Source: Desulfobacteraceae bacterium Eth-SRB1
GTDB lineage: Bacteria > Desulfobacterota > Desulfobacteria > Desulfobacterales > ETH-SRB1
Assembly (NCBI GenBank): GCA_004193555.1
Contig: RPGP01000001.1
Span: forward strand, 462,156 to 526,155
DNA length: 64,000 nucleotides
Direction: 5' to 3'
Position 1 is the stretch's first letter, and each line of letters begins with the position of its first letter. This document shows positions 1-64,000 of the stretch, one piece after another. The notes below the pieces were generated by a model that ran no database searches, had not been told where the DNA came from, and saw nothing but the letters and a program-made list of their open reading frames with translations. Position numbers and translations under genes: made by a program.

Positions 1-2
1 AT

Positions 3-71
3 GTTGGGGTTGTGGCGGACATACTCGATTTTGTCCCGGAGCTTACCGATAAAATAAATGGTAGCCGTTGA
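3..71 (+). CDS. C-terminal fragment of an upstream gene (unknown)
   Basis: The third forward frame is open from the window edge and reads VVADILDFVPELTDKINGSR before a TGA at 69-71. The residue mix looks like a real protein end, whereas the other two frames do not. Only 22 residues are present, so the family cannot be named. Its position 5' of an RND adaptor gene on the same strand would suit a regulator or outer-membrane factor of the same efflux locus, but this is inference only. Confidence 0.35.
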   Translation, partial: VGVVADILDFVPELTDKINGSR

Positions 72-108
72 CGGCTTGAAACTTGAAATTGGAAATTTGG
101 GAGAGATG

Positions 109-405
109 AAAGAAAAGACGAATATCGAACATCGAACGTCCAGGTAAGCGCAGACTCCGACATCGAATGTTGAATGGAAAAGATGAAAGAAACAGAGGTT
201 GGAGGTCAGATGTCGGTTTTTCATTCGATTTTAAAATAACCTGCCCGCCACCGCCATGCATGCCGAGATAGAAGCAGTATGCTGTGACAGGCGTTGGCAG
301 GCGGGTTTGAGGAGCAGAGCGACATCATTATTCGACGTTCGATGTTCAATGTTGGACGTTCATCTTTTAATATGTTCGATGTTGGACGTTTATTTTTATA
401 ACTTA
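109..405. repeat. Dispersed GAACATCGAACGT-type repeat array with inverted arms
   Basis: This stretch holds many copies of a degenerate unit built on ATCGAACATCGAACGTC. The forward form lies at about 109-190 and the complementary form (TTCGATGTTCAATGTTGGACG) at about 325-400, so the block can fold back on itself. A closely related block lies at 13459-13618. There is no open reading frame worth calling and no spacer structure like a CRISPR array. It fills most of the non-coding space before the adaptor gene. Confidence 0.7.
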
Positions 406-411
406 GAATTG

Positions 412-441
412 TAGGTTGGGTTGAGCGAAGCGAAACCCAAC
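412..441. repeat. GTTGGGTT...AAACCCAAC palindrome
   Basis: GTTGGGTT and AAACCCAAC flank a short GAGCGAAGCG centre, giving a near-perfect hairpin. Sequences of this form are common dispersed palindromes in bacterial genomes. Just downstream, at about 443-470, is a CTGAATATCCTGTAAATCCT-type unit that recurs with one change near 16305-16326. Confidence 0.6.
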
Positions 442-517
442 ATAATCCTGAATATCCTGTAAATCCTGTCAAAGAAGTCTCTTTAAAGGACCTGAATTAT
501 TACCGGAGATTTAAACA

Positions 518-1855
518 ATGAAAAAAGGTTTTATGTTCAAATCAACGCGGGTTGTCGTGGTTCTTGGTTTGTCTGTAGCCATAGCCGTCTTGCTTATAAC
601 GCTGCGGCCCAAAGCAGAGCGCCAGGTTAAAACGGAAACAGGGCGTCTTGTTGAAGTTCTGTCTGTTAAATCTGAAGATTTGAATATGATTATAGATGGC
701 TATGGCACAGTTAAACCACGAGAAACGCTGAAACTTGTGGCAGAGGTCAGGGGACAGATTGTTGACATCCATTCATCCTTTAAGGAAGGATCCTTTATCA
801 AAAAGGGTGTGGCTCTGATCAAAATAGATCCGCGTACGTACAGGCTGGAAGTTGACAGGCAAAAGATCCAGATAAAACAGACCGAAGCCGAGATGAAGAA
901 ATTGCGACAGAATATAAAAAACCTTGATGCCAGCATTGAAATTTCAAAGGCGGACACAGCCCTGGCCAGGGCCGACTTTTCACGTCTGAAAAAACTTTCC
1001 ATTAGAAATGTGGTGTCCCAAACCACTCTTGACCAGGCAGAGCAGAGATATCTTTCAAGCCTTGAGCGTTTGCAGGGGCTTAAAAATCAGTTAGCTTTAA
1101 CCGGGCCTTTAAAAGAGCAGCTTAAAGCGCAGCTTGATATGGGAAAGGTCATGCTTCGCCAGGCAAAACTCGACCTTGAGAAAACAGGCATTATTGCTCC
1201 ATTTGATGGCTGGGTTCTTCAAAAAGATATTGAAAAGGGCCGGCATGTAAGTGCAGGGCAATATATGGGCAGTATTTACAAGGACGGCGCTCTTGATATT
1301 GAGGTCAGCATACCGGCAAAAGATTTCAAGTGGTTTGCAACCGATTTGAACCAGGATGCCATGCCTGATGCTGAAATAATTTTCAGGGACAACAGCAGCC
1401 CACATAAATGGAAAGGATGGGTCGCGAGGATAAAGGCGCAGATGAATGAAAAGACACGGACACTTCCGGTTGTTGTGGAAATCGACAGAAATTCAATAAA
1501 AGATAAAATCAAAAGCGGCATTCAGTTAAGACCGGGCATGTTTGTGACTATACTGATAAAAGGAAAAAAGATTAAACAGGTATTTGTGCTTCCGCGTCAT
1601 GTGGTTCATGCCGGAGATGTGGTCTATGTTATGACGGATAATCGTTTACAGATAAGGCCGGTCAACATTTTGCGAAGATTTAAGGATTCGGTGTTTATAA
1701 ATAAAGGACTATCTGACGGCGAGCTGGTGATTAAATCTCCATTATCCGGCGCAGTAGATGGGATGAAGGTTAGAATTAACGAAACTATTCAGCCACAGAT
1801 TCACACAGACTTGTCCGCCACTGCGAGGCACGAGCGAGCAGGTGAACGCAGATAG
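518..1855 (+). CDS. RND efflux periplasmic adaptor (membrane fusion protein, HlyD/AcrA family)
   Basis: A 445-residue periplasmic adaptor that would link an inner-membrane RND pump to an outer-membrane channel. An N-terminal membrane anchor lies at about residues 12-28 (VVVVLGLSVAIAVLL). A first lipoyl half follows, then a long alpha-hairpin at about 110-215 rich in Lys, Gln and Glu, and then the second lipoyl half with IIAPFDGWV. A beta-barrel region ends the conserved part. The last 20 or so residues (from TIQPQIHTD) are coded by a dispersed repeat and are unlikely to be ancestral. The natural partner, an RND pump, is 8.4 kb downstream on the same strand with unrelated genes between. A typical operon would have them adjacent. 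The transported substrate cannot be told. Confidence 0.9.
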   Translation: MKKGFMFKSTRVVVVLGLSVAIAVLLITLRPKAERQVKTETGRLVEVLSVKSEDLNMIIDGYGTVKPRETLKLVAEVRGQIVDIHSSFKEGSFIKKGVALIKIDPRTYRLEVDRQKIQIKQTEAEMKKLRQNIKNLDASIEISKADTALARADFSRLKKLSIRNVVSQTTLDQAEQRYLSSLERLQGLKNQLALTGPLKEQLKAQLDMGKVMLRQAKLDLEKTGIIAPFDGWVLQKDIEKGRHVSAGQYMGSIYKDGALDIEVSIPAKDFKWFATDLNQDAMPDAEIIFRDNSSPHKWKGWVARIKAQMNEKTRTLPVVVEIDRNSIKDKIKSGIQLRPGMFVTILIKGKKIKQVFVLPRHVVHAGDVVYVMTDNRLQIRPVNILRRFKDSVFINKGLSDGELVIKSPLSGAVDGMKVRINETIQPQIHTDLSATARHERAGERR

Positions 1856-1867
1856 GTTTAAATACAA
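1785..1867. repeat. Dispersed repeat covering the 3' end of the adaptor gene
   Basis: CTATTCAGCCACAGATTC continuing to TGAACGCAGATAGGTTTAAATA matches 16148-16197. This copy carries about 34 extra bases in the middle (about 1811-1843), themselves resembling another repeat. The adaptor stop codon lies inside it. Confidence 0.75.
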
Positions 1868-2122
1868 GTAACCACGGCTTGCCCGCCGTCAGTTTGGCGG
1901 GTTCAAAGTTCAAGGTTAAACTGATTTACCATAAAAATGGCATTAAAAAAGCAGAATAAAGTCCGGATGGTTGGTAAAACCAGTGCGGCCAAATGGTATC
2001 CGTGCGATGAAAATACGGATTGCATAAAATGATAATGAATTAATTGCAAAATTCGAGTTTGGCGCAAGTTAGACACAATTCAGTGCAATTGAACGGCACA
2101 TCTTATTTTTTTTTCGAGTAAT

Positions 2123-3382
2123 ATGGTTAAATTTATCCACACAGCAGACATACATCTCGATAGCCCATTAAAAGGGCTTGAGACGCATGAAGATGCGCCT
2201 GTTGACGAGATTCGCGGAGCTACAAGGCGGGCATTTGATAATCTGATTGAGTTGGCAATAGAGGAGGAGGTTGATTTTATCCTTATTGCCGGTGATCTTT
2301 ATGATGGTGATTGGAAGGACTACAACACCGGCCTCTTTTTCGCCTCCCGGATGGGCCGTTTGTCCAAGGCCGGGATCAAAGTTTTCATTGTTTCCGGTAA
2401 TCACGATGCGGCTAATCAGATCACCAAAACCATGCCCTTGCCTGACAATGTGACTCTTTTTTCTCTCAGGAAACCCCAGTCTGTAAAACTCGATGACTTT
2501 GGCGTTATCATCCATGGACAGAGCTATTCCTTCCGCGCTGTGACTGATAACCTTGCCTCCCAATACCCTCAGAACGATTCCAACTATTTTAATATCGGCC
2601 TGCTTCATACATCCCTGACCGGCCGTGAGGGGCATGAGGATTACGCGCCATGTACTCTGGATGACCTGAAGTCCAAAGGCTATGACTACTGGGCATTGGG
2701 CCATGTCCACAAGCGGGAAATCGTTTCACAAGATCCCTGGATTGTCTTTCCAGGCAATATCCAGGGCCGTCATATCAAAGAAACCGGAGCCAAGGGCGCC
2801 ACACTGGTGACTGTAGAGGAGGGGCGCATTGCTGAGGTTGAAGCGCGCGAACTTGATGTGCTGCGCTGGGCTACCTGCCAGGTTGATCTGTCTGAGTGCG
2901 AGACCTCCGATATGGTTTATGATGCGGTTCGGGAGGGCTTTGAACAGGAACTTGAACAGGCGAACGGTAAGACCCTGTCCCTACGTCTAATTTTGACTGG
3001 AAGATGCCCTGTCCATGCCCAATTGCTTGATCGGACAACGCAGTGGGCCGAGGAATTCCGGGGCATTGCCGCTGGATTCGGCGACGTGTGGCTGGAAAAG
3101 GTGAAGTTTCAGACAAGCCGCAAGAAGAGTCTTGTGGAAATCTTTAGCGAGGATACGCCAATTGCCGGCCTGCTGCAGTCCATTCAACATCTGGAACTGG
3201 ATGGCGATACCATCTTTGGACTGGTACCGGAGTTGTCTGCCTTGAAGAGCAAATTACCGGCTGAGATCCACAGCAGCGATGAGCCCTTTCTTGATCTATC
3301 TCCTGACAAAATTGCAGAGTTGCGTACTGAAGTGCAGGAACTCTTGATTGCCAAACTTCTTCGGCATGGAGGGACCGGATGA
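2123..3382 (+). CDS. YhaO-like metallophosphoesterase, SbcD/Mre11 family DNA exonuclease
   Basis: A 419-residue nuclease subunit expected to work with the ATPase encoded next to it on double-strand ends. All phosphoesterase motifs are visible in the first 200 residues: HTADIHLDSPL, AGDLYDGDW, SGNHDAANQ, LLHTSLTG and ALGHVHKRE. These supply the two-metal centre. The C-terminal third is a capping/ATPase-binding region. The close match to the FGPNEAGKSS-type partner points to the YhaO branch rather than classical SbcD. The stop overlaps the start of the next gene by 4 bases (ATGA), a sign of translational coupling. It lies within the block that separates an RND adaptor from its pump, so it was probably acquired as a module. 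Confidence 0.9.
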   Translation: MVKFIHTADIHLDSPLKGLETHEDAPVDEIRGATRRAFDNLIELAIEEEVDFILIAGDLYDGDWKDYNTGLFFASRMGRLSKAGIKVFIVSGNHDAANQITKTMPLPDNVTLFSLRKPQSVKLDDFGVIIHGQSYSFRAVTDNLASQYPQNDSNYFNIGLLHTSLTGREGHEDYAPCTLDDLKSKGYDYWALGHVHKREIVSQDPWIVFPGNIQGRHIKETGAKGATLVTVEEGRIAEVEARELDVLRWATCQVDLSECETSDMVYDAVREGFEQELEQANGKTLSLRLILTGRCPVHAQLLDRTTQWAEEFRGIAAGFGDVWLEKVKFQTSRKKSLVEIFSEDTPIAGLLQSIQHLELDGDTIFGLVPELSALKSKLPAEIHSSDEPFLDLSPDKIAELRTEVQELLIAKLLRHGGTG

Positions 3383-6300
3383 GGCTGAAGCGTCTCGATC
3401 TGAAGGCCTTTGGTCCTTTCACTGACCAGACCCTGGAGTTTAACTCCGAGGAGCCTGGCTTCCACATAATTTTCGGGCCAAACGAGGCAGGGAAAAGCAG
3501 TTCACTCCGGGCGCTCAAGGCCCTGCTGTATGGGTTCTCTCAACAGACGCCTGATAATTTCATTCATAATTATGATCAACTACTTGTCGGTGGCTGTCTT
3601 GAAAATAGCGCTGGAGAAGAAATTATCTTTCAGCGTCGAAAAAAGCGTATTGGCGATATTATTGATGAGGCGGGTAATCCCCTTGATTTGGGTGCCTTAG
3701 CTCCATTTCTCCACGGCGTTGAACCGGAAATCTTTGAATCCCTCTACGGCATTGATCATGACAGTTTGGTACGAGGTGGTAAAGAAATTCTTGCCCAGAA
3801 AGGCGAGGTGGGCCAAGCTCTGTTTGCCGCCGGCGCAGGCATTTCCTCACTGCGGGAGGTCATTGATCAGCTTGAAAAAGAGGCAGCAGACCTGTTCAAA
3901 TCGGCAGGACATCTGCCTGAGATCAACAAGGCTGTCAAAAGATTCAAAGAACTGCAAAAAGAGGTCAAGGCGCTCAGCCTTTCTTCCAGGGAATGGAAAG
4001 AGCATCAGAAAGCTCTGAAAAATGCTGTGGCAAAACGGGAAGCTTTAGAAAAAGAACGAGACCATAAGAATAAAGAGTTGCATCGTTTGGAGCGGCTGGA
4101 GCAAGCCATTCCTGAGCTGGCTTCTTTGAAATCCTGGCAGGACCAGATGCCGGCCTTGGAAAAGGTTATTCCTCTGCCCCCGGATTTTGCCGAAAGGCGC
4201 CGGCAGGTTAGCCAGGAAATGCGCGAGGCAGGGCAGCAACTGCAGAGAGATACTGACCGTCAGGTAAAACTTGAAGAGAAGCGCAAGGCCATCTCGTTCA
4301 ATAAGGATCTCCTGAACCATGCAGAGAGGGTGGATGATTTTCATCAGCGTCTTGGTGAATACCGCAAGGGACAGAAGGACAGGCCGGAAAGAAATGGTAT
4401 GCGGATCAGCCTCCGTAGAGACGCTGCCAGCTTGCTGCAGCAGGTGCGGCCGGATTTGCCTTTGGAAGCGGTGGAGACTCTGCGGCCTGTGCTTGCCAGG
4501 AAAAGAACTGTGCAGACATTAAGCTCCAAATATGAGGCAATAAACCAGCAGCTTACGCTGGCACAGAAGCAGGGCAAGGCAGCAGAGCAGGAGCGTGAGG
4601 AGGTAAAGAAAGGCCTAACTGCAATACCGGAGGCCAGGGAACCTCAGAACCTTTTCCAGGCCGTGAAGCTGGCACAAAAGGCTGGGGATGTTGATGCGCA
4701 TCTGGAAAAGAGCAGGAATGAGGTTGAACTGAACAAAAAAGAATGCTTTGTAGCACTCAAGCGGATTGGCCTCTGGTCTGGTGATTTGGCAGCACTCGTG
4801 GAACTCTCTTTGCCGCTTTCTGAAACTGTGCAGCAGTTTGAGACTAATTACAGCGAGATTGCTGATAAAAGGCGTGAGATCGAAAAGGATCGTAAAAATG
4901 ATGAAAAGGATCTGAAGAACGCTCTGGCTGAGATCAAAAAGGTGGAATATGCGGGTAAAGTTCCTTCAGAGGAGGAGTTGGCCCGGACCCGTGAAAAACG
5001 GGAGCAGGGTTGGCAGCTTTTGCGGCGGCAGTGGCTTGATCAGGAGGATGTGACCGAAGAAAGTCAGCTCTATGATCCTGAACAGCCGCTTTCTGAGGCC
5101 TATGAGGGATATGTGTGGCAGGCGGATCTTATTGCCGACCGGTTGCGCCGGGAGGCAGACAGGGTAGCCAATACAGCGGCCCTTCGTGCCCGAGTAGAGA
5201 CCCTGCAAGAGACCCTGGCAGAGAATGTCACTGACAAAGAAACGCTTGATCTGCGAACACAAGAATTTGATCTATCCTGGCGCCGAGTGTGGCAGCCTGC
5301 TGAAATCACCCCGTTATCCCCAAAGGAAATGAACGGCTGGCTAATTGAGATGGATAAACTGCGCTTCAAGGTAAATGACATCTTTAAAAAGGAACAGGAA
5401 ATCGGGCTCGATGTGAAGCGAAGAAAAGATCTTAAGCAGGCCATACAAAAAGAGCTTAATTCCATGGGTGAGGAGGAAGCGCCTGCCGGTGAAGAGCTCG
5501 GTCCTGTTCTGATTTTAGCAGAGACTGTCCTGGAGAGAATTGCCGGCCGGAAGATGGATCTTGAAAAATTAAAAGAGACGCAGGAAAAAGCGGAAAAGGT
5601 TTTTCATCAGGCAGAGGAAGATCTTAAAGCTGCGCAGGAGGCCCTGGCCAAGTGGCAGGAGCAGTGGCGAAAGACGCTTTTTGGTTTGGGACTTAAGGAC
5701 GAGGTCTCTACTCTTGAAGCCATTGACCTTATTGAAACCCTGCAGAGCTGCTTTGACAAGTTGAAAGAGGCGGATGATCTTAAAAAGCGCATTGACGGCA
5801 TTGACCGTGATGCGGCTGAGCTTGAGAAGGAGGTTAATGCCCTGCTTGAGAAGGTGGCCCCTGACATGTTGGCCTTGCCTCTGGACCAGGCAATTTTGCA
5901 ATTGCGGACCATGCTCAGCGAGGCACAAAAAGACGGCGCCCTGTATGACAAACTTTCTGAGGACTTAGACTCGCTGCAGGAGGATGTCTTTGCTGCCAAA
6001 AAAACTTTGCAAACTGCAAATGAACAGATGGATGAACTCCTTCGGATAGCCGGATGTGAAAAGTCTGAAGAGTTGGCGGCGGTAATCGGCAAGTTTACGG
6101 AATATCAGAGGCTGCAGGAGAAAATTTCTGATACTGAGGCAGTTCTGGCCAAAATCGGGGCTGGTGTACGGATTGAAGAGCTTGATAGACAGGCGGCAGA
6201 GGTTAATGCCGATGAATTGCCCAGCCTGATAGAGTCGCTGAAGAGAAATATTAAAGAAAATATAAATCCTGAAATCAATAGAATTTCTCAGGTGATCGGT

Positions 6301-6882
6301 GAGGAAAACACCAGGCTTGCCGCCATGGATGGCAGCGCCAAGGCTGCTGAGACGGCCGAGAAAATGGAACAGGAGCTGGCCCGGATACAGCGGCTGTCTG
6401 AGAGGTATGCGCTGTTAAAGCTGGCCTCCAAAATTTTGCAGCAGGAAATCGAACGCTACAGGGAAGAACATCAGGACCCTGTTTTGAAAATTGCCTCCGG
6501 GCATTTTAACGATTTGACCATGGGCTCCTTTGCCGGCCTGCGCACCGATGTGGATGATAAGGGTGAACCTGTTCTCGTCGGTGTACGGCCGGATAACTTG
6601 CGTCTGACAGTGGAAAAAATGAGTTCGGGAACCCGCGACCAGCTATTCCTTGCCCTGCGACTGGCCACACTTGAGTGGCGCCTTGAAACCAGCGAACCAA
6701 TGCCATTTATTGTAGATGATATTCTGATCAACTTTGATGATGAGCGGTCCAAGGCGACCCTCTCGGTCTTGGCTGATTTATCAAAGAAAAACCAGGTGAT
6801 TCTTTTTACCCATCACAGGCAGATTGTGGAAGAGGCGAACAGTATTAAAGACAAGCGAGCAATTCAAATCCACGAATTGTGA
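3379..6882 (+). CDS. YhaN-like AAA ATPase, SbcC/Rad50-related
   Basis: A 1167-residue SMC-like ATPase. The N-terminal P-loop is FGPNEAGKSS at about residues 31-40 in a YhaN-type context (LKAFGPFTD, LKALLYGF). The middle, about 170-1000, is almost all charged coiled coil (runs of EK/KE/QE), as expected for an arm that dimerises. The C-terminal half-site has SSGTRDQLFLALRLA as the ABC signature and PFIVDDILINFDDE as Walker B. With the upstream phosphoesterase it would make an ATP-driven end-processing nuclease, in DNA repair or against invading DNA. The four-base overlap with the upstream gene fixes the start at the ATG of MRLKRLDL. No frameshift is seen. Confidence 0.9.
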   Translation: MRLKRLDLKAFGPFTDQTLEFNSEEPGFHIIFGPNEAGKSSSLRALKALLYGFSQQTPDNFIHNYDQLLVGGCLENSAGEEIIFQRRKKRIGDIIDEAGNPLDLGALAPFLHGVEPEIFESLYGIDHDSLVRGGKEILAQKGEVGQALFAAGAGISSLREVIDQLEKEAADLFKSAGHLPEINKAVKRFKELQKEVKALSLSSREWKEHQKALKNAVAKREALEKERDHKNKELHRLERLEQAIPELASLKSWQDQMPALEKVIPLPPDFAERRRQVSQEMREAGQQLQRDTDRQVKLEEKRKAISFNKDLLNHAERVDDFHQRLGEYRKGQKDRPERNGMRISLRRDAASLLQQVRPDLPLEAVETLRPVLARKRTVQTLSSKYEAINQQLTLAQKQGKAAEQEREEVKKGLTAIPEAREPQNLFQAVKLAQKAGDVDAHLEKSRNEVELNKKECFVALKRIGLWSGDLAALVELSLPLSETVQQFETNYSEIADKRREIEKDRKNDEKDLKNALAEIKKVEYAGKVPSEEELARTREKREQGWQLLRRQWLDQEDVTEESQLYDPEQPLSEAYEGYVWQADLIADRLRREADRVANTAALRARVETLQETLAENVTDKETLDLRTQEFDLSWRRVWQPAEITPLSPKEMNGWLIEMDKLRFKVNDIFKKEQEIGLDVKRRKDLKQAIQKELNSMGEEEAPAGEELGPVLILAETVLERIAGRKMDLEKLKETQEKAEKVFHQAEEDLKAAQEALAKWQEQWRKTLFGLGLKDEVSTLEAIDLIETLQSCFDKLKEADDLKKRIDGIDRDAAELEKEVNALLEKVAPDMLALPLDQAILQLRTMLSEAQKDGALYDKLSEDLDSLQEDVFAAKKTLQTANEQMDELLRIAGCEKSEELAAVIGKFTEYQRLQEKISDTEAVLAKIGAGVRIEELDRQAAEVNADELPSLIESLKRNIKENINPEINRISQVIGEENTRLAAMDGSAKAAETAEKMEQELARIQRLSERYALLKLASKILQQEIERYREEHQDPVLKIASGHFNDLTMGSFAGLRTDVDDKGEPVLVGVRPDNLRLTVEKMSSGTRDQLFLALRLATLEWRLETSEPMPFIVDDILINFDDERSKATLSVLADLSKKNQVILFTHHRQIVEEANSIKDKRAIQIHEL

Positions 6883-7048
6883 GTGAAAAATTTAAAGTGT
6901 GTAATTTAAAAGTTCTTTGACTGTTATTCAAGAGTATAGGGCACATGAACTTTCCCCTATTTAGTAGGCACACAGAAAAACTAAATGCTAACTATTTAAG
7001 ATAGCTGCTATCTCTATACCTTGATTCACCATCAAAAAAAGTAAAAAA

Positions 7049-7116
7049 CCTCGTTGATCCTGAGAAATCAGGGTGATAGATTGGTTTTAGCAAAACAAAA
7101 ACTATCATCAACGAGG
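7049..7116. repeat. Inverted repeat upstream of transposase remnant
   Basis: CCTCGTTGAT (7049-7058) and ATCAACGAGG (7107-7116) form perfect 10-base arms around a 48-base loop just before the transposase start. This probably belongs to the left end of the IS element, either as a read-in barrier or as a transposase binding site. I could not find the matching outer terminal repeat on the right. Confidence 0.6.
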
Positions 7117-7126
7117 TGTAATTATT

Positions 7127-8027
7127 ATGGCACAAGGCGTTCTTCCTTTCAAGTATGAAGCTGAGAAAAAAACAACAGGGATGACGGCATTGGCTGGTCT
7201 TCCAGTATATCTGGATTTGGCCAAAGTAATAGGGTTAAGCAAATCGATAGAAAAACATTTAAAAGTACGCAAAGGCGGACAGGGCTGGACTGACAGCCAG
7301 ATTGTGCTTTCTCTTGTACTGCTGAATCTTGCGGGCGGAGATTGTGTTGATGACATAAAGAAACTTGAAGCAGACGATGGATTCTGTGAAGTGCTGAAAA
7401 AGGCTGAGACACATGGTTTGAGGCGAAAAGTCAGAAGGGCATTATTACGTCGCTGGCGTAAAGGGAAAACACGTGCAGTTCTCTGTGATTGGTCACAGCA
7501 AAAAAGGCCCCGAATACAGATATCTGGCAAAGCGGGAAGTCCTGAACAGGCAGCAGGAATTACCGGGCATAGACTCTCAAATAGAGCTTCCTTTCCCAAC
7601 GATGGATATTAAAAACCGCAGGTACAAAGTATTTGGCATGGTTACAAATATGGATTGGGAAGGTGAAAGACTAATACACTGGCTGCATGAAAGATGCGGT
7701 AAAAGCGAAGAAGTCCATGCAGTAATGAAAGATGATTTAGCTGGTGGCAAACTTCCATCAGACGATTTTGGTGAAAATGCTGCATGGTGGTGGATAATGA
7801 TATTAGCGCTTAATTTGAATGCAATGATGAAAAAGCTGGCAATGGGGGTTTCTTGGATATCAAAGAGAATGAAAGCAATTAGGTTTTCTTTTATTAATCT
7901 TCCGGGACGTGTGATAACACGTTCCCGCAGTTTAATAATCCGGTTAACAAAAAACAACCCGGCAATGGAGTTATTGATCAATGCCCGCAAGCAAATTGCG
8001 ATGCTTCAACCTGTTCCCTCCGGGTAG
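7127..8027 (+). pseudogene. IS1380-family transposase, internally deleted and frameshifted
   Basis: The N-terminal part (7127 to about 7475: KTTGMTALAGLPVYLDLAKV, WTDSQIVLSLVLLNLAGGDC, ALLRRWRKGK) and the C-terminal part (about 7473-8027: GHSKKGPEYR, RCGKSEEVHAVMKDDLAGGK, NAAWWWIMILALNLN, FINLPGRVI) are both characteristic of IS1380 DDE transposases. They are in different frames and abut at about 7475-7485. The central catalytic core of roughly 200-250 residues that joins them in intact relatives is missing. One internal deletion therefore removed most of the catalytic domain and changed frame. The copy cannot encode an active transposase but could be moved in trans if its ends are intact. 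Confidence 0.85.
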
Positions 8028-8289
8028 GCTGAAAAGTAAGAAATAAGGAAGCAAAATCGTTTGTCGAGGGAGGGGTGCGCCTAAAAATGGCCAACCAGTA
8101 GTGTTTTTATAAAGTCACAGTAATGTTTGGATTTTTTTCTGAAATTTTTGAAAAAAACACCCATTACAACGATCAAAATATCCATATCTTTTTTTAGGCG
8201 GTGGATTTAGGAAGCACTTTACAATTGTATAATTGATCTTTGTTTGATATATTTCATTTTTGTGTATTTTGATAAAGGAGATTGTCCTG
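8028..8289. other. Non-coding stretch between IS remnant and hsdM remnant
   Basis: AT-rich DNA with no reading frame that resembles a protein. It probably includes the right end of the IS1380 remnant (a GTCGAGGGAGGGGTGCGCC segment near 8064-8082). A ribosome-binding-like AAAGGAG lies at about 8274-8280 in front of the hsdM remnant. Confidence 0.4.
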
Positions 8290-8510
8290 ATGGCCCTTCG
8301 TGAGCCTGCCACGATTGATGAGATCAAATCACACAGTTATGCGCTTGCCCTTGGCCGCTATGTAGGAGCGAAAAAATCGAGGATGATGGTATGCCCTTTG
8401 AAGAGAAGATGCCCGAACTCTCTGCTACATTGTATGAAGAGTTTGCGAAGTCGGCAAAACTCGGAGAAGTAATAAAAAAGAACCTGTTAGCGTTAGGGTT
8501 CGGGATTTGA
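8290..8510 (+). pseudogene. hsdM: C-terminal remnant of type I restriction methylase HsdM, frameshifted
   Basis: The first part reads EIKSHSYALALGRYVGA. After a one-base frame change in GCGAAAAAATCG at about 8367-8380 it continues as EKIEDDGMPFEEKMPELSAT and on to KNLLALGFGI before TGA (8508-8510). This is the characteristic end of HsdM (R-Y-V-G-A/E-E-x-E-D-D-G ... N-L-x-x-L-G-F/Y-G). The catalytic N-terminal part is absent, so this is debris of a type I restriction-modification operon. Its stop overlaps the start region of the next gene, as it would in an intact hsdM/accessory gene arrangement. Confidence 0.8.
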
Positions 8511-8512
8511 CC

Positions 8513-9940
8513 ATGCAGAAGATATTCATCAGCTCGGTACAAAAAGAGCTTGCGGATGAGCGGGCGGCGATACGGAATTACGTCCGTGGGGACGCACTGT
8601 TGAGACGCTTCTTCGAGGTCTTCCTGTTTGAGGATTTGCCTGCCAGTGACCGCAGGGCTGATGAAGTCTATCTGGAAGAAGTGGAACGTTGCGATGTCTA
8701 TGTTGGGATTTTCGCCAATGAATATAGCTATGAAGATCACAAAGGCCTGTCTCCGACGGAGTGTGAATTCGAGCATGCAACAATCAGGGGCAAGCCACGT
8801 CTTGTATTTGTAAAGGGAACAGACGACAAGGCTCGGCATCCCACAATGCTCAAACTGATTCGCAAGGCAGGCGGACAGTTGATCCGGCGACGTTTCGTGG
8901 CCATACCTGACCTTACAGCGGCACTCTACGCAAGCCTTGTTGAACACCTGGAACAGACCGGCAATCTGCGCACCTTGCCGTTCGACATGGCCGTCTGCCC
9001 ACGCGCGACTTTGGATGACCTTTCCGAGGACAAGCTACGCTGGTTCCTGAGTACGGCCCGCCGCGAACGGCAGTACGTGCTGACCGAAAGCATGCCCATA
9101 GAGGAAGCCTTGGCACACCTGAATGTATTGCATGATGGCAAGCCTTCTCACGCTGCAATTCTTCTTTTCGGCAACCAGCCTCAGCGCTTCCTGATCACAT
9201 CCGAGGTGAAGTGCCTCCACTTCCATGGCACTAAGGTGCAGAAGCCTATCCCCTCGTATCAGACGTATAAAGGTACGGTTTTCGATTTGGTGGACCATGC
9301 CGTTGACTTTGTTATGTCCAAGATTGCCCGCGCGGTCGGCACCCGTGCCGCCGGTCCGCAGGCACTGGTGACGTATGAACTACCGCGCGATGCTGTGGCC
9401 GAAGCCATTGTCAACGCAGTGGTACACCGAGACTACGCCAGCAACGCGAGTGTACAGGTGATGCTTTTTGCTGATCGGTTAGAGGTATGGAATCCGGGCA
9501 AGCTGCCGCCATCGCTCACTCCAGAGCTTTTGCGCAAGCCCCATTCGTCCATTCCCCGTAATCCGCTGATTGCCGAACCTATGTTTCTTGCTCACTATAT
9601 CGAAAAGGCCGGTACAGGGACGATGGATATGATCAGCCTATGCCGCAAAGCGGGTTTGCCCGAGCCGGATTTCCGGCAGAATAGCGGCCAGTGGGTGGTG
9701 ACGCTCTGGCGGGATTGGCTGGCCGATGAATTTGTTTCTGGACTGGAACTGAATGAACGACAGACGAAAGCAATGGTTACGGTGCGCCGTGATCGAAGCA
9801 TTACTAATGCGGTTTATCGATCAATTACCGGCGCCAGCCGACCTACGGCTAAACGTGATCTCGAAGACTTGGTCAACAAAGGTGTATTGGTGCCCATTGG
9901 CTCTGGTCGTGGCGCTCGTTACAACGTGGCACGTAAATAG
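8513..9940 (+). CDS. DUF4062 + GHKL ATPase (HATPase_c_4) protein with C-terminal winged helix
   Basis: About 475 residues with three parts. Residues 1-110 are a DUF4062 module (KIFISSVQKELADERAAIR, DVYVGIFANEY, LSPTECEFEHA), a TIR-like fold often seen in defence and signalling proteins. Residues about 150-390 match RecG-related ATP-binding proteins with GHKL signatures: N-box EAIVNAVVHRDY, G1-like DRLEVWNPGKLP and G2-like EKAGTGTMDMI. The C-terminus ends in a winged-helix segment (TAKRDLEDLVNKGVLVPIG). Proteins of this type often accompany type I restriction loci, which fits the hsdM remnant directly upstream. An in-frame TTG at 8507 is an alternative start; ATG 8513 is chosen. Base composition looks more G+C-rich than its flanks, suggesting transfer. 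Confidence 0.8.
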   Translation: MQKIFISSVQKELADERAAIRNYVRGDALLRRFFEVFLFEDLPASDRRADEVYLEEVERCDVYVGIFANEYSYEDHKGLSPTECEFEHATIRGKPRLVFVKGTDDKARHPTMLKLIRKAGGQLIRRRFVAIPDLTAALYASLVEHLEQTGNLRTLPFDMAVCPRATLDDLSEDKLRWFLSTARRERQYVLTESMPIEEALAHLNVLHDGKPSHAAILLFGNQPQRFLITSEVKCLHFHGTKVQKPIPSYQTYKGTVFDLVDHAVDFVMSKIARAVGTRAAGPQALVTYELPRDAVAEAIVNAVVHRDYASNASVQVMLFADRLEVWNPGKLPPSLTPELLRKPHSSIPRNPLIAEPMFLAHYIEKAGTGTMDMISLCRKAGLPEPDFRQNSGQWVVTLWRDWLADEFVSGLELNERQTKAMVTVRRDRSITNAVYRSITGASRPTAKRDLEDLVNKGVLVPIGSGRGARYNVARK

Positions 9941-10268
9941 CTCACAAACGGCTCGAATGGCTCACGTGGGGGTGGCGGAAATGGCTCATAAATGGCTCAA
10001 ATGGCTCATTCAAGGGTATGAAGAACATACTGGAAACGCTGTATTTGAATGGAACGTTGTGACAGGCGAAAACTTCCTGCCTCCGGCCAGCTCAAGGAAA
10101 AGGCTGAAGTAGTAGCGGCTGGAAGCGCCGCCGGTGAGTTCAGACGGTTAAAGATATCTGCTATCTATCAAACATTCAGCCTTACTCACAAATAGTTGCG
10201 ATATTTATATGTAATTTGTGGCATTGGCATCTACAGCATAATTGGATAGTCAATAAATTATTGATAAA
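9941..10268. other. Non-coding gap with AATGGCTCA tandem motif
   Basis: About 328 bases before the RND pump gene. From about 9945 to 10010 a degenerate AATGGCTCA unit recurs five or more times (GAATGGCTCA, AAATGGCTCATA, AAATGGCTCAAATGGCTCA). The remainder may be a decayed end of the preceding gene or of a type I restriction gene, but I cannot identify it. No convincing promoter for the pump was recognised. Confidence 0.4.
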
Positions 10269-13200
10269 ATGGAATCCTTAGGAAAATGGTCAACAAATAA
10301 CCGTGTTACAGTAAACCTGATCATGATTTTTATCATTGTTGCCGGGCTTATTACAGTGATGAATATGCGAAGGGAGATGTTCCCGCAGTTTTCTTTGGAT
10401 ATAATCAATGTAAGTGTTGTTTACCCTGGAGCGAGCCCTGAGGAGATTGAGGAGGGTATATGTGTCAAGATTGAGGAGAGTATAATTGGAATTGAAGGAA
10501 TAGACCGCATCTTTTCGACTGCTTACGAGGGCCGTGGATCGGTTACTGTTGAACTTGATTCTGATGCCGACACACAGGGAGTGCTTGATGACATAAAAGC
10601 GGAGGTGGATCTTATTGACAGCTTTCCGGATGATGCTGAAGAACCGGTTGTTATCGAAATATTAAACAGGAATCCAGCCATCACTGTGGCGGTATATGGA
10701 GATGTTTCTGAGAAACTCCTGCGCAAGAAAGCTGAAAAAATCAGGGATGATCTTGTAGATACCGGGCCTATTTCCCTAACAAACCTTGTCGGAGTCAGAG
10801 ACTATGAAATCGCAATAGAGGTGTCTGAAGAAAATCTCAGGCGATACGGCATTTCATTTGATGATGTTGTAAGGGCAGTAAAAACAGGGAGTATCGATCT
10901 CCCGGGCGGGAATATAAAGACTTCACATGGCGAGATACTGATAAGATCAAAGGGGCAGCTCTATACGGGTCGTGAATTTGAAGGCATTCCACTTATTACT
11001 TTAAATGATGGAACGATTGTCCGGCTTGGACAGGTTGCAAATATAATCGATGGTTTTGAAGATATTGATGTAAAAACAAGATTTAACGGCAGACCCGCCG
11101 CCCTTGTCCAGGTAAACAGGACAAACACGGAGGATGTCATCAAGGTTACGAGGTGTGTTAAGGATTATGTTGAGAAACAAAGAGCCAAAATGCCTGAAGG
11201 CGTGTATCTTGCCACATGGTTTGATTTGTCGACAATGGTCCGGGACAGGATTAACATGCTGCTTCGCAACGGCGCTCAGGGAATCGTTCTGGTTTTTATT
11301 GCCCTGGCGCTGTTTTTAAACCTGCGCCTGGCTTTCTGGGTCTCTATCGGCATACCCATATCCTTTATGGGAGCCTTTCTTGTGCTCGATTTTTCAGGTG
11401 AAACTATCAACATGATTTCCCTTTTTGCCTTTATTATGACCCTTGGCATACTTGTAGATGATGCAATAATAGTTGGAGAGAATATTTTTACCCATTTTCA
11501 CAAAGGGAAGCCACCTTCGGCCGCCGTAGTCGATGGCTTAAAGGAGGTTGGCGGGCCGGTGGTCATGGCTGTCACCACTACAATTGTTGCATTTATTCCT
11601 CTGCTATTTATTGCAGGAATAATGGGTAAATTTATTGCCGTTATGCCAAGGGCGGTTATAGTAATTCTGATCATATCATTAGGTGAGGCTCTTATTATCC
11701 TTCCCGCTCATCTATCCGGGGCTTTAACCAGGTCGTCCATTAAAGATGTGGGCAGCAGTTCCTGGCACGAGCGCATCAGGTCTAAAGTGGAACAAATCCT
11801 TAACATTGTTATTGAGAAGTATTATACTTCAGCCTTAAAATATGTAGTAAAAAACAGATACTTTACTTTTGCTGTTGGTCTGGGAGTGCTGATAATAAGT
11901 TTAGGCATTGTTGCCGGCGGTTACGTTCCCTTTGTTTTTTTCCCAAAAGGTGAAAGCGACTGGGTTATTGCAAAGGTCGGTTACCCCCTTGGAACACCAT
12001 ATCAAGTAACCGAGCAAACAATCGAACATCTGGAAAAACAAGCCTTTAAATTAAACAATTTATTCAATAAAAAATTAAAAAACAACGGAGATATAATTGT
12101 AAATACATTTGCGCTGGTAGGCATGATACCGAGAAGAGACTGGAAACCCGGGGAATCCGGAGGCCACTGCGGCGAGGTATGGATAGAACTGGTCCCATCG
12201 GAAAAGAGGCGTGATCTTTCCGTAAATACGGTTTTAAACAAATGGCGCGGCCTTACCGGAGAAATTCCAGGGTTAGAAACGCTGACTTTTACAACTCTCG
12301 AGGGTGGGCCCGGAGGCAATCCCATCGAAATCCAGCTTGCCGGCAAAGATTTTAATCAACTCAGGCGTGCCGCAGACGAACTTAAGATTGAAATGCGAAC
12401 TTATCCCGGGACATTTGATATTACAGACAATTTCAAGCCCGGCAAGGAGGAGAAACAGGTTAAGATAAAAGAAGGAGCCCGCTCTCTTGGAATAACCATG
12501 AACGATATCGCGAGACAGCTTCGCCAGGCATTTTATGGCGAGGAGGCTTTGCGCATCCAGAGAGGCAGAGATGATATAAAGGTTATGGTAAGATATGACG
12601 CTTCTGACAGAAGGAGCATTGCCGGCATAGAGGAAATGCGTATCAGAACAGGAAGCGGACATGAGATACCGATCGAAGAGGTTACGGATATTACCCATGA
12701 AAGAGCTTATTCCGTGATTCACAGGGTTAACAGAAAGCGTGTAATAACCGTAATTTCCAACCTTGATGAATCAATTGCAAATGCAAGCAAGATTGTGGCT
12801 GATCTTAACAAAAATTTTCTTCCAAAGCTGATTGAGCGGTATCCTGAACTGGAATACGATTTAGAAGGTCAGGAGAAAAGAACCAGAGAATCGCTTGATA
12901 GCCTGAAAAAAGGATTTATTCTGGCCATTATGGTAATATTCCTTTTGTTGGCGAGCCAGTTCCGTTCTTATATTCAGCCGGTTATTATCATGATGGCCAT
13001 ACCTTTCGGCCTGATAGGAGCTATTGCAGGTCATCTTGTGATGGGACTGGCTATTACGATGATAAGCATTTTCGGCATAGTGGCTCTATCAGGCATAGTT
13101 GTAAACGATTCACTTATACTGATAGATTTTATTAACAGGGCGGCTCGAAACGGCGCTGAAATTGAAACAGCTGTTATAGAATCCGGAAAAGTCAGATTCC

Positions 13201-13436
13201 GGCCTGTATTGCTTACATCAATAACAACCATTGCAGGGCTTTTCCCGCTTATGTTAGAGCGGAGTTTTCAGGCCCAGTTTCTTATACCCATGGCAGTGAG
13301 CCTAAGCTTTGGACTGCTTGTCGCCACGGTTTTAACACTTCTATATGTTCCCGCCCTTTATCTTATTGTAAGAGATGTCAGGAATGTTTTTAAAGGCCTA
13401 TCGACAAAAAAACCAACCCTGACCCCCAACCCCTGA
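10269..13436 (+). CDS. RND family efflux pump (AcrB/MexB/CusA-like superfamily, HAE type)
   Basis: A 1055-residue inner-membrane proton-driven pump. It shows the duplicated RND plan: TM1 at residues 15-32, a large periplasmic loop to about 335, and a membrane bundle with FINLRLAFWVSIGIPISFMG-like helices. GILVDDAIIVGENIF carries the paired aspartates of TM4 used for proton relay. A second periplasmic loop runs from about 560 to 870, followed by a second bundle (LLLASQFRSYIQPV, GIVVNDSLILIDF, RPVLLTSITTIAGLFPLM). It should act with the adaptor at 518-1855. The last residues (KKPTLTPNP) are encoded by a dispersed CCTGACCCCCAACCCCTGATC repeat. The substrate cannot be inferred. No outer-membrane factor gene is seen in the window. 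Confidence 0.92.
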   Translation: MESLGKWSTNNRVTVNLIMIFIIVAGLITVMNMRREMFPQFSLDIINVSVVYPGASPEEIEEGICVKIEESIIGIEGIDRIFSTAYEGRGSVTVELDSDADTQGVLDDIKAEVDLIDSFPDDAEEPVVIEILNRNPAITVAVYGDVSEKLLRKKAEKIRDDLVDTGPISLTNLVGVRDYEIAIEVSEENLRRYGISFDDVVRAVKTGSIDLPGGNIKTSHGEILIRSKGQLYTGREFEGIPLITLNDGTIVRLGQVANIIDGFEDIDVKTRFNGRPAALVQVNRTNTEDVIKVTRCVKDYVEKQRAKMPEGVYLATWFDLSTMVRDRINMLLRNGAQGIVLVFIALALFLNLRLAFWVSIGIPISFMGAFLVLDFSGETINMISLFAFIMTLGILVDDAIIVGENIFTHFHKGKPPSAAVVDGLKEVGGPVVMAVTTTIVAFIPLLFIAGIMGKFIAVMPRAVIVILIISLGEALIILPAHLSGALTRSSIKDVGSSSWHERIRSKVEQILNIVIEKYYTSALKYVVKNRYFTFAVGLGVLIISLGIVAGGYVPFVFFPKGESDWVIAKVGYPLGTPYQVTEQTIEHLEKQAFKLNNLFNKKLKNNGDIIVNTFALVGMIPRRDWKPGESGGHCGEVWIELVPSEKRRDLSVNTVLNKWRGLTGEIPGLETLTFTTLEGGPGGNPIEIQLAGKDFNQLRRAADELKIEMRTYPGTFDITDNFKPGKEEKQVKIKEGARSLGITMNDIARQLRQAFYGEEALRIQRGRDDIKVMVRYDASDRRSIAGIEEMRIRTGSGHEIPIEEVTDITHERAYSVIHRVNRKRVITVISNLDESIANASKIVADLNKNFLPKLIERYPELEYDLEGQEKRTRESLDSLKKGFILAIMVIFLLLASQFRSYIQPVIIMMAIPFGLIGAIAGHLVMGLAITMISIFGIVALSGIVVNDSLILIDFINRAARNGAEIETAVIESGKVRFRPVLLTSITTIAGLFPLMLERSFQAQFLIPMAVSLSFGLLVATVLTLLYVPALYLIVRDVRNVFKGLSTKKPTLTPNP

Positions 13437-13458
13437 TCCTCATAGGCGCTAAACTGAA

Positions 13459-13618
13459 AAAAATGAACATCGAACATCCAACATCGAACATTGAACGTCG
13501 AATGATGATGTCGCTCCGCTCTTTAAAATTATTTTAAAATCGAATAAAAAACCAATGTTTGTTCATTTTTTTTCATTCGATGTTCGATGTTGAACGTTCG
13601 ATGTTCGATGTTCGTCTT
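13459..13618. repeat. Inverted block of AACATCGAACAT-type repeats between convergent genes
   Basis: The left half carries GAACATCGAACATCCAACAT and the right half its complement (CGATGTTCGATGTTGAACG), giving arms of roughly 50 bases around an AT-rich centre. The block sits between the 3' ends of the RND pump (+) and the LsrF-like gene (-), where it could act as a two-way terminator. It is the same repeat family as 109-405, including the shared ATGATGTCGCTCCGCTC segment. Confidence 0.7.
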
Positions 13619-14508
13619 TATAAACCGCCCGATTGGTTCTTTATAGTATTATAAAGATCAAAAGCCTTTTCCGGCGTTTCATTATCATGGACAACAGCCC
13701 GCACAGCCTGGATCATCGCGACCGGAGATTCGGACTGGAAGATATTGCGTCCCATGTCAACTCCGCTGGCTCCCTGTTGAACTGCGTTATAAGCCATTGT
13801 TAAGGCATCAAGTTCGGGTATTTTCTTTCCACCGGCCATAACAATTGGAACAGGGCATGAGGCTGTGACGGTTTCAAAATCTTTTTCAATATAGTATGTT
13901 TTTATATAATTTGCTCCTAATTCAGCGCAGATCCTGACAGCGAGCCTGAAGTAGCGCGCATCGCGGTTCATATCCTTGCCGACTGCTGTGACAGCGAGGG
14001 TCGGGATTCCATAACGCATTCCCATATCCACCATGCGGGTCATGTTTTTGATCGATTCCCTTTCATGTTCGCCGCCGATGAATACCTGAACAGCCATGGC
14101 GCAAACATTGAGACGTATCGATTCCTCGATATCCACGGCAATATCTTCGTTGGAAAGTTCCTTTAGTATGCTTGTTCCGCCGGAAACTCTCAAAACAATG
14201 GACTTTGGCGTGGTTGGAGAAACAATGCTTCTTAATATGCCCCGTGTCAACATAAGTGTGTCTGCATAAGGAACTAATGGAAGAATATTTATGTCAATCC
14301 GTTCCAGCCCTGTAGTCGGACCCTGAAAATAGCCGTGGTCTACAGCCAGCATGACTGTTCTGCCTGATTCAGGGTTAAATATCCTGGCAAGCCGGTTTTT
14401 AATGCCCCAGTCCAGAGAATTTGATCCTTTTAGAAAAAACCCTTCTGTTTTCTGGGGAATATCAGAATAAAACTTTTTAGCCTCTTTTATTTCATCTATA
14501 TCAGGCAT
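13618..14508 (-). CDS. lsrF: LsrF-like class I aldolase/thiolase
   Basis: 296 residues, almost the length of E. coli LsrF, which it resembles along its whole length as I recall that sequence: [68 protein letters not shown] and [14 protein letters not shown]. LsrF cleaves or thiolyses 3-hydroxy-5-phosphonooxypentane-2,4-dione in autoinducer-2 catabolism, using a Schiff-base lysine. The lysine in IKTYY near residue 200 is present. None of the other lsr genes (transporter, kinase, LsrG, LsrR) is in the window. A role outside AI-2 use, such as an archaeal-type fructose-bisphosphate or deoxy-heptulosonate aldolase, is possible. The gene stands alone and converges on the RND pump gene. Confidence 0.8.
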
Positions 14509-14612
14509 CTGTACTCCTCCTCACTCTAAAATTTTTGAAATATAGTCATATTTATGGTTCCGCATGTCAAGAATTGAATAATTCCTTTCAGATTAATTTG
14601 CCAAGATTTTTG

Positions 14613-14649
14613 AAAAGCTGGTACTTGCCAGTGCAGCAAGCCGGCTTTT
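14613..14649. terminator. Hairpin between lsrF-like start and lysE end
   Basis: AAAAGC-TGG-TAC-TTGC pairs with GCAAG-CCGGCTTTT with small internal mismatches, and there is a short T run on both strands. It lies downstream of the leftward LysE gene and may end its transcript. Confidence 0.45.
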
Positions 14650-14704
14650 CTTCCTGAATTGAAGCGCCGGAGAAAAATTGATAGGAGAACTCTGTTACCT
14701 TATT

Positions 14705-15436
14705 TTACAGTTCATGCAGAAACGGGGAAACACCCATATACAACCCGAACAGGATCATAAAGATTCCGCAGCATACAAGAATTCCGTAATATATTTTTTT
14801 GTTTAAATAGCGCAGGCCGAAAAAGGACAGAATTGAAACAAACAGGTACCATGCCAGATCTCCGGCTTCATGCCCGATAAAAAATGCCAGCAGGTTTGGC
14901 CACTGCCTGAAAGAAATGTCAAACTGAATCATAAAGGCAAATCCTATGGTGGCCCACCAAACCCACCAGTAGGGATTTGACATGGAAACCAATATCCCGC
15001 CGACTATGGGATTATCAAGGCCTTTGTTTGTTTTTGTAGAAGAATGATTTTGCTTTTGCAGTTCATGATCCGATTTGTTAAATGAGTTTAAAAAATATGT
15101 CGGGATATTGTCTTTATGTACATTTCGGATTATGGATAAGCCGAAATAGATAAGCAAAGCTCCGCCTGCAACCCCTATGGTTCTCACAACGATAATGTTT
15201 TGCAGGATAAAGGAGAAGCCAAAAAGCAGAAATATAATAATTGCCATCTCAAGTATGGCATGACCCGTTATTATCCACAAACCCATCAGGTAGCCGCGTT
15301 TGCCTGATTGCACAGATTTAATTATTGTATATGTAAGCAGGGGACCCGGGGCCATGGCTCCGGTCAATGCCACCAGAAAGGAAAAGGAAAAAATTATCCA
15401 GAATGATGAAATATAACTTGTAAAATTATCTAACAT
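14705..15436 (-). CDS. LysE/RhtB family amino-acid exporter
   Basis: 243 residues with about six hydrophobic helices. The family N-terminal signature is present as FLVALTGAMAPGPLLTYTI, with the GPL and flanking motif that marks LysE transporters, and later NPYWWVWWATIGFAF matches the conserved fourth-helix region. A charged cytoplasmic loop at about 120-145 (NSFNKSDHELQKQNHSS) is longer than usual. It would export an amino acid or similar small solute. It is divergent from the FmdE gene with only 70 bases between them, so both promoters must lie there. Confidence 0.85.
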   Translation of the reverse strand: MLDNFTSYISSFWIIFSFSFLVALTGAMAPGPLLTYTIIKSVQSGKRGYLMGLWIITGHAILEMAIIIFLLFGFSFILQNIIVVRTIGVAGGALLIYFGLSIIRNVHKDNIPTYFLNSFNKSDHELQKQNHSSTKTNKGLDNPIVGGILVSMSNPYWWVWWATIGFAFMIQFDISFRQWPNLLAFFIGHEAGDLAWYLFVSILSFFGLRYLNKKIYYGILVCCGIFMILFGLYMGVSPFLHEL

Positions 15437-15506
15437 ATTATTTTACTGATGTTGAAAATTTTGTAAAAAGTCGAATTCATCATTAATATATAGAGGAAAT
15501 TATACA

Positions 15507-16130
15507 ATGGAAAAAGCAGAAAATATTTCAATTAAAATACCGGAAGAGCTTAAACAATGCATCGCATTTCACGGTCACCTGTGCCCCGGCCTTGTTTATG
15601 GTTATCTTGTTTCGCAGCAGGCTATAAACATTCTTAACCTCAAGCGGTCAAAAGATGAAGAGGTGGTAGCTGTCTGCGAAAACGATTCATGTGCTGTTGA
15701 TGCGCTCCAGGTGCTTCTTGGCGCTACAAGAGGCAAAGGAAACCTTATCATTAATAATTATGGTAAAAATGCTTATACAATATTCAGCAGGTCAACAAAA
15801 CGGGCTTATCGCTTTTCCCGAAAGCAATATTACCTTTACAATGGAAAACATGATCAAGAGTTTGCCCGCCTCGAAGCAGCCGTCTCCTCGGGAACTGCGA
15901 CAAAACAACAGCAAAAGCGACAAAAGCTCTTAAAAGCATCGGATCTTCTTTCAAAACCATTTGACAAGGTCTTTTCAACAGAGGAAGTGGAATTTTCAAT
16001 GCCCCCCTATGCGCCTCTGGCGCGTTCCGAAGCCTGTAGCACATGCGGAGAAATGACAATGTCAACCAAAATGGTTTCCGCAGAAAACGGGAAACTTGTC
16101 TGTATCCCGTGCTCAGAAAAAGATCAATAA
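15507..16130 (+). CDS. FmdE family protein with C-terminal zinc ribbon
   Basis: 207 residues. The N-terminal FmdE domain has the signature FHGHLCPGLVYGY and the downstream CENDSCAVDALQVLLGATRG segment. The C-terminus carries a zinc-ribbon-like pair, CSTCGEM and CIPC. FmdE was named from the tungsten/molybdenum formylmethanofuran dehydrogenase operon, and its relatives in sulfate reducers sit near Mo/W enzymes. The biochemical role is not established, and metal or pterin cofactor handling is inference. A second FmdE domain occurs in the fusion protein at 33536-35221, there without the Cys of CPG. The start ATG follows GAGGAAATTATACA. Confidence 0.85.
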   Translation: MEKAENISIKIPEELKQCIAFHGHLCPGLVYGYLVSQQAINILNLKRSKDEEVVAVCENDSCAVDALQVLLGATRGKGNLIINNYGKNAYTIFSRSTKRAYRFSRKQYYLYNGKHDQEFARLEAAVSSGTATKQQQKRQKLLKASDLLSKPFDKVFSTEEVEFSMPPYAPLARSEACSTCGEMTMSTKMVSAENGKLVCIPCSEKDQ

Positions 16131-16147
16131 TCCTGTCAAAATAGTAA

Positions 16148-16197
16148 CTATTCAGCCACAGATTCACACAGATGAACGCAGATAGGTTTAAATATAA
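16148..16197. repeat. Second copy of CTATTCAGCCACAGATTC repeat
   Basis: It matches 1785-1867 without the 34-base middle insertion. It lies in non-coding DNA 18 bases after the FmdE gene, followed by a CTGAATATCCTGTTAATCCT unit near 16305-16326 that also recurs at 443-470. Confidence 0.75.
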
Positions 16198-16355
16198 AGA
16201 AAAGAACATTAAGAATTATATTGAGGGCTTTGCACAAACCCCATTTTTGTTCAATTTTGGGGTTTTTTAAAGGTCTCATATTATATGTGTTGGTGACTTT
16301 TTCTGAATATCCTGTTAATCCTGTCAAAATATATTATAATGCGTAAACTCGTTTA

Positions 16356-17351
16356 TTATTCCAAATGCTGTATTACTTTGGTTCCACCGGGTTTATAGTA
16401 ATAATATTCCATCACTTTGCGGCTTTCATCCACCCTTGCGGTCAATGAAAATGGCGGCTCATTATTTTTTAATAATTTCCGGACAAAGTCTATAGTGCTG
16501 TAAAACCTTAAATCACCAAATGTAATTAATCGGCTTTGACCCGTGTTTTCGGTTTTCATCACAGGATAGCTTGCAAACCAGGCGTATGTATTAAAAATAG
16601 ATGCGTATTCTCCAAACTTTTTAAATGCGTACGGTTCGGCTTTATCAAATCTAATAAAATTTTTTGTGCTGAAGGTATTGAAAATACTAAAACCGGCTAT
16701 CTTATAGGTCTCCCTGTCTTCAACAATAACCTTCCAGAACAAAGGTGTAAAGAGTTCCGGTGAAATATGCACCTTCTCAAATGAAATCCTGTTTTTCTGA
16801 AGCTCGTTTTCAACGCGATATAAAACCGTATGTCTTATGCCAAGACATATAACAGGATATATAAGGATCCAGGCAAGTCCTATTGCTGCAATCCGCCTTT
16901 GATGGCTTTTGCTCCGAAATGAAAGAAAGCAGATACCTGCTATTGAAAATGTGTAAAACAGATCCACGATATAAACTGCGTCTAAGGAGTATCTGGTATT
17001 ATTAAAAGGATAAAATATCTGGGTGCCGTATGATGTTGCAAGATCGAGATATATATGAATCAGGATCATGGAAAAGGATATAATTAATCCTTTGATGATC
17101 GGAAAAGATTTAATAAAGAACCTGAAGACGGCAACCAGCAGGCTCGAAAGAATAATGCCGCCTGCAAAGGAATGGGTTATCCCCCGATGATGGATCAGAT
17201 ACAATTCCGGGCCTAAAAATGTGATTAGATTGTCTATATCAGGCAGCCACGCCGCAATAATGCAAAATAATATCATAAAGCGCCGGCTAAAGGAATTATG
17301 TACAGCCTGAGCGCCTAAAATGCCTGATGTTATATGTGTTACAGGATCCAC
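16356..17351 (-). CDS. YdjM-like (DUF457) membrane-bound metal-dependent hydrolase
   Basis: 331 residues. The N-terminus has the family pattern DPVTHITSGILGAQA, then AAWLPDIDNLI and IHHRGITHSF, which supply the histidines and aspartates of the predicted metal site. Several hydrophobic helices follow at about 27-45, 62-80, 85-105 and 125-145. The C-terminal half is soluble and rich in aromatic residues. YdjM is an SOS-regulated inner-membrane protein in E. coli, but the activity of the family is poorly known. No LexA box was recognised here. The gene stands alone, with a long non-coding stretch on its upstream side. Confidence 0.75.
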   Translation of the reverse strand: MDPVTHITSGILGAQAVHNSFSRRFMILFCIIAAWLPDIDNLITFLGPELYLIHHRGITHSFAGGIILSSLLVAVFRFFIKSFPIIKGLIISFSMILIHIYLDLATSYGTQIFYPFNNTRYSLDAVYIVDLFYTFSIAGICFLSFRSKSHQRRIAAIGLAWILIYPVICLGIRHTVLYRVENELQKNRISFEKVHISPELFTPLFWKVIVEDRETYKIAGFSIFNTFSTKNFIRFDKAEPYAFKKFGEYASIFNTYAWFASYPVMKTENTGQSRLITFGDLRFYSTIDFVRKLLKNNEPPFSLTARVDESRKVMEYYYYKPGGTKVIQHLE

Positions 17352-17460
17352 TGGTTCAGGTCCCTGGTCGTGTGATTAATAAAGAATCCTGGCCCAGAGG
17401 ACCAGGCTTTGGTTTGCCCCTGAAAGGGGCTGTTGTATTTAAAACCGTATAAGTTATAAG

Positions 17461-17580
17461 TGCCTAAAGTGAGCTAAAGTGCCTAAAGTTATGGAGTCGC
17501 TTCGCTCCACTGATTTTATATAATTAATAGAATTCCTTAACTTTAGCTCACTTTAGGCACTTTAGTTCACTTTAAACTTT
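17461..17580. repeat. Inverted repeat of TGCCTAAAGTGAGCTAAAGT
   Basis: Perfect 20-base arms lie at 17461-17480 and 17540-17559, with additional copies of the CTAAAGT/ACTTTAG unit on both sides. An inner GGAG...CTCC hairpin lies at about 17493-17510. The unit is purely repetitive and non-coding. Together with the next terminator it fills the 17352-17705 gap. Confidence 0.7.
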
Positions 17581-17651
17581 TGCAGCGTTTCTTCAGGCAG
17601 AGCCGGAAAACTCTGACCTGGTCCTGAAGACCAAGTTTTCTATGTTTGAAT

Positions 17652-17689
17652 AAAAAAGGGCAACACCTTACGAATGTTGCCTTTTTTTT
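17652..17689 (-). terminator. Rho-independent terminator of the HesB-like gene
   Basis: GGCAACA (17659-17665) pairs with TGTTGCC (17675-17681). The stem is flanked by an A run on the left and a T run on the right, so on the minus strand the stem is followed by TTTTTT. It lies just 3' of the leftward selenoprotein gene and could act in both directions. Confidence 0.8.
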
Positions 17690-17705
17690 GGAAATAAGAC
17701 TATTA

Positions 17706-18020
17706 TCAGGAACAGCAGGAACCGGCAGTGGTGCAGCTCGAACAGCCGCTCCCATAATTTATTCCCGATGTGATTTTAAAACCAAAATAATTAAAATCTA
17801 CTTTAATCGGTTTCGATTTTTCCATAAATTCTTTATCAACAATATATTTATATCCGTCAACCTCATATAGATTGTCGGTATCTTTTAACTCATCCAGAGC
17901 CATTGCAAGGGAAGGGCCGCCTCATCCCCCTTCGTTTAAAAAAATCCGAACCGGCGCAACCTCTCTGTCTTGAAAATATTTTGCAACCTGTGTTGTTGCC
18001 GAGTTTGTAACTTCAACCAT
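17706..18020 (-). CDS. HesB-like selenoprotein (IscA/HesB family, Sec at residue 33)
   Basis: 104 residues if the in-frame TGA at 17924-17922 is read as selenocysteine. The frame starts at ATG 18020 behind AAGGAGGAAC and reads VRIFLNEGG-U-GGPSLAMALDEL, then VDGYKYIVDKEF, KPIKVDF and GCSSC...CC. HesB/IscA homologues have Cys at the Sec position (GGCSGPSLGMALDE), so a nonsense mutation is unlikely. Selenoprotein HesB-like genes are known in deltaproteobacteria. The role is probably thiol/selenol metal or iron-sulfur handling. A shorter frame starting at 17903 would miss the conserved N-terminus. The stop is TGA followed at once by TAA, so a second, terminal Sec cannot be excluded. The organism must have Sec machinery because fdhA in the same window also needs it. 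Confidence 0.88.
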
Positions 18021-18251
18021 AAGTTCCTCCTTAATAGCATGATATCAGAATTTATTAATGAACCAAAAATTAACTTAGTCACGCCAATTATATTTGTCAA
18101 TGGAGAACTGGAAAAAATCCATCGGGACTATTAAAGCTTTTTGTATGTTCATGCAAAAGACTCTGGATTTTTTCTGTATGTCTGTGTGGAAAAAATTGAG
18201 GAACATCTTTGACAAATTAGACACATACTGAACTTTTTGGCAGGATGAGTA

Positions 18252-18294
18252 CAAGAGACCTCTGAAAATTGAATGTTTTTTCAGAGGTCTCTTG
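18252..18294. terminator. Strong 17-bp perfect inverted repeat, terminator
   Basis: CAAGAGACCTCTGAAAA (18252-18268) and its exact complement (18278-18294) enclose a 9-base loop. It lies 48 bases past the end of the tungstate operon and 230 bases upstream of the HesB-like gene, so it probably ends the leftward operon. Apart from it, 18021-18341 shows no gene. Confidence 0.7.
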
Positions 18295-18341
18295 TTATTA
18301 GTGAATTGTTGAGCGAAAGCCTTAAAAAAGGGATAAAGGCT

Positions 18342-19220
18342 CTACTTCACCCACTTTTTGGCATATTCTGCGTCATTATAAAGGGGAGTGCCAAATTTGG
18401 TTTTCCCATACTCCCTGTAAATTTTCTGGCCTGCTGGAGAATTTGAAAACTTCACGAATTTGGCTGCAAGATCATAATTTGCCTTAGGATATTTTGCCGG
18501 AGAGGCGACCAGCGCATGGTAAACATTAACCAGAACCGGATCTCCCTTGAACAGAATTTTGAGATTTTTAATTTTTGACTGCTTGGCGAAAAAAGTGCTT
18601 GAATCGGTCATGAAATAGCCAAGTTCCTTGTCTGCCCGCATAAGTGTCGGCCCCATAAAATCTTTAGTTACGACATACCAGCTTCCAGCGGGCTTAGTTC
18701 CGGCAAGCTTCCAGATTTTCATTTCCTTTTTGTGTGTGCCTGAGTTGTCGCCGCGAGACAAAAACTTTGCTCCAGCTTTGGAGATCATGGCATAAGCATC
18801 TTTGGCTGATCTGGCCTTACTGATACCTGCCGGATCAGATTCAGGCCCTACGATATAAAATTCATTGCTGCCCAGAAGGGTCCTCATGGTTGCCCACCCA
18901 TCTTCGACCGCCTTTTTTTCCGTTGCCGGCGCATGCACCATAACCATGTCAACCTTACCTGCTTTCATGGCCTTTAATGATGCCCCACTTCCTTTTTTAA
19001 TCCAATTAATCCGGCAATGGTTTGCGCTACAGAATGGGTCCGCCAAAGCCTTCAAAAGACCCAATGCTCCGGGACTTCCAGTAGCCACTGTCATGGCTGG
19101 ACCGGTTGTTCCATAAACGGCGTTGTATTTTTGTTGATCAGATTGACCTGCATAGACATGACAAACGGAAAGTAGTAAAATCAGAAACAGTACAGCTAAT
19201 TTGCTAAACTTTTTTTTCAT
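18342..19220 (-). CDS. tupA: TupA-like tungstate-binding protein
   Basis: 292 residues with a signal peptide (residues 1 to about 24, ending VCHVYA). TupA hallmarks are present: ATGSPGALGLLKALADPFC, MVMVHAPATEKKAVEDGW, SRGDNSGTHKKEMKIW and YFMTDSSTF. These loops carry the serine/threonine residues that bind the oxyanion. TupA proteins are periplasmic and normally feed the TupBC permease/ATPase. Here the gene is last in an operon that begins with a different, WtpA-type binding protein, and only 14 bases follow the ATPase gene, so both receptors may share one membrane complex. Confidence 0.88.
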   Translation of the reverse strand: MKKKFSKLAVLFLILLLSVCHVYAGQSDQQKYNAVYGTTGPAMTVATGSPGALGLLKALADPFCSANHCRINWIKKGSGASLKAMKAGKVDMVMVHAPATEKKAVEDGWATMRTLLGSNEFYIVGPESDPAGISKARSAKDAYAMISKAGAKFLSRGDNSGTHKKEMKIWKLAGTKPAGSWYVVTKDFMGPTLMRADKELGYFMTDSSTFFAKQSKIKNLKILFKGDPVLVNVYHALVASPAKYPKANYDLAAKFVKFSNSPAGQKIYREYGKTKFGTPLYNDAEYAKKWVK

Positions 19221-19234
19221 GTTATATCCTCCTT

Positions 19235-20272
19235 TTATATGGCATGAACATTGGCGGGATCAAATGAGATATAGACGCTGATCCCTGGCGCAAGGTTCAT
19301 ATTTATAAGTGAATTTGTCGGAATAATAGCAGTGAAGTTAACATCAGAAATTTTTAGGCAGAGATCACAGTAAAAACCATGGTTTAAAATCTTTGATACA
19401 ATGCCTTTAATTGAATTGTGTTCGGGCAATGACTGTTTGTCCACGCTTACATGAATATCTTCCGGCCTTATGGCTATATATTTTTTAGAGTTGTTATTAT
19501 TTGAGCTTATTTTTATCTCCAGGTTTCCTGCTTTGGCTTTGTTGCCGTTAAATATTGCCGAAAAAATATTTTTCATGCCGACGAATTCAGCCACAAAAGG
19601 GGTTGATGGCTTATAAAACACTTCGGGAATCGATCCTGTCTGCTCAATTCTTCCATTGTTGATTATTGCTGTTCGTTGCGCCAGAAAATGAGCTTCTGTA
19701 AAATCGTGGGTAACCATAAGTACTGTGATTCCTGTTTCAACATGAAGCCTTTTAAGTATTTCTCTTGTATCTTCACGAAAATTCGGATCCAGCGCTGACA
19801 GCGGTTCGTCTAAAAGCAGCACCGAAGGATCTACCGCAAGGGCGCGGGCAAGAGCCACTCTCTGTTTTTCTCCCCCGCTCAAGTGCTTAACAGATCTTTC
19901 CAGCAATGGGACAAGTGACAGCCGGTCGATTATAAAGCTTAAATTTTTGCCGGGCTCTTTGCCGTTTACCTTATGGTACCGCAAGCCATATGTTATATTT
20001 TTATATACCGTCAAATGAGGGAAAAGCGCATGGTCTTGATAAACAATGCCGATATCGCGCTTTTCAGGGGGCAGATTTGTTACCTCTTTGTTGTTTATAT
20101 AGATGCGACCTTGTTCAATCGGAATTATTCCGATGACAGATTCCAGCACAACGGTTTTTCCCGCGCCTGTGGGGCCGAGAAGGGTAAAAAATTCACCCTT
20201 CTCCACTGTCAGATCAATATCATGCAGAGAAAATCCTGACAGTTCAACGTTAAGGTTTTTTATCCGGATCAT
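19235..20272 (-). CDS. wtpC: Tungstate/molybdate ABC transporter ATPase
   Basis: 345 residues. Walker A is LLGPTGAGKT (about 31-40), the signature is LSGGEKQRVALARAL and Walker B is VLLLDEPLSALDP. The H-loop is VTHDFTEA. The C-terminal region (about 240-345) is the TOBE-like extension (IAIRPEDIHVS) typical of Mod/Wtp ATPases, which can sense oxyanion. It lies 2 bases from the permease gene and 14 from the TupA gene. It is about 20 per cent diverged in motif context from the second ATPase at 29507-30550, so the two are separate systems. Confidence 0.85.
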   Translation of the reverse strand: MIRIKNLNVELSGFSLHDIDLTVEKGEFFTLLGPTGAGKTVVLESVIGIIPIEQGRIYINNKEVTNLPPEKRDIGIVYQDHALFPHLTVYKNITYGLRYHKVNGKEPGKNLSFIIDRLSLVPLLERSVKHLSGGEKQRVALARALAVDPSVLLLDEPLSALDPNFREDTREILKRLHVETGITVLMVTHDFTEAHFLAQRTAIINNGRIEQTGSIPEVFYKPSTPFVAEFVGMKNIFSAIFNGNKAKAGNLEIKISSNNNNSKKYIAIRPEDIHVSVDKQSLPEHNSIKGIVSKILNHGFYCDLCLKISDVNFTAIIPTNSLINMNLAPGISVYISFDPANVHAI

Positions 20273-20274
20273 GG

Positions 20275-21063
20275 TTAATTCTTTTTTTGAACAGAAAAGA
20301 TCCTCAGAAGAAGAAAAAGAAAAAGACAGACGATTATCAGCCAGACGGCAACAGGCTGTGAATATTTGAGCCCGTAAGCTGTAAAGCGCTCATATATCAT
20401 CACAGGCGCAATCATGGGGTGGTATGCGACAATTACAACCGCACCGAACTCGCTGACGGCGCGCGCAGTACACATGATCATGCCAACCACCATGCTTCTC
20501 CAGGCAAGGGGGAAGGTAACGCGGAAAAAGGTGCCTGTTATAGATGCCCCAAGACTGCGGGAAACATTTTCCAGTCGTGAAGGAATAGCCTCAAATCCCG
20601 CTTTAACCGTATTAACGTAAAAGGGGAGACCCACAAAAGTTAAGACAACGATAATGCCTGTAACGGATCCCATAATCCTTATTCCGATGGAACTCATTGC
20701 CTGGCCAAGCCAGTGATTCTGTCCTGCTATGGACAAAATGGCGATTCCGACTACCGGATGGGGAATCATAATGGGAAGATCTATAATGCTCTCTATAAAA
20801 TTTTTTCCCCAGAAATTTTTCCTGGCCAGAAGATACGCAAATGGTGTTCCAAACAAAAACGATATCAGGGCGGCCATCCCCGAAGTGTACAGGCTGAGCC
20901 ATATGGAGCTGATTACCTCTTTGTCCTTTGCTGTAGCTATCAGGTCGGCAAAGGTCGGCTGCGCCACCATTTCTATTAATGGAAACAGAATAAATGCAAT
21001 AATGATTATACTGCTTGAAACAGCGAGCCATATAAAGGGATCAGTATGTTTTTTAGCTGTCAT
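20275..21063 (-). CDS. wtpB: Tungstate/molybdate ABC transporter permease
   Basis: 262 residues with about six membrane helices. The coupling-helix region is VSRSLGASITGTFFRVTFPL, matching the EAA loop, and the family motif DLPIMIPHPVVGIAIL is clear. An upstream GTG at 21114 would add MSLFPKSLQPIHLSILY, but those codons lie in a dispersed AGGCTGAAGGC repeat, so the ATG at 21063 (MTAKKHTDPF) is taken as the start. The gene is packed against the ATPase gene. WtpB is chosen because the first gene of the operon is a WtpA homologue. Confidence 0.82.
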   Translation of the reverse strand: MTAKKHTDPFIWLAVSSSIIIIAFILFPLIEMVAQPTFADLIATAKDKEVISSIWLSLYTSGMAALISFLFGTPFAYLLARKNFWGKNFIESIIDLPIMIPHPVVGIAILSIAGQNHWLGQAMSSIGIRIMGSVTGIIVVLTFVGLPFYVNTVKAGFEAIPSRLENVSRSLGASITGTFFRVTFPLAWRSMVVGMIMCTARAVSEFGAVVIVAYHPMIAPVMIYERFTAYGLKYSQPVAVWLIIVCLFLFLLLRIFSVQKKN

Positions 21064-21072
21064 GTATAAAAT

Positions 21073-21139
21073 ACTCAGGTGGATAGGCTGAAGGCTTTTA
21101 GGAAAAAGACTCACTGCCTTCAGCCTTCAGCCTAATGAC
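21073..21139. repeat. GGCTGAAGGC-type dispersed inverted repeat
   Basis: ATACTCAGGTGGATAGGCTG (21071-21090) continues as AAGGCTTTTAGGAAAAAGAC, and the complementary CCTTCAGCCTTCAGCCTAAT lies at 21118-21135. Related copies occur at 32961-33134 and 56131-56250. It covers the gap between the permease and WtpA genes and extends over the alternative upstream start codon of the permease. Confidence 0.7.
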
Positions 21140-21141
21140 CT

Positions 21142-22131
21142 TTAGTTTTTAACTTCTACCAGCTTTTTCAAGGGCGCAGGAAGCGTATTTAAAACCTTTT
21201 CTGAGGACACGCGGCACGGCACAAAAGGCGGCTGACCCATATCTTTTAATATTTTCAACCCTCCGCCGGGATTGAGCAGATACTTAAGGAAAAGAACGGC
21301 TCCTTCAGGATTGAGGGCGTCTTTTGTCATTGTAATTCCATAGGTGCATGATTTTCCGGTTCTATACATCCATGTTCCTGGTTTTTTCCCTGTAACTTTT
21401 ACCTTGGCCTGTTTATAAAACGTATCATGTTTGTAGTTTCCCAGGTTGATATGATCATCAAGCTTTATGTATTTCAGACCATGCTGCACGGCAACTGAGA
21501 GATATTCCCATGCGTAGTCCATATTCCCTGTTTTTAGAAGGGAGACCAGTTCCACAGATTTCGGCCTTACATTTTCTTTTGGGCGATTTGCAATCAGTTG
21601 GTCATAAAGCCCGGGCTGTTTATAGAATTTTTCTGCTAATTGCAACACCATAAGGCTCCGGTAGCCACAAGGATCAAGATTCGGGTCTGAATGTCCCCAG
21701 ACAACCCCTTTACGTCCCAGGATTTTGTACCAGTTATCGGCATTGACCTCTTTTGCAAAACGGCTTTTGCCTGTATAACAGAGTACCAGCTGGTTTGTTG
21801 CAAAACGGATGTTCCAGACTGCATATTCGGGAATCAGGGTTTTGTCTATAACTTTGAAATCAGCAGAGGCCATAATATCAGCTGGCTTGTGGAGCTCAGA
21901 AATCATGCGCGCCATCTTTGTGCTTCCACCAATCTCACGGAGTACATCAATATTCGGATATTTTGCCTCAAACAATTTCTCTATCTTGGCAAAAGGCACT
22001 GCCAGACTTCCTGCGTGAAATATTACGACCTTTTCTTTGGCTTGCGCACAGACCGATACAGATAAGATAATTCCAACGGATAGAGCGACGATAAAAGCTG
22101 TTGCCTTTGACAAATTAAATAAACGTTTCAT
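21142..22131 (-). CDS. wtpA: WtpA-like tungstate/molybdate-binding protein
   Basis: 329 residues with a signal peptide ending near VCAQA (residues 1-31). The mature start [20 protein letters not shown] and the segments [29 protein letters not shown] and [19 protein letters not shown] are the features of archaeal-type WtpA proteins, which bind tungstate with very high affinity in octahedral coordination. It is the first gene of the operon WtpA-permease-ATPase-TupA and starts behind a GGAGGAACAA site. Expression probably depends on the HTH-PBP regulator coded just upstream. Confidence 0.87.
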
Positions 22132-22156
22132 TTGTTCCTCCTTTTAAGTTTAAGTT

Positions 22157-22301
22157 GAGCGATTAGCCGTTAGCTCTTATGAAATGTGCATTCGTATAAT
22201 TGATTTATTAATTACCTCCGCCAACGGGCTCTGGCGGATTATTATTTAATAACATCTTGATATAATTTGACTAATAGCTAAAAGCTAATGGCTAATCGCT
22301 C
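22157..22301. repeat. Inverted repeat GAGCGATTAGCCGTTAGCT
   Basis: The arms at 22157-22175 and 22283-22301 match at 18 of 19 bases. The pair fills the gap between the WtpA gene and the regulator gene. It may be a dispersed repeat, since related GCTAAC/GTTAGC segments occur near 53030-53048 and 53237-53262, or a regulatory hairpin in the operon leader. Confidence 0.55.
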
Positions 22302-22304
22302 ATT

Positions 22305-23222
22305 TTATGTTGAAGTTTCTTGTGGGAAAATCACTTTGCCACTTGTATTAACATCATAACCATCGAGATTTTTTGCCAGGTCAATAAAAGCCTGCTCTTG
22401 GAGAAGACCTATAAAAAGCTGCACCCCTTTATCGAAAAATCTTTCCTTTGTAATGAGAAGATCGTAACGCTCCCAGCGAACCGGGATAAACTCAAGGCCA
22501 AGAAGAGAGGCTACCGGCTTAATGCCCGGGCCGGCATCGGCGCGGCCGGCTAATATTTCAAGGCCAACATCCATGTGCCGGTGAAGTTCATTATTATATC
22601 CTTTAATTTTTTCGCGGTTAATTCCGGCCTCTTTAAGCATACGATCAAATAAAAGGCGTGTGCCGGTTCCAAGAGGACGATTTACTATCCTGATCCCCGG
22701 CTGGGCGATATCAGAAAACGATTTGATTTTTTTTGGATTTCCTTTTTGCACAAGTATGCCCTGTTCACGTCTGCAAAAATTGACCACAGCAGGCATTTTA
22801 TCCAGCTCTTTGGTGGCAAAATCAAAATTGTATTCCGTTTCATTATCCTGGAGCAGATGGCTTGAAGCTATATGGCACAAATTCTGGCGCAGCGCCCTCA
22901 AACCTCCCATGCTTCCCAGGTTTCCAAATACCGCAATATTACCTGGGAACAGGGTATTAAAAAGGGAAATGGCCTTGTCCAGGAGAAGATCGTTGCTCCC
23001 GGTTATTATAAGTAGCCCATGGTAGGGTGGAAGCTGAGTTGTCGGCTCGGGATAATTAATTGTATTTGTTTCAATCCATTGCTCCACCAGTTGCTGCGGG
23101 AAAAGCCATTTGCCGGTAATCTTTGTTGCCGGCAACCCCTTGTCCGCAACCAGCGTATATACCATCTTCTCGTTAACATTCAGTAACTGTGCAACCTCTT
23201 TTGTCGAAAGTAGTTTGCTCAT
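22305..23222 (-). CDS. HTH_17 + PBP-like regulator (predicted tungstate/molybdate sensor)
   Basis: 305 residues. Residues 1-52 are an excisionase/MerR-like helix-turn-helix (LLSTKEVAQLLNVNEKMVYT, KWLFPQQLVEQWI). Residues about 75-300 are a periplasmic-binding-protein-like domain (PF12727 type) related to oxyanion receptors: LLIITGSNDLLLD, HLLQDNETEYN, FCRREQGILVQKGNP, RPLGTGTRLLFD and GRADAGPGIKPVA. This architecture is common next to Mo/W transport genes. The inferred job is to bind the anion in the cytoplasm and control the WtpA operon downstream and perhaps itself. It is a fusion of a DNA-binding head with a receptor fold and differs from the ModE-type protein at 33131-33499. Confidence 0.85.
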   Translation of the reverse strand: MSKLLSTKEVAQLLNVNEKMVYTLVADKGLPATKITGKWLFPQQLVEQWIETNTINYPEPTTQLPPYHGLLIITGSNDLLLDKAISLFNTLFPGNIAVFGNLGSMGGLRALRQNLCHIASSHLLQDNETEYNFDFATKELDKMPAVVNFCRREQGILVQKGNPKKIKSFSDIAQPGIRIVNRPLGTGTRLLFDRMLKEAGINREKIKGYNNELHRHMDVGLEILAGRADAGPGIKPVASLLGLEFIPVRWERYDLLITKERFFDKGVQLFIGLLQEQAFIDLAKNLDGYDVNTSGKVIFPQETST

Positions 23223-23273
23223 AATTAGTATCCTTTTTCATAAGGCAGGTAATCTCAAAATATTTATAAAACA

Positions 23274-23330
23274 GCCTGAAACATCAGGCATATATTTTAT
23301 AGGTTATTATATGTCAATATGTATTTTATG
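23274..23330 (-). promoter_or_regulatory. Candidate control region of the HTH-PBP regulator
   Basis: A perfect 6-base inverted repeat GCCTGA/TCAGGC (23274-23289) lies close to an ATATGTCA half-site at about 23310-23318. The ATATGTCA unit also forms the palindrome at 35389-35412 in front of another Mo/W-related gene. On the minus strand TTGACA is followed by AT-rich TATAAT-like DNA, which fits a promoter. This is by eye only. Confidence 0.35.
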
Positions 23331-23348
23331 GCAAACCAGGTGACAACC

Positions 23349-23441
23349 AATAACAACCATAACAAACCATAAACATGCTTAAAAAGAGGCTTTCGAACCG
23401 CAACGGCGAGCGGATTTGCCGTAACTTGTCGCAGCGGAAGC
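23349..23441 (-). ncRNA. Structured repeat element, copy A (candidate leader RNA or mobile hairpin)
   Basis: This copy matches 35492-35584 over about 92 bases, with a handful of differences. On the minus strand it starts GCTTCCGCTGCGACAAGTTA, forms a stem (23403-23407 with 23418-23422), has an outer CCGC/GCGG pairing, and is followed by CCTCTTTTTAAG and three roughly 10-base direct units of the TTATGGTTTG type. The inner stem differs between copies by a compensatory change (G-C to T-A), which supports a folded RNA or DNA. It lies about 130 bases upstream of the regulator gene. It is not a tRNA, although it includes GGTTCGAA. Confidence 0.45.
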
Positions 23442-23660
23442 GTGTTGACATCAGGCCGGTATTGAGTCGTGGAATCCTATTATAGGGTAACGATGTAGAG
23501 GGACAATATGGAAGTCAATATCGCATATATCGTTAAAGCAAGATATATATCCAGACTCAGCGCGATTGCAGGCATTATAATACTTGAGGAGTTGAGGCCA
23601 TGGCTATGAAGTAAAGGCGCTTGGCCAAGGGGACCCTGACTGAATAAAAAGCGTTCCGGG

Positions 23661-24515
23661 CTACCCCTTTCTATATCCTTCCTTTTCCGCAATGATATCT
23701 AAATGAAGGGTGGCTACATCTTCCATGTCGAGGTCAACTACATTTTCTATTGTTCTTTCATCCACGGTCTTCAGGTACCGCTTGCACTTGTCACACAAAT
23801 ACACCCGATAACCTTCCTCTCCGTCTGCTTTAATATATCTTAGTTGCTCGTGATCCTTATTGTCGCAAAAGGGGCATAAAATGCGTTCAATCGACCATTC
23901 ATGACCGCAGAATGAACATTTGACATATTTTTTACCGTTCTCTCTTAAAGCAGCCATGTAGGGATGATGCCCACAAACAGGACAATAGCCTTTTGTCCAG
24001 TTGCTATTTTCCAATTTACTTTTTACTGCTTGCGCAGATTCCTTCAGAGAAGGTTTCAGGCTGTGAAAAACGAGAAACTGGAGTAAATTAATGTCAAGAT
24101 CTATATTTTCTATATCCTTTAATTTTTCTTCTTTCAGGAAATCTGCAAAAATTTCTTTTAATTTTTCCGGATGTGACTGAAAGTAAGATTCTATAACTTC
24201 GATTTTTGGTTTTACCTCATTACGTTCTTTAATTAATTCACGGCAAAGGGCAAAAAAAAGCGCCTGAGCATGCTTTGTATCTATTTGAAATGCTTCTGTT
24301 TCTATGAGAGGAAACCCATCGTTAAGTTTCAATTTTACCATTTCTTCTTCAATCGCAACAGATTCGATTTCAGGCCTTTGAGAAAAGTTTATCCGGGTTA
24401 ATATTACAGTCCCATAAAAATCAAAAAAATATCCATAATCGGGATACTTTCGTCTCAAGATTTTTAACCTTTCCTGAAAGGCCCTGAGCTTGTCGTCTTG
24501 CATTTTTCCTCCCAT
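23661..24515 (-). CDS. fdhE: FdhE-like formate dehydrogenase accessory protein
   Basis: 284 residues. The C-terminal half has the FdhE set of paired cysteines: CPVCGHHPYMA, CSFCGHEW, CPFCDNKDH and CDKCKRYLKTVD, which hold rubredoxin-like metal sites. The N-terminal half is helical. FdhE is needed for formate dehydrogenase activity and interacts with the catalytic subunit during maturation, and its gene here follows fdhA-fdhB in the same direction. The start ATG at 24515 is chosen because upstream residues MGGK come from it directly. A SD-like GGGAGGAAAAATG lies in front of an internal ATG, so the start could be 12 bases further in. Confidence 0.88.
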   Translation of the reverse strand: MGGKMQDDKLRAFQERLKILRRKYPDYGYFFDFYGTVILTRINFSQRPEIESVAIEEEMVKLKLNDGFPLIETEAFQIDTKHAQALFFALCRELIKERNEVKPKIEVIESYFQSHPEKLKEIFADFLKEEKLKDIENIDLDINLLQFLVFHSLKPSLKESAQAVKSKLENSNWTKGYCPVCGHHPYMAALRENGKKYVKCSFCGHEWSIERILCPFCDNKDHEQLRYIKADGEEGYRVYLCDKCKRYLKTVDERTIENVVDLDMEDVATLHLDIIAEKEGYRKG

Positions 24516-24572
24516 TTTTTTCGCGGTTATAACAATTAATTACCCTGCAGCGAAGTGCAGGATATAAACAGT

Positions 24573-24626
24573 TATCCCCGACCTGAATAAAGCGTTGGTT
24601 TTTTTACGCCTGTCAGGTCGAGGATA
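24573..24626 (-). terminator. Hairpin between fdhB and fdhE
   Basis: TATCCCCGACCTGA (24573-24586) and TCAGGTCGAGGATA (24613-24626) pair at 13 of 14 positions, with a T run in the loop. It sits 22 bases after the fdhB stop and may lower transcription into fdhE. Confidence 0.55.
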
Positions 24627-24647
24627 ATAAAAAATTTCTTTTGTGAT

Positions 24648-25394
24648 TTAGGCAAACAGGTTCTGTAAAGGCCTTAATTGTGCCTTTACAGGTGATACAA
24701 GCTTAGCCAGCGCTGCCTTCCGTGTAATAGCGCCAAACCCCTGGGCCAGAACAAAATCATGATAAAACTCCGGTTTCTCAGTGATGAGATATATGACATT
24801 AACATCATCTTCATCTACCAGTTGAGCTTTTGGATATTCCCTTTTCAATACAGCAAGACGCTTGTTAGCCATATTGAGCATCTCTTTTCTGGCGCCAAAA
24901 TTCATTGCTCCGCTTGGACAGGTTTTTACGCACATGGGTAAGAGTCCGTTTGAAACACGGTCAATACACATATCACATTTTACAATTAAACCTGTACCAT
25001 CGTGTCGCCGTGGAATATCATAAGGGCAGTCGCTTCGCATTTCCTCAAATGCTTTATTGGGAAGCTGCTTAGTCAGCTCTGTATAAATTATCGCCCCGGT
25101 TTCTTCGTCTCTGACTACAGCGCCTTTTACATAGTTATCAGCCACATCTTTGCATGGCGCTTCTAAACAATGACGACACTGATCCGGAAAAAAATTCCAT
25201 TTTACTGTATCATTAACCTTATGTTCTCTAAATCGTACTAATTTATAAGTATATGGATTTAAATCCACTGGATTCTGGTGGGTTCCTCTTTGCCTGGTCT
25301 TTGTAGCAGGCAGTTCATGCCATTCCTTACAGGCAACCTGACAGCCTCGACAGGCTGTGCATCTTGATGTATCAATAAAAAATGCCTTTGACAT
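24648..25394 (-). CDS. fdhB: Formate dehydrogenase iron-sulfur subunit
   Basis: 248 residues with four ferredoxin-type clusters: CTACRGCQVACKEWHELP (about residues 12-29), CRHCLEAPCKDVA, CPYDIPRRH with CDMCIDRVSNG, and CVKTCPSGAM. It is the electron-transfer partner of the molybdo/tungsto-pterin catalytic subunit encoded immediately upstream. No signal peptide is present, as is usual for a subunit exported together with a Tat-signal partner. No gene for a membrane cytochrome b subunit follows, so electrons probably go to a soluble periplasmic cytochrome c pool, as in sulfate reducers. The start has a GGAGGGAAAAGAG site before it. Confidence 0.9.
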   Translation of the reverse strand: MSKAFFIDTSRCTACRGCQVACKEWHELPATKTRQRGTHQNPVDLNPYTYKLVRFREHKVNDTVKWNFFPDQCRHCLEAPCKDVADNYVKGAVVRDEETGAIIYTELTKQLPNKAFEEMRSDCPYDIPRRHDGTGLIVKCDMCIDRVSNGLLPMCVKTCPSGAMNFGARKEMLNMANKRLAVLKREYPKAQLVDEDDVNVIYLITEKPEFYHDFVLAQGFGAITRKAALAKLVSPVKAQLRPLQNLFA

Positions 25395-25454
25395 CTCTTT
25401 TCCCTCCTTTTTCGTTTAACAGGTAAGCTCCAAAAAGCTTACCTGTTTTTAGCG

Positions 25455-28400
25455 CTATGCCAGCTCTGTGATACTGGTTGCTTTTTTAATGTTCACACAA
25501 CATGCCTTGAATTCCGGTATAGTTGTATTTGGGTCGCCCGCGGCAATACACAAACGGTTGGTTGCATCACCTACGCCAGGTGTTGTCCAGCCGGCGAAAA
25601 AGGGCATGCCAATTTCATGGACAGTTTTGCCTAATATTTTGAACGGCCTTATTCGAATGGTCACCATTGCCACTGCTTCAACTCTGCCCCTTGCGCTTTC
25701 AACGGCAACTACTTCACCATTTTTGATACCCTTTTCTTTGGCCAGCTCAGGACTCATCTCTACATAGAGCTGAGGTTCTGCTTCAAGCAGCCATGGTACA
25801 TTTCTTGTTTCACCTCCACCACACCAGTGCTCAGTAAGACTGTAAGTGGTTAAGACAATAGGATAGCGAGGATCAGCGGGCTTGGCCCTCATATCAGCAT
25901 CACTATCCATTATCTTGGCACATGGATTGTTAAGCTGTTTGGAAAAAGGATGCTTTTTCACAGGGGTCTCAATAGGTTCATAGTGCTCAGGAAAGGGACC
26001 TTCTGCCCTGCCTGGACCAAAAAGCTGACCATGTCCTTCTTTCCGCATAATAAAAGGATACCTGCCCTTGCCTGTTGCAAGCGGCGGCCACCCGCCATCC
26101 GGGACATCACCTTCCCACTTGGTTCCGTTCCACTTGATAACGGTTCTTGCCGGATCCCAGGGCCTGCCATTCTTATCTACCGAAAGCCTGTTATACAGGA
26201 TTCTTCTGTTAACCGGCCAGTTCCACGAAAATTTTGGATAAAGGCCGATTTTTGCCTGCATTGGGGTCTGAGTGTAATCCCGGCGTTTGGCCTTGTTGCC
26301 TGCTTCTTCGGTATAGCTTCCAGCATATAGCCAGTTAAGACAAACAGTTGATCCATCGTCTTTTAGAGCGCCAAAACTTGGAACCTGCTGCCCTTTCTTA
26401 GGACCTGCTGTATAATAACCATTGATTTTTTTGGCCATGTTTTCTGCATTATAATAGTTTGGCCAGTCCAGGTTCAAAATGGGCTCAGCAAAAACACCGC
26501 TCTGCTCGCGGTAGAGAGATCTCACCTTGTTCATGATCTCCACAATGATTTCTCCCATTGATTTTGACTTGCCCTGAGGCGGGGTTGCCTTGTGATGCCA
26601 TAACAGCCAGCGTCCACTGTTGCTTACACTCCCTTCCTTTTCAACTCTATGGCATGAAGGCAGCAAAAAGACCTCTGTCTTTATTTTTTTAGGATCTGCT
26701 CCAGGACGATGCCAGAAATCGGTTGTCTCATTATGATGGATCTCGGCCATCGATAACCAGTCCAGATTTTCCATGGCCTTTCTGACTTTGTTGGAATTTG
26801 GAACACTCTGAGCAGGATTGGTAGCCCAGATGCTGCCACCCTTGATTTTACCTTTATACATCTTGTCAAACAGCCAAAGGTAAGAATAATCTCCTCCCTT
26901 ATCGCCCTTTGGGAGCCAATCATAACCAAAACCATTTTCTTTAGTTGCTGCATCGCCAAACCAGCCTTTTAATAAACTTACCATATATTTTGGCTTGTGC
27001 TGCCACCAGTTGGCGCTCGCAGGATCATTACTTACAGGCGTATTGGCCTTAAGATAATCATCTAATTTAGGCCAGTTCGCTCGAGGCAATCCAAGATAGC
27101 CAGGCAGAATATGATAGAGTATGCAGTGGTCTGTTGACCCCTGTACATTTGGTTCACCACGGAGAGCGTTGATCCCGCCTCCGGCAATACCGATGTTGCC
27201 AAGCAGGAGTTGTATAATAGCGCTTGCACGGATATTCTGCACTCCAACTGTATGCTGAGTCCATCCAAGGGCATACATGATGGTGCCCGCCTTTTTAGGG
27301 CTGCCGGTAGCTGCAAAGAGCTCATAAACTCTCAGAATTTCTTTTTTAGGCACACCGGTGATAGACGAAACTTTGTTTAGGTCATAACGGTCATAGTGTT
27401 TTTTCAGAAGCTGGAACACGCATCTTGAATCTTTCAGTGTTTTGTCCTTTTTAGGAACTCCTTTTCCGTCCAGATCAAATTTCCAGGAAGACTTGTCATA
27501 TTTTTTTTCCTTTGCATTAAATCCGGAAAACAAACCATTTTTAAAGGCAAATTTTTTATTCACAATAAAAGATGCATTTGTATATTCTGTTACATACTCT
27601 TTAAAATATTTTTTCTTTTCAATGATGTATTTAATCATACCGCCGAGGAAAGGGATATCTGTACCTGATCTTAAAGGCACATGAAAATCAGATCTCGCCG
27701 ATGTTCTGGAAAACTTTGGATCAACATGGACAATTTTAGCCCCTCTTTCTTCTTTTGCTTTTAGAACCCATTTGAAACATATGGGATGGTGTTCTGCAGC
27801 ATTACTGCCCATAATTAAGGCACAATCAGTATTTTTAATGTCAATCCAGTGATTGGTCATAGCGCCTCTTCCGAACGACTCTGCCAGAGCCGCAACAGTA
27901 GCGCTATGTCAGATACGCGCCTGATGGTCAAAATGGACTATACCCAGAGCCCGCATTGCCTGATGCACCACCGCACATTCTTCATTGTCCATCTGGGAAG
28001 AACCAAGGTGAAACATTGAGTTTACCCTGTTAACGGTTTCTCCTTTATCATTATAACGTTTAAAATCGTTATCTCTGGTATCTTTCATCCGCTGCGCAAG
28101 ACGGGTAAGCATCCAGTCCCAGCTTTTTTCTTCCCAGCGATCACTGTAAGGCGCTCTGTAGAGCGGTTTTAACAATCTGTGATCACTGTTAATCATAGGC
28201 AACATAGAAGCGCCCTTGGCGCATAAGGCGCCCTCGCTTATTGGATAGCCTGGATCGCCTTCTGTGTTAATAACCTTGCCGTCTTTTACATGCGCAATAA
28301 AATGGCAGCAAACCGCACAGAATGGACAGATAGAGATAACCTCCTTTGCCCCTTTGATTTTCAGCCCGGCAGCATAAGCCTTTGCCGGTCCTAAATCAAA

Positions 28401-28475
28401 ACCAAGTTGGCTTAGGGCGATGCTTGCCGCTCCAAGCCCTGTTAATTTGACAAAACCTCGTCGTGTAATTTCCAT
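25455..28475 (-). CDS. fdhA: Formate dehydrogenase catalytic subunit, selenocysteine- and Mo/W-dependent
   Basis: 1006 residues, with an in-frame TGA at 27911-27909 read as Sec189 in QARI-U-HSATVAALAESFGR, the exact place of the active-site Sec/Cys in FdhA. A twin-arginine signal (TRRGFVKLTGLG) marks Tat export. A [4Fe-4S] motif (CPFCAVCC at 50-57, then LCAKG) follows. The molybdopterin regions include SNAAEHHPICFKW and RGEPNVQGSTD, and the C-terminal domain has the expected TEHWCGGGETRN. The enzyme oxidises formate to CO2 in the periplasm or works in reverse. Reading the gene as two separate genes split at the TGA would be an annotation error. Its position among tungstate and molybdate importers fits metal supply to the enzyme. 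The start lies behind AGGAGGTAATAG. Confidence 0.95.
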
Positions 28476-28620
28476 CTATTACCTCCTTTTACTCATTATA
28501 AAAACATTGTCCTTGCCTGACTATAATTCTTTGAAGTTACCCTGGCACAGGAAAAGGAGGATGTCAAGGATTTTCCAGTTATTTCAATATGTTATAATAA
28601 GCATATATGTTTTTTCTTGC

Positions 28621-29397
28621 TCAGGTGATTTGAAGCTTACCTGTTTCTTGATTAGGAAAAAGGCAAAAAGACTTTCTGCTGAATTTATGGATAAACCTGG
28701 TTCCCATTCCATGTCGAACGGCCTTTAAGACATTTTCTTTTTCAGTTGGCACAGTGCCGGCAAGCATGTGTACCGGCAGGTGTTCAAAGGCGTCAGGCAC
28801 CATTGGTGTGCTGGGACCTAACATTACAGTCCTGACATTTTCGGCGGTATTTCTGAGTATTTCCTCAGTAGTATTATTAAGGATAGAGGTGGAACTTAAA
28901 AATAGTGCATCTGCCCAGCTTCCAAGTTTTTTGTAAAAATTTTCTTCCTGGCCAATACCACGTGATATGTCGATTATTTCCACAAGCGCTTCTCTTTCCC
29001 TGAAAATTTTCACAAGAGGATCAAAAAAACCAACCATGGCAATTTTTGTTCCCTTGCCTATATCGAATTTATCAAACATTATAGAATTGCTCCTGTCTTC
29101 AGGAAGTAAAAAAGCTTTTTCATAATTCAAAGCATTTATAAGGGCAAGCGCCATGCTCCTTTCCATTATATTCTTACTTTTGATTTTTTCAAGCAGGCCA
29201 AGCGCTGATTTGTCCTCATAGTCACAGTAGCTTTTAATTACAGGACAGGCATTTTTACTGTTAAAAGTACAGGACAAGCCTATCCCTCCGTCTGAGGTTG
29301 TAACTGCTGTATACCCAAGACCTATGCTCAGCAATTCAATTTTTACCTTTTTTGCCTTGACTAAAAACAAATCATAAAGTCTGTTATCTAATTCCAT
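28621..29397 (-). CDS. DUF4213/DUF364 domain protein (copy 1)
   Basis: 258 residues. The N-terminal part (ELLSIGLGYTAVTTSDGGIG) matches the DUF4213 lobe. The C-terminal part has a Rossmann-like DUF364 domain (KIAMVGFFDPLVKIFRERE, LSSTSILNNTTEEILR, VMLGPSTPMVPDAFEHL, HMLAGTVP). Proteins of this type are often next to Mo/W or metal ABC transporters, and a chelation or cofactor-related role has been suggested, but no activity is established. It is directly upstream of fdhA and downstream of the ModC-type ATPase, in the same direction. A second protein with the same C-terminal fold is at 32185-32931. Confidence 0.75.
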   Translation of the reverse strand: MELDNRLYDLFLVKAKKVKIELLSIGLGYTAVTTSDGGIGLSCTFNSKNACPVIKSYCDYEDKSALGLLEKIKSKNIMERSMALALINALNYEKAFLLPEDRSNSIMFDKFDIGKGTKIAMVGFFDPLVKIFREREALVEIIDISRGIGQEENFYKKLGSWADALFLSSTSILNNTTEEILRNTAENVRTVMLGPSTPMVPDAFEHLPVHMLAGTVPTEKENVLKAVRHGMGTRFIHKFSRKSFCLFPNQETGKLQIT

Positions 29398-29506
29398 ATA
29401 TCCTGATTCCTTTAATTTGATACCCTGTTGATAAACTGCCCCGCGGCAAGCCGCGGCGTATTAGACACGAAGCGAATAAAAATCCGTGGTTCTAATTTAT
29501 AAGAGA

Positions 29507-30550
29507 CTAAAAAACATGCACTGCTGCAGCTTTAAAAGTGATATATACTGAATCACTGATTTTTAGTTTCATACTGTCAAGTGATTGTCTTGTTATTACA
29601 ACGATAAAGGGTATTCCAACATCTATCAGGAGATTAAGGATGACCCCCTTGTCGATTATGTTCTCTACATTGCCATGAAATGAGTTTCTGGCGCTTGAAA
29701 CAATGGGTTGTTTTGAAACGAATATTTCCTCCGGCCTGATAGAAGCAAAGAGATTCCCATATGCAGGCGTAGTGGACACAATAGTTATCCCGCCAGCGTC
29801 AATATGGCTTGCGCCATTAATAATAGTTGATTTCCCCTTAAATATGTTATCAACACCCATGAAATCGGCTGTAAATTTAGAATTGGGTTTTCTAAACACT
29901 TCCTTTGGCTCACCCACCTGAACAATTTTCCCTTTATCCAGCAACGCTATTTGATCTCCGAGGAAAAAAGCTTCCTCCAGACTGTGTGTTACATGAATTA
30001 TTGTAGTTTTCATGAGTAAGTGAATCTTTTTCAGCTCATGCCGCAATTTATCCTTTGTTTGCGGATCCAATGCGCTCAGCGGCTCATCTAACAACAATGC
30101 CTTTGGTTCAGTTATTATTGCACGGGCTATCGAAACCCTCTGCTTTTCACCGCCACTTAAGGTGTCAGAGTAACGACAAAGCAAATGGGAAATACCTAAC
30201 AGGTTTGCAACTTCATTGATTTTTCTTTTAGTCACTGTTTTGGAAATTTTTCTTGACCTTAGCCCAAAACCGATATTCTGTGCCGCAGTCAAGTGCGGAA
30301 AAAGCATGTAGTCCTGATAAACTACATTGATATTTCGATCCCTTGGCGGAGCATTGGTAATATCGTGATCATTCAGAAAAATTTTCCCCTTATCTGGGCG
30401 ATAGATGCCGGCTATTGTTTCCAGTAGTATTGTTTTGCCGGCGCCGGTAGGACCGACTATCATAAAATAGTCAATCGCATTTACTTCCAGATTTATGTCT
30501 GTTAAAAAGAATTCACCCAGATTCTTTGATATATTCTCAACTCTTATCAT
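29507..30550 (-). CDS. modC: Molybdate/tungstate ABC transporter ATPase, second system
   Basis: 347 residues: Walker A IVGPTGAGKT, signature LSGGEKQRVSIARAI, Walker B ALLLDEPLSALDP and H-loop VTHSLEEA, with a C-terminal TOBE-like extension (LFASIRPEEIFVSKQP) that may bind the oxyanion. It lies 12 bases after the permease gene. The gene symbol is a general family call. It could also be named wtpC, since ModC and WtpC ATPases cannot be told apart by motif. Confidence 0.83.
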   Translation of the reverse strand: MIRVENISKNLGEFFLTDINLEVNAIDYFMIVGPTGAGKTILLETIAGIYRPDKGKIFLNDHDITNAPPRDRNINVVYQDYMLFPHLTAAQNIGFGLRSRKISKTVTKRKINEVANLLGISHLLCRYSDTLSGGEKQRVSIARAIITEPKALLLDEPLSALDPQTKDKLRHELKKIHLLMKTTIIHVTHSLEEAFFLGDQIALLDKGKIVQVGEPKEVFRKPNSKFTADFMGVDNIFKGKSTIINGASHIDAGGITIVSTTPAYGNLFASIRPEEIFVSKQPIVSSARNSFHGNVENIIDKGVILNLLIDVGIPFIVVITRQSLDSMKLKISDSVYITFKAAAVHVF

Positions 30551-30562
30551 TATATATAAATT

Positions 30563-31369
30563 TTAGAGGAAATGGACAGTGCCGCTATATCTTTCAAAAA
30601 TAAACAGAGAGGCAAATGAAATGACGATTAGAATCGTTGCTGCTGCTATAGCCAGGTCAAGCTCTCCACAAGACATGTTTAAATAAAGTGAAATAGGTAA
30701 AATCTCTGTTTTCATCCTGGTTGCCCCGGCAACCATCAGGGCAGCGCCGAATTCGCCTATTCCCTTTGACCACGTTATGACAGATCCGGCCAAAAGCCCG
30801 TTCTTTGACATTGGCAGTGTTACCCGCCAGAATGCCTGAGCTTCGGTGCAACCAAGGCCCTGGGCGATATATTCATATCTTGGATTTATACCCTGAAATG
30901 TTGATTTTAGTATCCTGAGCATAAACGGCACGTTCACAAAAAACTGAGCAATAATAATTCCCAGAGGAGTATAAACAAAAACAAGCCCTGCTTTAGCAAG
31001 AGCCTTACCAAATGGTGTGGTGCCAAATAAGATTAACAAACCAACACCAGCCACTAATGGAGGCAGGGCTAATGGCATATCCAGGATGGTATTGAAAAAA
31101 CTTTTTCCGGGAAAATCATATCGAACAAGGGCATATGCTGCCGGCACAGAGATAATAATACATAAGATAGTAGATATAACTGCAGTTATCAGGCTTAATT
31201 TTATAGCAAACCATATTTCCCTGGAAGCCAGGCTTTTTATCAGCACCTGAGGGGTAGTATAGGTGACAACACATACAACTTGCGCCAGGATGAAGGCAGC
31301 AAGGAGCAAGACAAAAGATATGGTTATAATCTTGAACCCTGATCCCTTTAATTTTTGTAATATCATCAT
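30563..31369 (-). CDS. modB: Molybdate/tungstate ABC transporter permease, second system
   Basis: 268 residues, six membrane helices. DMPLALPPLVAGVGLLILFG and YIAQGLGCTEAQAFWRVTLP are the conserved ModB/WtpB patterns, the latter being the EAA coupling loop. GEFGAALMVAGAT marks the pore-lining region. It is 12 bases from both neighbours in the operon binding protein-permease-ATPase. Confidence 0.83.
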   Translation of the reverse strand: MMILQKLKGSGFKIITISFVLLLAAFILAQVVCVVTYTTPQVLIKSLASREIWFAIKLSLITAVISTILCIIISVPAAYALVRYDFPGKSFFNTILDMPLALPPLVAGVGLLILFGTTPFGKALAKAGLVFVYTPLGIIIAQFFVNVPFMLRILKSTFQGINPRYEYIAQGLGCTEAQAFWRVTLPMSKNGLLAGSVITWSKGIGEFGAALMVAGATRMKTEILPISLYLNMSCGELDLAIAAATILIVISFASLFIFERYSGTVHFL

Positions 31370-31381
31370 AATAGCTTATGT

Positions 31382-32185
31382 TTACTGATATTTTGGATCA
31401 GGATATGGGGTAAATCCATGTTTCTTATATATTGCCTTGCCCTTATCCGAGGTGACAAAATCAACGAATTTCGCTGCGTCATCTTTGTTTTCCGAAAATG
31501 TCAGCCTGCCAATCGGGATTATTTTTATAATATTCTGTTTCCCGGGTATTTTTATAATATGTGTTTTATGCGAAGCAAAAAGCACTGATTCTTCCCAGGT
31601 TATTGCTGCATCTACCTGGCCCATAGATATTGCAACTATGAGTTCATTCACAGTTACAGCGCGTGTAATAACGTTCTTATCAACTGCATCCTTAATCCTG
31701 TTTTTCTTCAGTATTTTATTTCCCAGCTTTCCAATGGCGCATGCCTTCGGATCTCCCAGGGCAATTCTTAGCCCAGGCTTTGCAAGGTCTTTTAAACAGG
31801 TTATATTTGCCGGATTTCCTTTTGGAACCGCTATAACCGGCACGTGATAGGCTGCAAATTTTTCATAATCAATAAAACCTTTTTTCTTTGCAATACTGAG
31901 ATAGTATGTTGCCCCAGGCTGATAGATATCCCCTGTTTTTGAAAGTTCTATCTGGCTTAACAAATGACCGGAGCCTGCATAGTTATATCTTACCTTTATG
32001 CCGTATTGCTGCTCAAACATACGTCCGAGTTCATCCATAGGCTTTCTTATTCCCGCGCCTGAGTACACAAGAATTGTACTGCCTGCCTTTTCCGCCGGCC
32101 ATCCTGCCTGGGGACAGACCAGTAGAGCTGCTGTAAAAAACATCAGAGCAATTGTTGTTATCGAAATACATCTTTCTTTTTTCAT
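31382..32185 (-). CDS. modA: ModA-like molybdate/tungstate-binding protein
   Basis: 267 residues with a signal peptide (1-30, ending AGWPAEKA). The mature part begins ILVYSGAGIRKPMDELGRMF, with the ModA Ser at the anion site. Further segments are YNYAGSGHLLSQIELSKTGD, PVIAVPKGNP, LGDPKACAIGKLG and VDAAITWEESVLF. It is related to WtpA/ModA receptors and unlike the TupA protein at 18342-19220. The gene follows the second DUF364 gene with a one-base overlap, so the DUF364 protein is probably part of the transport unit. Confidence 0.85.
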   Translation of the reverse strand: MKKERCISITTIALMFFTAALLVCPQAGWPAEKAGSTILVYSGAGIRKPMDELGRMFEQQYGIKVRYNYAGSGHLLSQIELSKTGDIYQPGATYYLSIAKKKGFIDYEKFAAYHVPVIAVPKGNPANITCLKDLAKPGLRIALGDPKACAIGKLGNKILKKNRIKDAVDKNVITRAVTVNELIVAISMGQVDAAITWEESVLFASHKTHIIKIPGKQNIIKIIPIGRLTFSENKDDAAKFVDFVTSDKGKAIYKKHGFTPYPDPKYQ

Positions 32186-32931
32186 TATGTTGCCTTAAAA
32201 CACAGGCTTTTCAATTCCATCAGTCTGGCAATTCCAGCAATGGTCACACCGAAAAAATAGATAGGTTTGTTATAATTTTTAGAAAACCTGAGGATATCTA
32301 CTAATGATCCATTTACTGCGCTGGATCCGGTTGCCAGCACCAGATCACTCTTTTTAAAAACCTTTTCCATACCTTCATTATCTCCCCATCCAATAGGTAC
32401 GTTGTATTTTATCTTACCCCTGTTATCTTCATCTCTATCTATGCAGGAAACATTTTTTGCTCCCAATCTTTTTACCATGGAATCTAAGATAGCCGGCTGC
32501 AGGCCTATTAAACCAAATGTATTTGGTTTTAATGTTTTTATAAATTCCGCCATTTTTTCAGCGCACTCCTCAGGTTCATTATCCTTGCAGTGAACCGTTG
32601 CCATATCTGGATACAGATGTCTCATAACAGCGTTGAGCGAAGCTATGAAAAGAGCTTTTCCCCTGGAGTCATCCAGTTGAAAATCAAAGATTTTTCTCAA
32701 TGGCCCGGAAAATTCTGATGGAGCATCGGTATAGGCATGGCCCTTTGCCTTCATAAATAATGCCTCCATCAGGACTTCTTTGCCTTTTAACAGGGGGAAA
32801 TCCTTTCTGTCGGGGTTGCCGATAGCCTCGGCTGGTTTTAATATACGGGTCTTAATTGTTATCTCATTATCTAATAATGACTTATTCTCAGCGAGCTGAA
32901 AAAATTTCTCATGTAATTGTTTGTAAAACAT
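32185..32931 (-). CDS. DUF364 domain protein (copy 2)
   Basis: 248 residues, similar in fold to the protein at 28621-29397: a lobe with IFDFQLDDSRGKALFIASLN, then NTFGLIGLQPAILDSMVKRL, DLVLATGSSAVNGSLVDILR and KPIYFFGVTIAGIARLMEL, which look like a Rossmann ligand pocket. It is first in the operon DUF364-binding protein-permease-ATPase-DUF364, overlapping the next gene by one base. The protein lacks a signal peptide, so it works in the cytoplasm, possibly on the imported metal or on a metal-binding cofactor. Function not known. Confidence 0.75.
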   Translation of the reverse strand: MFYKQLHEKFFQLAENKSLLDNEITIKTRILKPAEAIGNPDRKDFPLLKGKEVLMEALFMKAKGHAYTDAPSEFSGPLRKIFDFQLDDSRGKALFIASLNAVMRHLYPDMATVHCKDNEPEECAEKMAEFIKTLKPNTFGLIGLQPAILDSMVKRLGAKNVSCIDRDEDNRGKIKYNVPIGWGDNEGMEKVFKKSDLVLATGSSAVNGSLVDILRFSKNYNKPIYFFGVTIAGIARLMELKSLCFKAT

Positions 32932-32960
32932 AACTTATCCTCGAATTTATAATTTATCTG

Positions 32961-33134
32961 TAACCGCTCAGGTTATTAGACTGAAGGCTACTGATATCCT
33001 CAAACAGCAAAAGACGTATTGTCCTGTCTGCCGCGCCTGCACAGGCAGTGGGGGCTTGAATGGTATGCTATCATTGGGTTCTGTGGATCTTTTTCCTAAA
33101 AGCCTTCAGCCTTCAGCCTATCTACCTGAGTTAC
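32961..33134. repeat. MITE-like inverted repeat with GTAAC...GTTAC ends
   Basis: One arm begins GTAACCGCTCAGGTTATTAG with ACTGAAGGCT and the other ends AGCCTTCAGCCTATCTACCTGAGTTAC. The ends match those at 56131-56250 and, loosely, at 50161-50476. The right end overlaps the stop codon of the ModE-like gene. Confidence 0.7.
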
Positions 33135-33499
33135 AATTTATCTTTGTAAGTTTTTAAAGACCAGGAGAATATCTGCTCAGCCTCTTTTAAAGCACTTTTT
33201 TCAACCCGGTCAAACCATGTCTGGAATTTTTCCATAAACTCCTTCCCGAATTCAGTCAGTTGATATCCATCTCTGTTAGTCCCCGTTTTGGTAATTAGTT
33301 CAATTCCCAATACCTCTTCAGTCTTTTTTACTTTTCCCCAGGCAGCCCGATATGACATCTTCATGTTCTCTGCTGCTTTTTTTAATGAGCCATATTTATC
33401 AATATTCTTAAGTAGTTGAGCGCGGCCAGACCCAAAAAACAGGCCATTATCTGTTTCCAGCCAGAGATGGAGTCTTATTGTCGGGTTATATTTATTCAT
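33131..33499 (-). CDS. modE: ModE-like molybdate-responsive regulator (N-terminal HTH only)
   Basis: 122 residues. Residues about 15-110 match the winged-helix half of ModE: LWLETDNGLFFGSGRAQLL, DKYGSLKKAAENMKMSYRAA, WGKVKKTEEVLGIELITKTG and GYQLTEFGKEFMEKF. The C-terminal TOBE molybdate-binding part found in E. coli ModE is missing, as in many single-domain relatives, so ligand sensing, if any, must be indirect. It is transcribed in the same direction as the Mo/W genes on both sides. The stop codon lies within a dispersed repeat. Confidence 0.85.
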   Translation of the reverse strand: MNKYNPTIRLHLWLETDNGLFFGSGRAQLLKNIDKYGSLKKAAENMKMSYRAAWGKVKKTEEVLGIELITKTGTNRDGYQLTEFGKEFMEKFQTWFDRVEKSALKEAEQIFSWSLKTYKDKL

Positions 33500-33535
33500 G
33501 GCTTACTCTCCTTGCTGATTGTTTTTTTTGTCGAA

Positions 33536-35221
33536 TTATTTTCCAAACGGACATTGGGGAAATCTGCATTCTTTACATGCCAGACATAAAGCGCCATGCC
33601 CCAGTTTCGCCAGGTCATTACGGGTGATGGCCAGTCCGGCAAGCAATCGAGGCAGCAGAAGATCAAAACTTGTGGTCTTAAAATACAAAGCGCATGCTGG
33701 TACACCTATAAGCTGGGTCTGACCAATGCGGGCCAGCAAGGTCATTGCGCCTGGCAATATTGGCGCTCCGTAAATTATATCCTCTGCCCCGGCATCAATG
33801 ATACCCTGGCGTGTCTTATCATCAGGGTCCACGGAAAGACCTCCTGTTGTCACGATAAGATTGCTTTTGGCTCGAATGAGGTGCGCCAAACCATCTTTAA
33901 TAGATTCCCTGCCGTCGGGCACGATAATGGATTTGGCCACAGTGCAGCCCAGGCGCCTCACCTTGTCGGTAATGATGGACTCGAATCTGTCCTTAATAAG
34001 TCCCTTGAATATCTCGCTGCCTGTAATAAGAATTCCAACTTTGGCCTTGCGCATTGGCAGCACATGAAAGAGCGGACCATTCTTAAGAAACCCAAGAGCC
34101 TTATGAAATGTAACTTGAGAAAGATACAGCGGAATAGCGCGCGTGCCGGCCACGATAGTTTCTTTTTTAATCACACTGTAGCTTTGTTGGGAAGCAGCCA
34201 TAACATCAGGCAACATATTAAACTGATGCAATCTGTTCACATCTACCACAAGCATTCCATGCCTTGCTGCAATTAAATTGACCCTGCCTTCAGCCGGAGG
34301 CCCAGCGATCTTTACTCCATTGCCGGCCATAGCTTTTCCAAATGCTCTGGCCACTTCATCCTCATGTGCCCATTTGTCATCCGTTGATTTTTCATCTTCT
34401 AAAAATATATTGTATTTGCCCATTTGTTGTAAACGGCATACATCGCCAGCGCTTATCTGTTGACCATTTTTGAACTCAGCGCCCTTGCTGACACCCGGCA
34501 CAATGCCTGTAAGATCATGTAAAACCTTTTTCCCCACAGCTTCAGCTACAGGGACTGTTTTAAGCTCAGATGACTTATAAATAGGAACTTTTTCTCTTGG
34601 TAAACCCGATTTTTCAACATATGGCGACTCGCCCTGACACGAACGGCAAATCTCTCCATCCGCTGATGGATAAGCTTCTCCACATATTGGACAAACAGCG
34701 ATAGCGCCCTTGCTTCGGTGCATCATGTGTTCAGACCGCATGCGTATTTTTATTGCCGAACAAACAGACGCTCCAGCCTGTCCAATTTGTTTCCACAAGA
34801 GCTCTGAATTTTGTTCTTTTTTTGGTTTAAGCTTCAGATACCAGGTTTTTATTTCAGAATAAGAATCAAGTTTTGAGACGTCTAAAAAAACCCGTATGCC
34901 ATTGCCATTGAATTTGTCATAGAGACTTACGGCATAAAGGCCAAAGTTAAAAATTTTAAGCCAGCCGTTTCCCGTGGTGCAAGGCGTCAGCATCTGAACT
35001 GCGTCCGGCAGACACCACGCTGTTTCAGACACGGCATCATAAAGAATGTTTTCGGGCAGATGGCGCTTTGCTTCCTCAACTATGTATCCACCCAAAATTA
35101 GACCTGGCGCGGGATAGCCATGAAACGCCCTGGCCTCCTCTAAAAACTCTTCAAAAGAATAGCTTCCTATGTTCATACTTTGCGAAATTCCTACATTTTT
35201 TTTTATAGCATTCGAGTTCAT
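33536..35221 (-). CDS. FmdE-MoeA-like fusion protein with C-terminal Cys cluster
   Basis: 561 residues. Residues about 20-200 are an FmdE domain with the signature altered to FHGYPAPGLILGGY (the usual Cys of CPG is Ala). A CPICGEAYP...CRSC zinc ribbon follows at about 180-205. From about 225 the protein has a MoeA/MogA-like pterin-binding core: VLHDLTGIVPGVSKG, KVGILITGSEIFKGLIKDRF, IIVPDGRES and SNLIVTTGGLSVDPDDKTRQ. The tail ends CLACKECRFPQCPFGK, with four cysteines likely to bind metal. MoeA inserts Mo into molybdopterin, so this fusion may act in Mo/W insertion or sensing, but that is inference. A start ATG at 35221 is used; a later in-frame Met (MNIGSYSF) is an alternative. Confidence 0.8.
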   Translation of the reverse strand: MNSNAIKKNVGISQSMNIGSYSFEEFLEEARAFHGYPAPGLILGGYIVEEAKRHLPENILYDAVSETAWCLPDAVQMLTPCTTGNGWLKIFNFGLYAVSLYDKFNGNGIRVFLDVSKLDSYSEIKTWYLKLKPKKEQNSELLWKQIGQAGASVCSAIKIRMRSEHMMHRSKGAIAVCPICGEAYPSADGEICRSCQGESPYVEKSGLPREKVPIYKSSELKTVPVAEAVGKKVLHDLTGIVPGVSKGAEFKNGQQISAGDVCRLQQMGKYNIFLEDEKSTDDKWAHEDEVARAFGKAMAGNGVKIAGPPAEGRVNLIAARHGMLVVDVNRLHQFNMLPDVMAASQQSYSVIKKETIVAGTRAIPLYLSQVTFHKALGFLKNGPLFHVLPMRKAKVGILITGSEIFKGLIKDRFESIITDKVRRLGCTVAKSIIVPDGRESIKDGLAHLIRAKSNLIVTTGGLSVDPDDKTRQGIIDAGAEDIIYGAPILPGAMTLLARIGQTQLIGVPACALYFKTTSFDLLLPRLLAGLAITRNDLAKLGHGALCLACKECRFPQCPFGK

Positions 35222-35371
35222 TTTTTCTTATCTCCTTGAATAGAATAAATCCGGCATGATAAAAGCCGTATATAATGGTTTGACCGCATGTACTTATTTA
35301 GTTCTAATTCCTTGCACATAACATCTTTTGAAACCGACTCCGCTTGTTCTGGTGATATGTGTCATTTTTAA

Positions 35372-35412
35372 TCTATGTCAAAGCCGGCATATATGTCAAG
35401 GCTGACATATAT
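35372..35412 (-). promoter_or_regulatory. Candidate operator with TGACATAT half-sites
   Basis: ATATATGTCA (35389-35398) and TGACATATAT (35403-35412) form a perfect palindrome with a 4-base centre. Another CTATGTCAAAGCCGGCAT unit sits directly to the left, giving a tandem of about 18 bases. The sites lie about 150-190 bases upstream of the FmdE-MoeA-like gene, a place where a regulator such as the HTH-PBP or ModE-like protein could bind. The binding protein is unknown. Confidence 0.45.
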
Positions 35413-35491
35413 CAAATTTAGCCTTTTTTCCATAAATTCAAATTAATGTCAAGTATTGTTTGCTTGAATTATGGGAGCCAAACGGCAACCT

Positions 35492-35584
35492 ATGACAACC
35501 ATAACAAACCATAAATATACTTAAAAAAGAGGCTTTCGAACCGCAACTGCGAGCGCATTTGCAGTAACTTGTCGCAGCGGAAGC
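35492..35584 (-). ncRNA. Structured repeat element, copy B
   Basis: Same element as 23349-23441, in the same orientation. The inner stem is 35546-35550 paired with 35561-35565 and differs from copy A at one base on each side so that pairing is kept. The outer flanks GCGGTTCGAAAGCC and GACAAGTTAC are unchanged. It lies about 270 bases upstream of the FmdE-MoeA-like start. The two copies flank the whole formate dehydrogenase/molybdate block. Whether it is a leader RNA, a protein-binding hairpin or a mobile repeat cannot be told from sequence alone. Confidence 0.45.
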
Positions 35585-35736
35585 AAAGATGACTATTACA
35601 CGGGGTTGTCAAATGGTGTCTAAACGAAAAGTCCGTTCAGACATTATTTTGGATTTTGGATTGCGGATTTAAAATTTGCACGCGGGCCTGAAATACAACT
35701 CATGCCTTGATTCCTGACCCCTTAGGGCTCGACAAA

Positions 35737-35871
35737 AAAATAACTTTACATTTCAGGCGCCGATGCATCCCGCCTGACTGCGTTGCGAAAATTCTGAATA
35801 TGCTTGATATTCATGCTTTTTCGCGCCTTGTCAGCCGAGCGCCTCAACACCTGAAATTGCGAACTTATTTC
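35737..35871. repeat. Imperfect inverted repeat between TrxB-like gene and element B
   Basis: AAATAACTTTACATTTCAGG (about 35738-35757) pairs imperfectly with CCTGAAATTGCGAACTTATT (35850-35869). The central part reads CGCCGATGCATCCCGCCTG and has no coding look. Together with element B and the operator-like palindrome it accounts for most of 35222-35885. Confidence 0.5.
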
Positions 35872-35885
35872 TTGCCGAACCCTTA

Positions 35886-36791
35886 TTAACGGGATAACTT
35901 TTTTGCATACTTTGCAGCGGAAAGTCCTGCCACACAACCCTCGCCTACAGCCTTGGCCATTTGCCATGGAGGGCCGCAAATATCTCCGGCTGCAAAGATG
36001 CCCGGTATATTTGTCCGCTGCTGTTTATCTGTGTTTATATATCGAAATTTTTCAGAATCAAGCTCAACTCCCAAGGTGGCGGCCAGTTCGATGGCGCCTT
36101 TTGCCCCTGTTTCAATGAAAACACCGCTTACGGTCAGCTTCTGACCGTCACCCATAACCAAACCTTCGACTTTTTCCTGCCCCACGATTTCTTTAACCTT
36201 GCGTCCCAAATGGAGGTTAACGCCTGATTCCCGGATTTGAAAATCAAGACGATCAGATACTTTAAGCTGCTCTGAAATAAGGTGGACTTCTTCCGCATAA
36301 AACAGAAGGGTCAACGCTCCGGAAACAGCGGCAGATTCACTACCGATAACTGCTACTTTTTCACCTTTATAAAAATTTGCGTCACAATCGACACAGTAAC
36401 TTACACCTTTTCCAAGGAACTTTTTTTCTCCCTTTACACCGAGATGATTACGGGATATTCCCATGCTCAGGACAAGAGTTTTTGTTTTTATGCTGCGTTC
36501 ACTTTCTGTAAGGACAATAAACATGTCATTTGCCTGCGATGTCTTAATAACATCCTCAAGAAGAAATTGAGCTCCTGATTCTGAAGCATGCCGGACGCCC
36601 ATCTGAAGAAGTTCCTCTCCTGAAACACTGCTAAGGCAGCAATAGTTTTCAACATGTGCTTTATAAAGGCTCGATTTGTGTTTCCGCCCCATAACCAGCA
36701 CAGAGACCTTGGCACGTGCAGCATGAATTGCCGCCTGAAGCCCGGCAGGGCCTGTGCCTAAAATAACAACATCGAATATTTCCTGATTCAT
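35886..36791 (-). CDS. Thioredoxin reductase-like FAD/NAD(P)H flavoprotein
   Basis: About 301 residues. The FAD fingerprint VVILGTGPAGLQAAIHAARA is at the N-terminus, the redox motif SYCVDCDANFYKG (CxxC) is in the middle, the NAD(P) fingerprint is VAVIGSESAAVSGALTL, and the C-terminal FAD contact is IPGIFAAGDICGPPWQ. It matches the TrxB family in length and order. The usual ENYPGF segment is YCCLSSVSG here, with two adjacent cysteines. The start at 36791 (MNQEIF) is preferred over 36809 because AGGAGGAAGTA precedes it. The partner, a thioredoxin or other disulfide protein, is not in the window, and the nearest redox gene is FdhA. Confidence 0.85.
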   Translation of the reverse strand: MNQEIFDVVILGTGPAGLQAAIHAARAKVSVLVMGRKHKSSLYKAHVENYCCLSSVSGEELLQMGVRHASESGAQFLLEDVIKTSQANDMFIVLTESERSIKTKTLVLSMGISRNHLGVKGEKKFLGKGVSYCVDCDANFYKGEKVAVIGSESAAVSGALTLLFYAEEVHLISEQLKVSDRLDFQIRESGVNLHLGRKVKEIVGQEKVEGLVMGDGQKLTVSGVFIETGAKGAIELAATLGVELDSEKFRYINTDKQQRTNIPGIFAAGDICGPPWQMAKAVGEGCVAGLSAAKYAKKLSR

Positions 36792-36868
36792 TACTTCCTC
36801 CTGATCCATTGCGGATTATACCTGACTTACTGCTTGTCAAATAATATGTTATCTGATAATTTATTTCA

Positions 36869-37498
36869 ATGCAAAAACCATGCGATGATCCAATATTAAT
36901 TCTGGCATCCAGATCTCCGCGGCGCCGGTATCTTTTAGAGCAGGCGGGACTTTCCTTTTCCGTAATCCCAAGCAGCTTTGACGAAGAGTCTGTATCCTTA
37001 TCTTCGCCTGAAATCTATGTAAAGATTCTGGCTGAAAAAAAGGCGGATGAAGTATCGGAAAAGCATTCTGAAAGCTGGGTTATCGGAGCTGACACAGTTG
37101 TCCTGATAGACGGCATCATTCTTGGCAAGCCCGGCTCAAGGGATGAAGCGCGCGATATGTTAAAAAGGCTCGGGGGCCGGACTCATCAGGTTTTAACAGG
37201 TTATTGTATCTGCTGCAAAGCAAAAAAACGTTGCTTTGCAGAAACAATTAAAACAGATGTTCTTTTTAAAGATCTGTCTGATGAGGAGATCGAATGGTAC
37301 ATACATACAAGGGAACCTTTTGACAAGGCAGGAGCATATGCAATCCAGGGATTAGGCACATTCCTTGTAAAAAGCATCAACGGATCTTATACAAATGTTG
37401 TCGGGCTTCCTGTTTGTGAGGTTATTGAATTTTTGATTAAAGAGGGGGTTTTGGGTTGTGGATTTTTCTTTGAAACAAAGATTAAAAAACGTGAATGA
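36869..37498 (+). CDS. maf: Maf family nucleoside triphosphate pyrophosphatase
   Basis: 209 residues with the Maf core: LASRSPRRRYLLEQAGLSF, KADEVSEKH, VIGADTVVLIDGIILGKP, LGGRTHQVLTGY and DKAGAYAIQGLGTFLV. These enzymes hydrolyse dTTP/UTP or m7GTP. The conserved SPRR near residue 16 is intact. The tail overlaps the start of the next gene by 41 bases, which suggests a coupled operon maf-yggS-queH. The start ATG is followed by MQKPCDDPI. Confidence 0.88.
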   Translation: MQKPCDDPILILASRSPRRRYLLEQAGLSFSVIPSSFDEESVSLSSPEIYVKILAEKKADEVSEKHSESWVIGADTVVLIDGIILGKPGSRDEARDMLKRLGGRTHQVLTGYCICCKAKKRCFAETIKTDVLFKDLSDEEIEWYIHTREPFDKAGAYAIQGLGTFLVKSINGSYTNVVGLPVCEVIEFLIKEGVLGCGFFFETKIKKRE

Positions 37499-38153
37499 CC
37501 GCATCAACAATACGGCTTCTGCATGCGGCAGAGATCCGGAAACCATCAGACTGGTTGCTGTAAGCAAAACCAGATCTCCGGACAGGGTAAAGGAAGCAAT
37601 AGATGCCGGCGTTACAATCCTCGGAGAAAATTATATCCAGGAAGCCAGGGAGAAAATCAACGAGCTGTCAGCATATCCTGTGTCATGGCATTTTATCGGC
37701 CACCTGCAAACCAATAAGGCAAAGTATGCTGTAAGGCTTTTCGATCTAATTCACACTGTGGATTCCCTTAAACTGGCCAGGGAATTAAATAAGCAGGCAA
37801 AGAAGATAAATAAAATCCAGCAGATCCTGATACAGATAAATATCAGCAAAGAATCTTCAAAATCAGGGGTTTATGAACAGGATTTGCTTAGCCTGATAAA
37901 TGATATAAGCTGCCTTCAAAACCTGTCAATTAGGGGGCTTATGACAATGCCCCCATTTTTCGACAGCCCTGAAATAGTTCGACCTTATTTTGCGGTTCTT
38001 CGCAGACTTCGTGATCAGATAAAAAAAGAGGCCATTCAAAACGTCTCAATGAAAGAACTTTCCATGGGCATGACAGGCGATTTTGAGGTTGCCATTGAGG
38101 AAGGAGCTACCCTGGTACGTATAGGAACCGCAATTTTTGGAAAGAGAAATTGA
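37458..38153 (+). CDS. yggS: YggS/PLPBP family pyridoxal phosphate homeostasis protein
   Basis: 231 residues. The PLP-binding lysine is in VAVSKTRS, with [50 protein letters not shown] and [20 protein letters not shown] also present. The protein binds PLP but has no enzymatic activity in known relatives and controls vitamin B6 and amino-acid pools. The ATG at 37458 overlaps the Maf gene by 41 bases. The stop overlaps the QueH start by 4 bases (TTGA). Confidence 0.9.
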
Positions 38154-38749
38154 AAATTTTGCTTCATATATGCTGTGCGCCCTGCGCTATATATCCGGTT
38201 AAAATTCTCCGGTCACAAGGCATGGATGTAATGGGCTTTTTCTACAGGAATAATATCCATCCTTATACAGAATGCTTGAAGAGGGAAAAGGCTCTGCAAG
38301 ACTATGCCGGCAGTATCGATCTTAAGGTTATATACCAGGAAGGATATGATCTGGAGGGTTTTATTCAGAGTGTGGTTTTCAGGGAATCAGATCGTTGCTT
38401 CTTTTGCTATCATGACCGGTTGAGATGCACTGCGCTTGTGGCAAAACGGGGAAAATTCGACTATTTTACTTCCACCCTTTTATACAGTAAATTCCAGAAG
38501 CATGACATGATAAAATCGATAGGAGAATCAGCGGGCAAAAAAACCGGTGTCCCATTTTATTACACAGATTTTCGCACCGGATGGAAGGAAGGAATTGAAA
38601 AATCAAAACGTCTTGGCATGTATCGACAGCAGTATTGCGGATGTATATACAGCGAAAAAGAAAGATATTATAGGGAGCAGGGGTCGGGTTTCAGGGGTCA
38701 GGGGTCAGGACAACCCACAACCCTGATCCCTGATCCCCGATCAACCTGA
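38150..38749 (+). CDS. queH: QueH epoxyqueuosine reductase
   Basis: 199 residues including a C-terminal extension. The cysteine pairs that hold the iron-sulfur cluster are all visible: HICCAPCA (N-terminus), RCFFCYHDR, and YCGCIYSEK near the end of the conserved part. QueH reduces epoxyqueuosine in tRNA to queuosine, the last step of the pathway, replacing QueG. The start is a TTG overlapping the yggS stop. The last 24 codons or so (from EQGSGFRG) read through a dispersed GGGGTCAGGGGTCAGG repeat and are unlikely to be functional. Confidence 0.9.
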
Positions 38750-38755
38750 GTTACT
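38670..38755. repeat. GGGATCAGGGATCAGG-type repeat over queH 3' end
   Basis: It includes GGGGTCAGGGGTCAGG, ACCCTGATCCCTGATCCCC and a terminal AACCTGAGTTAC that is also the end of the dispersed elements at 33134. Similar CTGATCCCC units occur at 13415-13440, 40618-40680 and 50588-50613. Confidence 0.65.
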
Positions 38756-40591
38756 ATGTTCAGCAATCTAATATATTTAATCATTGTACTGCTCATATAC
38801 ACCACATATCAGCCCTCTGAAGAAACAAATTTCACTTTGCCGGCCTCGTTAGTCCTTTTTATTGGCCTTATTGTAATTTTTGCATATTATACATGGCTGC
38901 GGTTTCAAAGGCTTGAAAAGCAGATTGAGAGAGAAGACTTTTACCGTCTTGACCATAAATTTGATTTAATTTCAGGCAGGCAGTCTGTGATGGCAATTAT
39001 GATTTTTGCCCTAAATATATACGGACTCAACCTGTCGTCATTTCTAATAAACATACCGGTTTTTTCAATAATTCCAACTTTTCCGGCGCTTGTTTTTCTT
39101 GGGCTTTTTATCTTCTACCTTGTAATAATATGGTTTTGCGCTTATGGAGCTTATCAAAAGTTAAACATGACCGGCCTTTCAAGACGGTCATATATCCTGT
39201 CGAACATTTCCTTTTCCATTCCTGTGCTTTTACCCTGGCTGCTGCTTTCCGGAATTGCCGATATAATAAATGTTCTTCCCTTTGAAATGCCAAAACGTTT
39301 TCTTGCCACTACCCAGGGTGAAATAATCTACTTTCTTGTTTTTCTTGCCGGCATCGCAATTGTCGGGCCTGCGATGATCCAGAAATTCTGGAGATGCAAA
39401 CCCCTTGAAGCAGGACAGGAGAGAAACCGGATAGAATATTTGTGCAAAAAAGCCGGGATGGAATATGCCAACATACTTCGCTGGCCCATGTTCGGCGCCA
39501 GAATGATTACAGCCGGCGTTATGGGGCTTGTTAAAAAATTCCGCTACATTCTTGTTACGGACGGGCTGTTCCGGTTTCTTGATCCGGAAGAAATTGATGC
39601 GGTCATAGCCCATGAAATCGGACATATTAAAAGAAAGCATCTTTTGTATTACCTGCTTTTTTTTGCGGGTTATATGCTGCTTTCATATTCCACTTTCGAT
39701 CTGCTTGTCTATTTCATTATTTATGCGAAACCGCTGTTTGTCATCACAAATATGATCGGTTTCAATCAGGCTGTCGTGACTTCGACAATATTCAGCATAA
39801 TGACCATCCTGATTTTTATTATCTATTTCCGTTATATTTTCGGGTATTTCATGCGCAACTTCGAGCGTCAGGCGGATATCTACATATATTCTCTCTTTGA
39901 AACTTCAAAACCGCTTATTTCCACATTTGAAAAGATAGCTTTGACAAGCGGTCAACCACCAGACAGGCCTAACTGGCACCATTTCAGCATAAAGGAACGC
40001 ATTGAGTATCTGAAAAAGTGTGAAACTGACAGGAGATGGATAACACGTCATAACAGTAAAATAAGGAAAAGCATTGCCGCTTATCTTGTTGGAATGGTTT
40101 TTATCGGGGGAGCCGGATATAGCTTAAATTTTGGAGAAACAGGCAGCAAATTGGACAGCTATTTTTTCGAAAAGGTCATAATCAGGGAACTTGAAAAAAA
40201 CCCTCACAATCCGCAACTATACAGAGCTTTGGGCAATCTGTTGTACAGCAAACAAAGGTATTCGGAAGCAATCGATTCATACGAACAGTCAATAATATAC
40301 AATGCAAACAATCCCGAGGTTTTGAATAACCTTGCCTGGCTCTATGCCACATGCGATGATAAAAAGTTCAGAAATCCAAAGCAGGCTCTTGAGCTTGCAA
40401 TAATAGCGGTTAGCCTGAAGCAGGCTCCGCACATATTGGATACCCTTGCCGAGAGCTATTATATTAACGGTCTAATTAATGAGGCGATCTCAACAGAACT
40501 GCGCGCTATAGAATCAGCAAAAAAGAATCGTTCCTATTATGAAGAACAGTTGGAAAAGTTTGTTAAGGCAGCAGAAAAAGAGGTTTTATAA
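38756..40591 (+). CDS. M48 family zinc metallopeptidase with TPR tail
   Basis: 611 residues. About four to five N-terminal membrane helices (residues 5-20, 30-48, 78-100, 110-130 and 145-165), then another helix near 185-205. The zinc motif AHEIGHIKRKH is at about residues 284-294, with ERQADIYIYSLFE as the later Glu/Asp ligand region. From about 475, TPR units (NPQLYRALGNLLYSKQRY, NPEVLNNLAWLYATC, ILDTLAESYYINGL) occupy the C-terminus. HtpX-like proteases work in membrane protein quality control. The TPR tail may select substrates. A short repeat follows the gene. Confidence 0.85.
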   Translation: MFSNLIYLIIVLLIYTTYQPSEETNFTLPASLVLFIGLIVIFAYYTWLRFQRLEKQIEREDFYRLDHKFDLISGRQSVMAIMIFALNIYGLNLSSFLINIPVFSIIPTFPALVFLGLFIFYLVIIWFCAYGAYQKLNMTGLSRRSYILSNISFSIPVLLPWLLLSGIADIINVLPFEMPKRFLATTQGEIIYFLVFLAGIAIVGPAMIQKFWRCKPLEAGQERNRIEYLCKKAGMEYANILRWPMFGARMITAGVMGLVKKFRYILVTDGLFRFLDPEEIDAVIAHEIGHIKRKHLLYYLLFFAGYMLLSYSTFDLLVYFIIYAKPLFVITNMIGFNQAVVTSTIFSIMTILIFIIYFRYIFGYFMRNFERQADIYIYSLFETSKPLISTFEKIALTSGQPPDRPNWHHFSIKERIEYLKKCETDRRWITRHNSKIRKSIAAYLVGMVFIGGAGYSLNFGETGSKLDSYFFEKVIIRELEKNPHNPQLYRALGNLLYSKQRYSEAIDSYEQSIIYNANNPEVLNNLAWLYATCDDKKFRNPKQALELAIIAVSLKQAPHILDTLAESYYINGLINEAISTELRAIESAKKNRSYYEEQLEKFVKAAEKEVL

Positions 40592-40592
40592 G

Positions 40593-40680
40593 TTTTATCC
40601 TGCAAACGGCCTTCTATATCAGGGATCAGGGGCCAAGGGATTGGGGCAAGGAATAGTGAACAGGGGATCGGAGGGCAGGA
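40593..40680. repeat. Copy of nadB 3' end plus GATCAGGGG repeat
   Basis: The 23 bases at 40593-40615 (from TTTTATCCTGCAAACGG to CCTTCT) are identical to 50618-50640, which holds the stop and last codons of nadB. They are followed by AGGGATCAGGGGCCAAGG, related to 38690-38755. Confidence 0.75.
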
Positions 40681-40718
40681 AGAAACTTATAATCTGGATG
40701 TCCCGGAGGTTTCATATT

Positions 40719-43352
40719 TTAATCCAGATCCGAAACTTTCACAACCTGCCTGTATGCAACATCTTCAAACTCATCAAAATGCGCTTTGCCGCATTTGATT
40801 TTTCTTTTCTCGCTTTCTTTCAGTTCCTGATTTTCAGATTTGGTTTCTGCTACAAAATAAACAGTTTTTTCATTTTTCTTTATAAGCGCCCAATCAGGAG
40901 TATAGTTTCCTATAGGAGTTTTTATTTTAAACCAGAACGGGAGCTTGAAATAGAATTGAACATCCTCACGTGTTTCGCACTCTTTTGCAAACCGATATTC
41001 AACGTGTGAGTCAAGCGGCACCATGTTGCTGAATATCGTTTTTTCTTTTTGAGAAATATAAAATGTCATGTCGTTAACATGAATTTCATAATCCTCAAAA
41101 AGCCGCATTTCATATTCAACATTCCCGATTTTTTCATACTTGATACCGTCAATTATAAGTTCATTTAAGGCTTCTTTTATTTTTACAACCGCACTATCAA
41201 GAAATAACTGGGGATTGATAAGAACATCATCAAGCCTGCCTGATTCGATAAGTATCTGCAGGATGGTTGAGCGGGTTAAACCTGTTCGGCTTTGAATATA
41301 TGCCGGCACGTCAGGAATTTGAAAAGTCTTGTCCCTGATAGTTGAATAGCTTGCAACAACATCGCTGACAATGCCGCCCTCATCAAATTTTACAGATGAT
41401 TTTGTGGATTTAATAACCGCTTTTTTTATTTCAGGCATGTTTCTGATTGCTCTTGCCGCTTTATTAACAAGCGCGCCTGTCTCATAAATGACCTTGTATT
41501 TTGTGTGGTGTTTTATTTTATCCCAGAGTTTTTTGAAATTCTCATCAAGTTCAAACCCCTTGCGGTATTTTACCTTTTTTCTTTTCTTCCTGTTTTTTAT
41601 TCTGCCCTTGAATGAGACTCCGCACTCATTTTCTATTTCATTTTGAAGCTGTTTTGCAAAGTCTTCATAACTTTCATTTGCAATAACAGTCAGTTTGTTG
41701 ATCACGGGATTCTGAATTCTCAGACCGGATCGGTCAACCGCAAGCCGCATTCCCCTTCCTATTTCCTGCCTCTTTTTTAAATCAGACCGGGTTTCATTTA
41801 ATGTGCAGATCTGAAAAACATTCGGGTTGTCCCAGCCTTCACGCAAAGCGGAATGGCTGAATATAAACCTTAACGGCTCATCAGCGCTAAGCAGCCGTTC
41901 CTTATCCTTCATTATCAGTTTAAAAATATCAATATCAGCCCTGGATTTTGCCGCTTTTTGAGTATCCTTGAATTTACCTTTTTTATCCTGTGAAAAATAT
42001 CCATTATGAACATCGTCAACAGAAAAAGGTATCAGCCCCTTGTATGCCGATTTAGAACTGATTGCCTTGAATGATTCTTTAAACCATTTTGCAAATTTTC
42101 CATGCACCAGGTTTCCGTTCTCATCATACTTCCGGTAGTTGGCAACCCTGTCTATAAAGAACAGGGAAAGGACTTTAATCCCTTTATCCTTATATTTCTT
42201 TTCCTTGATAAAGTGCTCCTTAACGGTTTTTTCTATCTGGAACTTTATTACTTCATCAGTCATACCGCCCTGTGAATCGCCAACAAAAAGATCCTCGCCA
42301 TTTGACATGGAAATAAATTCCGATTCCACATCTATCCCGTTTATAATGTAACCCTGTTTGTAAATTTCCCTGCTTTTGGAGAGTTTATAAAGGTCATCCC
42401 CGACTTTTGCGGCAATGGTTTTTCTTTTCACACCATCATTTGTATTTACATCAATGGAAAGTCTGGCAGATGTTCGTGTTTTTGTGGCAGATACTTTTTC
42501 AAGCCTGACAAAAGCGTCATTAAAATCGTTTTCAGTTATAATGGAGTCCACTTCAATCTGTTTAACCAGTCCAAGGTCGTATGCTTTTACAGGGTCAAGG
42601 CTGTAAATAAGATTATACTGATTGATGTGAGTTGCGGAATAGCGAAGAGTGCAGGAGTAATTCAGGTTTTCAATGGCCTTTTTTCTGATCCCGGTTTCCA
42701 TGTTCTGGGGCTCATCAACAATTACAACCGGTTTTGTGCTTTGAATGAACTCAATCGGCTTTTTGCCTGTAAGTTTGTCATTGGTCCTGTTGATAACATT
42801 TTCATCCTTTGCAAATGAATCAATATTTATAACCAAAATCTGGATTGCATTATTTGAGGCAAATCCCCTGAGACTGGAAATTTTTCCGGAATCATACACG
42901 TCATAATTTACAGGGCTTCTGTCATAAAGATTCTGAAAATGATCAAAGGTAATTTCAAGATTTTTTAAAACACCTTCGCGGATGGCCACACTCGGAACAA
43001 CTATAACAAATTTCTTAAAACCGTACTTTTTATTCAGCTCATATATTGTTCTGATATAAACATAAGTCTTTCCGGTGCCGGTCTCCATCTCAACGGAAAA
43101 ATGCATTCCATCAAGTTTTTCGGAAATATTGTTGAGCCCGTTTTTTTTCTGAATTTTTTGCAGGTTGCTTAAAATCCGCTCTCTGGAAATATCAATTTGG
43201 TTGCCGACTCCATTTTCATTAAAAAGCTGACCGTTTTCATAAGTCGAAAAACCAAAATTCCCCTGGCTCAAAGGCTGGCCTTCAAAAATATCTACTATGG
43301 ATTTTACAGCATCAAGCTGGTACTGCTGATTGGGATCAAAATGGAGTTTCAA
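40719..43352 (-). CDS. res: Type III restriction enzyme Res subunit (helicase-endonuclease)
   Basis: 877 residues. Helicase motif I is METGTGKTYVYIR (Walker A at 91-96), motif II is VIVDEPQNME, motif III is LRYSATH, and motif VI is RRQEIGRGMRLAVD-like (QEIGRGMRL). The C-terminal nuclease shows PDWALIKKNEKTVYFVAETKS, a PD...E-T-K signature. Res translocates along DNA and cuts in complex with Mod. It is the last gene of the operon mod-N6 methylase-small nuclease-like-res. Compared with EcoP15I Res, length and order are normal. Confidence 0.92.
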   Translation of the reverse strand: MKLHFDPNQQYQLDAVKSIVDIFEGQPLSQGNFGFSTYENGQLFNENGVGNQIDISRERILSNLQKIQKKNGLNNISEKLDGMHFSVEMETGTGKTYVYIRTIYELNKKYGFKKFVIVVPSVAIREGVLKNLEITFDHFQNLYDRSPVNYDVYDSGKISSLRGFASNNAIQILVINIDSFAKDENVINRTNDKLTGKKPIEFIQSTKPVVIVDEPQNMETGIRKKAIENLNYSCTLRYSATHINQYNLIYSLDPVKAYDLGLVKQIEVDSIITENDFNDAFVRLEKVSATKTRTSARLSIDVNTNDGVKRKTIAAKVGDDLYKLSKSREIYKQGYIINGIDVESEFISMSNGEDLFVGDSQGGMTDEVIKFQIEKTVKEHFIKEKKYKDKGIKVLSLFFIDRVANYRKYDENGNLVHGKFAKWFKESFKAISSKSAYKGLIPFSVDDVHNGYFSQDKKGKFKDTQKAAKSRADIDIFKLIMKDKERLLSADEPLRFIFSHSALREGWDNPNVFQICTLNETRSDLKKRQEIGRGMRLAVDRSGLRIQNPVINKLTVIANESYEDFAKQLQNEIENECGVSFKGRIKNRKKRKKVKYRKGFELDENFKKLWDKIKHHTKYKVIYETGALVNKAARAIRNMPEIKKAVIKSTKSSVKFDEGGIVSDVVASYSTIRDKTFQIPDVPAYIQSRTGLTRSTILQILIESGRLDDVLINPQLFLDSAVVKIKEALNELIIDGIKYEKIGNVEYEMRLFEDYEIHVNDMTFYISQKEKTIFSNMVPLDSHVEYRFAKECETREDVQFYFKLPFWFKIKTPIGNYTPDWALIKKNEKTVYFVAETKSENQELKESEKRKIKCGKAHFDEFEDVAYRQVVKVSDLD

Positions 43353-43397
43353 TTGATTATTCTCTATCGTTGATTAATATTTCAAATTCGGATTTGG

Positions 43398-44075
43398 TTA
43401 TGATTTCTCAATATTTACAGAAAAATCAAACATTAAATGATACAATTTAATTTTTCTATTTTTAATGTCTTTATGAATCGAGTAGTATTGATATTTAAAA
43501 TCTTTAACAAAATTGTGGGAAGTCAGAACAGTTTCAGTGTTTGTATCAGAGAAGTTTTTCCTCAACAATTTGTTAATATTTGTGATGTTGGCGGGAATAT
43601 CCATTTGCTCAACGACAAAGCCAAACATGCCGTTTAAATATTTATTTGTTGAATACTGACCACTAACAAAACGCATAATACCATTCTTGATATATTCAGC
43701 ATTAAGCCCTGTTGTTCCATTAAGGTTTTGATTATCTAATCGTTTGCATTCAATTATATAATAAGCTGAAGTGTCTGTAAGACTATTTCCGCTGAAAATT
43801 TTTAGATCAATAAAACCTGAACATTTATCGTTTCTATATTCAGCCGGTTCACAATCTATATTACAGTTGAGACCAACTTGGCCACGCACTTCATTATTAT
43901 TCAAATAGTTATTGTATAAAACATCTCTTATTTCCACTTCTTTATTCGGGACGATATCGCCATTGTCTATCATCATCTTATAACAACACACTATTTTTGT
44001 AAGGATGATTTCAAATTCTGCGATGTAAAAATCTGTTGATCCAGGGAAAGCAGAGGAATCAAGTTGATTAGCCAT
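43398..44075 (-). CDS. Putative PD-(D/E)XK-like accessory protein of the RM operon
   Basis: 225 residues, not assigned to a family by sight. GFIDLKIFSGNS ... AYYIIECKRLDN resembles the D...ExK signature of restriction-endonuclease folds. Aromatic and Asn-rich flanks follow. It overlaps the methylase gene by 8 bases and lies 45 bases before res, so it belongs to the same operon. It could be a nuclease, or an accessory/specificity factor for the N6 methylase. I see no close known homologue by memory. Confidence 0.55.
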   Translation of the reverse strand: MANQLDSSAFPGSTDFYIAEFEIILTKIVCCYKMMIDNGDIVPNKEVEIRDVLYNNYLNNNEVRGQVGLNCNIDCEPAEYRNDKCSGFIDLKIFSGNSLTDTSAYYIIECKRLDNQNLNGTTGLNAEYIKNGIMRFVSGQYSTNKYLNGMFGFVVEQMDIPANITNINKLLRKNFSDTNTETVLTSHNFVKDFKYQYYSIHKDIKNRKIKLYHLMFDFSVNIEKS

Positions 44076-47000
44076 TTTGCTCCTCCTTGCCGCCTGCTCT
44101 CAACATTGCATCCACAAATGCCTCTGAATCAAGATATGCTATTGCTTTATGCCATGTTTTTTTCTCATTCGGTTTGACTATATAAAAACCCTCCTTTTCA
44201 AAACCACGGATATCCTTTTGGATAAAAAGGGATTCTGTAATTTTCTGATATCCAAGAGATGATAGTTTTATTAGTAAGTTGTCATCAGATGTTTGTTCCC
44301 ATGAGATTGGCTTTTTATTATTCGATTTATTGCTAACTCTGAAAAACATTCCTATTATGTAATTACTATGTAATATTTGAAGGGTAAACTTTTTGTCGCT
44401 TCTTTCAAAGGAATTTCGAAAGCGGTTTAAAAATACCTCGGCATAGTTCGTTAAGAAAGGATCTTCTATCTTTAAAGGCTGGAACAACTCTTTTTCATAT
44501 CCTTTATGTTTCATTATTAAGGGGATTGTAATATTCACCGCATAATCCACAAGAACCCTCTCCTGTTCATCCAGTCCAAAACTGTTTAATATTTCAGCAT
44601 TCAAATCTTCTATGAGTTTTTTCTTTTCATCTTCCAGTGGCTGGGTGGAAGGTAACAGTTTTTGTTTTTTGTTGAACAGCTTTTTGCTGATTGATTCTAT
44701 TTTCTCCACATGTTGCGCTATGGCAGGGTTATTTATGTATGGGAAGTTGAATTTTTCCTTATCGTTTACTTGCTGTTCTATCATGATCCCAACAGTAGAA
44801 CTTTTTATAAGTATAAAATATGAAAATAAAGATGAATACAGTAAACCGGCAATCTCATAATAAATGCTCAAATCTTTATTTCCAGTGGCTTTAATAGAGG
44901 TAATTTTATCTGTAAATAATATCTTATTTTTTAAAGAAATTGCAGAAATAGATTTTAATTCTGTGTTCACTGTTTCTTTTAACAGTAAAACCGGGGGGGT
45001 AAATACCGTTTTTGCGATCTTTTTTTCTTCTACGGTCTTTCCTTTTTCTACGATCTTTTCTTTTTCACGGTAAATATATCCTACGTATTTATCTATCCAT
45101 TTCTCAAGCTTTGGGTAAATGAAAAATGGTTCAATTTGCTTTTTTTTACTTATATCTAAAAAATCCCAACCTATTAATTCTTCAACATTTATTTTTTTCT
45201 TTCCATCTTTTCTTTTTAATCCTTGTTTAACTAAAAAATTGTTTTTATTGTATATAATATCGCTTATTGTTTTATAATTTTCTTCCAATCGTCTAATAAG
45301 ATCAAAATCCATGTAACTTCCATAAACCAATGTTTTCCATAACCAGTCGTATTCCATCAAACGAGATTGAACAACCTGTTTACAATCATTTCTTTGAAGC
45401 ATAAAGACTTTAAACAAAGAAAAAAATCGGTTTGGTTTTAATGCAATATGTTCAATAACATTTTTGTCGGTATCCTCACCTTGCGCATAACGGAAAAACA
45501 AAATGGCGGCAGGAGCGATTGACGGATCATTTGACTTGTCAAATACTTCCCTGCGGACAGCAGCCAATTCCAATACTTTATCAATAAAATAATTATGTAA
45601 AAAATATCTTCTAAATTTATTGGCGTTGAGATTATATAAAGTCTTACTGGTAACAATCAGGGCGCATTTGGTTTGTGCAGTACTGAAATCGCTCGTTCGC
45701 AGCAAGAAGGCCTGCGCTATTTCCTTATTACTGATAGTTGGCATTGGCTCACCATCAGCTTTGCTCGCTTCTTTTTTCTTTCTTTCTTTAATATACTTAA
45801 GGAATAAAGCGTTTTTATCGCTTCCGCGTTTCCATGGGGGATTGCCGAGAATAAAATCAAAATTAATCTTACTAAAGAGTGAATTATATTCTGCCTTTTC
45901 CGGCTTTGTTTCAAAAAAATCATTGGTGAAAAAATTCCTATTGACAAGTTTTGGAAATTTAAAATTTTCTATATTCTTGGGGTCTCTAATATAGTCAAGC
46001 AAAGCAAGATAAACCGAGAATATGGCAACATTTATTGCATTGCCATCCTGATCGACTCCGTAAATATTTTCTTCCGCTATCTTTTTCAATACTTCTTTTT
46101 TTGTGGAAGTTATTCCGTTAATTTCCTGATAACGTTCTATCATTCTTCTTAATGCCTGGACCAGAAAAATACCTGACCCGCACGCTGGATCGAGTACCTT
46201 GCAGTTATGTTCGTTTTTATTTGTTTCAAAATATTCCTCTACAGTCTCTTTTATTATATAATCGACAAGAAATACAGGAGTATAATATGCTCCCTTTTTA
46301 GCCTGGTTTTCCTCTCCTATAAAGTCTTCATATACATTGCTGATAAACTCAACCGGAATTATTGAAAAATCATAAATATCAAATAAAGACCTTTGGTCGG
46401 TTGTAATTTCTGTTCCCCGTATAAGCCGGCTTAAAATATTGAATGCTTCATTGGGAATATCTTGTAACTCCGTGTTTTCTAAAAGAAAAGCTTCTCCGTT
46501 AAAGTGGTCTTTCAGGTAATTCAAAAATTGAATAGTTCGGTCTTTATCTTCTAAAAGTTTACAGAATTCATCATTCGTCCATGCCCGCAGTGTGCCATCA
46601 AATTTGATTCTAACATGACGATCTATCAGGTAACGGATAAATATACATTTTCCAATAAGGGCATTGGCCAGAGGACTATCAATATTATTGTATTCTCTAA
46701 TGAGTAAATTTCTTGCGGCTCTTATATTTTCCAGCAACTTGTAATCAACTCGATTTTGATATTTAAGTTTATTTCCATAAGTCTGCCAGGTCTTGCCTGT
46801 TACCAGTTCAAAATAAGAAAAAGCATTGAGATTGCTTTTGTCTCCCAGTTTTGCGAGGGTCTTTTCTTTTTCCAGATAGGAAAGTCCGTTGAAGATATTG
46901 ACGGTATTTGGTTCGTTAATAATTACAACAGGAGATTCATTAAAGTTCCAGATATCCTTGAACAGTTTTTCTTTATTTTGCGGAGAATCATAAAACAGCA

Positions 47001-47169
47001 CTATTGGCTTATTATCAATACAGAAAAAAGCTTCCGGCTCCAGCTTGTCGTCAAGCCGCCTTTCTATCCGCGCAGGCAGCACGCCTTTCCATTTATTTTC
47101 GGCAGTAATATACAGACCGTCTCGATCCTTTATATGAAGATGGTCAAATATTTCTTCTAAATTTTTCAT
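44068..47169 (-). CDS. N6-adenine DNA methylase (gamma-class, Eco57I-like) inserted in the type III operon
   Basis: 1033 residues. The S-adenosylmethionine motif is VLDPACGSGIFLVQALRR near residue 325, the catalytic motif is FILGNPPWKRG near 441, and KGAYYTPVFLVDYIIKETVE precedes motif I, as in N6-adenine methylases with a TaqI/Eco57I-like arrangement. The N-terminal 300 residues are not a clear nuclease. The C-terminal half (about 560-1000) is likely target recognition. The start at 47169 follows the mod stop by 2 bases, and the end overlaps the next gene by 8. Such a large methylase inside a mod-res operon is not part of the ordinary type III plan. Confidence 0.82.
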   Translation of the reverse strand: MKNLEEIFDHLHIKDRDGLYITAENKWKGVLPARIERRLDDKLEPEAFFCIDNKPIVLFYDSPQNKEKLFKDIWNFNESPVVIINEPNTVNIFNGLSYLEKEKTLAKLGDKSNLNAFSYFELVTGKTWQTYGNKLKYQNRVDYKLLENIRAARNLLIREYNNIDSPLANALIGKCIFIRYLIDRHVRIKFDGTLRAWTNDEFCKLLEDKDRTIQFLNYLKDHFNGEAFLLENTELQDIPNEAFNILSRLIRGTEITTDQRSLFDIYDFSIIPVEFISNVYEDFIGEENQAKKGAYYTPVFLVDYIIKETVEEYFETNKNEHNCKVLDPACGSGIFLVQALRRMIERYQEINGITSTKKEVLKKIAEENIYGVDQDGNAINVAIFSVYLALLDYIRDPKNIENFKFPKLVNRNFFTNDFFETKPEKAEYNSLFSKINFDFILGNPPWKRGSDKNALFLKYIKERKKKEASKADGEPMPTISNKEIAQAFLLRTSDFSTAQTKCALIVTSKTLYNLNANKFRRYFLHNYFIDKVLELAAVRREVFDKSNDPSIAPAAILFFRYAQGEDTDKNVIEHIALKPNRFFSLFKVFMLQRNDCKQVVQSRLMEYDWLWKTLVYGSYMDFDLIRRLEENYKTISDIIYNKNNFLVKQGLKRKDGKKKINVEELIGWDFLDISKKKQIEPFFIYPKLEKWIDKYVGYIYREKEKIVEKGKTVEEKKIAKTVFTPPVLLLKETVNTELKSISAISLKNKILFTDKITSIKATGNKDLSIYYEIAGLLYSSLFSYFILIKSSTVGIMIEQQVNDKEKFNFPYINNPAIAQHVEKIESISKKLFNKKQKLLPSTQPLEDEKKKLIEDLNAEILNSFGLDEQERVLVDYAVNITIPLIMKHKGYEKELFQPLKIEDPFLTNYAEVFLNRFRNSFERSDKKFTLQILHSNYIIGMFFRVSNKSNNKKPISWEQTSDDNLLIKLSSLGYQKITESLFIQKDIRGFEKEGFYIVKPNEKKTWHKAIAYLDSEAFVDAMLRAGGKEEQNG

Positions 47170-47171
47170 GT

Positions 47172-49046
47172 TTACACCACCTTAAATTCAATGCCGGCAT
47201 CCTTCATTTGCAGCAAAGTATTTGTTTTTAACTGGTCATTGTTTTTAAAGAGTCTGTCAAGGGTGATAAACACCTGCGGTTTGTCTTCAAGTATAGAATC
47301 CACTATCTTTTCATCAATCCTGGAAAGCGCAATAATCATTTCACCGTCATTTATCCTGTAATAATCATTGGCGTTTTCAATTTTTGAATTGAGGTTACGG
47401 CCTGACTTGAGCAACAATTCAAACAGCATGTTTTCTTCTGTTGCATCTTTCTTTATTGAATCAAGATGAATTTGCATCTGTTTTTCAAGCTGCCTGCCGT
47501 CTTTTATATTGTCTCCACGCCAGATTTTGAAATTTGAGGCTTGAAGTTTGAATACCTTGAACCCCAAATCCTGTTTTGTTTTTTCAAAAGGGAGTTTTCC
47601 GTTTTCGCTTTCTTTTATCTTTTTTATAACGCGTCGGATGCGTTCCTTGCCGATGTCGGCAATGGTTTTGTAGTCTGCTTTATAGGCTTCGGATTTTTCA
47701 TCGCATTTTTCGGGAAGTTGTGCACAGATGAATTTTCGGGCGCCGTTGTCTTGTTTGTTGAGGTCGAAAACAGCGTGGGCGGTTGTGCAGGAGCCAGGAA
47801 AAAAATCGAGAATAATGCCGGTTTTATCGTTAATTCCAATATTTATTAAGAAATTTATAAATGCCGTTGGTTTTGGGAATGAAAAAATTTGTGCATTACC
47901 AAATAAATCAATTATTTCATTTGTTCCATGTTGTGTATATACATCATCAACGATAGAAAATGCTTTGTCTTTTCTTATTTCGCCATTTTCGTTTTTCAAA
48001 TATTGCTTTGTATGAACTGTCCATTTTCCATCTTTACCCTTAATAAATTCAAGTCCTCCACTCTTGAGTGCTTTTTGAGTCCTCTCTTTACCCCATAACC
48101 ACTGCCTTCTAGGCATAACTTCAGTCCCATCTGGTGCAGGAATTGGATAAACAAGATTTTTTCTTTCCCCCATGCTTTTAGTTGCCTCTAATGGATGGGT
48201 TCTGTATGCGCCTCTTAAACCATAATTTTTATCTTTTAATTTATAGTATCTCTCAATCGACTTTTGAGGCAAAGGCATGAAAATCTCAGGCAATTTAGCA
48301 AGGTTTTTTGCATAAACCAAGGCATATTCATGTAGCGAAACTAAAAACTTTTCTTTAGCACCACCACCGTACCGCTTCTTCCAAATGATACAGTCTATAA
48401 AATTTTCCTCCCCAAAAACCTCATTCATCAACAATCTTAAATTATGAACCTCATTATCATCAATACTTACAAAAATCACCCCGTCATCTTTCAACAGGTT
48501 CCTTGCTAAAAACAGCCTTGGATACATCATGGAAAGCCAGTTGGAATGATAATGACCGCTGTCCCTGCTGTTTTTCCGAAACAACCCCTCACGAGTCATA
48601 TAGCCTGCTTCATCTTTGTCGCCGATGCGTCCTAAATACTCTTCTTTTGTTTCAGAGAACCTGTCAGGATAGATAAAATTGTCGTTGCCTGTATTATAAG
48701 GCGGATCTATATAGATCATTTTTATCTTGCCAAAATATGACCTTTGAAGCGCTTTCAAAACCTCAAGATTTTCGCCTTCAATGAAAACATTTCCCGTGTT
48801 ATCAAAATCAATTGATTCATTTCTGTCAGGAGCAAGTGTCGCAGTTGTCGGTGCCTGCAATACTTTGAATGCATCGGACTTTCCGGCCCAGTTCAGAACA
48901 TAACGCTCGTTTTTGAATTCAATATCCTCGCCAAGTGTTGCTTTCAGCTTTTCCCAGTCAATTATGCCTTCAGTAAAAGCTTCAGGCATTACTTCTTTGA
49001 GCTTTTCAATCTTATCCTGTTTGATATCCAGCGATTTGCCATCCAT
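47172..49046 (-). CDS. mod: Type III restriction-modification methyltransferase Mod
   Basis: 624 residues, beta-class N6-adenine methylase order. Catalytic DPPYNTGNDNF (residues 114-124) comes first, and motif I comes later as ILDFFPGSCTTAHAVFDL (the usual GSGTT is GSCTT). GVIFVSIDDNEVHNL is also typical of Mod. The region between (about 250-400) would carry the target recognition domain. It is the first gene of the operon with res last. The start has an AAGGAAATCATA site. An inverted repeat lies just upstream. Confidence 0.92.
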   Translation of the reverse strand: MDGKSLDIKQDKIEKLKEVMPEAFTEGIIDWEKLKATLGEDIEFKNERYVLNWAGKSDAFKVLQAPTTATLAPDRNESIDFDNTGNVFIEGENLEVLKALQRSYFGKIKMIYIDPPYNTGNDNFIYPDRFSETKEEYLGRIGDKDEAGYMTREGLFRKNSRDSGHYHSNWLSMMYPRLFLARNLLKDDGVIFVSIDDNEVHNLRLLMNEVFGEENFIDCIIWKKRYGGGAKEKFLVSLHEYALVYAKNLAKLPEIFMPLPQKSIERYYKLKDKNYGLRGAYRTHPLEATKSMGERKNLVYPIPAPDGTEVMPRRQWLWGKERTQKALKSGGLEFIKGKDGKWTVHTKQYLKNENGEIRKDKAFSIVDDVYTQHGTNEIIDLFGNAQIFSFPKPTAFINFLINIGINDKTGIILDFFPGSCTTAHAVFDLNKQDNGARKFICAQLPEKCDEKSEAYKADYKTIADIGKERIRRVIKKIKESENGKLPFEKTKQDLGFKVFKLQASNFKIWRGDNIKDGRQLEKQMQIHLDSIKKDATEENMLFELLLKSGRNLNSKIENANDYYRINDGEMIIALSRIDEKIVDSILEDKPQVFITLDRLFKNNDQLKTNTLLQMKDAGIEFKVV

Positions 49047-49069
49047 TATGATTTCCTTTTAGTCGTAAG

Positions 49070-49104
49070 TGTCCAATTAAGATTCAAATAAATCCAATTG
49101 GACA
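49070..49104 (-). promoter_or_regulatory. TGTCCAATT inverted repeat upstream of mod
   Basis: TGTCCAATT (49070-49078) and AATTGGACA (49096-49104) are perfect 9-base arms 17 bases apart, 23 bases upstream of the mod start. Candidate operator or promoter structure; no known regulator in the operon. Confidence 0.45.
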
Positions 49105-49118
49105 AGGAACTTACATCA

Positions 49119-49307
49119 TTATTTGTTCTGATTCTGACAGGTTTTATTTTTCAAAAGCCTGTAAGTAATTTCATATATTATGCGTCTAAGGCCAACAGCC
49201 ACAATATCTATAATCTGTTTTGAAGATATCCTGTAGATAATCCTGAATCGACCTACCCCGAAACTCTTTAAGCCTGCCGCCTCTTTTGCTTTTTTATGAT
49301 TCGCCAA
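49119..49307 (-). pseudogene. RelE/ParE toxin remnant, N-terminally truncated
   Basis: The frame reads ANHKKAKEAAGLKSF then VGRFRIIYRISSKQIIDIVAVGLRR and IIYEITYRLL. This is the conserved C-terminal half of RelE/ParE toxins (VGxYRIIYxI...I.VGxRxxxY). Intact toxins have about 20-30 more residues at the N-terminus. Upstream in the same frame there is only poor similarity to a stop at 49377, and no antitoxin gene is found. It probably encodes nothing useful, but a TTG start at 49307 exists. Confidence 0.6.
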
Positions 49308-49376
49308 GAATTGAGACAGTATAGAAACGCCATAAAGAATATGGGGTTGCCGCCCTGAGATCTGCGATATAGAAAT

Positions 49377-49700
49377 CTACTGCCACTCCCTTCCATTTTT
49401 CCTTTTATAGAAAACTTTCCCAACCCGTTTAATATGATCGATCAAATCAGGAGCGGTAATATGGTGGTATATGGAAAGGTCGAAGGTATAAGGCAAGAGT
49501 AAATCATCAAGATCAAGGCTGATCTTGTTTAGCAGTTTCAAGTTCAGTTGTTTGCCTTTTAATGTCAGATCAACATCAGAGCCGGGTTTATAGTTGCCTT
49601 TAGCGCGGGAACCATAGAGGGTGGCTTCCTCTACTTCTTTGTATTTGATAAATATGGTGTTTATCTTTTTTACAGTTTCTTTTTTTAACCCGTATTGCAC
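49377..49700 (-). CDS. MNT-type nucleotidyltransferase antitoxin
   Basis: 107 residues from a GTG at 49700. TLYGSRAKGNYKPGSDVDLT is the nucleotidyltransferase signature G-S-x10-D-x-D that marks MNT antitoxins. An upstream in-frame ATG at 49796 would give a longer product, but that stretch overlaps the HEPN gene, whose stop is at 49709, so the GTG start is chosen. MNT proteins neutralise HEPN RNase toxins by adding nucleotides. The pair sits next to the restriction operon in a defence setting. Confidence 0.8.
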   Translation of the reverse strand: MQYGLKKETVKKINTIFIKYKEVEEATLYGSRAKGNYKPGSDVDLTLKGKQLNLKLLNKISLDLDDLLLPYTFDLSIYHHITAPDLIDHIKRVGKVFYKRKNGREWQ

Positions 49701-49708
49701 ATTATGCC

Positions 49709-50131
49709 TTATTGATCTGAAGTTGAGCGCAGGCTTTCCAGTTTTGCTTCCAACTGTTTTAGAAGCGAATAATATACTTTTACCACTGCCTGACATATTT
49801 CTCTCGCTGTTTCTTCATTATAGGTATGCGAAGTTTTATTCCTGCTTTTAAGCATATCCATCCAGTTTTCGCCGTCGTCTATCAAACCTAACTCAAAAGC
49901 TTTACGTATAGCGTCTCTTGAACCGTAAATGTCTGTTTGCCCTTTATACTCAAGAAAGTCTTTTATGGTGTTCCAGGCAAGTTCATAAGTGTATTCAAAA
50001 GCCTTAATAAGCCCTTGCTCTTCAAGCTCCGACAATTCACCTTTATCAATAAATTTTTGCAGCCGTGCCAAAGCTTTCCGGTAATTTGCAAAGCGTTGCT
50101 CCCAACGAATATCTTTATTTACAGTTGCCAT
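49709..50131 (-). CDS. HEPN-family toxin, HI0074-like
   Basis: 140 residues, mostly helical. SRNKTSHTYNEETA contains the HEPN R-x4-H RNase motif, and the upstream region LAWNTIKDFLEYKGQTDIYG matches HI0074-type nucleotidyltransferase-binding partners. It lies 8 bases before the MNT gene, giving the usual toxin-antitoxin order. As a predicted ribonuclease its activity is unproven here. The region before the start (50132-50160) has no other gene. Confidence 0.85.
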   Translation of the reverse strand: MATVNKDIRWEQRFANYRKALARLQKFIDKGELSELEEQGLIKAFEYTYELAWNTIKDFLEYKGQTDIYGSRDAIRKAFELGLIDDGENWMDMLKSRNKTSHTYNEETAREICQAVVKVYYSLLKQLEAKLESLRSTSDQ

Positions 50132-50160
50132 AATTCAACAAATCCTTTCAGCTTCAACCT

Positions 50161-50476
50161 GACTATATAACTCAAGTTTCGCACCCCTAATTTCTATCAA
50201 TGTCAAGACGGTAAGGGTTAAAAATAACATTTTTACAGCGGAATCATTTGGTTATATTTTGTAAATAGCACCCTGTGCGACATACATTACGATCAGGCGC
50301 AAAGGAGATATAACATATTGAATTTAAAAAGGTATCAAGCGTCAATCTTATACTTAATTGATTGGCGCCGTTGTTAAAAGCACAAATAGTATGTTTCGCT
50401 TTAAAATTTATTTTTAGCCCTTACCGTCTAACGCTTCGGATAGATTAAAGGGTGCGAAACTTGAGGATATAAGTAG
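50161..50476. mobile_element. MITE-like element with about 65-base inverted ends
   Basis: The left end (50161-50227) and the complement of the right end (50409-50476) share CTCAAGTTTCGCACCC (16 of 16) and AGACGGTAAGGG followed by TAAAAATAA, with moderate divergence between. The central 180 bases have no gene. The outer end AAGTAGTTAC resembles GTAACTACTCAAG at 56131. It looks like a small non-autonomous element, but no target duplication was confirmed. It accounts for most of the 50132-50619 gap. Confidence 0.6.
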
Positions 50477-50619
50477 TTACAAATCAGCAATATAACATCA
50501 ATTGCCGGCCTTGAACGACCGATTGCCAGAGACTTTCTGACCTCAACCTTCCAAATCTTCGTGTGCTTCGTGGTAAAAAGTGGCCAGCCCCTGATCCCCA
50601 ACCCCCGATCCCTGCTCTT

Positions 50620-52272
50620 TTATCCTGCAAACGGCCTTCTGATAAGAGTATCTTTTTGCCATCGCTTATCGTCCCTAACAGGATATTCAATGTTGTAGTG
50701 GAGCCCTCGGCTTTCCTTTCTGTGCATGGCACACTTTATAATCAGCTCCGCTACTGTAGCGATATTCCGAAGCTCTATAAGGTCCGGCGAGACCTTGAAA
50801 TTCCAGTAGTACTCCCTGATTTCGTTCTGAATGTTTTCAATCCTGCGTTTTGCCCTTTCCAGCCGTTTGTTTGATCTGACGATTCCGACGTAATTCCACA
50901 TAAACCTGCGGATTTCATCCCAGTTATGTGAAACCATGATAGCCTCATCGCTGTCGGTCGCGCCGACCTCGTCCCATAAAGGAAGAGCCGGCAAGGATTT
51001 TATGCCAGGTTGGCTGATTTCTTTCACAGCCTGCTTAGCAGCCTTGTGAGCATAAACAAGGGCTTCGATAAGAGAATTGCTTGCAAGTCTATTGGCTCCG
51101 TGAAGTCCGGTGCAGGCCGTTTCCCCAACGACATACAATCCGTTAATATCTGTTTTGCCGGTCATATCTGTCGCAACCCCGCCGCACATGTAATGGGCTG
51201 CAGGGACAACAGGAACAGGTTCTTTGGTCATGTCAATGCCAAAGGCAAGACATTTTTGGCATAGATTGGGAAAACGGTTTTTGACGAATTCAGGTTTTTT
51301 ATGAGATATATCAAGAAACACCGAGTCATCCCCGCTTTTTTTAAGTTCTGTATCGATTGCCCGGGCAACAACATCCCGGCATGCCAGATCCTTTTGCGGA
51401 TCATATTTTCCCATAAAAGGGTTTCCGGCCGAGTCTATGAGAATTCCTCCATCGCCCCTTACCGCTTCTGAAATCAGGAAGTTTTTTGCGTCGGGATGAT
51501 AGAGACAGGTTGGATGGAATTGAACAAATTCAAGGTTGGCCACAGTGGCGCCGGCCCTGTATCCCATTGCAATTCCATCTCCTGTTGCCACATCAGGATT
51601 GCTTGTGTAAAGATATACCTTGCCCGTGCCCCCGGTTGCCAAAAGTGTGACAGGGGCGCAAAAGGTTTTTACACTCTTTGTCTGCGTATCAAGAACATAG
51701 GCTCCACAACAATAATCTTCATGGGTTGTAGTGACAAGCCCTCTTTTCATACGGGTAGAACGGACAATAAGATCGATTGCAACATGATTTTCAAACAGGG
51801 TAATACGTTCATTATTTTTTACATGCTTTACAAGAACGGTTTCGATTTCTATCCCGGTCATATCCTGGGCATGCACAATCCGTTTTCGCGAGTGCCCTCC
51901 CTCACGCCCCATATCAAAGTCAGGGTCAAAAGCCTGTGACTTTTCTTTTGAACGCTCTTTTTCCTTTACATTAAAATGAGCGCCAAAACTTATCAGTTCG
52001 CGAATCCTGTCCGGACCGTTTTTAACCACCATTTCCACAACTTCCCTGTTGCAGAGACCGTCACCGGAAGCAAGAGTATCCTGTATATGAAGATCAAATG
52101 AGTCGAGTTTGCCAAAAACCGAAGCAATGCCGCCCTGTGCAAGGGCGGTATTTGTGTCCATTAGTCCTTTTTTTGTAACAAGGGCAACACTGCCGAACTC
52201 TGCCACCTTAATAGCAAAAGTAAGACCCGCCACACCGCTGCCGATTATCAAAAAATCTGTTTTAATTTCCAT
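50620..52272 (-). CDS. nadB: L-aspartate oxidase NadB
   Basis: 550 residues. FAD site DFLIIGSGVAGLTFAIKVAE, active-site region TALAQGGIASVF, LASGDGLCNREVVEMVV, LEFVQFHPTCLYHP, EAVRGDGGILID and GRNAL-like LHGANRLASNSLIEALVY are all NadB features. The enzyme oxidises L-aspartate to iminoaspartate for NAD synthesis, using fumarate or oxygen as acceptor, and fumarate is likely in an anaerobe. nadA and nadC are not in the window. The last residues (RRPFAG) and the stop are shared at DNA level with 40593-40615, so the C-terminus may be repeat-derived. The preceding repeat ends at about 50613. Confidence 0.93.
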   Translation of the reverse strand: MEIKTDFLIIGSGVAGLTFAIKVAEFGSVALVTKKGLMDTNTALAQGGIASVFGKLDSFDLHIQDTLASGDGLCNREVVEMVVKNGPDRIRELISFGAHFNVKEKERSKEKSQAFDPDFDMGREGGHSRKRIVHAQDMTGIEIETVLVKHVKNNERITLFENHVAIDLIVRSTRMKRGLVTTTHEDYCCGAYVLDTQTKSVKTFCAPVTLLATGGTGKVYLYTSNPDVATGDGIAMGYRAGATVANLEFVQFHPTCLYHPDAKNFLISEAVRGDGGILIDSAGNPFMGKYDPQKDLACRDVVARAIDTELKKSGDDSVFLDISHKKPEFVKNRFPNLCQKCLAFGIDMTKEPVPVVPAAHYMCGGVATDMTGKTDINGLYVVGETACTGLHGANRLASNSLIEALVYAHKAAKQAVKEISQPGIKSLPALPLWDEVGATDSDEAIMVSHNWDEIRRFMWNYVGIVRSNKRLERAKRRIENIQNEIREYYWNFKVSPDLIELRNIATVAELIIKCAMHRKESRGLHYNIEYPVRDDKRWQKDTLIRRPFAG

Positions 52273-52341
52273 AGTATAATTTTTACCTCAGAATTTTACA
52301 GATAAAAAAGCGCCAGGCGCTTAACCTTGAACCCTGAACGG

Positions 52342-52992
52342 TTATAATAAAGATGATTTCCTGCGCTGACGTTTTGCGCTAAAACCGATTAACAAACCCA
52401 CAAGCAGCACGCCGGCGCCGCTTAAAAACCATTTGATATTATTTTGAAGCAACAGTTTGCTTAACTTCTCTTCCAGTTTTTCCGCTTTTTTATTCTGCTC
52501 GGCAAGCTCTGAAGCTGTCTTGTTATAAGTTGATTGCAGCTTCAAAAAATCGGCTGATTCACTTTTCAGGGTTTCATATGATTTGCTGACATTGCTCAGC
52601 GTTTCTTTGCAGTTTAAAAGTTCAGAGCCAAGCTGTTTGTTTTTCACTTTATATGCCTTGTTTTCATCAAGAAGAAATACAGATTGTGCCATCAGTTCTT
52701 CATGCTTTTTTTTCAATTTAGCCAGCTCAAGACGGCTTGGTTTTATATCAGTAATAAAACGGTTAAGAACCCAGCCCTCGGTTCCGTTTGACAGCCGGAC
52801 TTGAGACCAGTCATCATCAGGCTGGATCATTTCGACCTCAACACCAGGCTTTATCATTGCCAGTATTTTATGATCTATTCCAGGCCCGGTTCTCAATGTT
52901 ATCTTAATATTATCACTGATATACATTGTTTCAGCCTGAGCTGATGAACATAATAAGACCACGCAAAGTCCAATAAAAATAATATTTTTCAT
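52342..52992 (-). CDS. SH3-domain protein of the TIGR04211 family
   Basis: 216 residues from the ATG at 52992 (behind an AGGTG site). Signal peptide residues 1-20 ending SSAQA, then a bacterial SH3-like domain (ISDNIKITLRTGPGIDHKIL, GVEVEMIQPDDDWSQVRLSN, GTEGWVLNRFITD), then a coiled coil of about 110 residues and a C-terminal membrane helix (FLSGAGVLLVGLLIGFSA) followed by basic residues. This is the TIGR04211 plan found in proteobacteria. A role in the envelope is likely, but no function is established. Confidence 0.8.
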   Translation of the reverse strand: MKNIIFIGLCVVLLCSSAQAETMYISDNIKITLRTGPGIDHKILAMIKPGVEVEMIQPDDDWSQVRLSNGTEGWVLNRFITDIKPSRLELAKLKKKHEELMAQSVFLLDENKAYKVKNKQLGSELLNCKETLSNVSKSYETLKSESADFLKLQSTYNKTASELAEQNKKAEKLEEKLSKLLLQNNIKWFLSGAGVLLVGLLIGFSAKRQRRKSSLL

Positions 52993-53029
52993 GATCACCT
53001 GTCTCCATAACAAGTTGAAAATACTGGAT

Positions 53030-53048
53030 AGCGCTAACGGTTAGCGCT
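53030..53048. repeat. AGCGCTAACGGTTAGCGCT hairpin
   Basis: A perfect 8-base inverted repeat with a 3-base loop, between the SH3 and DUF1178 genes. Related TAGCGGTTAACTTTTAGC lies at 53237-53254. The rest of 53014-53316 shows no gene. Confidence 0.5.
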
Positions 53049-53316
53049 GACGCTTCACTTCGTGTCACTACATGCCCCGTTTGCACGGAAATGACAGTTT
53101 TGAATGGTTTCCGTTTGAGCACTACTTATATATATTAATTGATTTTGAATGTAAAAACAAGAAACTGTCAATAATTTCTTTAAAATTTTTAAAATATATG
53201 CTATTTTATGTTGTTAATATCTCAATTGAGTTTTTAGCGGTTAACTTTTAGCAGTTAGCACAACTCATCTTGGATAATATTAACTTTCGCAAAAGGGAAA
53301 AACACAGGCGTTCTTT

Positions 53317-53736
53317 ATGATTGCATTTGATTTACAATGTTCTAATGGTCACACTTTTGAAGGCTGGTTTGAAGATAGCCGGACATTTGACATACAGAAG
53401 AAAAAAGGTCTGATTTCATGCCCTGTTTGCGAAGATACCGGCATATCAAAGCTTCCTTCCACATTTGCAATAAAATCATCCCATTTTACTCCTGGAGTAT
53501 CTGACAGTCATGTAGCCCTGGAAAGTCTCGGCAGGGAAATAGCAGATTATGTAGATAAGAATTTTGACGATGTAGGTTGTAATTTTGCAAAAGAAGCCTT
53601 GAAAATGCATTATGGAGTTACTGAACCTAAAAACATAAGAGGTGTCAGCACTGGAGAAGAAGAAAAAACGTTGAAGAAAGAGGGGATAGAATTTCTCAAG
53701 ATCCCAGCTCCAGCCAGCCCTGATGCCGAAACCTGA
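53317..53736 (+). CDS. DUF1178 family protein
   Basis: 139 residues. The N-terminus IAFDLQCSNGHTFEGWFED and the CPVCEDTGISKLPSTFAI segment are the DUF1178 signature, and the C-terminus has a weakly conserved tail (VSTGEEEKTLKKEGIEFLKI). It has no assigned function. It is 6-24 bases before the M20-like gene on the same strand, so they may be co-transcribed. Confidence 0.85.
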   Translation: MIAFDLQCSNGHTFEGWFEDSRTFDIQKKKGLISCPVCEDTGISKLPSTFAIKSSHFTPGVSDSHVALESLGREIADYVDKNFDDVGCNFAKEALKMHYGVTEPKNIRGVSTGEEEKTLKKEGIEFLKIPAPASPDAET

Positions 53737-53759
53737 CTCAAATGGTGCAGGTGACTAAC

Positions 53760-54917
53760 ATGGACACATATATTGACAAATTACCATCCTTTGTGGAAGC
53801 GATTAAATCAATAAAGGAAACAATTATTGCAAATATTGTGTTTATCGGCCAGGTGCCGTCTCCAACTTTCAAGGAAAAACGGCGCACAGCTATTTTTATG
53901 GAAAGGCTGTCTGAAGCCCGGGTTGATGAATGCACAACCGATGGTTATAGAAATCCCATTGGAATTATCAGGGGAACTTCAAAAACAAAGCCACCAATTT
54001 TTATAGTTGCGCATCTTGATACGCATTTCCCACGGGATGTTGATCATAATTTTACAGTTAAGGAAGATACAATTACGGGCGCCGGCATCATGGATAATTC
54101 AGTCGGTATCGGGGTTCTGCTTTCTTTGCCGGAAATTTTCCGGAAGTTAGACCTTTGCTTTGAATCTGATATCGTGCTGGCTGGTGTTATACAATCAATA
54201 GGCAAGGGCAACCTTCGGGGCATCAGGCATCTTTTAAAAACATGGGCAACCCCGATTAGAGGGGCTGTCTGCATAGAAGGAGGAGAATTAGGCAGGCTTA
54301 ATTACTATTCTGACGGCATGATCAGGGCCGAGATCGATTGCAATATATCCACAACTAACGCGTGGGAACAACGATTCAGGCCAAATGCGATTTTAATATT
54401 AAATGAAGTAATTAACCATATTCTGAAACTTAAATTGCCGCAAAGACCCCGATCAAGGGTGATCTTGGGAAAAATCTCAGGAGGCTATAAACACGGAATT
54501 GTCGCCTATAATGCAAAGCTGGGTTTTGAGATACAAAGCGATTCCGACAGAATGGTAAAAACGATCTATAACGATATCCAGGATATCATCAGCGACATAA
54601 GCCATGAAAATGCTGTCGGGCTTACGATGAAAACCATAAGCAATCTGAAACCGTCTAAATTACGGTATAACCATCCATTGATAAAAAGCACTATTGCCGT
54701 GATGGAAAAGCTGGATATAAAACCGGTAAGTGAACCAAGCGAATCAGAGCTTTCGATTTTTCTTTCCCGCAAGATACCGGCGCTCACACTTGGCATTACA
54801 TGTGGAAGAAATTATCACCTGGAAAATGCCGGGATGGAAATTGAACCTATGTTTAAAGGGATTGCCCAGATCATTGGAGTAATTATGGCAATAGACAATG
54901 GTGCTTGTGATGAATAA
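53760..54917 (+). CDS. M20-like metallopeptidase homologue lacking the catalytic Glu
   Basis: 385 residues from ATG 53760 (AGGTG site 6 bases before); ATG 53742 is an alternative. The metal-site segments AHLDTHFP and GAGIMDNSVGIG are present, as is YHLENAGMEIEP near the C-terminus. The segment that should carry the paired glutamates (GEEGLGNLRG) reads QSIGKGNLRGIRHLLK, so the catalytic base is gone. It may therefore be a pseudoenzyme or act on a different bond. It overlaps the glycosyltransferase gene by 8 bases. Its role with that enzyme is unknown. Confidence 0.7.
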   Translation: MDTYIDKLPSFVEAIKSIKETIIANIVFIGQVPSPTFKEKRRTAIFMERLSEARVDECTTDGYRNPIGIIRGTSKTKPPIFIVAHLDTHFPRDVDHNFTVKEDTITGAGIMDNSVGIGVLLSLPEIFRKLDLCFESDIVLAGVIQSIGKGNLRGIRHLLKTWATPIRGAVCIEGGELGRLNYYSDGMIRAEIDCNISTTNAWEQRFRPNAILILNEVINHILKLKLPQRPRSRVILGKISGGYKHGIVAYNAKLGFEIQSDSDRMVKTIYNDIQDIISDISHENAVGLTMKTISNLKPSKLRYNHPLIKSTIAVMEKLDIKPVSEPSESELSIFLSRKIPALTLGITCGRNYHLENAGMEIEPMFKGIAQIIGVIMAIDNGACDE

Positions 54918-55917
54918 CAACTGGCTTAAAAAAAATACTTTTCACTATTCTGAGTTTAAAAATATTGATCGTCTTGTTGAAGAAAAAACAAAAAAGAAGC
55001 TTTCCATAGCTTTATGCTTGCCTACCCTTAATGAAGAAAAGACGATTGCAAAAGAGATTCTAATAATGAAGTCGGAACTGATGACTCACCATCAGCTTTT
55101 GGATGAGCTGATTGTTATCGATTCCGGTTCAACAGACAATACAAGGAAGATTGCCGGAGATTATGGCGCTAAAGTTTATAGGGCAAACGATATTCTGCCA
55201 AGGCTTGAAGTATTTAAAGGAAAAGGTGAAAATCTATGGAAAGCTCTTTATGTAACAAATAGCGATATCATTGTATACCTTGATGCTGATATAAAAAATA
55301 TTCACCACAGATTTGTTTACGCCCTTGTCGGCCCCCTGCTGCTTTTCGATGATATTAAATTCTGCAAAGCCTTTTATGACAGACCGATAGCTGTAGGTAA
55401 AAGCAAGATCAGGCCAACTGGTGGCGGAAGAGTCACAGAGCTTGTTATCAGGCCAATGCTGTCGCTTTTTTTCCCGGAACTTACACAAATTATGCAGCCG
55501 CTTTCCGGTGAATATGCCGGCTTCAGAGAAATATTTGAAAAAATCCCTTTCCCCATCGGATACGGTGTTGAAACAAGCATGCTTCTCGATATCCATGAAA
55601 AATGGGGGCTTGACGTAATAGCACAGGTTGATCTTGACAGGCGTATTCATAGAAACCAGGATACAAAAGCGCTGGGAAGGATGGCGTTTGTTATACTGAA
55701 AACTTTTTGCAACCGCATTGAAAAGCTTGGTCTAATAAATATAAACCAGGACCTTTTCAATGAGATGATTCAATATAATCTTGTCAAAAATGAATATCAG
55801 CCGGATATATTAAAAATTGAAGGGGTGGAGAGGCCGCCGATTGTTGAGATTGCTGAATATCGCGAGAAATTCAAAATAAAAGATCTCAAAAAAAGTAGCC
55901 CGGATTACAAGCAGTAG
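54910..55917 (+). CDS. gpgS: GpgS-like glucosyl-3-phosphoglycerate synthase (GT81)
   Basis: 335 residues. CLPTLNEEKTIAKEI, ELIVIDSGSTDNTRKIAG, GKGENLWKALYVTNSDIIVY, LDADIKN, and MQPLSGEYAGFREIFEKIPF are GT81 patterns. GpgS makes glucosyl-3-phosphoglycerate from a sugar nucleotide and 3-phosphoglycerate, an intermediate for glucosylglycerate, a compatible solute. The usual phosphatase partner GpgP is not in the window. Overlap with the M20-like gene (8 bases, ATGAATAA) suggests translational coupling. Confidence 0.8.
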   Translation: MNNNWLKKNTFHYSEFKNIDRLVEEKTKKKLSIALCLPTLNEEKTIAKEILIMKSELMTHHQLLDELIVIDSGSTDNTRKIAGDYGAKVYRANDILPRLEVFKGKGENLWKALYVTNSDIIVYLDADIKNIHHRFVYALVGPLLLFDDIKFCKAFYDRPIAVGKSKIRPTGGGRVTELVIRPMLSLFFPELTQIMQPLSGEYAGFREIFEKIPFPIGYGVETSMLLDIHEKWGLDVIAQVDLDRRIHRNQDTKALGRMAFVILKTFCNRIEKLGLININQDLFNEMIQYNLVKNEYQPDILKIEGVERPPIVEIAEYREKFKIKDLKKSSPDYKQ

Positions 55918-56130
55918 GAGGCTATATTTACTCATACAACATCTAATGCAACCCGGGCTCTGGACATGTATGAACCACATAAAAGGGCAAGGGCAACAAT
56001 TATGATATGCCATGTCCTTGCGCAGGGCAATAAATCGTGCGGTTGCAGCTCATTTTGCGAATCCATAACAGGTTGAAAATAACTAATCAAGAATTATTTT
56101 ACGTTTTTTATTATTTTGCAAATAATTATA

Positions 56131-56250
56131 GTAACTACTCAAGTGGATAGGATGAAGGCTGAAGACTGTTAGGAAAAAGCGCATTTTGAAACCATGTGAC
56201 CCCTTCAGCCTTCAGTCTAAATAGCTTCAGCCTGACTACGTGAGTAGTTA
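56131..56250. repeat. Dispersed inverted repeat with GTAACTACTCA ends
   Basis: GTAACTACTCAAGTGGATAG and the complementary CTACGTGAGTAGTTAC form the ends, and inner ATGAAGGCTGAAG / CTTCAGCCTTCAG arms match the elements at 21073-21139 and 32961-33134. It lies in the 55918-56265 gap, 16 bases before the KamA-like gene. Confidence 0.7.
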
Positions 56251-56265
56251 CAAGAAAGTATTATT

Positions 56266-57573
56266 ATGAAAGGCGCCGATATGATTGAACCTGTCAGATA
56301 TAAACTCTATTCACGTAAAAATATTGATCAAATTCCGCAGCTGAAGAATCTGCCTGAAGAGCTTCTTGCCGGCATCAAGACTGTTTCCGCCGTATTACCG
56401 TTCAGGGTTAACAACTATGTGGTAGAACAGTTAATCGATTGGGACAATATTCCTGATGATCCGATTTTTCAGCTTACGTTTCCCCAGCCGGGCATGCTTG
56501 AAAGACGGTATTTTGAGAGGGTGCGTAATCTATTGAAGAACAACGCTTCTAAAGAAGACATTCACAGCGCTGCAAGAAAAATTCAGATGAACCTGAACCC
56601 TCACCCTGCCGGTCAGATGGATCTGAATGTTCCTGAAGAAAGCGGCAAAACTTTCAATGGCATGCAGCATAAATACAACGAAACCGTTCTGTTTTTTCCT
56701 GCTCAGGGGCAAACCTGCCATGCTTACTGCACTTACTGTTTTCGCTGGGCGCAGTTTATCGGGCTGGAAAGTATTAAATTCGCAAGCAGTGATACGGGTG
56801 TGCTTGCAGATTACCTGCAGAACCACCCTGAAGCAACGGATGTTCTTTTTACCGGAGGGGATCCTTTGTTTATGCAGGCAAAAGTCCTTCGCCGTTATAT
56901 TGAGCCTTTGATTAAAGAAAAGCCGGGAAACCTTGCCGCTATTCGTATCGGCACAAAAGCGCTTGCATACTGGCCTTATCGATTTTTGACGGATAATGAT
57001 GCTGATGATCTTATGCGCCTGTTTGAAGAGGTCGTTGCAAGCGGACTTCAGTTGTCGATTATGTCACATTTCAGTCATTACCGGGAACTTGAAACTCCTG
57101 TAGTACAGGCCGCCTTAAAGCGTATTCTAAACACAGGCGCTGTTATTCGATGCCAGGCGCCACTTGTCCGGCATGTTAATGATGACCCGGCGATATGGGC
57201 TGAAATGTGGAAGGCCCAGGTAAAACTCGGAGCAATACCCTATTACATGTTTGTGGCGCGAAATACAGGGGCAAAGAAATACTTCAAGATATCTCTTGCG
57301 CGAGCATTCAATATTTTTACCGGGGCTTACAGACAGGTATCAGGCCTGTGCCGCACTGTCAGGGGCCCATCAATGTCCGCTAATCCCGGAAAGGTTATGA
57401 TTTGTGGTATCACAAAAATAGACGGCGAGAAGGTTTTTGCTTTAAAATTTATTCAGGGACGAAATGCGGACTGGACAAATCAGATCTTTTTTGCGCGTTA
57501 TGACGAAGAAGCATGCTGGCTCAATGATCTTAAACCGGCCTTTGGGGAAAAGGATTTCTTTTTTAATCAATAA
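56266..57573 (+). CDS. KamA family radical SAM protein (lysine 2,3-aminomutase-like)
   Basis: 435 residues. CHAYCTYCFRWAQF (Cys151, Cys155, Cys158) is the radical SAM cluster motif CxxxCxxC. DVLFTGGDPLFMQ, IRIGTKALAYWPYRF, and LSIMSHFSHYRELE follow the KamA order. PLVRHVNDDPAIWAEMWKAQ matches the substrate/PLP domain. The family includes lysine aminomutase and EpmB-like enzymes. Which amino acid it acts on is not clear. ATG 56266 and ATG 56281 (AAAGG precedes) are both possible starts. The gene is isolated, with a repeat on its 5' side. Confidence 0.82.
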   Translation: MKGADMIEPVRYKLYSRKNIDQIPQLKNLPEELLAGIKTVSAVLPFRVNNYVVEQLIDWDNIPDDPIFQLTFPQPGMLERRYFERVRNLLKNNASKEDIHSAARKIQMNLNPHPAGQMDLNVPEESGKTFNGMQHKYNETVLFFPAQGQTCHAYCTYCFRWAQFIGLESIKFASSDTGVLADYLQNHPEATDVLFTGGDPLFMQAKVLRRYIEPLIKEKPGNLAAIRIGTKALAYWPYRFLTDNDADDLMRLFEEVVASGLQLSIMSHFSHYRELETPVVQAALKRILNTGAVIRCQAPLVRHVNDDPAIWAEMWKAQVKLGAIPYYMFVARNTGAKKYFKISLARAFNIFTGAYRQVSGLCRTVRGPSMSANPGKVMICGITKIDGEKVFALKFIQGRNADWTNQIFFARYDEEACWLNDLKPAFGEKDFFFNQ

Positions 57574-57629
57574 AGACGCTTTTGCACTTCATTCCAATTC
57601 GATTAAACCAATTCGGATTTTAAAGGTTT

Positions 57630-58373
57630 CTAAGGAAATAACCTGGAAGTAATAAAATTCATTTTTGCGAGACGGAATGTCAAGGCTGTGTGCAGGCATC
57701 CAAAACCATACTTTATACTTCTTCGCAGACTTATTGATGAAGCCTCAGCAAAATAGATTGTCGGACAACTGACCTCTGCAATTGTATAATCAAGCCAGAC
57801 GATCTGGGCCAGCATCTGATTATCAAAGACAAAATCATCTGAATTAGCATCAAGCTGCAGCCGTTTAAGCAATTCGCGTGAAAAGGCTCTGTATCCGGTG
57901 TGGTATTCGGAAAGCTTGGCTCCTATAAGGATGTTTTCCACAAAGGTCAAAAATCGATTTGCAATATATTTCCAGACAGGCATTCCTCCTTTAAGAGCAT
58001 ACCCGCCAAGAATCCTTGAACCCAGCACACACTGATAAAGCCCGCTTTCAATCATGGAGGCCATGGCAGGAATCAGCTTGGGAGTATACTGGTAATCCGG
58101 ATGAATCATAATAATGATATCGCCTCCTTCTTCCATGGCCATCCGGTAGCAGGTCTTCTGGTTTGCCCCATAGCCGCGATTTTTTTTATGAACAAAAACC
58201 CTGGTACCCGGCAGGCTCTTTGCAATGGCAGCAGTTTCATCGTCGCTTGCATCGTCTACCAGAATCACCAGATCAACAATACCCTGTCTCATAACCTCGT
58301 CATAAGTTTTGCGCAGGGTTTTTGCCGCGTTATAGGCCGGCATAACAACAATAATTTTTTTATCTTTTAACAT
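57630..58373 (-). CDS. GT2 family glycosyltransferase (DPM-like)
   Basis: 247 residues. VVMPAYNAAKTLRKTYDEV, VILVDDASDDETAAIA, KNRGYGANQKTCYRMAMEEG and MIHPDYQYTPKLIPAMASMI are the family A-fold features, and the later SEYHTGYRAFSRELL contains a second conserved segment. It would transfer a sugar from a nucleotide- or lipid-linked donor. It converges on the KamA-like gene. Confidence 0.85.
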   Translation of the reverse strand: MLKDKKIIVVMPAYNAAKTLRKTYDEVMRQGIVDLVILVDDASDDETAAIAKSLPGTRVFVHKKNRGYGANQKTCYRMAMEEGGDIIIMIHPDYQYTPKLIPAMASMIESGLYQCVLGSRILGGYALKGGMPVWKYIANRFLTFVENILIGAKLSEYHTGYRAFSRELLKRLQLDANSDDFVFDNQMLAQIVWLDYTIAEVSCPTIYFAEASSISLRRSIKYGFGCLHTALTFRLAKMNFITSRLFP

Positions 58374-58664
58374 AAGATTATTTACTCAACTTTTGTACAT
58401 CTTTTTTACGCCGATATTTGCATTGAGGCTATAGAAGTCGTTGTTTCAAATCCAATCGTGCCTGCCATTTTTTATATCCATCCATTTCACCCATTTCTTT
58501 ATTTTGTCCTGAAAAACCTGGTCCTTTGGGCCAGGTCAGAGATAGATGGCTTTGCCTTGGGTTTTTGTGTCTAAAATCACAAAATACAAGCGCCAAATCT
58601 CAAATAAATCTCAAATTCCAATATTCAATGACCAAAACCCTCCAGAACTACGCTATGGCGTGGT
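58374..58664. other. Non-coding gap
   Basis: About 290 bases with no gene. It includes a GGTCCTTTGGGCCAGG palindrome-like segment near 58517-58535 and AAATCTCAAATAAATCTC repeats near 58590-58612, neither of which suggests a function. Confidence 0.4.
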
Positions 58665-59437
58665 TTAATTTTTCTTGTCTCGCTCCTGGTTCCAGCGCAC
58701 CCAGTCGTTTATATCCTCGCCGGCAAGAAACGGCATCGGTTTTGTGGGTGTGCCGTCAGGGCGGATAATGATTTGCTGCATGGACTTTATGATATATGTC
58801 CATTCTTCCATGGACACGGCATGTGGATCCGCAACCGGATGCGGCCCTAACACTTTAGTTGGTTTCATGGTTTGCTGAGATTGCGAAGCAATATCCTGCT
58901 TCGTGGCGCTGCTTACTCCTACCTCGCCCCAGTAAACTTTAACCAGCACTGTGTCATCTTCCGCAACATTTACTCTGTAAACAGTGCCGCGCACACCGGC
59001 AACGGCTGTTTTTGTTGAAACTGCAAAACGTCCCCTCTTCCCGAAAAGTTTTGATACATTCGCCCATGTTTTCCCTAAAACCATACTTACATTTATATCT
59101 CTTTGTTTTGTCTTTTCGTCGAACTCAACACACACAATCTCAAAGGTTGTAAGTTCATCAAAACGCATAAGGCTGTTATCAGGCAGTTTAAGCTCTATTC
59201 TGGAACTTTTTTTTGTGCAGATTCGATCGCCATTGGTAACGTAATCTCCCAACATAAGAGGTTGGGCTTTTATCATCCCTTTTTTAATTAGATCGACCTT
59301 TCCTTCAAGCAGGGTAACTTCCGCCATATCACCTTTTATTTCAATTTCAACCGCCTTATTTTCAGCCTGCGCGGAAAAAGAAATAGAAGAACAAAAAGAA
59401 AAAGTAAAGGTATGGCTCTATTAAAAAAATACCTCAT
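58665..59437 (-). pseudogene. FecR-domain exported protein, frameshifted in the signal peptide
   Basis: The main frame (58665 to about 59375) reads AENKAVEIEIKGDMAEVTLL, then NGDRICTKKSSRIELKLPDN, VLGKTWANVSKLFG, FAVSTKTAVAGVRGTVYRVN and VYWGEVGVSS: a FecR domain, with a C-terminal tail. A signal peptide (MRYFFNRAIPLLFLFV...) starts at ATG 59437 behind GGAG (59447-59450) but is in another frame. The two join if one T is added to the TTTTT run at 59379-59375, giving FSAQA and a signal peptidase site. Either this is a recent loss or sequencing error, or a -1 slip on the T run is used. Confidence 0.75.
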
Positions 59438-59597
59438 AATAATATACTCCGAGTTAACAATTGGGGTAAGGATTAAGGAGTAGGGATTAGATGGGATTAT
59501 AAATAAGACAGCCTGATGCTGAATGAACTAATAATCTCTGCGTAACAAGCCCCCCTTAATCCTCTAATCCTTTTAATCTGTTATCCCTTAATCCTTA

Positions 59598-60755
59598 CTA
59601 AAGTTGTGATTTAAGCATGCGAATACTTAAAAGCGCATCAGCGCCTGAAACCGGGCCTATGGCGTCGAACTCTCCTGTCGCAAGATCCTTTGCCACCATG
59701 ACACCGCGCGTGGTGCAAATCATAACAGCATTGAAATACGGAAGATCATTTCTCAAATCCGGAAAAGGGGAAACACTTCCGATAAACCTTGTGGCCAGAG
59801 CATCAACACCGGTGAACTTTATAAGAATATCTTCTATCATCATCGCAAATTCTGCGCGGGTTATAGTCTGATACGGTTTATAAGTGTGATCCGGGAAAGG
59901 CTGAAGCCCCTTGATTCCTATTTCGATTACAGCATCAATATCTGCTTTCAGCACATGATCAGCAATGTCGGTTGCCGGCGGAATTTTTACATATGTTCCT
60001 GTTTCAAGCTGAGTCTCCGGGCTTTTAAATGCGCTGTCGAATTTTTTTGGAACCCTTTTTTTAAAAATTTCATCAATTTTAAGCTCCTCTATAAAAAGGG
60101 CGGCAACATCTGCGCGGGTAATCTTTTCAACAAGAGCAATCTTTTTGCCGATTTTCGAACCCGGCATTGCTCTTTCGATTTTCTGAACAAGAACGTATTC
60201 CTTATCGGCTTCTGCAATATATCCATTGTCTAATTCAAGTACTCTGGAAAACCGGTCAACGGCCTTACGAAACTTATAAGAAATTTTACAGGCCAGCCCC
60301 ATGTAGAAATATGGCGCAGAAACATCTTTGGAAATCAACACGGCTTTATCAAACTCTTCTTCAACCAGTTTCAGCCAGTTTTCATCAATATTTGTCTTGC
60401 CCATTATATAAAGCCGCATAAATCCCACATTAACCGCTATTTTTTGCTCATCTCCACGTGCATATTTTCTTGCCTCTTTCATGGTTTTAAGGCTGTTTTT
60501 AAAATTATCTCTAAACCCATCAACAAGGCCAAGACCGACATAAGCCGGTGAAAATTTCGGATTCAACTCTTTTGCTCTGTCAAATTCACGAAATGCCACA
60601 TCAATCTTGCCTGCCTTCAGCAGCTTATTGCCGTTGGCGACATGGTGCTCGGGCGTATCCAGCTCAGCTTTCGGCGCCATTGCCTTTGGCCCGCATGCAA
60701 AAAGAAAAAGCACGCTGATGGCTGCCAGCATAATAAATATTTTTCTAACAAACAT
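59598..60755 (-). CDS. TPR and SLH-domain lipoprotein
   Basis: 385 residues. A lipobox LFLFACG (Cys21) marks a lipoprotein. Two TPR-like units follow at about 38-75 and 140-175 (HHVANGNKLLKAGKIDVAFR, AVDRFSRVLELDNG). The C-terminal part has SLH-like modules, seen as ITRADVAALFIEEL, IEIGIKGLQPFPDHTYKPYQ and ITRAEFAMMIEDIL. It probably anchors in or under the outer membrane. Same-direction neighbours are FecR-, LPP20- and TPR-type secreted proteins, likely one functional set. Confidence 0.8.
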   Translation of the reverse strand: MFVRKIFIMLAAISVLFLFACGPKAMAPKAELDTPEHHVANGNKLLKAGKIDVAFREFDRAKELNPKFSPAYVGLGLVDGFRDNFKNSLKTMKEARKYARGDEQKIAVNVGFMRLYIMGKTNIDENWLKLVEEEFDKAVLISKDVSAPYFYMGLACKISYKFRKAVDRFSRVLELDNGYIAEADKEYVLVQKIERAMPGSKIGKKIALVEKITRADVAALFIEELKIDEIFKKRVPKKFDSAFKSPETQLETGTYVKIPPATDIADHVLKADIDAVIEIGIKGLQPFPDHTYKPYQTITRAEFAMMIEDILIKFTGVDALATRFIGSVSPFPDLRNDLPYFNAVMICTTRGVMVAKDLATGEFDAIGPVSGADALLSIRMLKSQL

Positions 60756-60789
60756 GATCCCTCCTTAAATATTTTTTTGAGCTTTTCGC

Positions 60790-61665
60790 CTAATCTACAA
60801 CAATCATTACACGGCATTTTTTCAGGAATGAAAGATGCTCTGAAGCGCTTCGAAGTCTGGAAGCATCTGCATTACTTATAACAATATCGGAACGGCCAAA
60901 CCCTTCGGTTCTAAGCCCTTTAACGGTCAACGGGCTGTTTGTAACTCTGGGATTGCTTTGAGCGGCTGTAAGATCCTTTGCATATCCGCTCATTCCCTGT
61001 TGCACGGCAAACTCACGACTTACATATGCGGATCCGTAAACTTCCTCGCCGTTTTCGTTAAGAATTTTCGGCGCCATCGCAGGTCTTGCATTAATGCCCC
61101 TTGCATCGATTACCATGCCTGTAAAAACCTCTGATACAGGTTTTGGCGCTGGAGCTGAAGGCTCAACAATTGGGGCTTTGTGAACAGGCAGCACAGGCCT
61201 GATAGATTCAACCTGCTTGATTTCCTTTGGAAGAATCAGTTGAGCAAAACCTCCCATAAGGCTCATTTGCATGGTAACTTCAACTGTTCCGTCCGACATA
61301 TATTCATGATGGACTACCTGAGCCCCTTTAACCATTCCCTCGACCTGGGACATAATGATGTCGCTTTCAACAACATAGTCTTTGACCATTGTAGTCGAAT
61401 CGATTCTAACCCCTTTTGTGGCTTCAAGAAGGTTGCGCATGGCATCTAATTTTGCAGCTCTCAAAGCCATCGGACGTGCTTGAGGTTTACCAAAATACTT
61501 TTCGGGTGGAACTCCGATCCCTGTTGCCTGAACAACACCTTTTGTCCAGTTGACGCTGCCATTTGCCATCTGTTCGATTAGATTCTGCCATTGCGCACAA
61601 TAAGCAGAAACAGAGAAAACAAGCAGCCCGACAAACACGATTGCTAAAATTGCATACTTTTTCAT
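60790..61665 (-). CDS. LPP20/FlgT N-terminal-like exported protein
   Basis: 291 residues with a signal peptide (1-24, ending YCA). GVVQATGIGVPPEKYF...ARPMALRAAKLDAMRNLLEAT is the pattern of LPP20 and FlgT N-terminal domains. The middle contains a Pro/Ala-rich linker (PIVEPSAPAPKPVSE) and the C-terminal part FTGMVIDARGINARPAMAPK continues to KKCRVMIVVD. The family is secreted or outer membrane associated. Function not known. Confidence 0.7.
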   Translation of the reverse strand: MKKYAILAIVFVGLLVFSVSAYCAQWQNLIEQMANGSVNWTKGVVQATGIGVPPEKYFGKPQARPMALRAAKLDAMRNLLEATKGVRIDSTTMVKDYVVESDIIMSQVEGMVKGAQVVHHEYMSDGTVEVTMQMSLMGGFAQLILPKEIKQVESIRPVLPVHKAPIVEPSAPAPKPVSEVFTGMVIDARGINARPAMAPKILNENGEEVYGSAYVSREFAVQQGMSGYAKDLTAAQSNPRVTNSPLTVKGLRTEGFGRSDIVISNADASRLRSASEHLSFLKKCRVMIVVD

Positions 61666-61810
61666 CTGACCTCCTTATGGGATTGTTGATTGTTGATTGA
61701 AGGAATGAATCTTAAATCAACAATTTTGCCTGGTTCCCATGCTGCAGCGTGGGAATGAAAAATTCTTTTTCATATTACCTTCTTAGTCCTTGATCATTGG
61801 TCCTTTGGTT

Positions 61811-61987
61811 TTAAAATAAGCAGAATACCTTGTCAAACCTTCCTTTTTTCCCATACAGGATTCCAAGCTGGTTATGTGCGTATTCATTTCCGGGATCAAA
61901 TTTTATGGCTTGTTCAAACCTGTTTATAGCTTCGACCAAATTTCCCTTGTAATGATAGTCAGCCCCCTGAAATATCAGCTCATTCAT
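61811..61987 (-). CDS. Short TPR protein coupled to upstream gene
   Basis: 58 residues from ATG 61987: GADYHYKGNLVEAINRFEQA and NEYAHNQLGILYGKKGRFDK are one and a half TPR units. The start overlaps the stop of the gene before it by 8 bases (ATGAATGA). It may be a complete small protein or a truncated TPR gene. Confidence 0.6.
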   Translation of the reverse strand: MNELIFQGADYHYKGNLVEAINRFEQAIKFDPGNEYAHNQLGILYGKKGRFDKVFCLF

Positions 61988-62348
61988 TAGGATAGATGTT
62001 ATAAAACAAAACGATTTTGTACCAGCTTTTCTCAAGCTCCTTAATGACTTTCACTGTGGCATTGGCGTATGCAGATACCAGATCCTTCTCAAGCTCAAAG
62101 TCCTTGATATGCGTCTCGCTTGTCATGTAGGTCGATGCAAACTCTATTGCGTTTCTCTTTGCGGCTTCCAGCGCAGCCTGTTCCGTCTGTCTCCTTGACC
62201 TGTCTTCACCCATGCAGGCATAACCTTCGGCCTCTGTAATGGTAGATTGCGAAGCAAAGGCATACGAAGACGATATAATGAACACAAACGCCAGAGCGGC
62301 TATTCCTGCCATATTCATCCTTCCTGCTTTTGATTTAACAACTAACAT
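61980..62348 (-). CDS. LPP20-like exported protein, small
   Basis: 122 residues from ATG 62348, behind AAAGGAGA. Signal peptide ending YAFA (residues about 8-32), then ITEAEGYACMGEDRSRRQTE and AALEAAKRNAIEFASTYMTS, an LPP20/FlgT-N type helix-rich pattern, followed by VKVIKELEKSWYKIVLFYN. A longer start at 62387 exists but adds a poorly supported tail. Related to the gene at 60790-61665. Confidence 0.65.
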   Translation of the reverse strand: MLVVKSKAGRMNMAGIAALAFVFIISSSYAFASQSTITEAEGYACMGEDRSRRQTEQAALEAAKRNAIEFASTYMTSETHIKDFELEKDLVSAYANATVKVIKELEKSWYKIVLFYNIYPNE

Positions 62349-62483
62349 GAAATGCGTTCTCCTTTCCAAGATTAGAGACCTTTGCAAAACGCCAGCCCCG
62401 TCTTTGCAAACAAAGCGAAGCAGTTTTTGATAACACTTTAAAATTAAAGCCCTTTTCTGACTTTGTGACTGAACTCTTGTGGT

Positions 62484-63629
62484 TCACACCCCTAATTCTC
62501 CTGACCATAGCATTTCAAGGAAGACTTGCCATGGCAAAACCTCGATGGAAGAATCAAGTTTTCTTGACTGTTTTTCCAGGGAAACGATAACCGCCCGCTT
62601 AACTGTATGCTCTTCAAGCAGCGCCCGTAACCCTTTGGTATGTGTGCTGTGTACTCTACGTGCTCCCTTAACTTCAATTGCCACATTCATGTCGCCAAGG
62701 ATGAAATCCACCTCAAACCCTGTGCTGGTCCTCCAGTATCGAATATCGAGCTCGGGATTTCTGTAGGCTTGATATGCCTTGAGTTCCATAAGAATATAAT
62801 GTTCGAATGAATTACCAAATTCAGGCGTGCCGATTCTTGGTGATCTGTGAGCCAGATAATTGGCTACACCCACATCAAAGAGATAAAATTTTTCAGTTTC
62901 TATGAGACGCCGGTTCTTTACCTTCCGCCACGGCTGGATTCTAAAACCAAGCAACGTATCCTCTAATATCTGAAAGTAGCTTCTTACGACTTTGGCGCTG
63001 ACACCGGTTTCTCTTCCTACATTGGTATAATTTAGCAATTCGCCTGAAGTCAGTGCGGCGACACGGAGAAATTCGGCAAATGCGGGGATGTTTTGTATGA
63101 CGGCCTCGGCTGCGATTTCTTCCTTTAGATAGTCGGCCACATAGGCTCTGAGATCCTGAACAGGATCAGATGAAAGAAAATGGGGTGGCAAAAGTCCGGA
63201 AACCATAATCAGTTCAAGGTCAAAACCTTCCGTTTCTGCATACGTGAGCGGAGCCATGGTATATCGCCAGGCACGGCCACCAAGCAGATTCGCATGGCCC
63301 CGCCGTAATTTGCGAGCGCTTGATCCGGTCATTAAAAAAGAGACATCGGTATTTTCGATTAACCAGTGAATTTCATTAAGCAGGTCGGGAACCATCTGGA
63401 TTTCATCGATAACAACAAGTCCACGATATTCCTGATAACGCTCGCGAAGTAATGACGGGCGGGAGACGTAATCCGCAAACACGTCGGTTTTCAGCAGATC
63501 AATGATGACTGAGTCGGCAAAATGTCTATTAAGCCAATAAGTCTTGCCGGTTTTGCGAGGGCCCCAAAGAAAAGCGGAACGATTAGCCGGCAAATTCAAG
63601 TCTAATATTCTGTCCTTAATTTTCTTCAT
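62484..63629 (-). CDS. AAA+ ATPase with DUF4143 domain
   Basis: 381 residues. Walker A is LWGPRKTGKTYWL, Walker B is GLVVIDEIQMVPDLL, and sensor-like FLMTGSSARKLRR precedes the DUF4143 nuclease-like part with TGFEVDFILGDMNVAIEVKG (residues about 290-320), a D...ExK-like pattern. Such ATPases are widespread and often in accessory regions. Their role is unknown, though the C-terminal motif resembles a nuclease. It is transcribed away from the gspF fragment. Confidence 0.85.
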   Translation of the reverse strand: MKKIKDRILDLNLPANRSAFLWGPRKTGKTYWLNRHFADSVIIDLLKTDVFADYVSRPSLLRERYQEYRGLVVIDEIQMVPDLLNEIHWLIENTDVSFLMTGSSARKLRRGHANLLGGRAWRYTMAPLTYAETEGFDLELIMVSGLLPPHFLSSDPVQDLRAYVADYLKEEIAAEAVIQNIPAFAEFLRVAALTSGELLNYTNVGRETGVSAKVVRSYFQILEDTLLGFRIQPWRKVKNRRLIETEKFYLFDVGVANYLAHRSPRIGTPEFGNSFEHYILMELKAYQAYRNPELDIRYWRTSTGFEVDFILGDMNVAIEVKGARRVHSTHTKGLRALLEEHTVKRAVIVSLEKQSRKLDSSIEVLPWQVFLEMLWSGELGV

Positions 63630-63803
63630 AGGGAGGGAGTATTATCTAAATAATCTGTCCTGTCAAGTAAAATTATTGACACTACCCTAACACCAATTGT
63701 CGATAATTTAGTATTGTGTCCCCGGAATTTCGAAAATCCACCGGCAAAATGTTTGCGCCCAAAAATTCTTGATATTATTCATCATGTCATTTATGATAAA
63801 TTA

Positions 63804-64000
63804 TGCCTGTTTATGAATACAGAGCCCTCGATATCAAGGGAAAGAGTCTTAAAGGCATTATTAATGCCGATAGTGTCTTTGCTGCAAGACAAAGACTAAG
63901 GGAAACCAATATCTTCCCAGTTAATCTGAAGGAAACGTTTGTAGAAGAAAACAAAGTGCCGGCGGGAAGGTCGATCAGCGATTTTTTTAAGAGGGTCAGT
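63804..64000 (+). CDS. gspF: GspF-like type II secretion/pilus inner membrane protein, partial
   Basis: The frame from ATG 63804 runs to the window end without a stop: PVYEYRALDIKGKSLKGII, then FAARQRLRETNIFPVNL. This is the characteristic start of GspF/PilC proteins (Y-x-A-x-D-x-x-G-K...A-R..LR...I.P). About 65 codons are present, and the transmembrane part is beyond the edge. Other type II secretion genes would be expected on the far side. Confidence 0.85.

Follow-up and report, generated by a model that had tools for sequence, protein, structure and literature searches.

The 64,000-nucleotide stretch of Desulfobacteraceae bacterium Eth-SRB1 DNA analysed here (the window) carries a four-gene locus that is most probably a type III restriction-modification (RM) system with a second, self-contained RM system loaded into a cargo slot between its mod and res genes, a reading built on gene order and its recurrence, the autonomy of the inner pair, the variability of the slot and the conservation of motifs. 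The locus lies on an island of ~10 kb flanked by perfect 23-base direct repeats, which lie on the plus strand at 40593-40615 (left copy) and 50618-50640 (right copy); their 21-base core occurs twice genome-wide. The right copy spans the final codons and stop of an L-aspartate-oxidase-like gene (50620-52272, minus strand).

All four reading frames are open on the minus strand with the spacing given by the initial annotation, namely 2 bases between mod and the inner methylase gene (MT), an 8-base overlap between MT and the gene behind it (NUC) and 45 bases between NUC and res. The operon's first gene, mod (47172-49046, minus strand), encodes a type III modification subunit of 624 aa that matches PADLOC PDLC03634 (641 bits) and Pfam N6_N4_Mtase (PF01555), as expected of a beta-class methylase of the MTase_III families. 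At the other end, res (40719-43352, minus strand) encodes an 877-aa type III restriction subunit with a helicase (ResIII, PF04851) and a C-terminal endonuclease domain (RE_endonuc, PF19778; PDLC03647, 976 bits), and its TTG start is shared by most homologues, which have MKL- or LKL-like beginnings there. Methylase class, beta or gamma, is judged from motif order, and the original assignment of Mod to the beta and MT to the gamma class fits both translations (DPPY, then DFFPGSC, in Mod; DPACGSG, then NPPW, in MT). Judged by sequence, mod and res make up an ordinary type III pair. In systems of this type the two subunits form a complex that cuts, with ATP, at two inversely oriented unmethylated sites. 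The locus resembles type III RM systems of the EcoP1I/EcoP15I kind in having mod and res with the expected domains, but differs from them in that 3.8 kb with an RM-like pair part mod from res.

MT (44068-47169, minus strand), the first gene of the embedded pair, encodes an Eco57I-like gamma-class N6-adenine methylase of 1033 aa with matches to Pfam Eco57I (PF07669) and N6_Mtase (PF02384). It resembles type IIG enzymes (Eco57I, MmeI) in its Eco57I methylase domain and in a near end-to-end match to PADLOC PDLC03603 "REase_MTase_IIG" (904.6 bits, residues 1-1026), but differs from them in the separate nuclease-like gene that follows it and in the lack of a conserved ExK in its N-terminus. Columns shared by at least 87% of the 23 MTs compared, N-terminus included, contained no ExK pair, though a divergent same-chain nuclease could escape such a comparison. 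Relatives of MT showed 74, 57 and 51% identity. Phage records returned zero matches to the MT query at E<=1e-10, and phmmer against solved structures gave a single weak methylase match. MT was also considered as a BREX PglX and rejected, its NCBIfam scores being 48.5 bits against a cut-off of 400 (BREX-2), 47.4 against 900, 40.8 against 500 and 36.5 against 900.

NUC (43398-44075, minus strand), the second gene of the embedded pair, is predicted to encode a free-standing endonuclease of PD-(D/E)XK-like fold. The 225-aa protein had no family match in Pfam, NCBIfam, PADLOC or PHROGs, and phmmer against solved structures yielded nothing useful (best E 0.088, an elongation factor). The D...ExK-like residues initially noticed in it are borne out by invariance in 9/9 aligned relatives, in which E46, G87, D90, E109, C110 and K111 form an E-GxxD-ExK signature that includes the helix glutamate (E46), the catalytic aspartate (D90) and the ExK (E109-C-K111) of PD-(D/E)XK nucleases; in a second alignment (n=8), D90, E109 and K111 were invariant and E46 was not. 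The fold model used was built from nine sequences (pLDDT 79, pTM 0.83) and places E109 and K111 on a strand formed by residues 105-112, a model from the single sequence (pLDDT 32) having been set aside. VIA structure comparison of the model was led by nucleases (BamHI, McrBC, Bax1, SfsA and Cdn1), all individually weak matches (best Z 6.0), and also returned NF90-NF45, gephyrin, cGAS and OAS chains (Z 2.8-4.7). Foldseek gave no match to the model at E<=0.001, its top rows being unrelated folds.

If the inner pair is a second RM system, MT would recognise its own target and methylate adenine in it, and NUC would be a separate nuclease that cuts unmethylated DNA, probably by binding to MT, which would supply the specificity, in a "split type IIG" arrangement. 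The shared orientation and close packing of the genes suggest one transcript, read as mod, MT, NUC, res (M-M-R-R). With this order, the two nucleases would be made only after the two protective methylases on arrival of the island in a new cell.

MT and NUC travel together beyond this locus. MT lies directly upstream of NUC at 28 of 29 NUC loci, although 8 of these came from MT searches and the viral loci and L132 were kept for showing NUC, so that linkage is not independent for them; among loci found by NUC search the count is 20/21. A NUC-like frame of 109 aa at locus L113 has no MT. No Mod/Res match above 60 bits was found in the available DNA of 24 of the 28 MT-NUC loci, including plasmids and viral contigs, in a screen whose queries were the window's own Mod and Res, which distant type III systems would escape and in which eight loci have a short flank on at least one side (L018, L020, L026, L028, L124, L126, L132 and L134). 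Single-protein scans of viral contigs returned the query's own contigs alone. The pair is a self-contained unit inside a host defence system that also occurs free elsewhere, as embedded cargo should, and by its distribution appears to be a unit separate from the outer Mod/Res.

It is quite improbable that NUC is instead a toxin, a regulator or a modification-dependent nuclease, acting on MT failure or on methylated DNA. The missing family match and the weak structure matches, among them those to the ancillary nucleases Can2 and Cdn1, would suit such a role, whereas the position of NUC right behind a methylase at nearly every locus and its full E..D..ExK set best fit an RM endonuclease. The gene order itself bears on a different alternative. 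A search in other genomes, which the initial annotation had proposed, found mod-MT-NUC-res kept in a genome of another phylum, Delongbacteria, and as a relic in Desulfobacteraceae Eth-SRB2, in which MT and NUC are intact and both outer genes broken (mod has an internal deletion and the res match ends after ~54 residues). In a congener (G001), the sequence of which ends inside res, NUC was not found. In the tree, the MTs of the three embedded cases group as a single clade (support 100/99), and because these are the only three embedded cases known, one of them degenerate, all four genes may have been co-selected as one system, in which MT would set a second mark or NUC would be an accessory nuclease of Mod/Res and the genes would work only together. 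The 2-base gap and the 8-base overlap are consistent with this, as is locus L130, where MT-NUC adjoins a type III pair in a different order.

We nevertheless consider one integrated four-component system unlikely. Most MT-NUC pairs have no Mod/Res match in the available DNA, the Eth-SRB2 pair was retained after both outer genes broke, and relatives of the window's Res hold unrelated cargo in the same slot. The last two observations also tell against the "new accessory layer" with "double-marking protection" suggested earlier for this locus, while the accompanying suggestion of "two fused systems" survives in altered form, as one system inside the other, given the pairs that stand apart from Mod/Res and the varying middle of mod/res. 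By the initial annotation's own test, a chance insertion would be indicated if the order were never conserved elsewhere and the middle genes each had close homologues in unrelated contexts. Such homologues do exist, but the recurring order and the repeatedly used slot refute that form of the idea, and with the same order in Delongbacteria and its relic in Eth-SRB2 an insertion peculiar to the source genome is scarcely credible.

The slot extends from the mod stop to the res start (43353-47171, minus strand; 3819 bases), where DNA homology breaks in relatives, and it looks like a loading site for defence genes because related systems hold other defence-type genes there. Of 26 mod-res loci from relatives of the window's Res, 24 have a filled gap; these 26 are 28 retrieved loci minus L181 and L185 (res at the contig start, mod out of view), with 14 of 34 Bacteroidota Res matches outside the sample. 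The sample contains near-copy shells (L195-L198, Res 94-96% identical; L143-L145, 92%) and genes that are truncated or have a broken frame (mod in L144, L147, L184 and L191; res in L144, L147 and L150). L150, whose 780-base gap has an oppositely directed ORF of 280 aa, was counted as unfilled. Genes that match defence models, or are related to ones that do, occupy 21 of the 24 filled gaps, and the PADLOC models matched are HEC-01, HEC-06, PDC-M19, M59, M64, S02, S05 and S13; 9 of 30 scanned cargo ORFs lacked any Pfam match at E<=0.001. In a second type III family, used as a control, 3 of 6 gaps are filled in a small sample that omits L224 (mod not visible) and G118 (partial res), compared with 25/27 when the window is included in the first family (Fisher p 0.031, kinship ignored). 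G+C in the window is 0.330 in the slot versus 0.379 in the mod/res shell, and the slot is below the shell in just 19 of 28 cases.

Shells with Res 87-96% identical nonetheless differ in cargo; the Mod of such swapped shells is less alike (63-93%) and homology at the DNA level breaks within the gap. These breaks suggest that cargo may be swapped through recombination within conserved sequence at the 3' end of mod and the 5' end of res. The cargo of L196 consists of a 130-residue start of PDC-M59A and a SoFic-like gene, and that of L197 is a fusion in which the PDC-M59A start is joined to the end of the Fic-like gene. We give even chances to a broader proposal, that the mod-res gap of this type III lineage is a true cassette slot with fixed borders (mod stop and res start). 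Cassettes (RM, GmrSD-like, AbiD-like, Fic, AAA/Schlafen-like and others) would then be exchanged between shells with near-identical Res via the mod 3' and res 5' sequences that flank them. They could be stacked and could decay in place, and their expression would follow that of the modification gene and precede that of the restriction gene. The RM-in-RM arrangement of the window would be the most layered case, its M-M-R-R order giving joint control of establishment.

Embedded defences are reportedly the subject of a 2024 preprint by Payne et al., under the name "guilt-by-embedding". PDCs and HECs are stated to derive from this approach (PMC12988326); our locus shares with these defences the placement of defence genes between host-system genes and gap cargo that matches HEC/PDC models, but has a type III host and, as cargo, a complete RM-like pair whose nuclease has no PADLOC model. 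DarTG2, which lies between the hsdS and hsdR genes in a type I RM system (PMC12255303), is likewise a self-contained defence ahead of a restriction-subunit gene, but its host is type I and its cargo a toxin-antitoxin system, as opposed to a type III host with RM-like cargo in the window. Among type III systems, EcoP15 is reported to consist of two genes (PMC12707154), and a restriction operon of three ORFs is also on record (PMC4943601). Within the literature searched, embedding has already been described for type I RM and for Hma and apparently not for a type III mod-res host, and neither cargo loading between mod and res nor a split type IIG pair turned up there.

MT and NUC appear to represent a compact two-gene RM-like family with a nuclease unmatched by any model in Pfam, NCBIfam, PADLOC or PHROGs, and the mod-res gap is a place to seek further defence genes. 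Natural experiments on cassette swapping are offered by shells that differ in cargo although their Res are up to 96% identical, and the nested RM pair lends itself to asking directly if two RM systems that share an operon become established, and are lost, jointly. The same island also carries a putative toxin-antitoxin pair, comprising a nucleotidyltransferase of Polbeta/MNT type (49377-49796, minus strand; PF18765, PF01909) and its NTase substrate-binding/HepT-like partner (49709-50131, minus strand; PF08780, with PF01934 just under the cut-off).

On the minus strand of the window, four genes lie in the order mod-MT-NUC-res. The outer pair, mod (47172–49046) and res (40719–43352), was assigned by family scans to type III Mod and Res and encloses MT (44068–47169), an Eco57I/N6 methylase gene by the same scans, and NUC (43398–44075), which encodes a predicted nuclease and had no match in any family scan, PHROGs included. 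ORF listing and translation bore out the coordinates, strand, and spacing of the initial annotation, with all four frames open, a 2-base gap between mod and MT, an 8-base overlap between MT and NUC, and 45 bases between NUC and res; the TTG start of res falls at the same place as the start of most homologues (MKL/LKL-like). That annotation had read the operon as two fused systems or a new accessory layer. Our comparisons support that reading in part: the locus most likely holds two systems, the second lying inside the first, and is an apparent case of a slot used repeatedly by this type III lineage; the remainder of that interpretation was not supported.

Six NUC residues, E46, G87, D90, E109, C110, and K111, are invariant in an alignment of nine sequences and form what we take to be the classical PD-(D/E)XK set. 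In the AlphaFold model built from these sequences (pLDDT 79, pTM 0.83), E109 and K111 sit on strand 105–112, D90 just before strand 91–94, and E46 opens helix 46–58. Foldseek returned no match to the model at E≤0.001, and VIA re-ranking placed BamHI at the top (Z 6.0, 145 aligned residues, 4.4 Å), followed by McrBC, Bax1, SfsA, and Cdn1, each a weak match, with Ecl18kI, PspGI, EcoRV, PaqCI, and EndoMS lower down and intermixed with unrelated NF90-NF45 rows. The leading rows are presumably all PD-(D/E)XK proteins, and because they agree, though individually weak, they support a PD-(D/E)XK-like fold. The polar or charged MT columns conserved in at least 87% of 23 MTs (N75, D142, D183, N224, Q259, D327, N443, D621, E870, and D1014) include no ExK pair, so NUC most likely supplies the nuclease activity, despite the PADLOC label of MT as a type IIG restriction enzyme-methylase. 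MT-NUC would then be a two-chain restriction-modification (RM) system in which MT acts as methylase and specificity subunit, and NUC would dock on MT and cut DNA.

The inner MT-NUC pair appears from its gene neighborhoods to be a unit in its own right. A tblastn search of plasmids with NUC gave five records, one of them a second Agrobacterium plasmid; in the regions of the other four, NUC immediately follows an N-6 DNA methylase gene with no mod or res annotation nearby. One plasmid (L003) carries a further Eco57I-type methylase and a helicase gene farther along. Further NUC loci occur in 7 of 58 genomes related to that of the window (its own included), in 9 of 296 Bacteroidota genomes, and, on viral contigs, at 5 of the 80 MT loci retained. 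When 29 NUC loci were compared together, MT was directly upstream on the same strand in 28, the stop-to-stop frames overlapping in 27, and the sole locus lacking MT, L113, has a partial NUC frame of 109 aa. Eight of the 29 originally came from MT searches; MT is present at 20 of the 21 found with the NUC query. The examined DNA around 24 of the 28 pairs holds no Mod or Res match above 60 bits. Three of the remaining four pairs are embedded (the window, L018, and L019), and the fourth (L130, 4736–13319) comes from a member of the window's family and adjoins a type III pair, giving the order res-mod-MT-NUC and a second type of link between MT-NUC and type III systems. Behind two more distant MTs, ORFs with PD...E-K-like stretches were noted by eye (L017, 4206–4643; L016, 4–354), which may encode unrelated nucleases that serve in place of NUC.

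Scanning the genome collection with MT recovered three close relatives. A Candidatus Delongbacteria MAG (L018) has the same order, with the 5' end of mod cut, MT and NUC following, and the first 70 residues of Res before the contig end; a 533-residue Res fragment with 70% identity to the window Res lies on another contig. Identities to the window are 57% for Mod, 57% for MT, 53% for NUC, and 60 and 70% for the Res pieces. In Desulfobacteraceae Eth-SRB2 (L019), the intact genes are MT (74%) and NUC (62%); of mod, a short start piece and the last ~94 codons (89%) are left, the middle being gone, and the res match stops after ~54 residues (87%), which shows that loss of the outer system with the inner one kept is possible. 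Downstream of this broken operon (12984–20850), another multi-gene cluster, containing one large ATPase-like and one methylase-like ORF, was seen by eye. The third relative, from Bacteroidales, has MT-NUC with the upstream side cut, and its genome gave no Res match at E≤1e-20. Because the window, L019, and L018 share one clade (100/99), we infer that MT-NUC may have been embedded once and then spread between phyla.

Relatives of the window Res, counted at E≤1e-150, were found in 9 of 395 genomes of its phylum (its own included) and in 33 of 395 Bacteroidota genomes. Slot analysis took 28 loci, all eight from other genomes of the phylum set and 20 of the 34 Bacteroidota matches. Mod was visible at 26, and in 24 of these, one or more same-strand ORFs of at least 80 aa lie between mod and res; the two unfilled gaps measure 23 bases (L146) and 780 bases without a same-strand ORF (L150). 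In a different type III family used as control, three of six gaps were filled, so a filled gap is commoner in the window's Res lineage but not exclusive to it (Fisher p 0.031, without correction for relatedness).

Pfam scans covered 30 of the 42 cargo ORFs and PADLOC scans 20, the rest being placed by blastp to these. Defense models match the cargo at 21 of the 24 filled loci, either through one of its ORFs or through a relative of that ORF elsewhere among the cargo (L183 weakly). The cargo comprises an ATPase with weak Ppl/PHP matches and a Schlafen-AlbA protein (L143, L145, L187); a GHKL ATPase, 5-cytosine methylase, and Vsr, another RM-like set (L144); HEC-01A/B (L182, L194); GmrSD/HEC-06 (L186); DUF488 with PDC-M19B (L184); PD-Lambda-4A-like and Abi_2/AbiD genes (L193); PDC-M59A with a Fic-like gene (L195, L198, L199) or a PDC-M59A start with SoFic (L196); DUF1016/PDC-S02 (L200, with a fragment in L148); PDC-S13 with BRO-N (L147); a PDC-S05 fragment (L149); PDC-M64 with an HTH gene (L191); an NsnB/HEC-like AAA ATPase with an unassigned gene (L188); and a distant Schlafen-like protein with a ParA-type ATPase (L183). 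BRO-N (L189), an IS200-like transposase (L190), and an unassigned gene (L192) had no defense-model match, L189 and L190 lying outside the PADLOC scan. The L197 cargo appears to be decaying in place, its single 150-aa ORF (4847–5296) joining the first 100 residues of PDC-M59A to the last 54 of the Fic-like neighbor, as judged against L195 and L198.

Cargo is apparently exchanged among these mod-res shells. Four pairs of loci carry different cargo despite near-identical Res (L144/L145, 92.5%; L148/L149, 93.2%; L187/L188, 86.9%; L196/L198, 96.1%), their Mods being less alike (82% over 250 aa, 66%, 63%, and 93%, respectively). In the first three pairs DNA homology stops 61, 2, and 3 bases past the mod stop and returns within 26 bases of the res start; in L196/L198 it reaches ~390 bases into the slot (the shared PDC-M59A start), breaks, and returns at the res start. 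The L144 slot holds an extra copy of 43 bases of the mod 3' end (137–179, 91%), and that of L193 repeats the first 67 bases of res (3827–3893 from the mod stop, 90%) right behind the first cargo gene, both looking like traces of cargo insertion through recombination at the shell ends. Beyond these, scanning the 28 slots for shell-end copies gave matches of 15 and 16 bases only. In 19 of 28 loci, the window among them (0.330 vs 0.379), the slot is lower in G+C than the shell; in 9 it is higher.

Embedding of one defense system in another is known already, PMC12255303 describing DarTG2 between hsdS and hsdR and Septu inside Hma; what we describe is a variant with the type III mod-res gap as slot and with predicted activities. 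EcoP15, according to PMC12707154, has two genes. The "guilt-by-embedding" preprint of Payne et al. is cited in PMC12255303 and PMC12988326, the latter naming it as the source of the PDC and HEC candidates, and because much of the cargo matches these models, the existence of the slot may in part already follow from that work. Our search found no paper that treats the gap between mod and res as a cargo slot or reports a second RM system inside a type III system; it covered few subscription papers or preprints, so the absence carries little weight.

Two copies of a perfect 23-base direct repeat (40593–40615 and 50618–50640) bound an island that contains the operon and measures 10,025 bases from the start of one copy to that of the other. 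The 21-base core of the repeat is present twice genome-wide, and an L-aspartate-oxidase-like gene (FAD_binding_2/Succ_DH_flav_C) has its 3' end in the right copy. The M48 peptidase gene found left of the island adjoins the L-aspartate-oxidase-like gene in all seven genomes of a sister genus (g3), the two matches lying end to end and no more than ~350 bases apart, as would be expected of an empty site. This adjacency was not seen within the examined DNA at the other 12 of 19 loci, and in a congener (G001) the M48 gene is followed by a res 91.6% identical to that of the window and cut by the contig end. The island also has a nucleotidyltransferase/HepT-like pair, and no integrase was recognized by eye among its ORFs of at least 80 aa. 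At its right end lies a ~295-base MITE-like element with a 16-base perfect inverted repeat (50171–50186/50450–50465) and an inner 27-base inverted repeat. The window's own genome appears rich in N6_N4_Mtase-type methylases, with 14 matches, 12 above cut-off, some of which may be pieces of one gene. It also has a second type III pair of another subfamily (L118, 6521–11147; C1, around 278.5–283.1 kb), with a mod-res gap of 30 bases and no cargo; behind this pair, 86 residues survive of the C-terminus of a window-like Res (73% identity).
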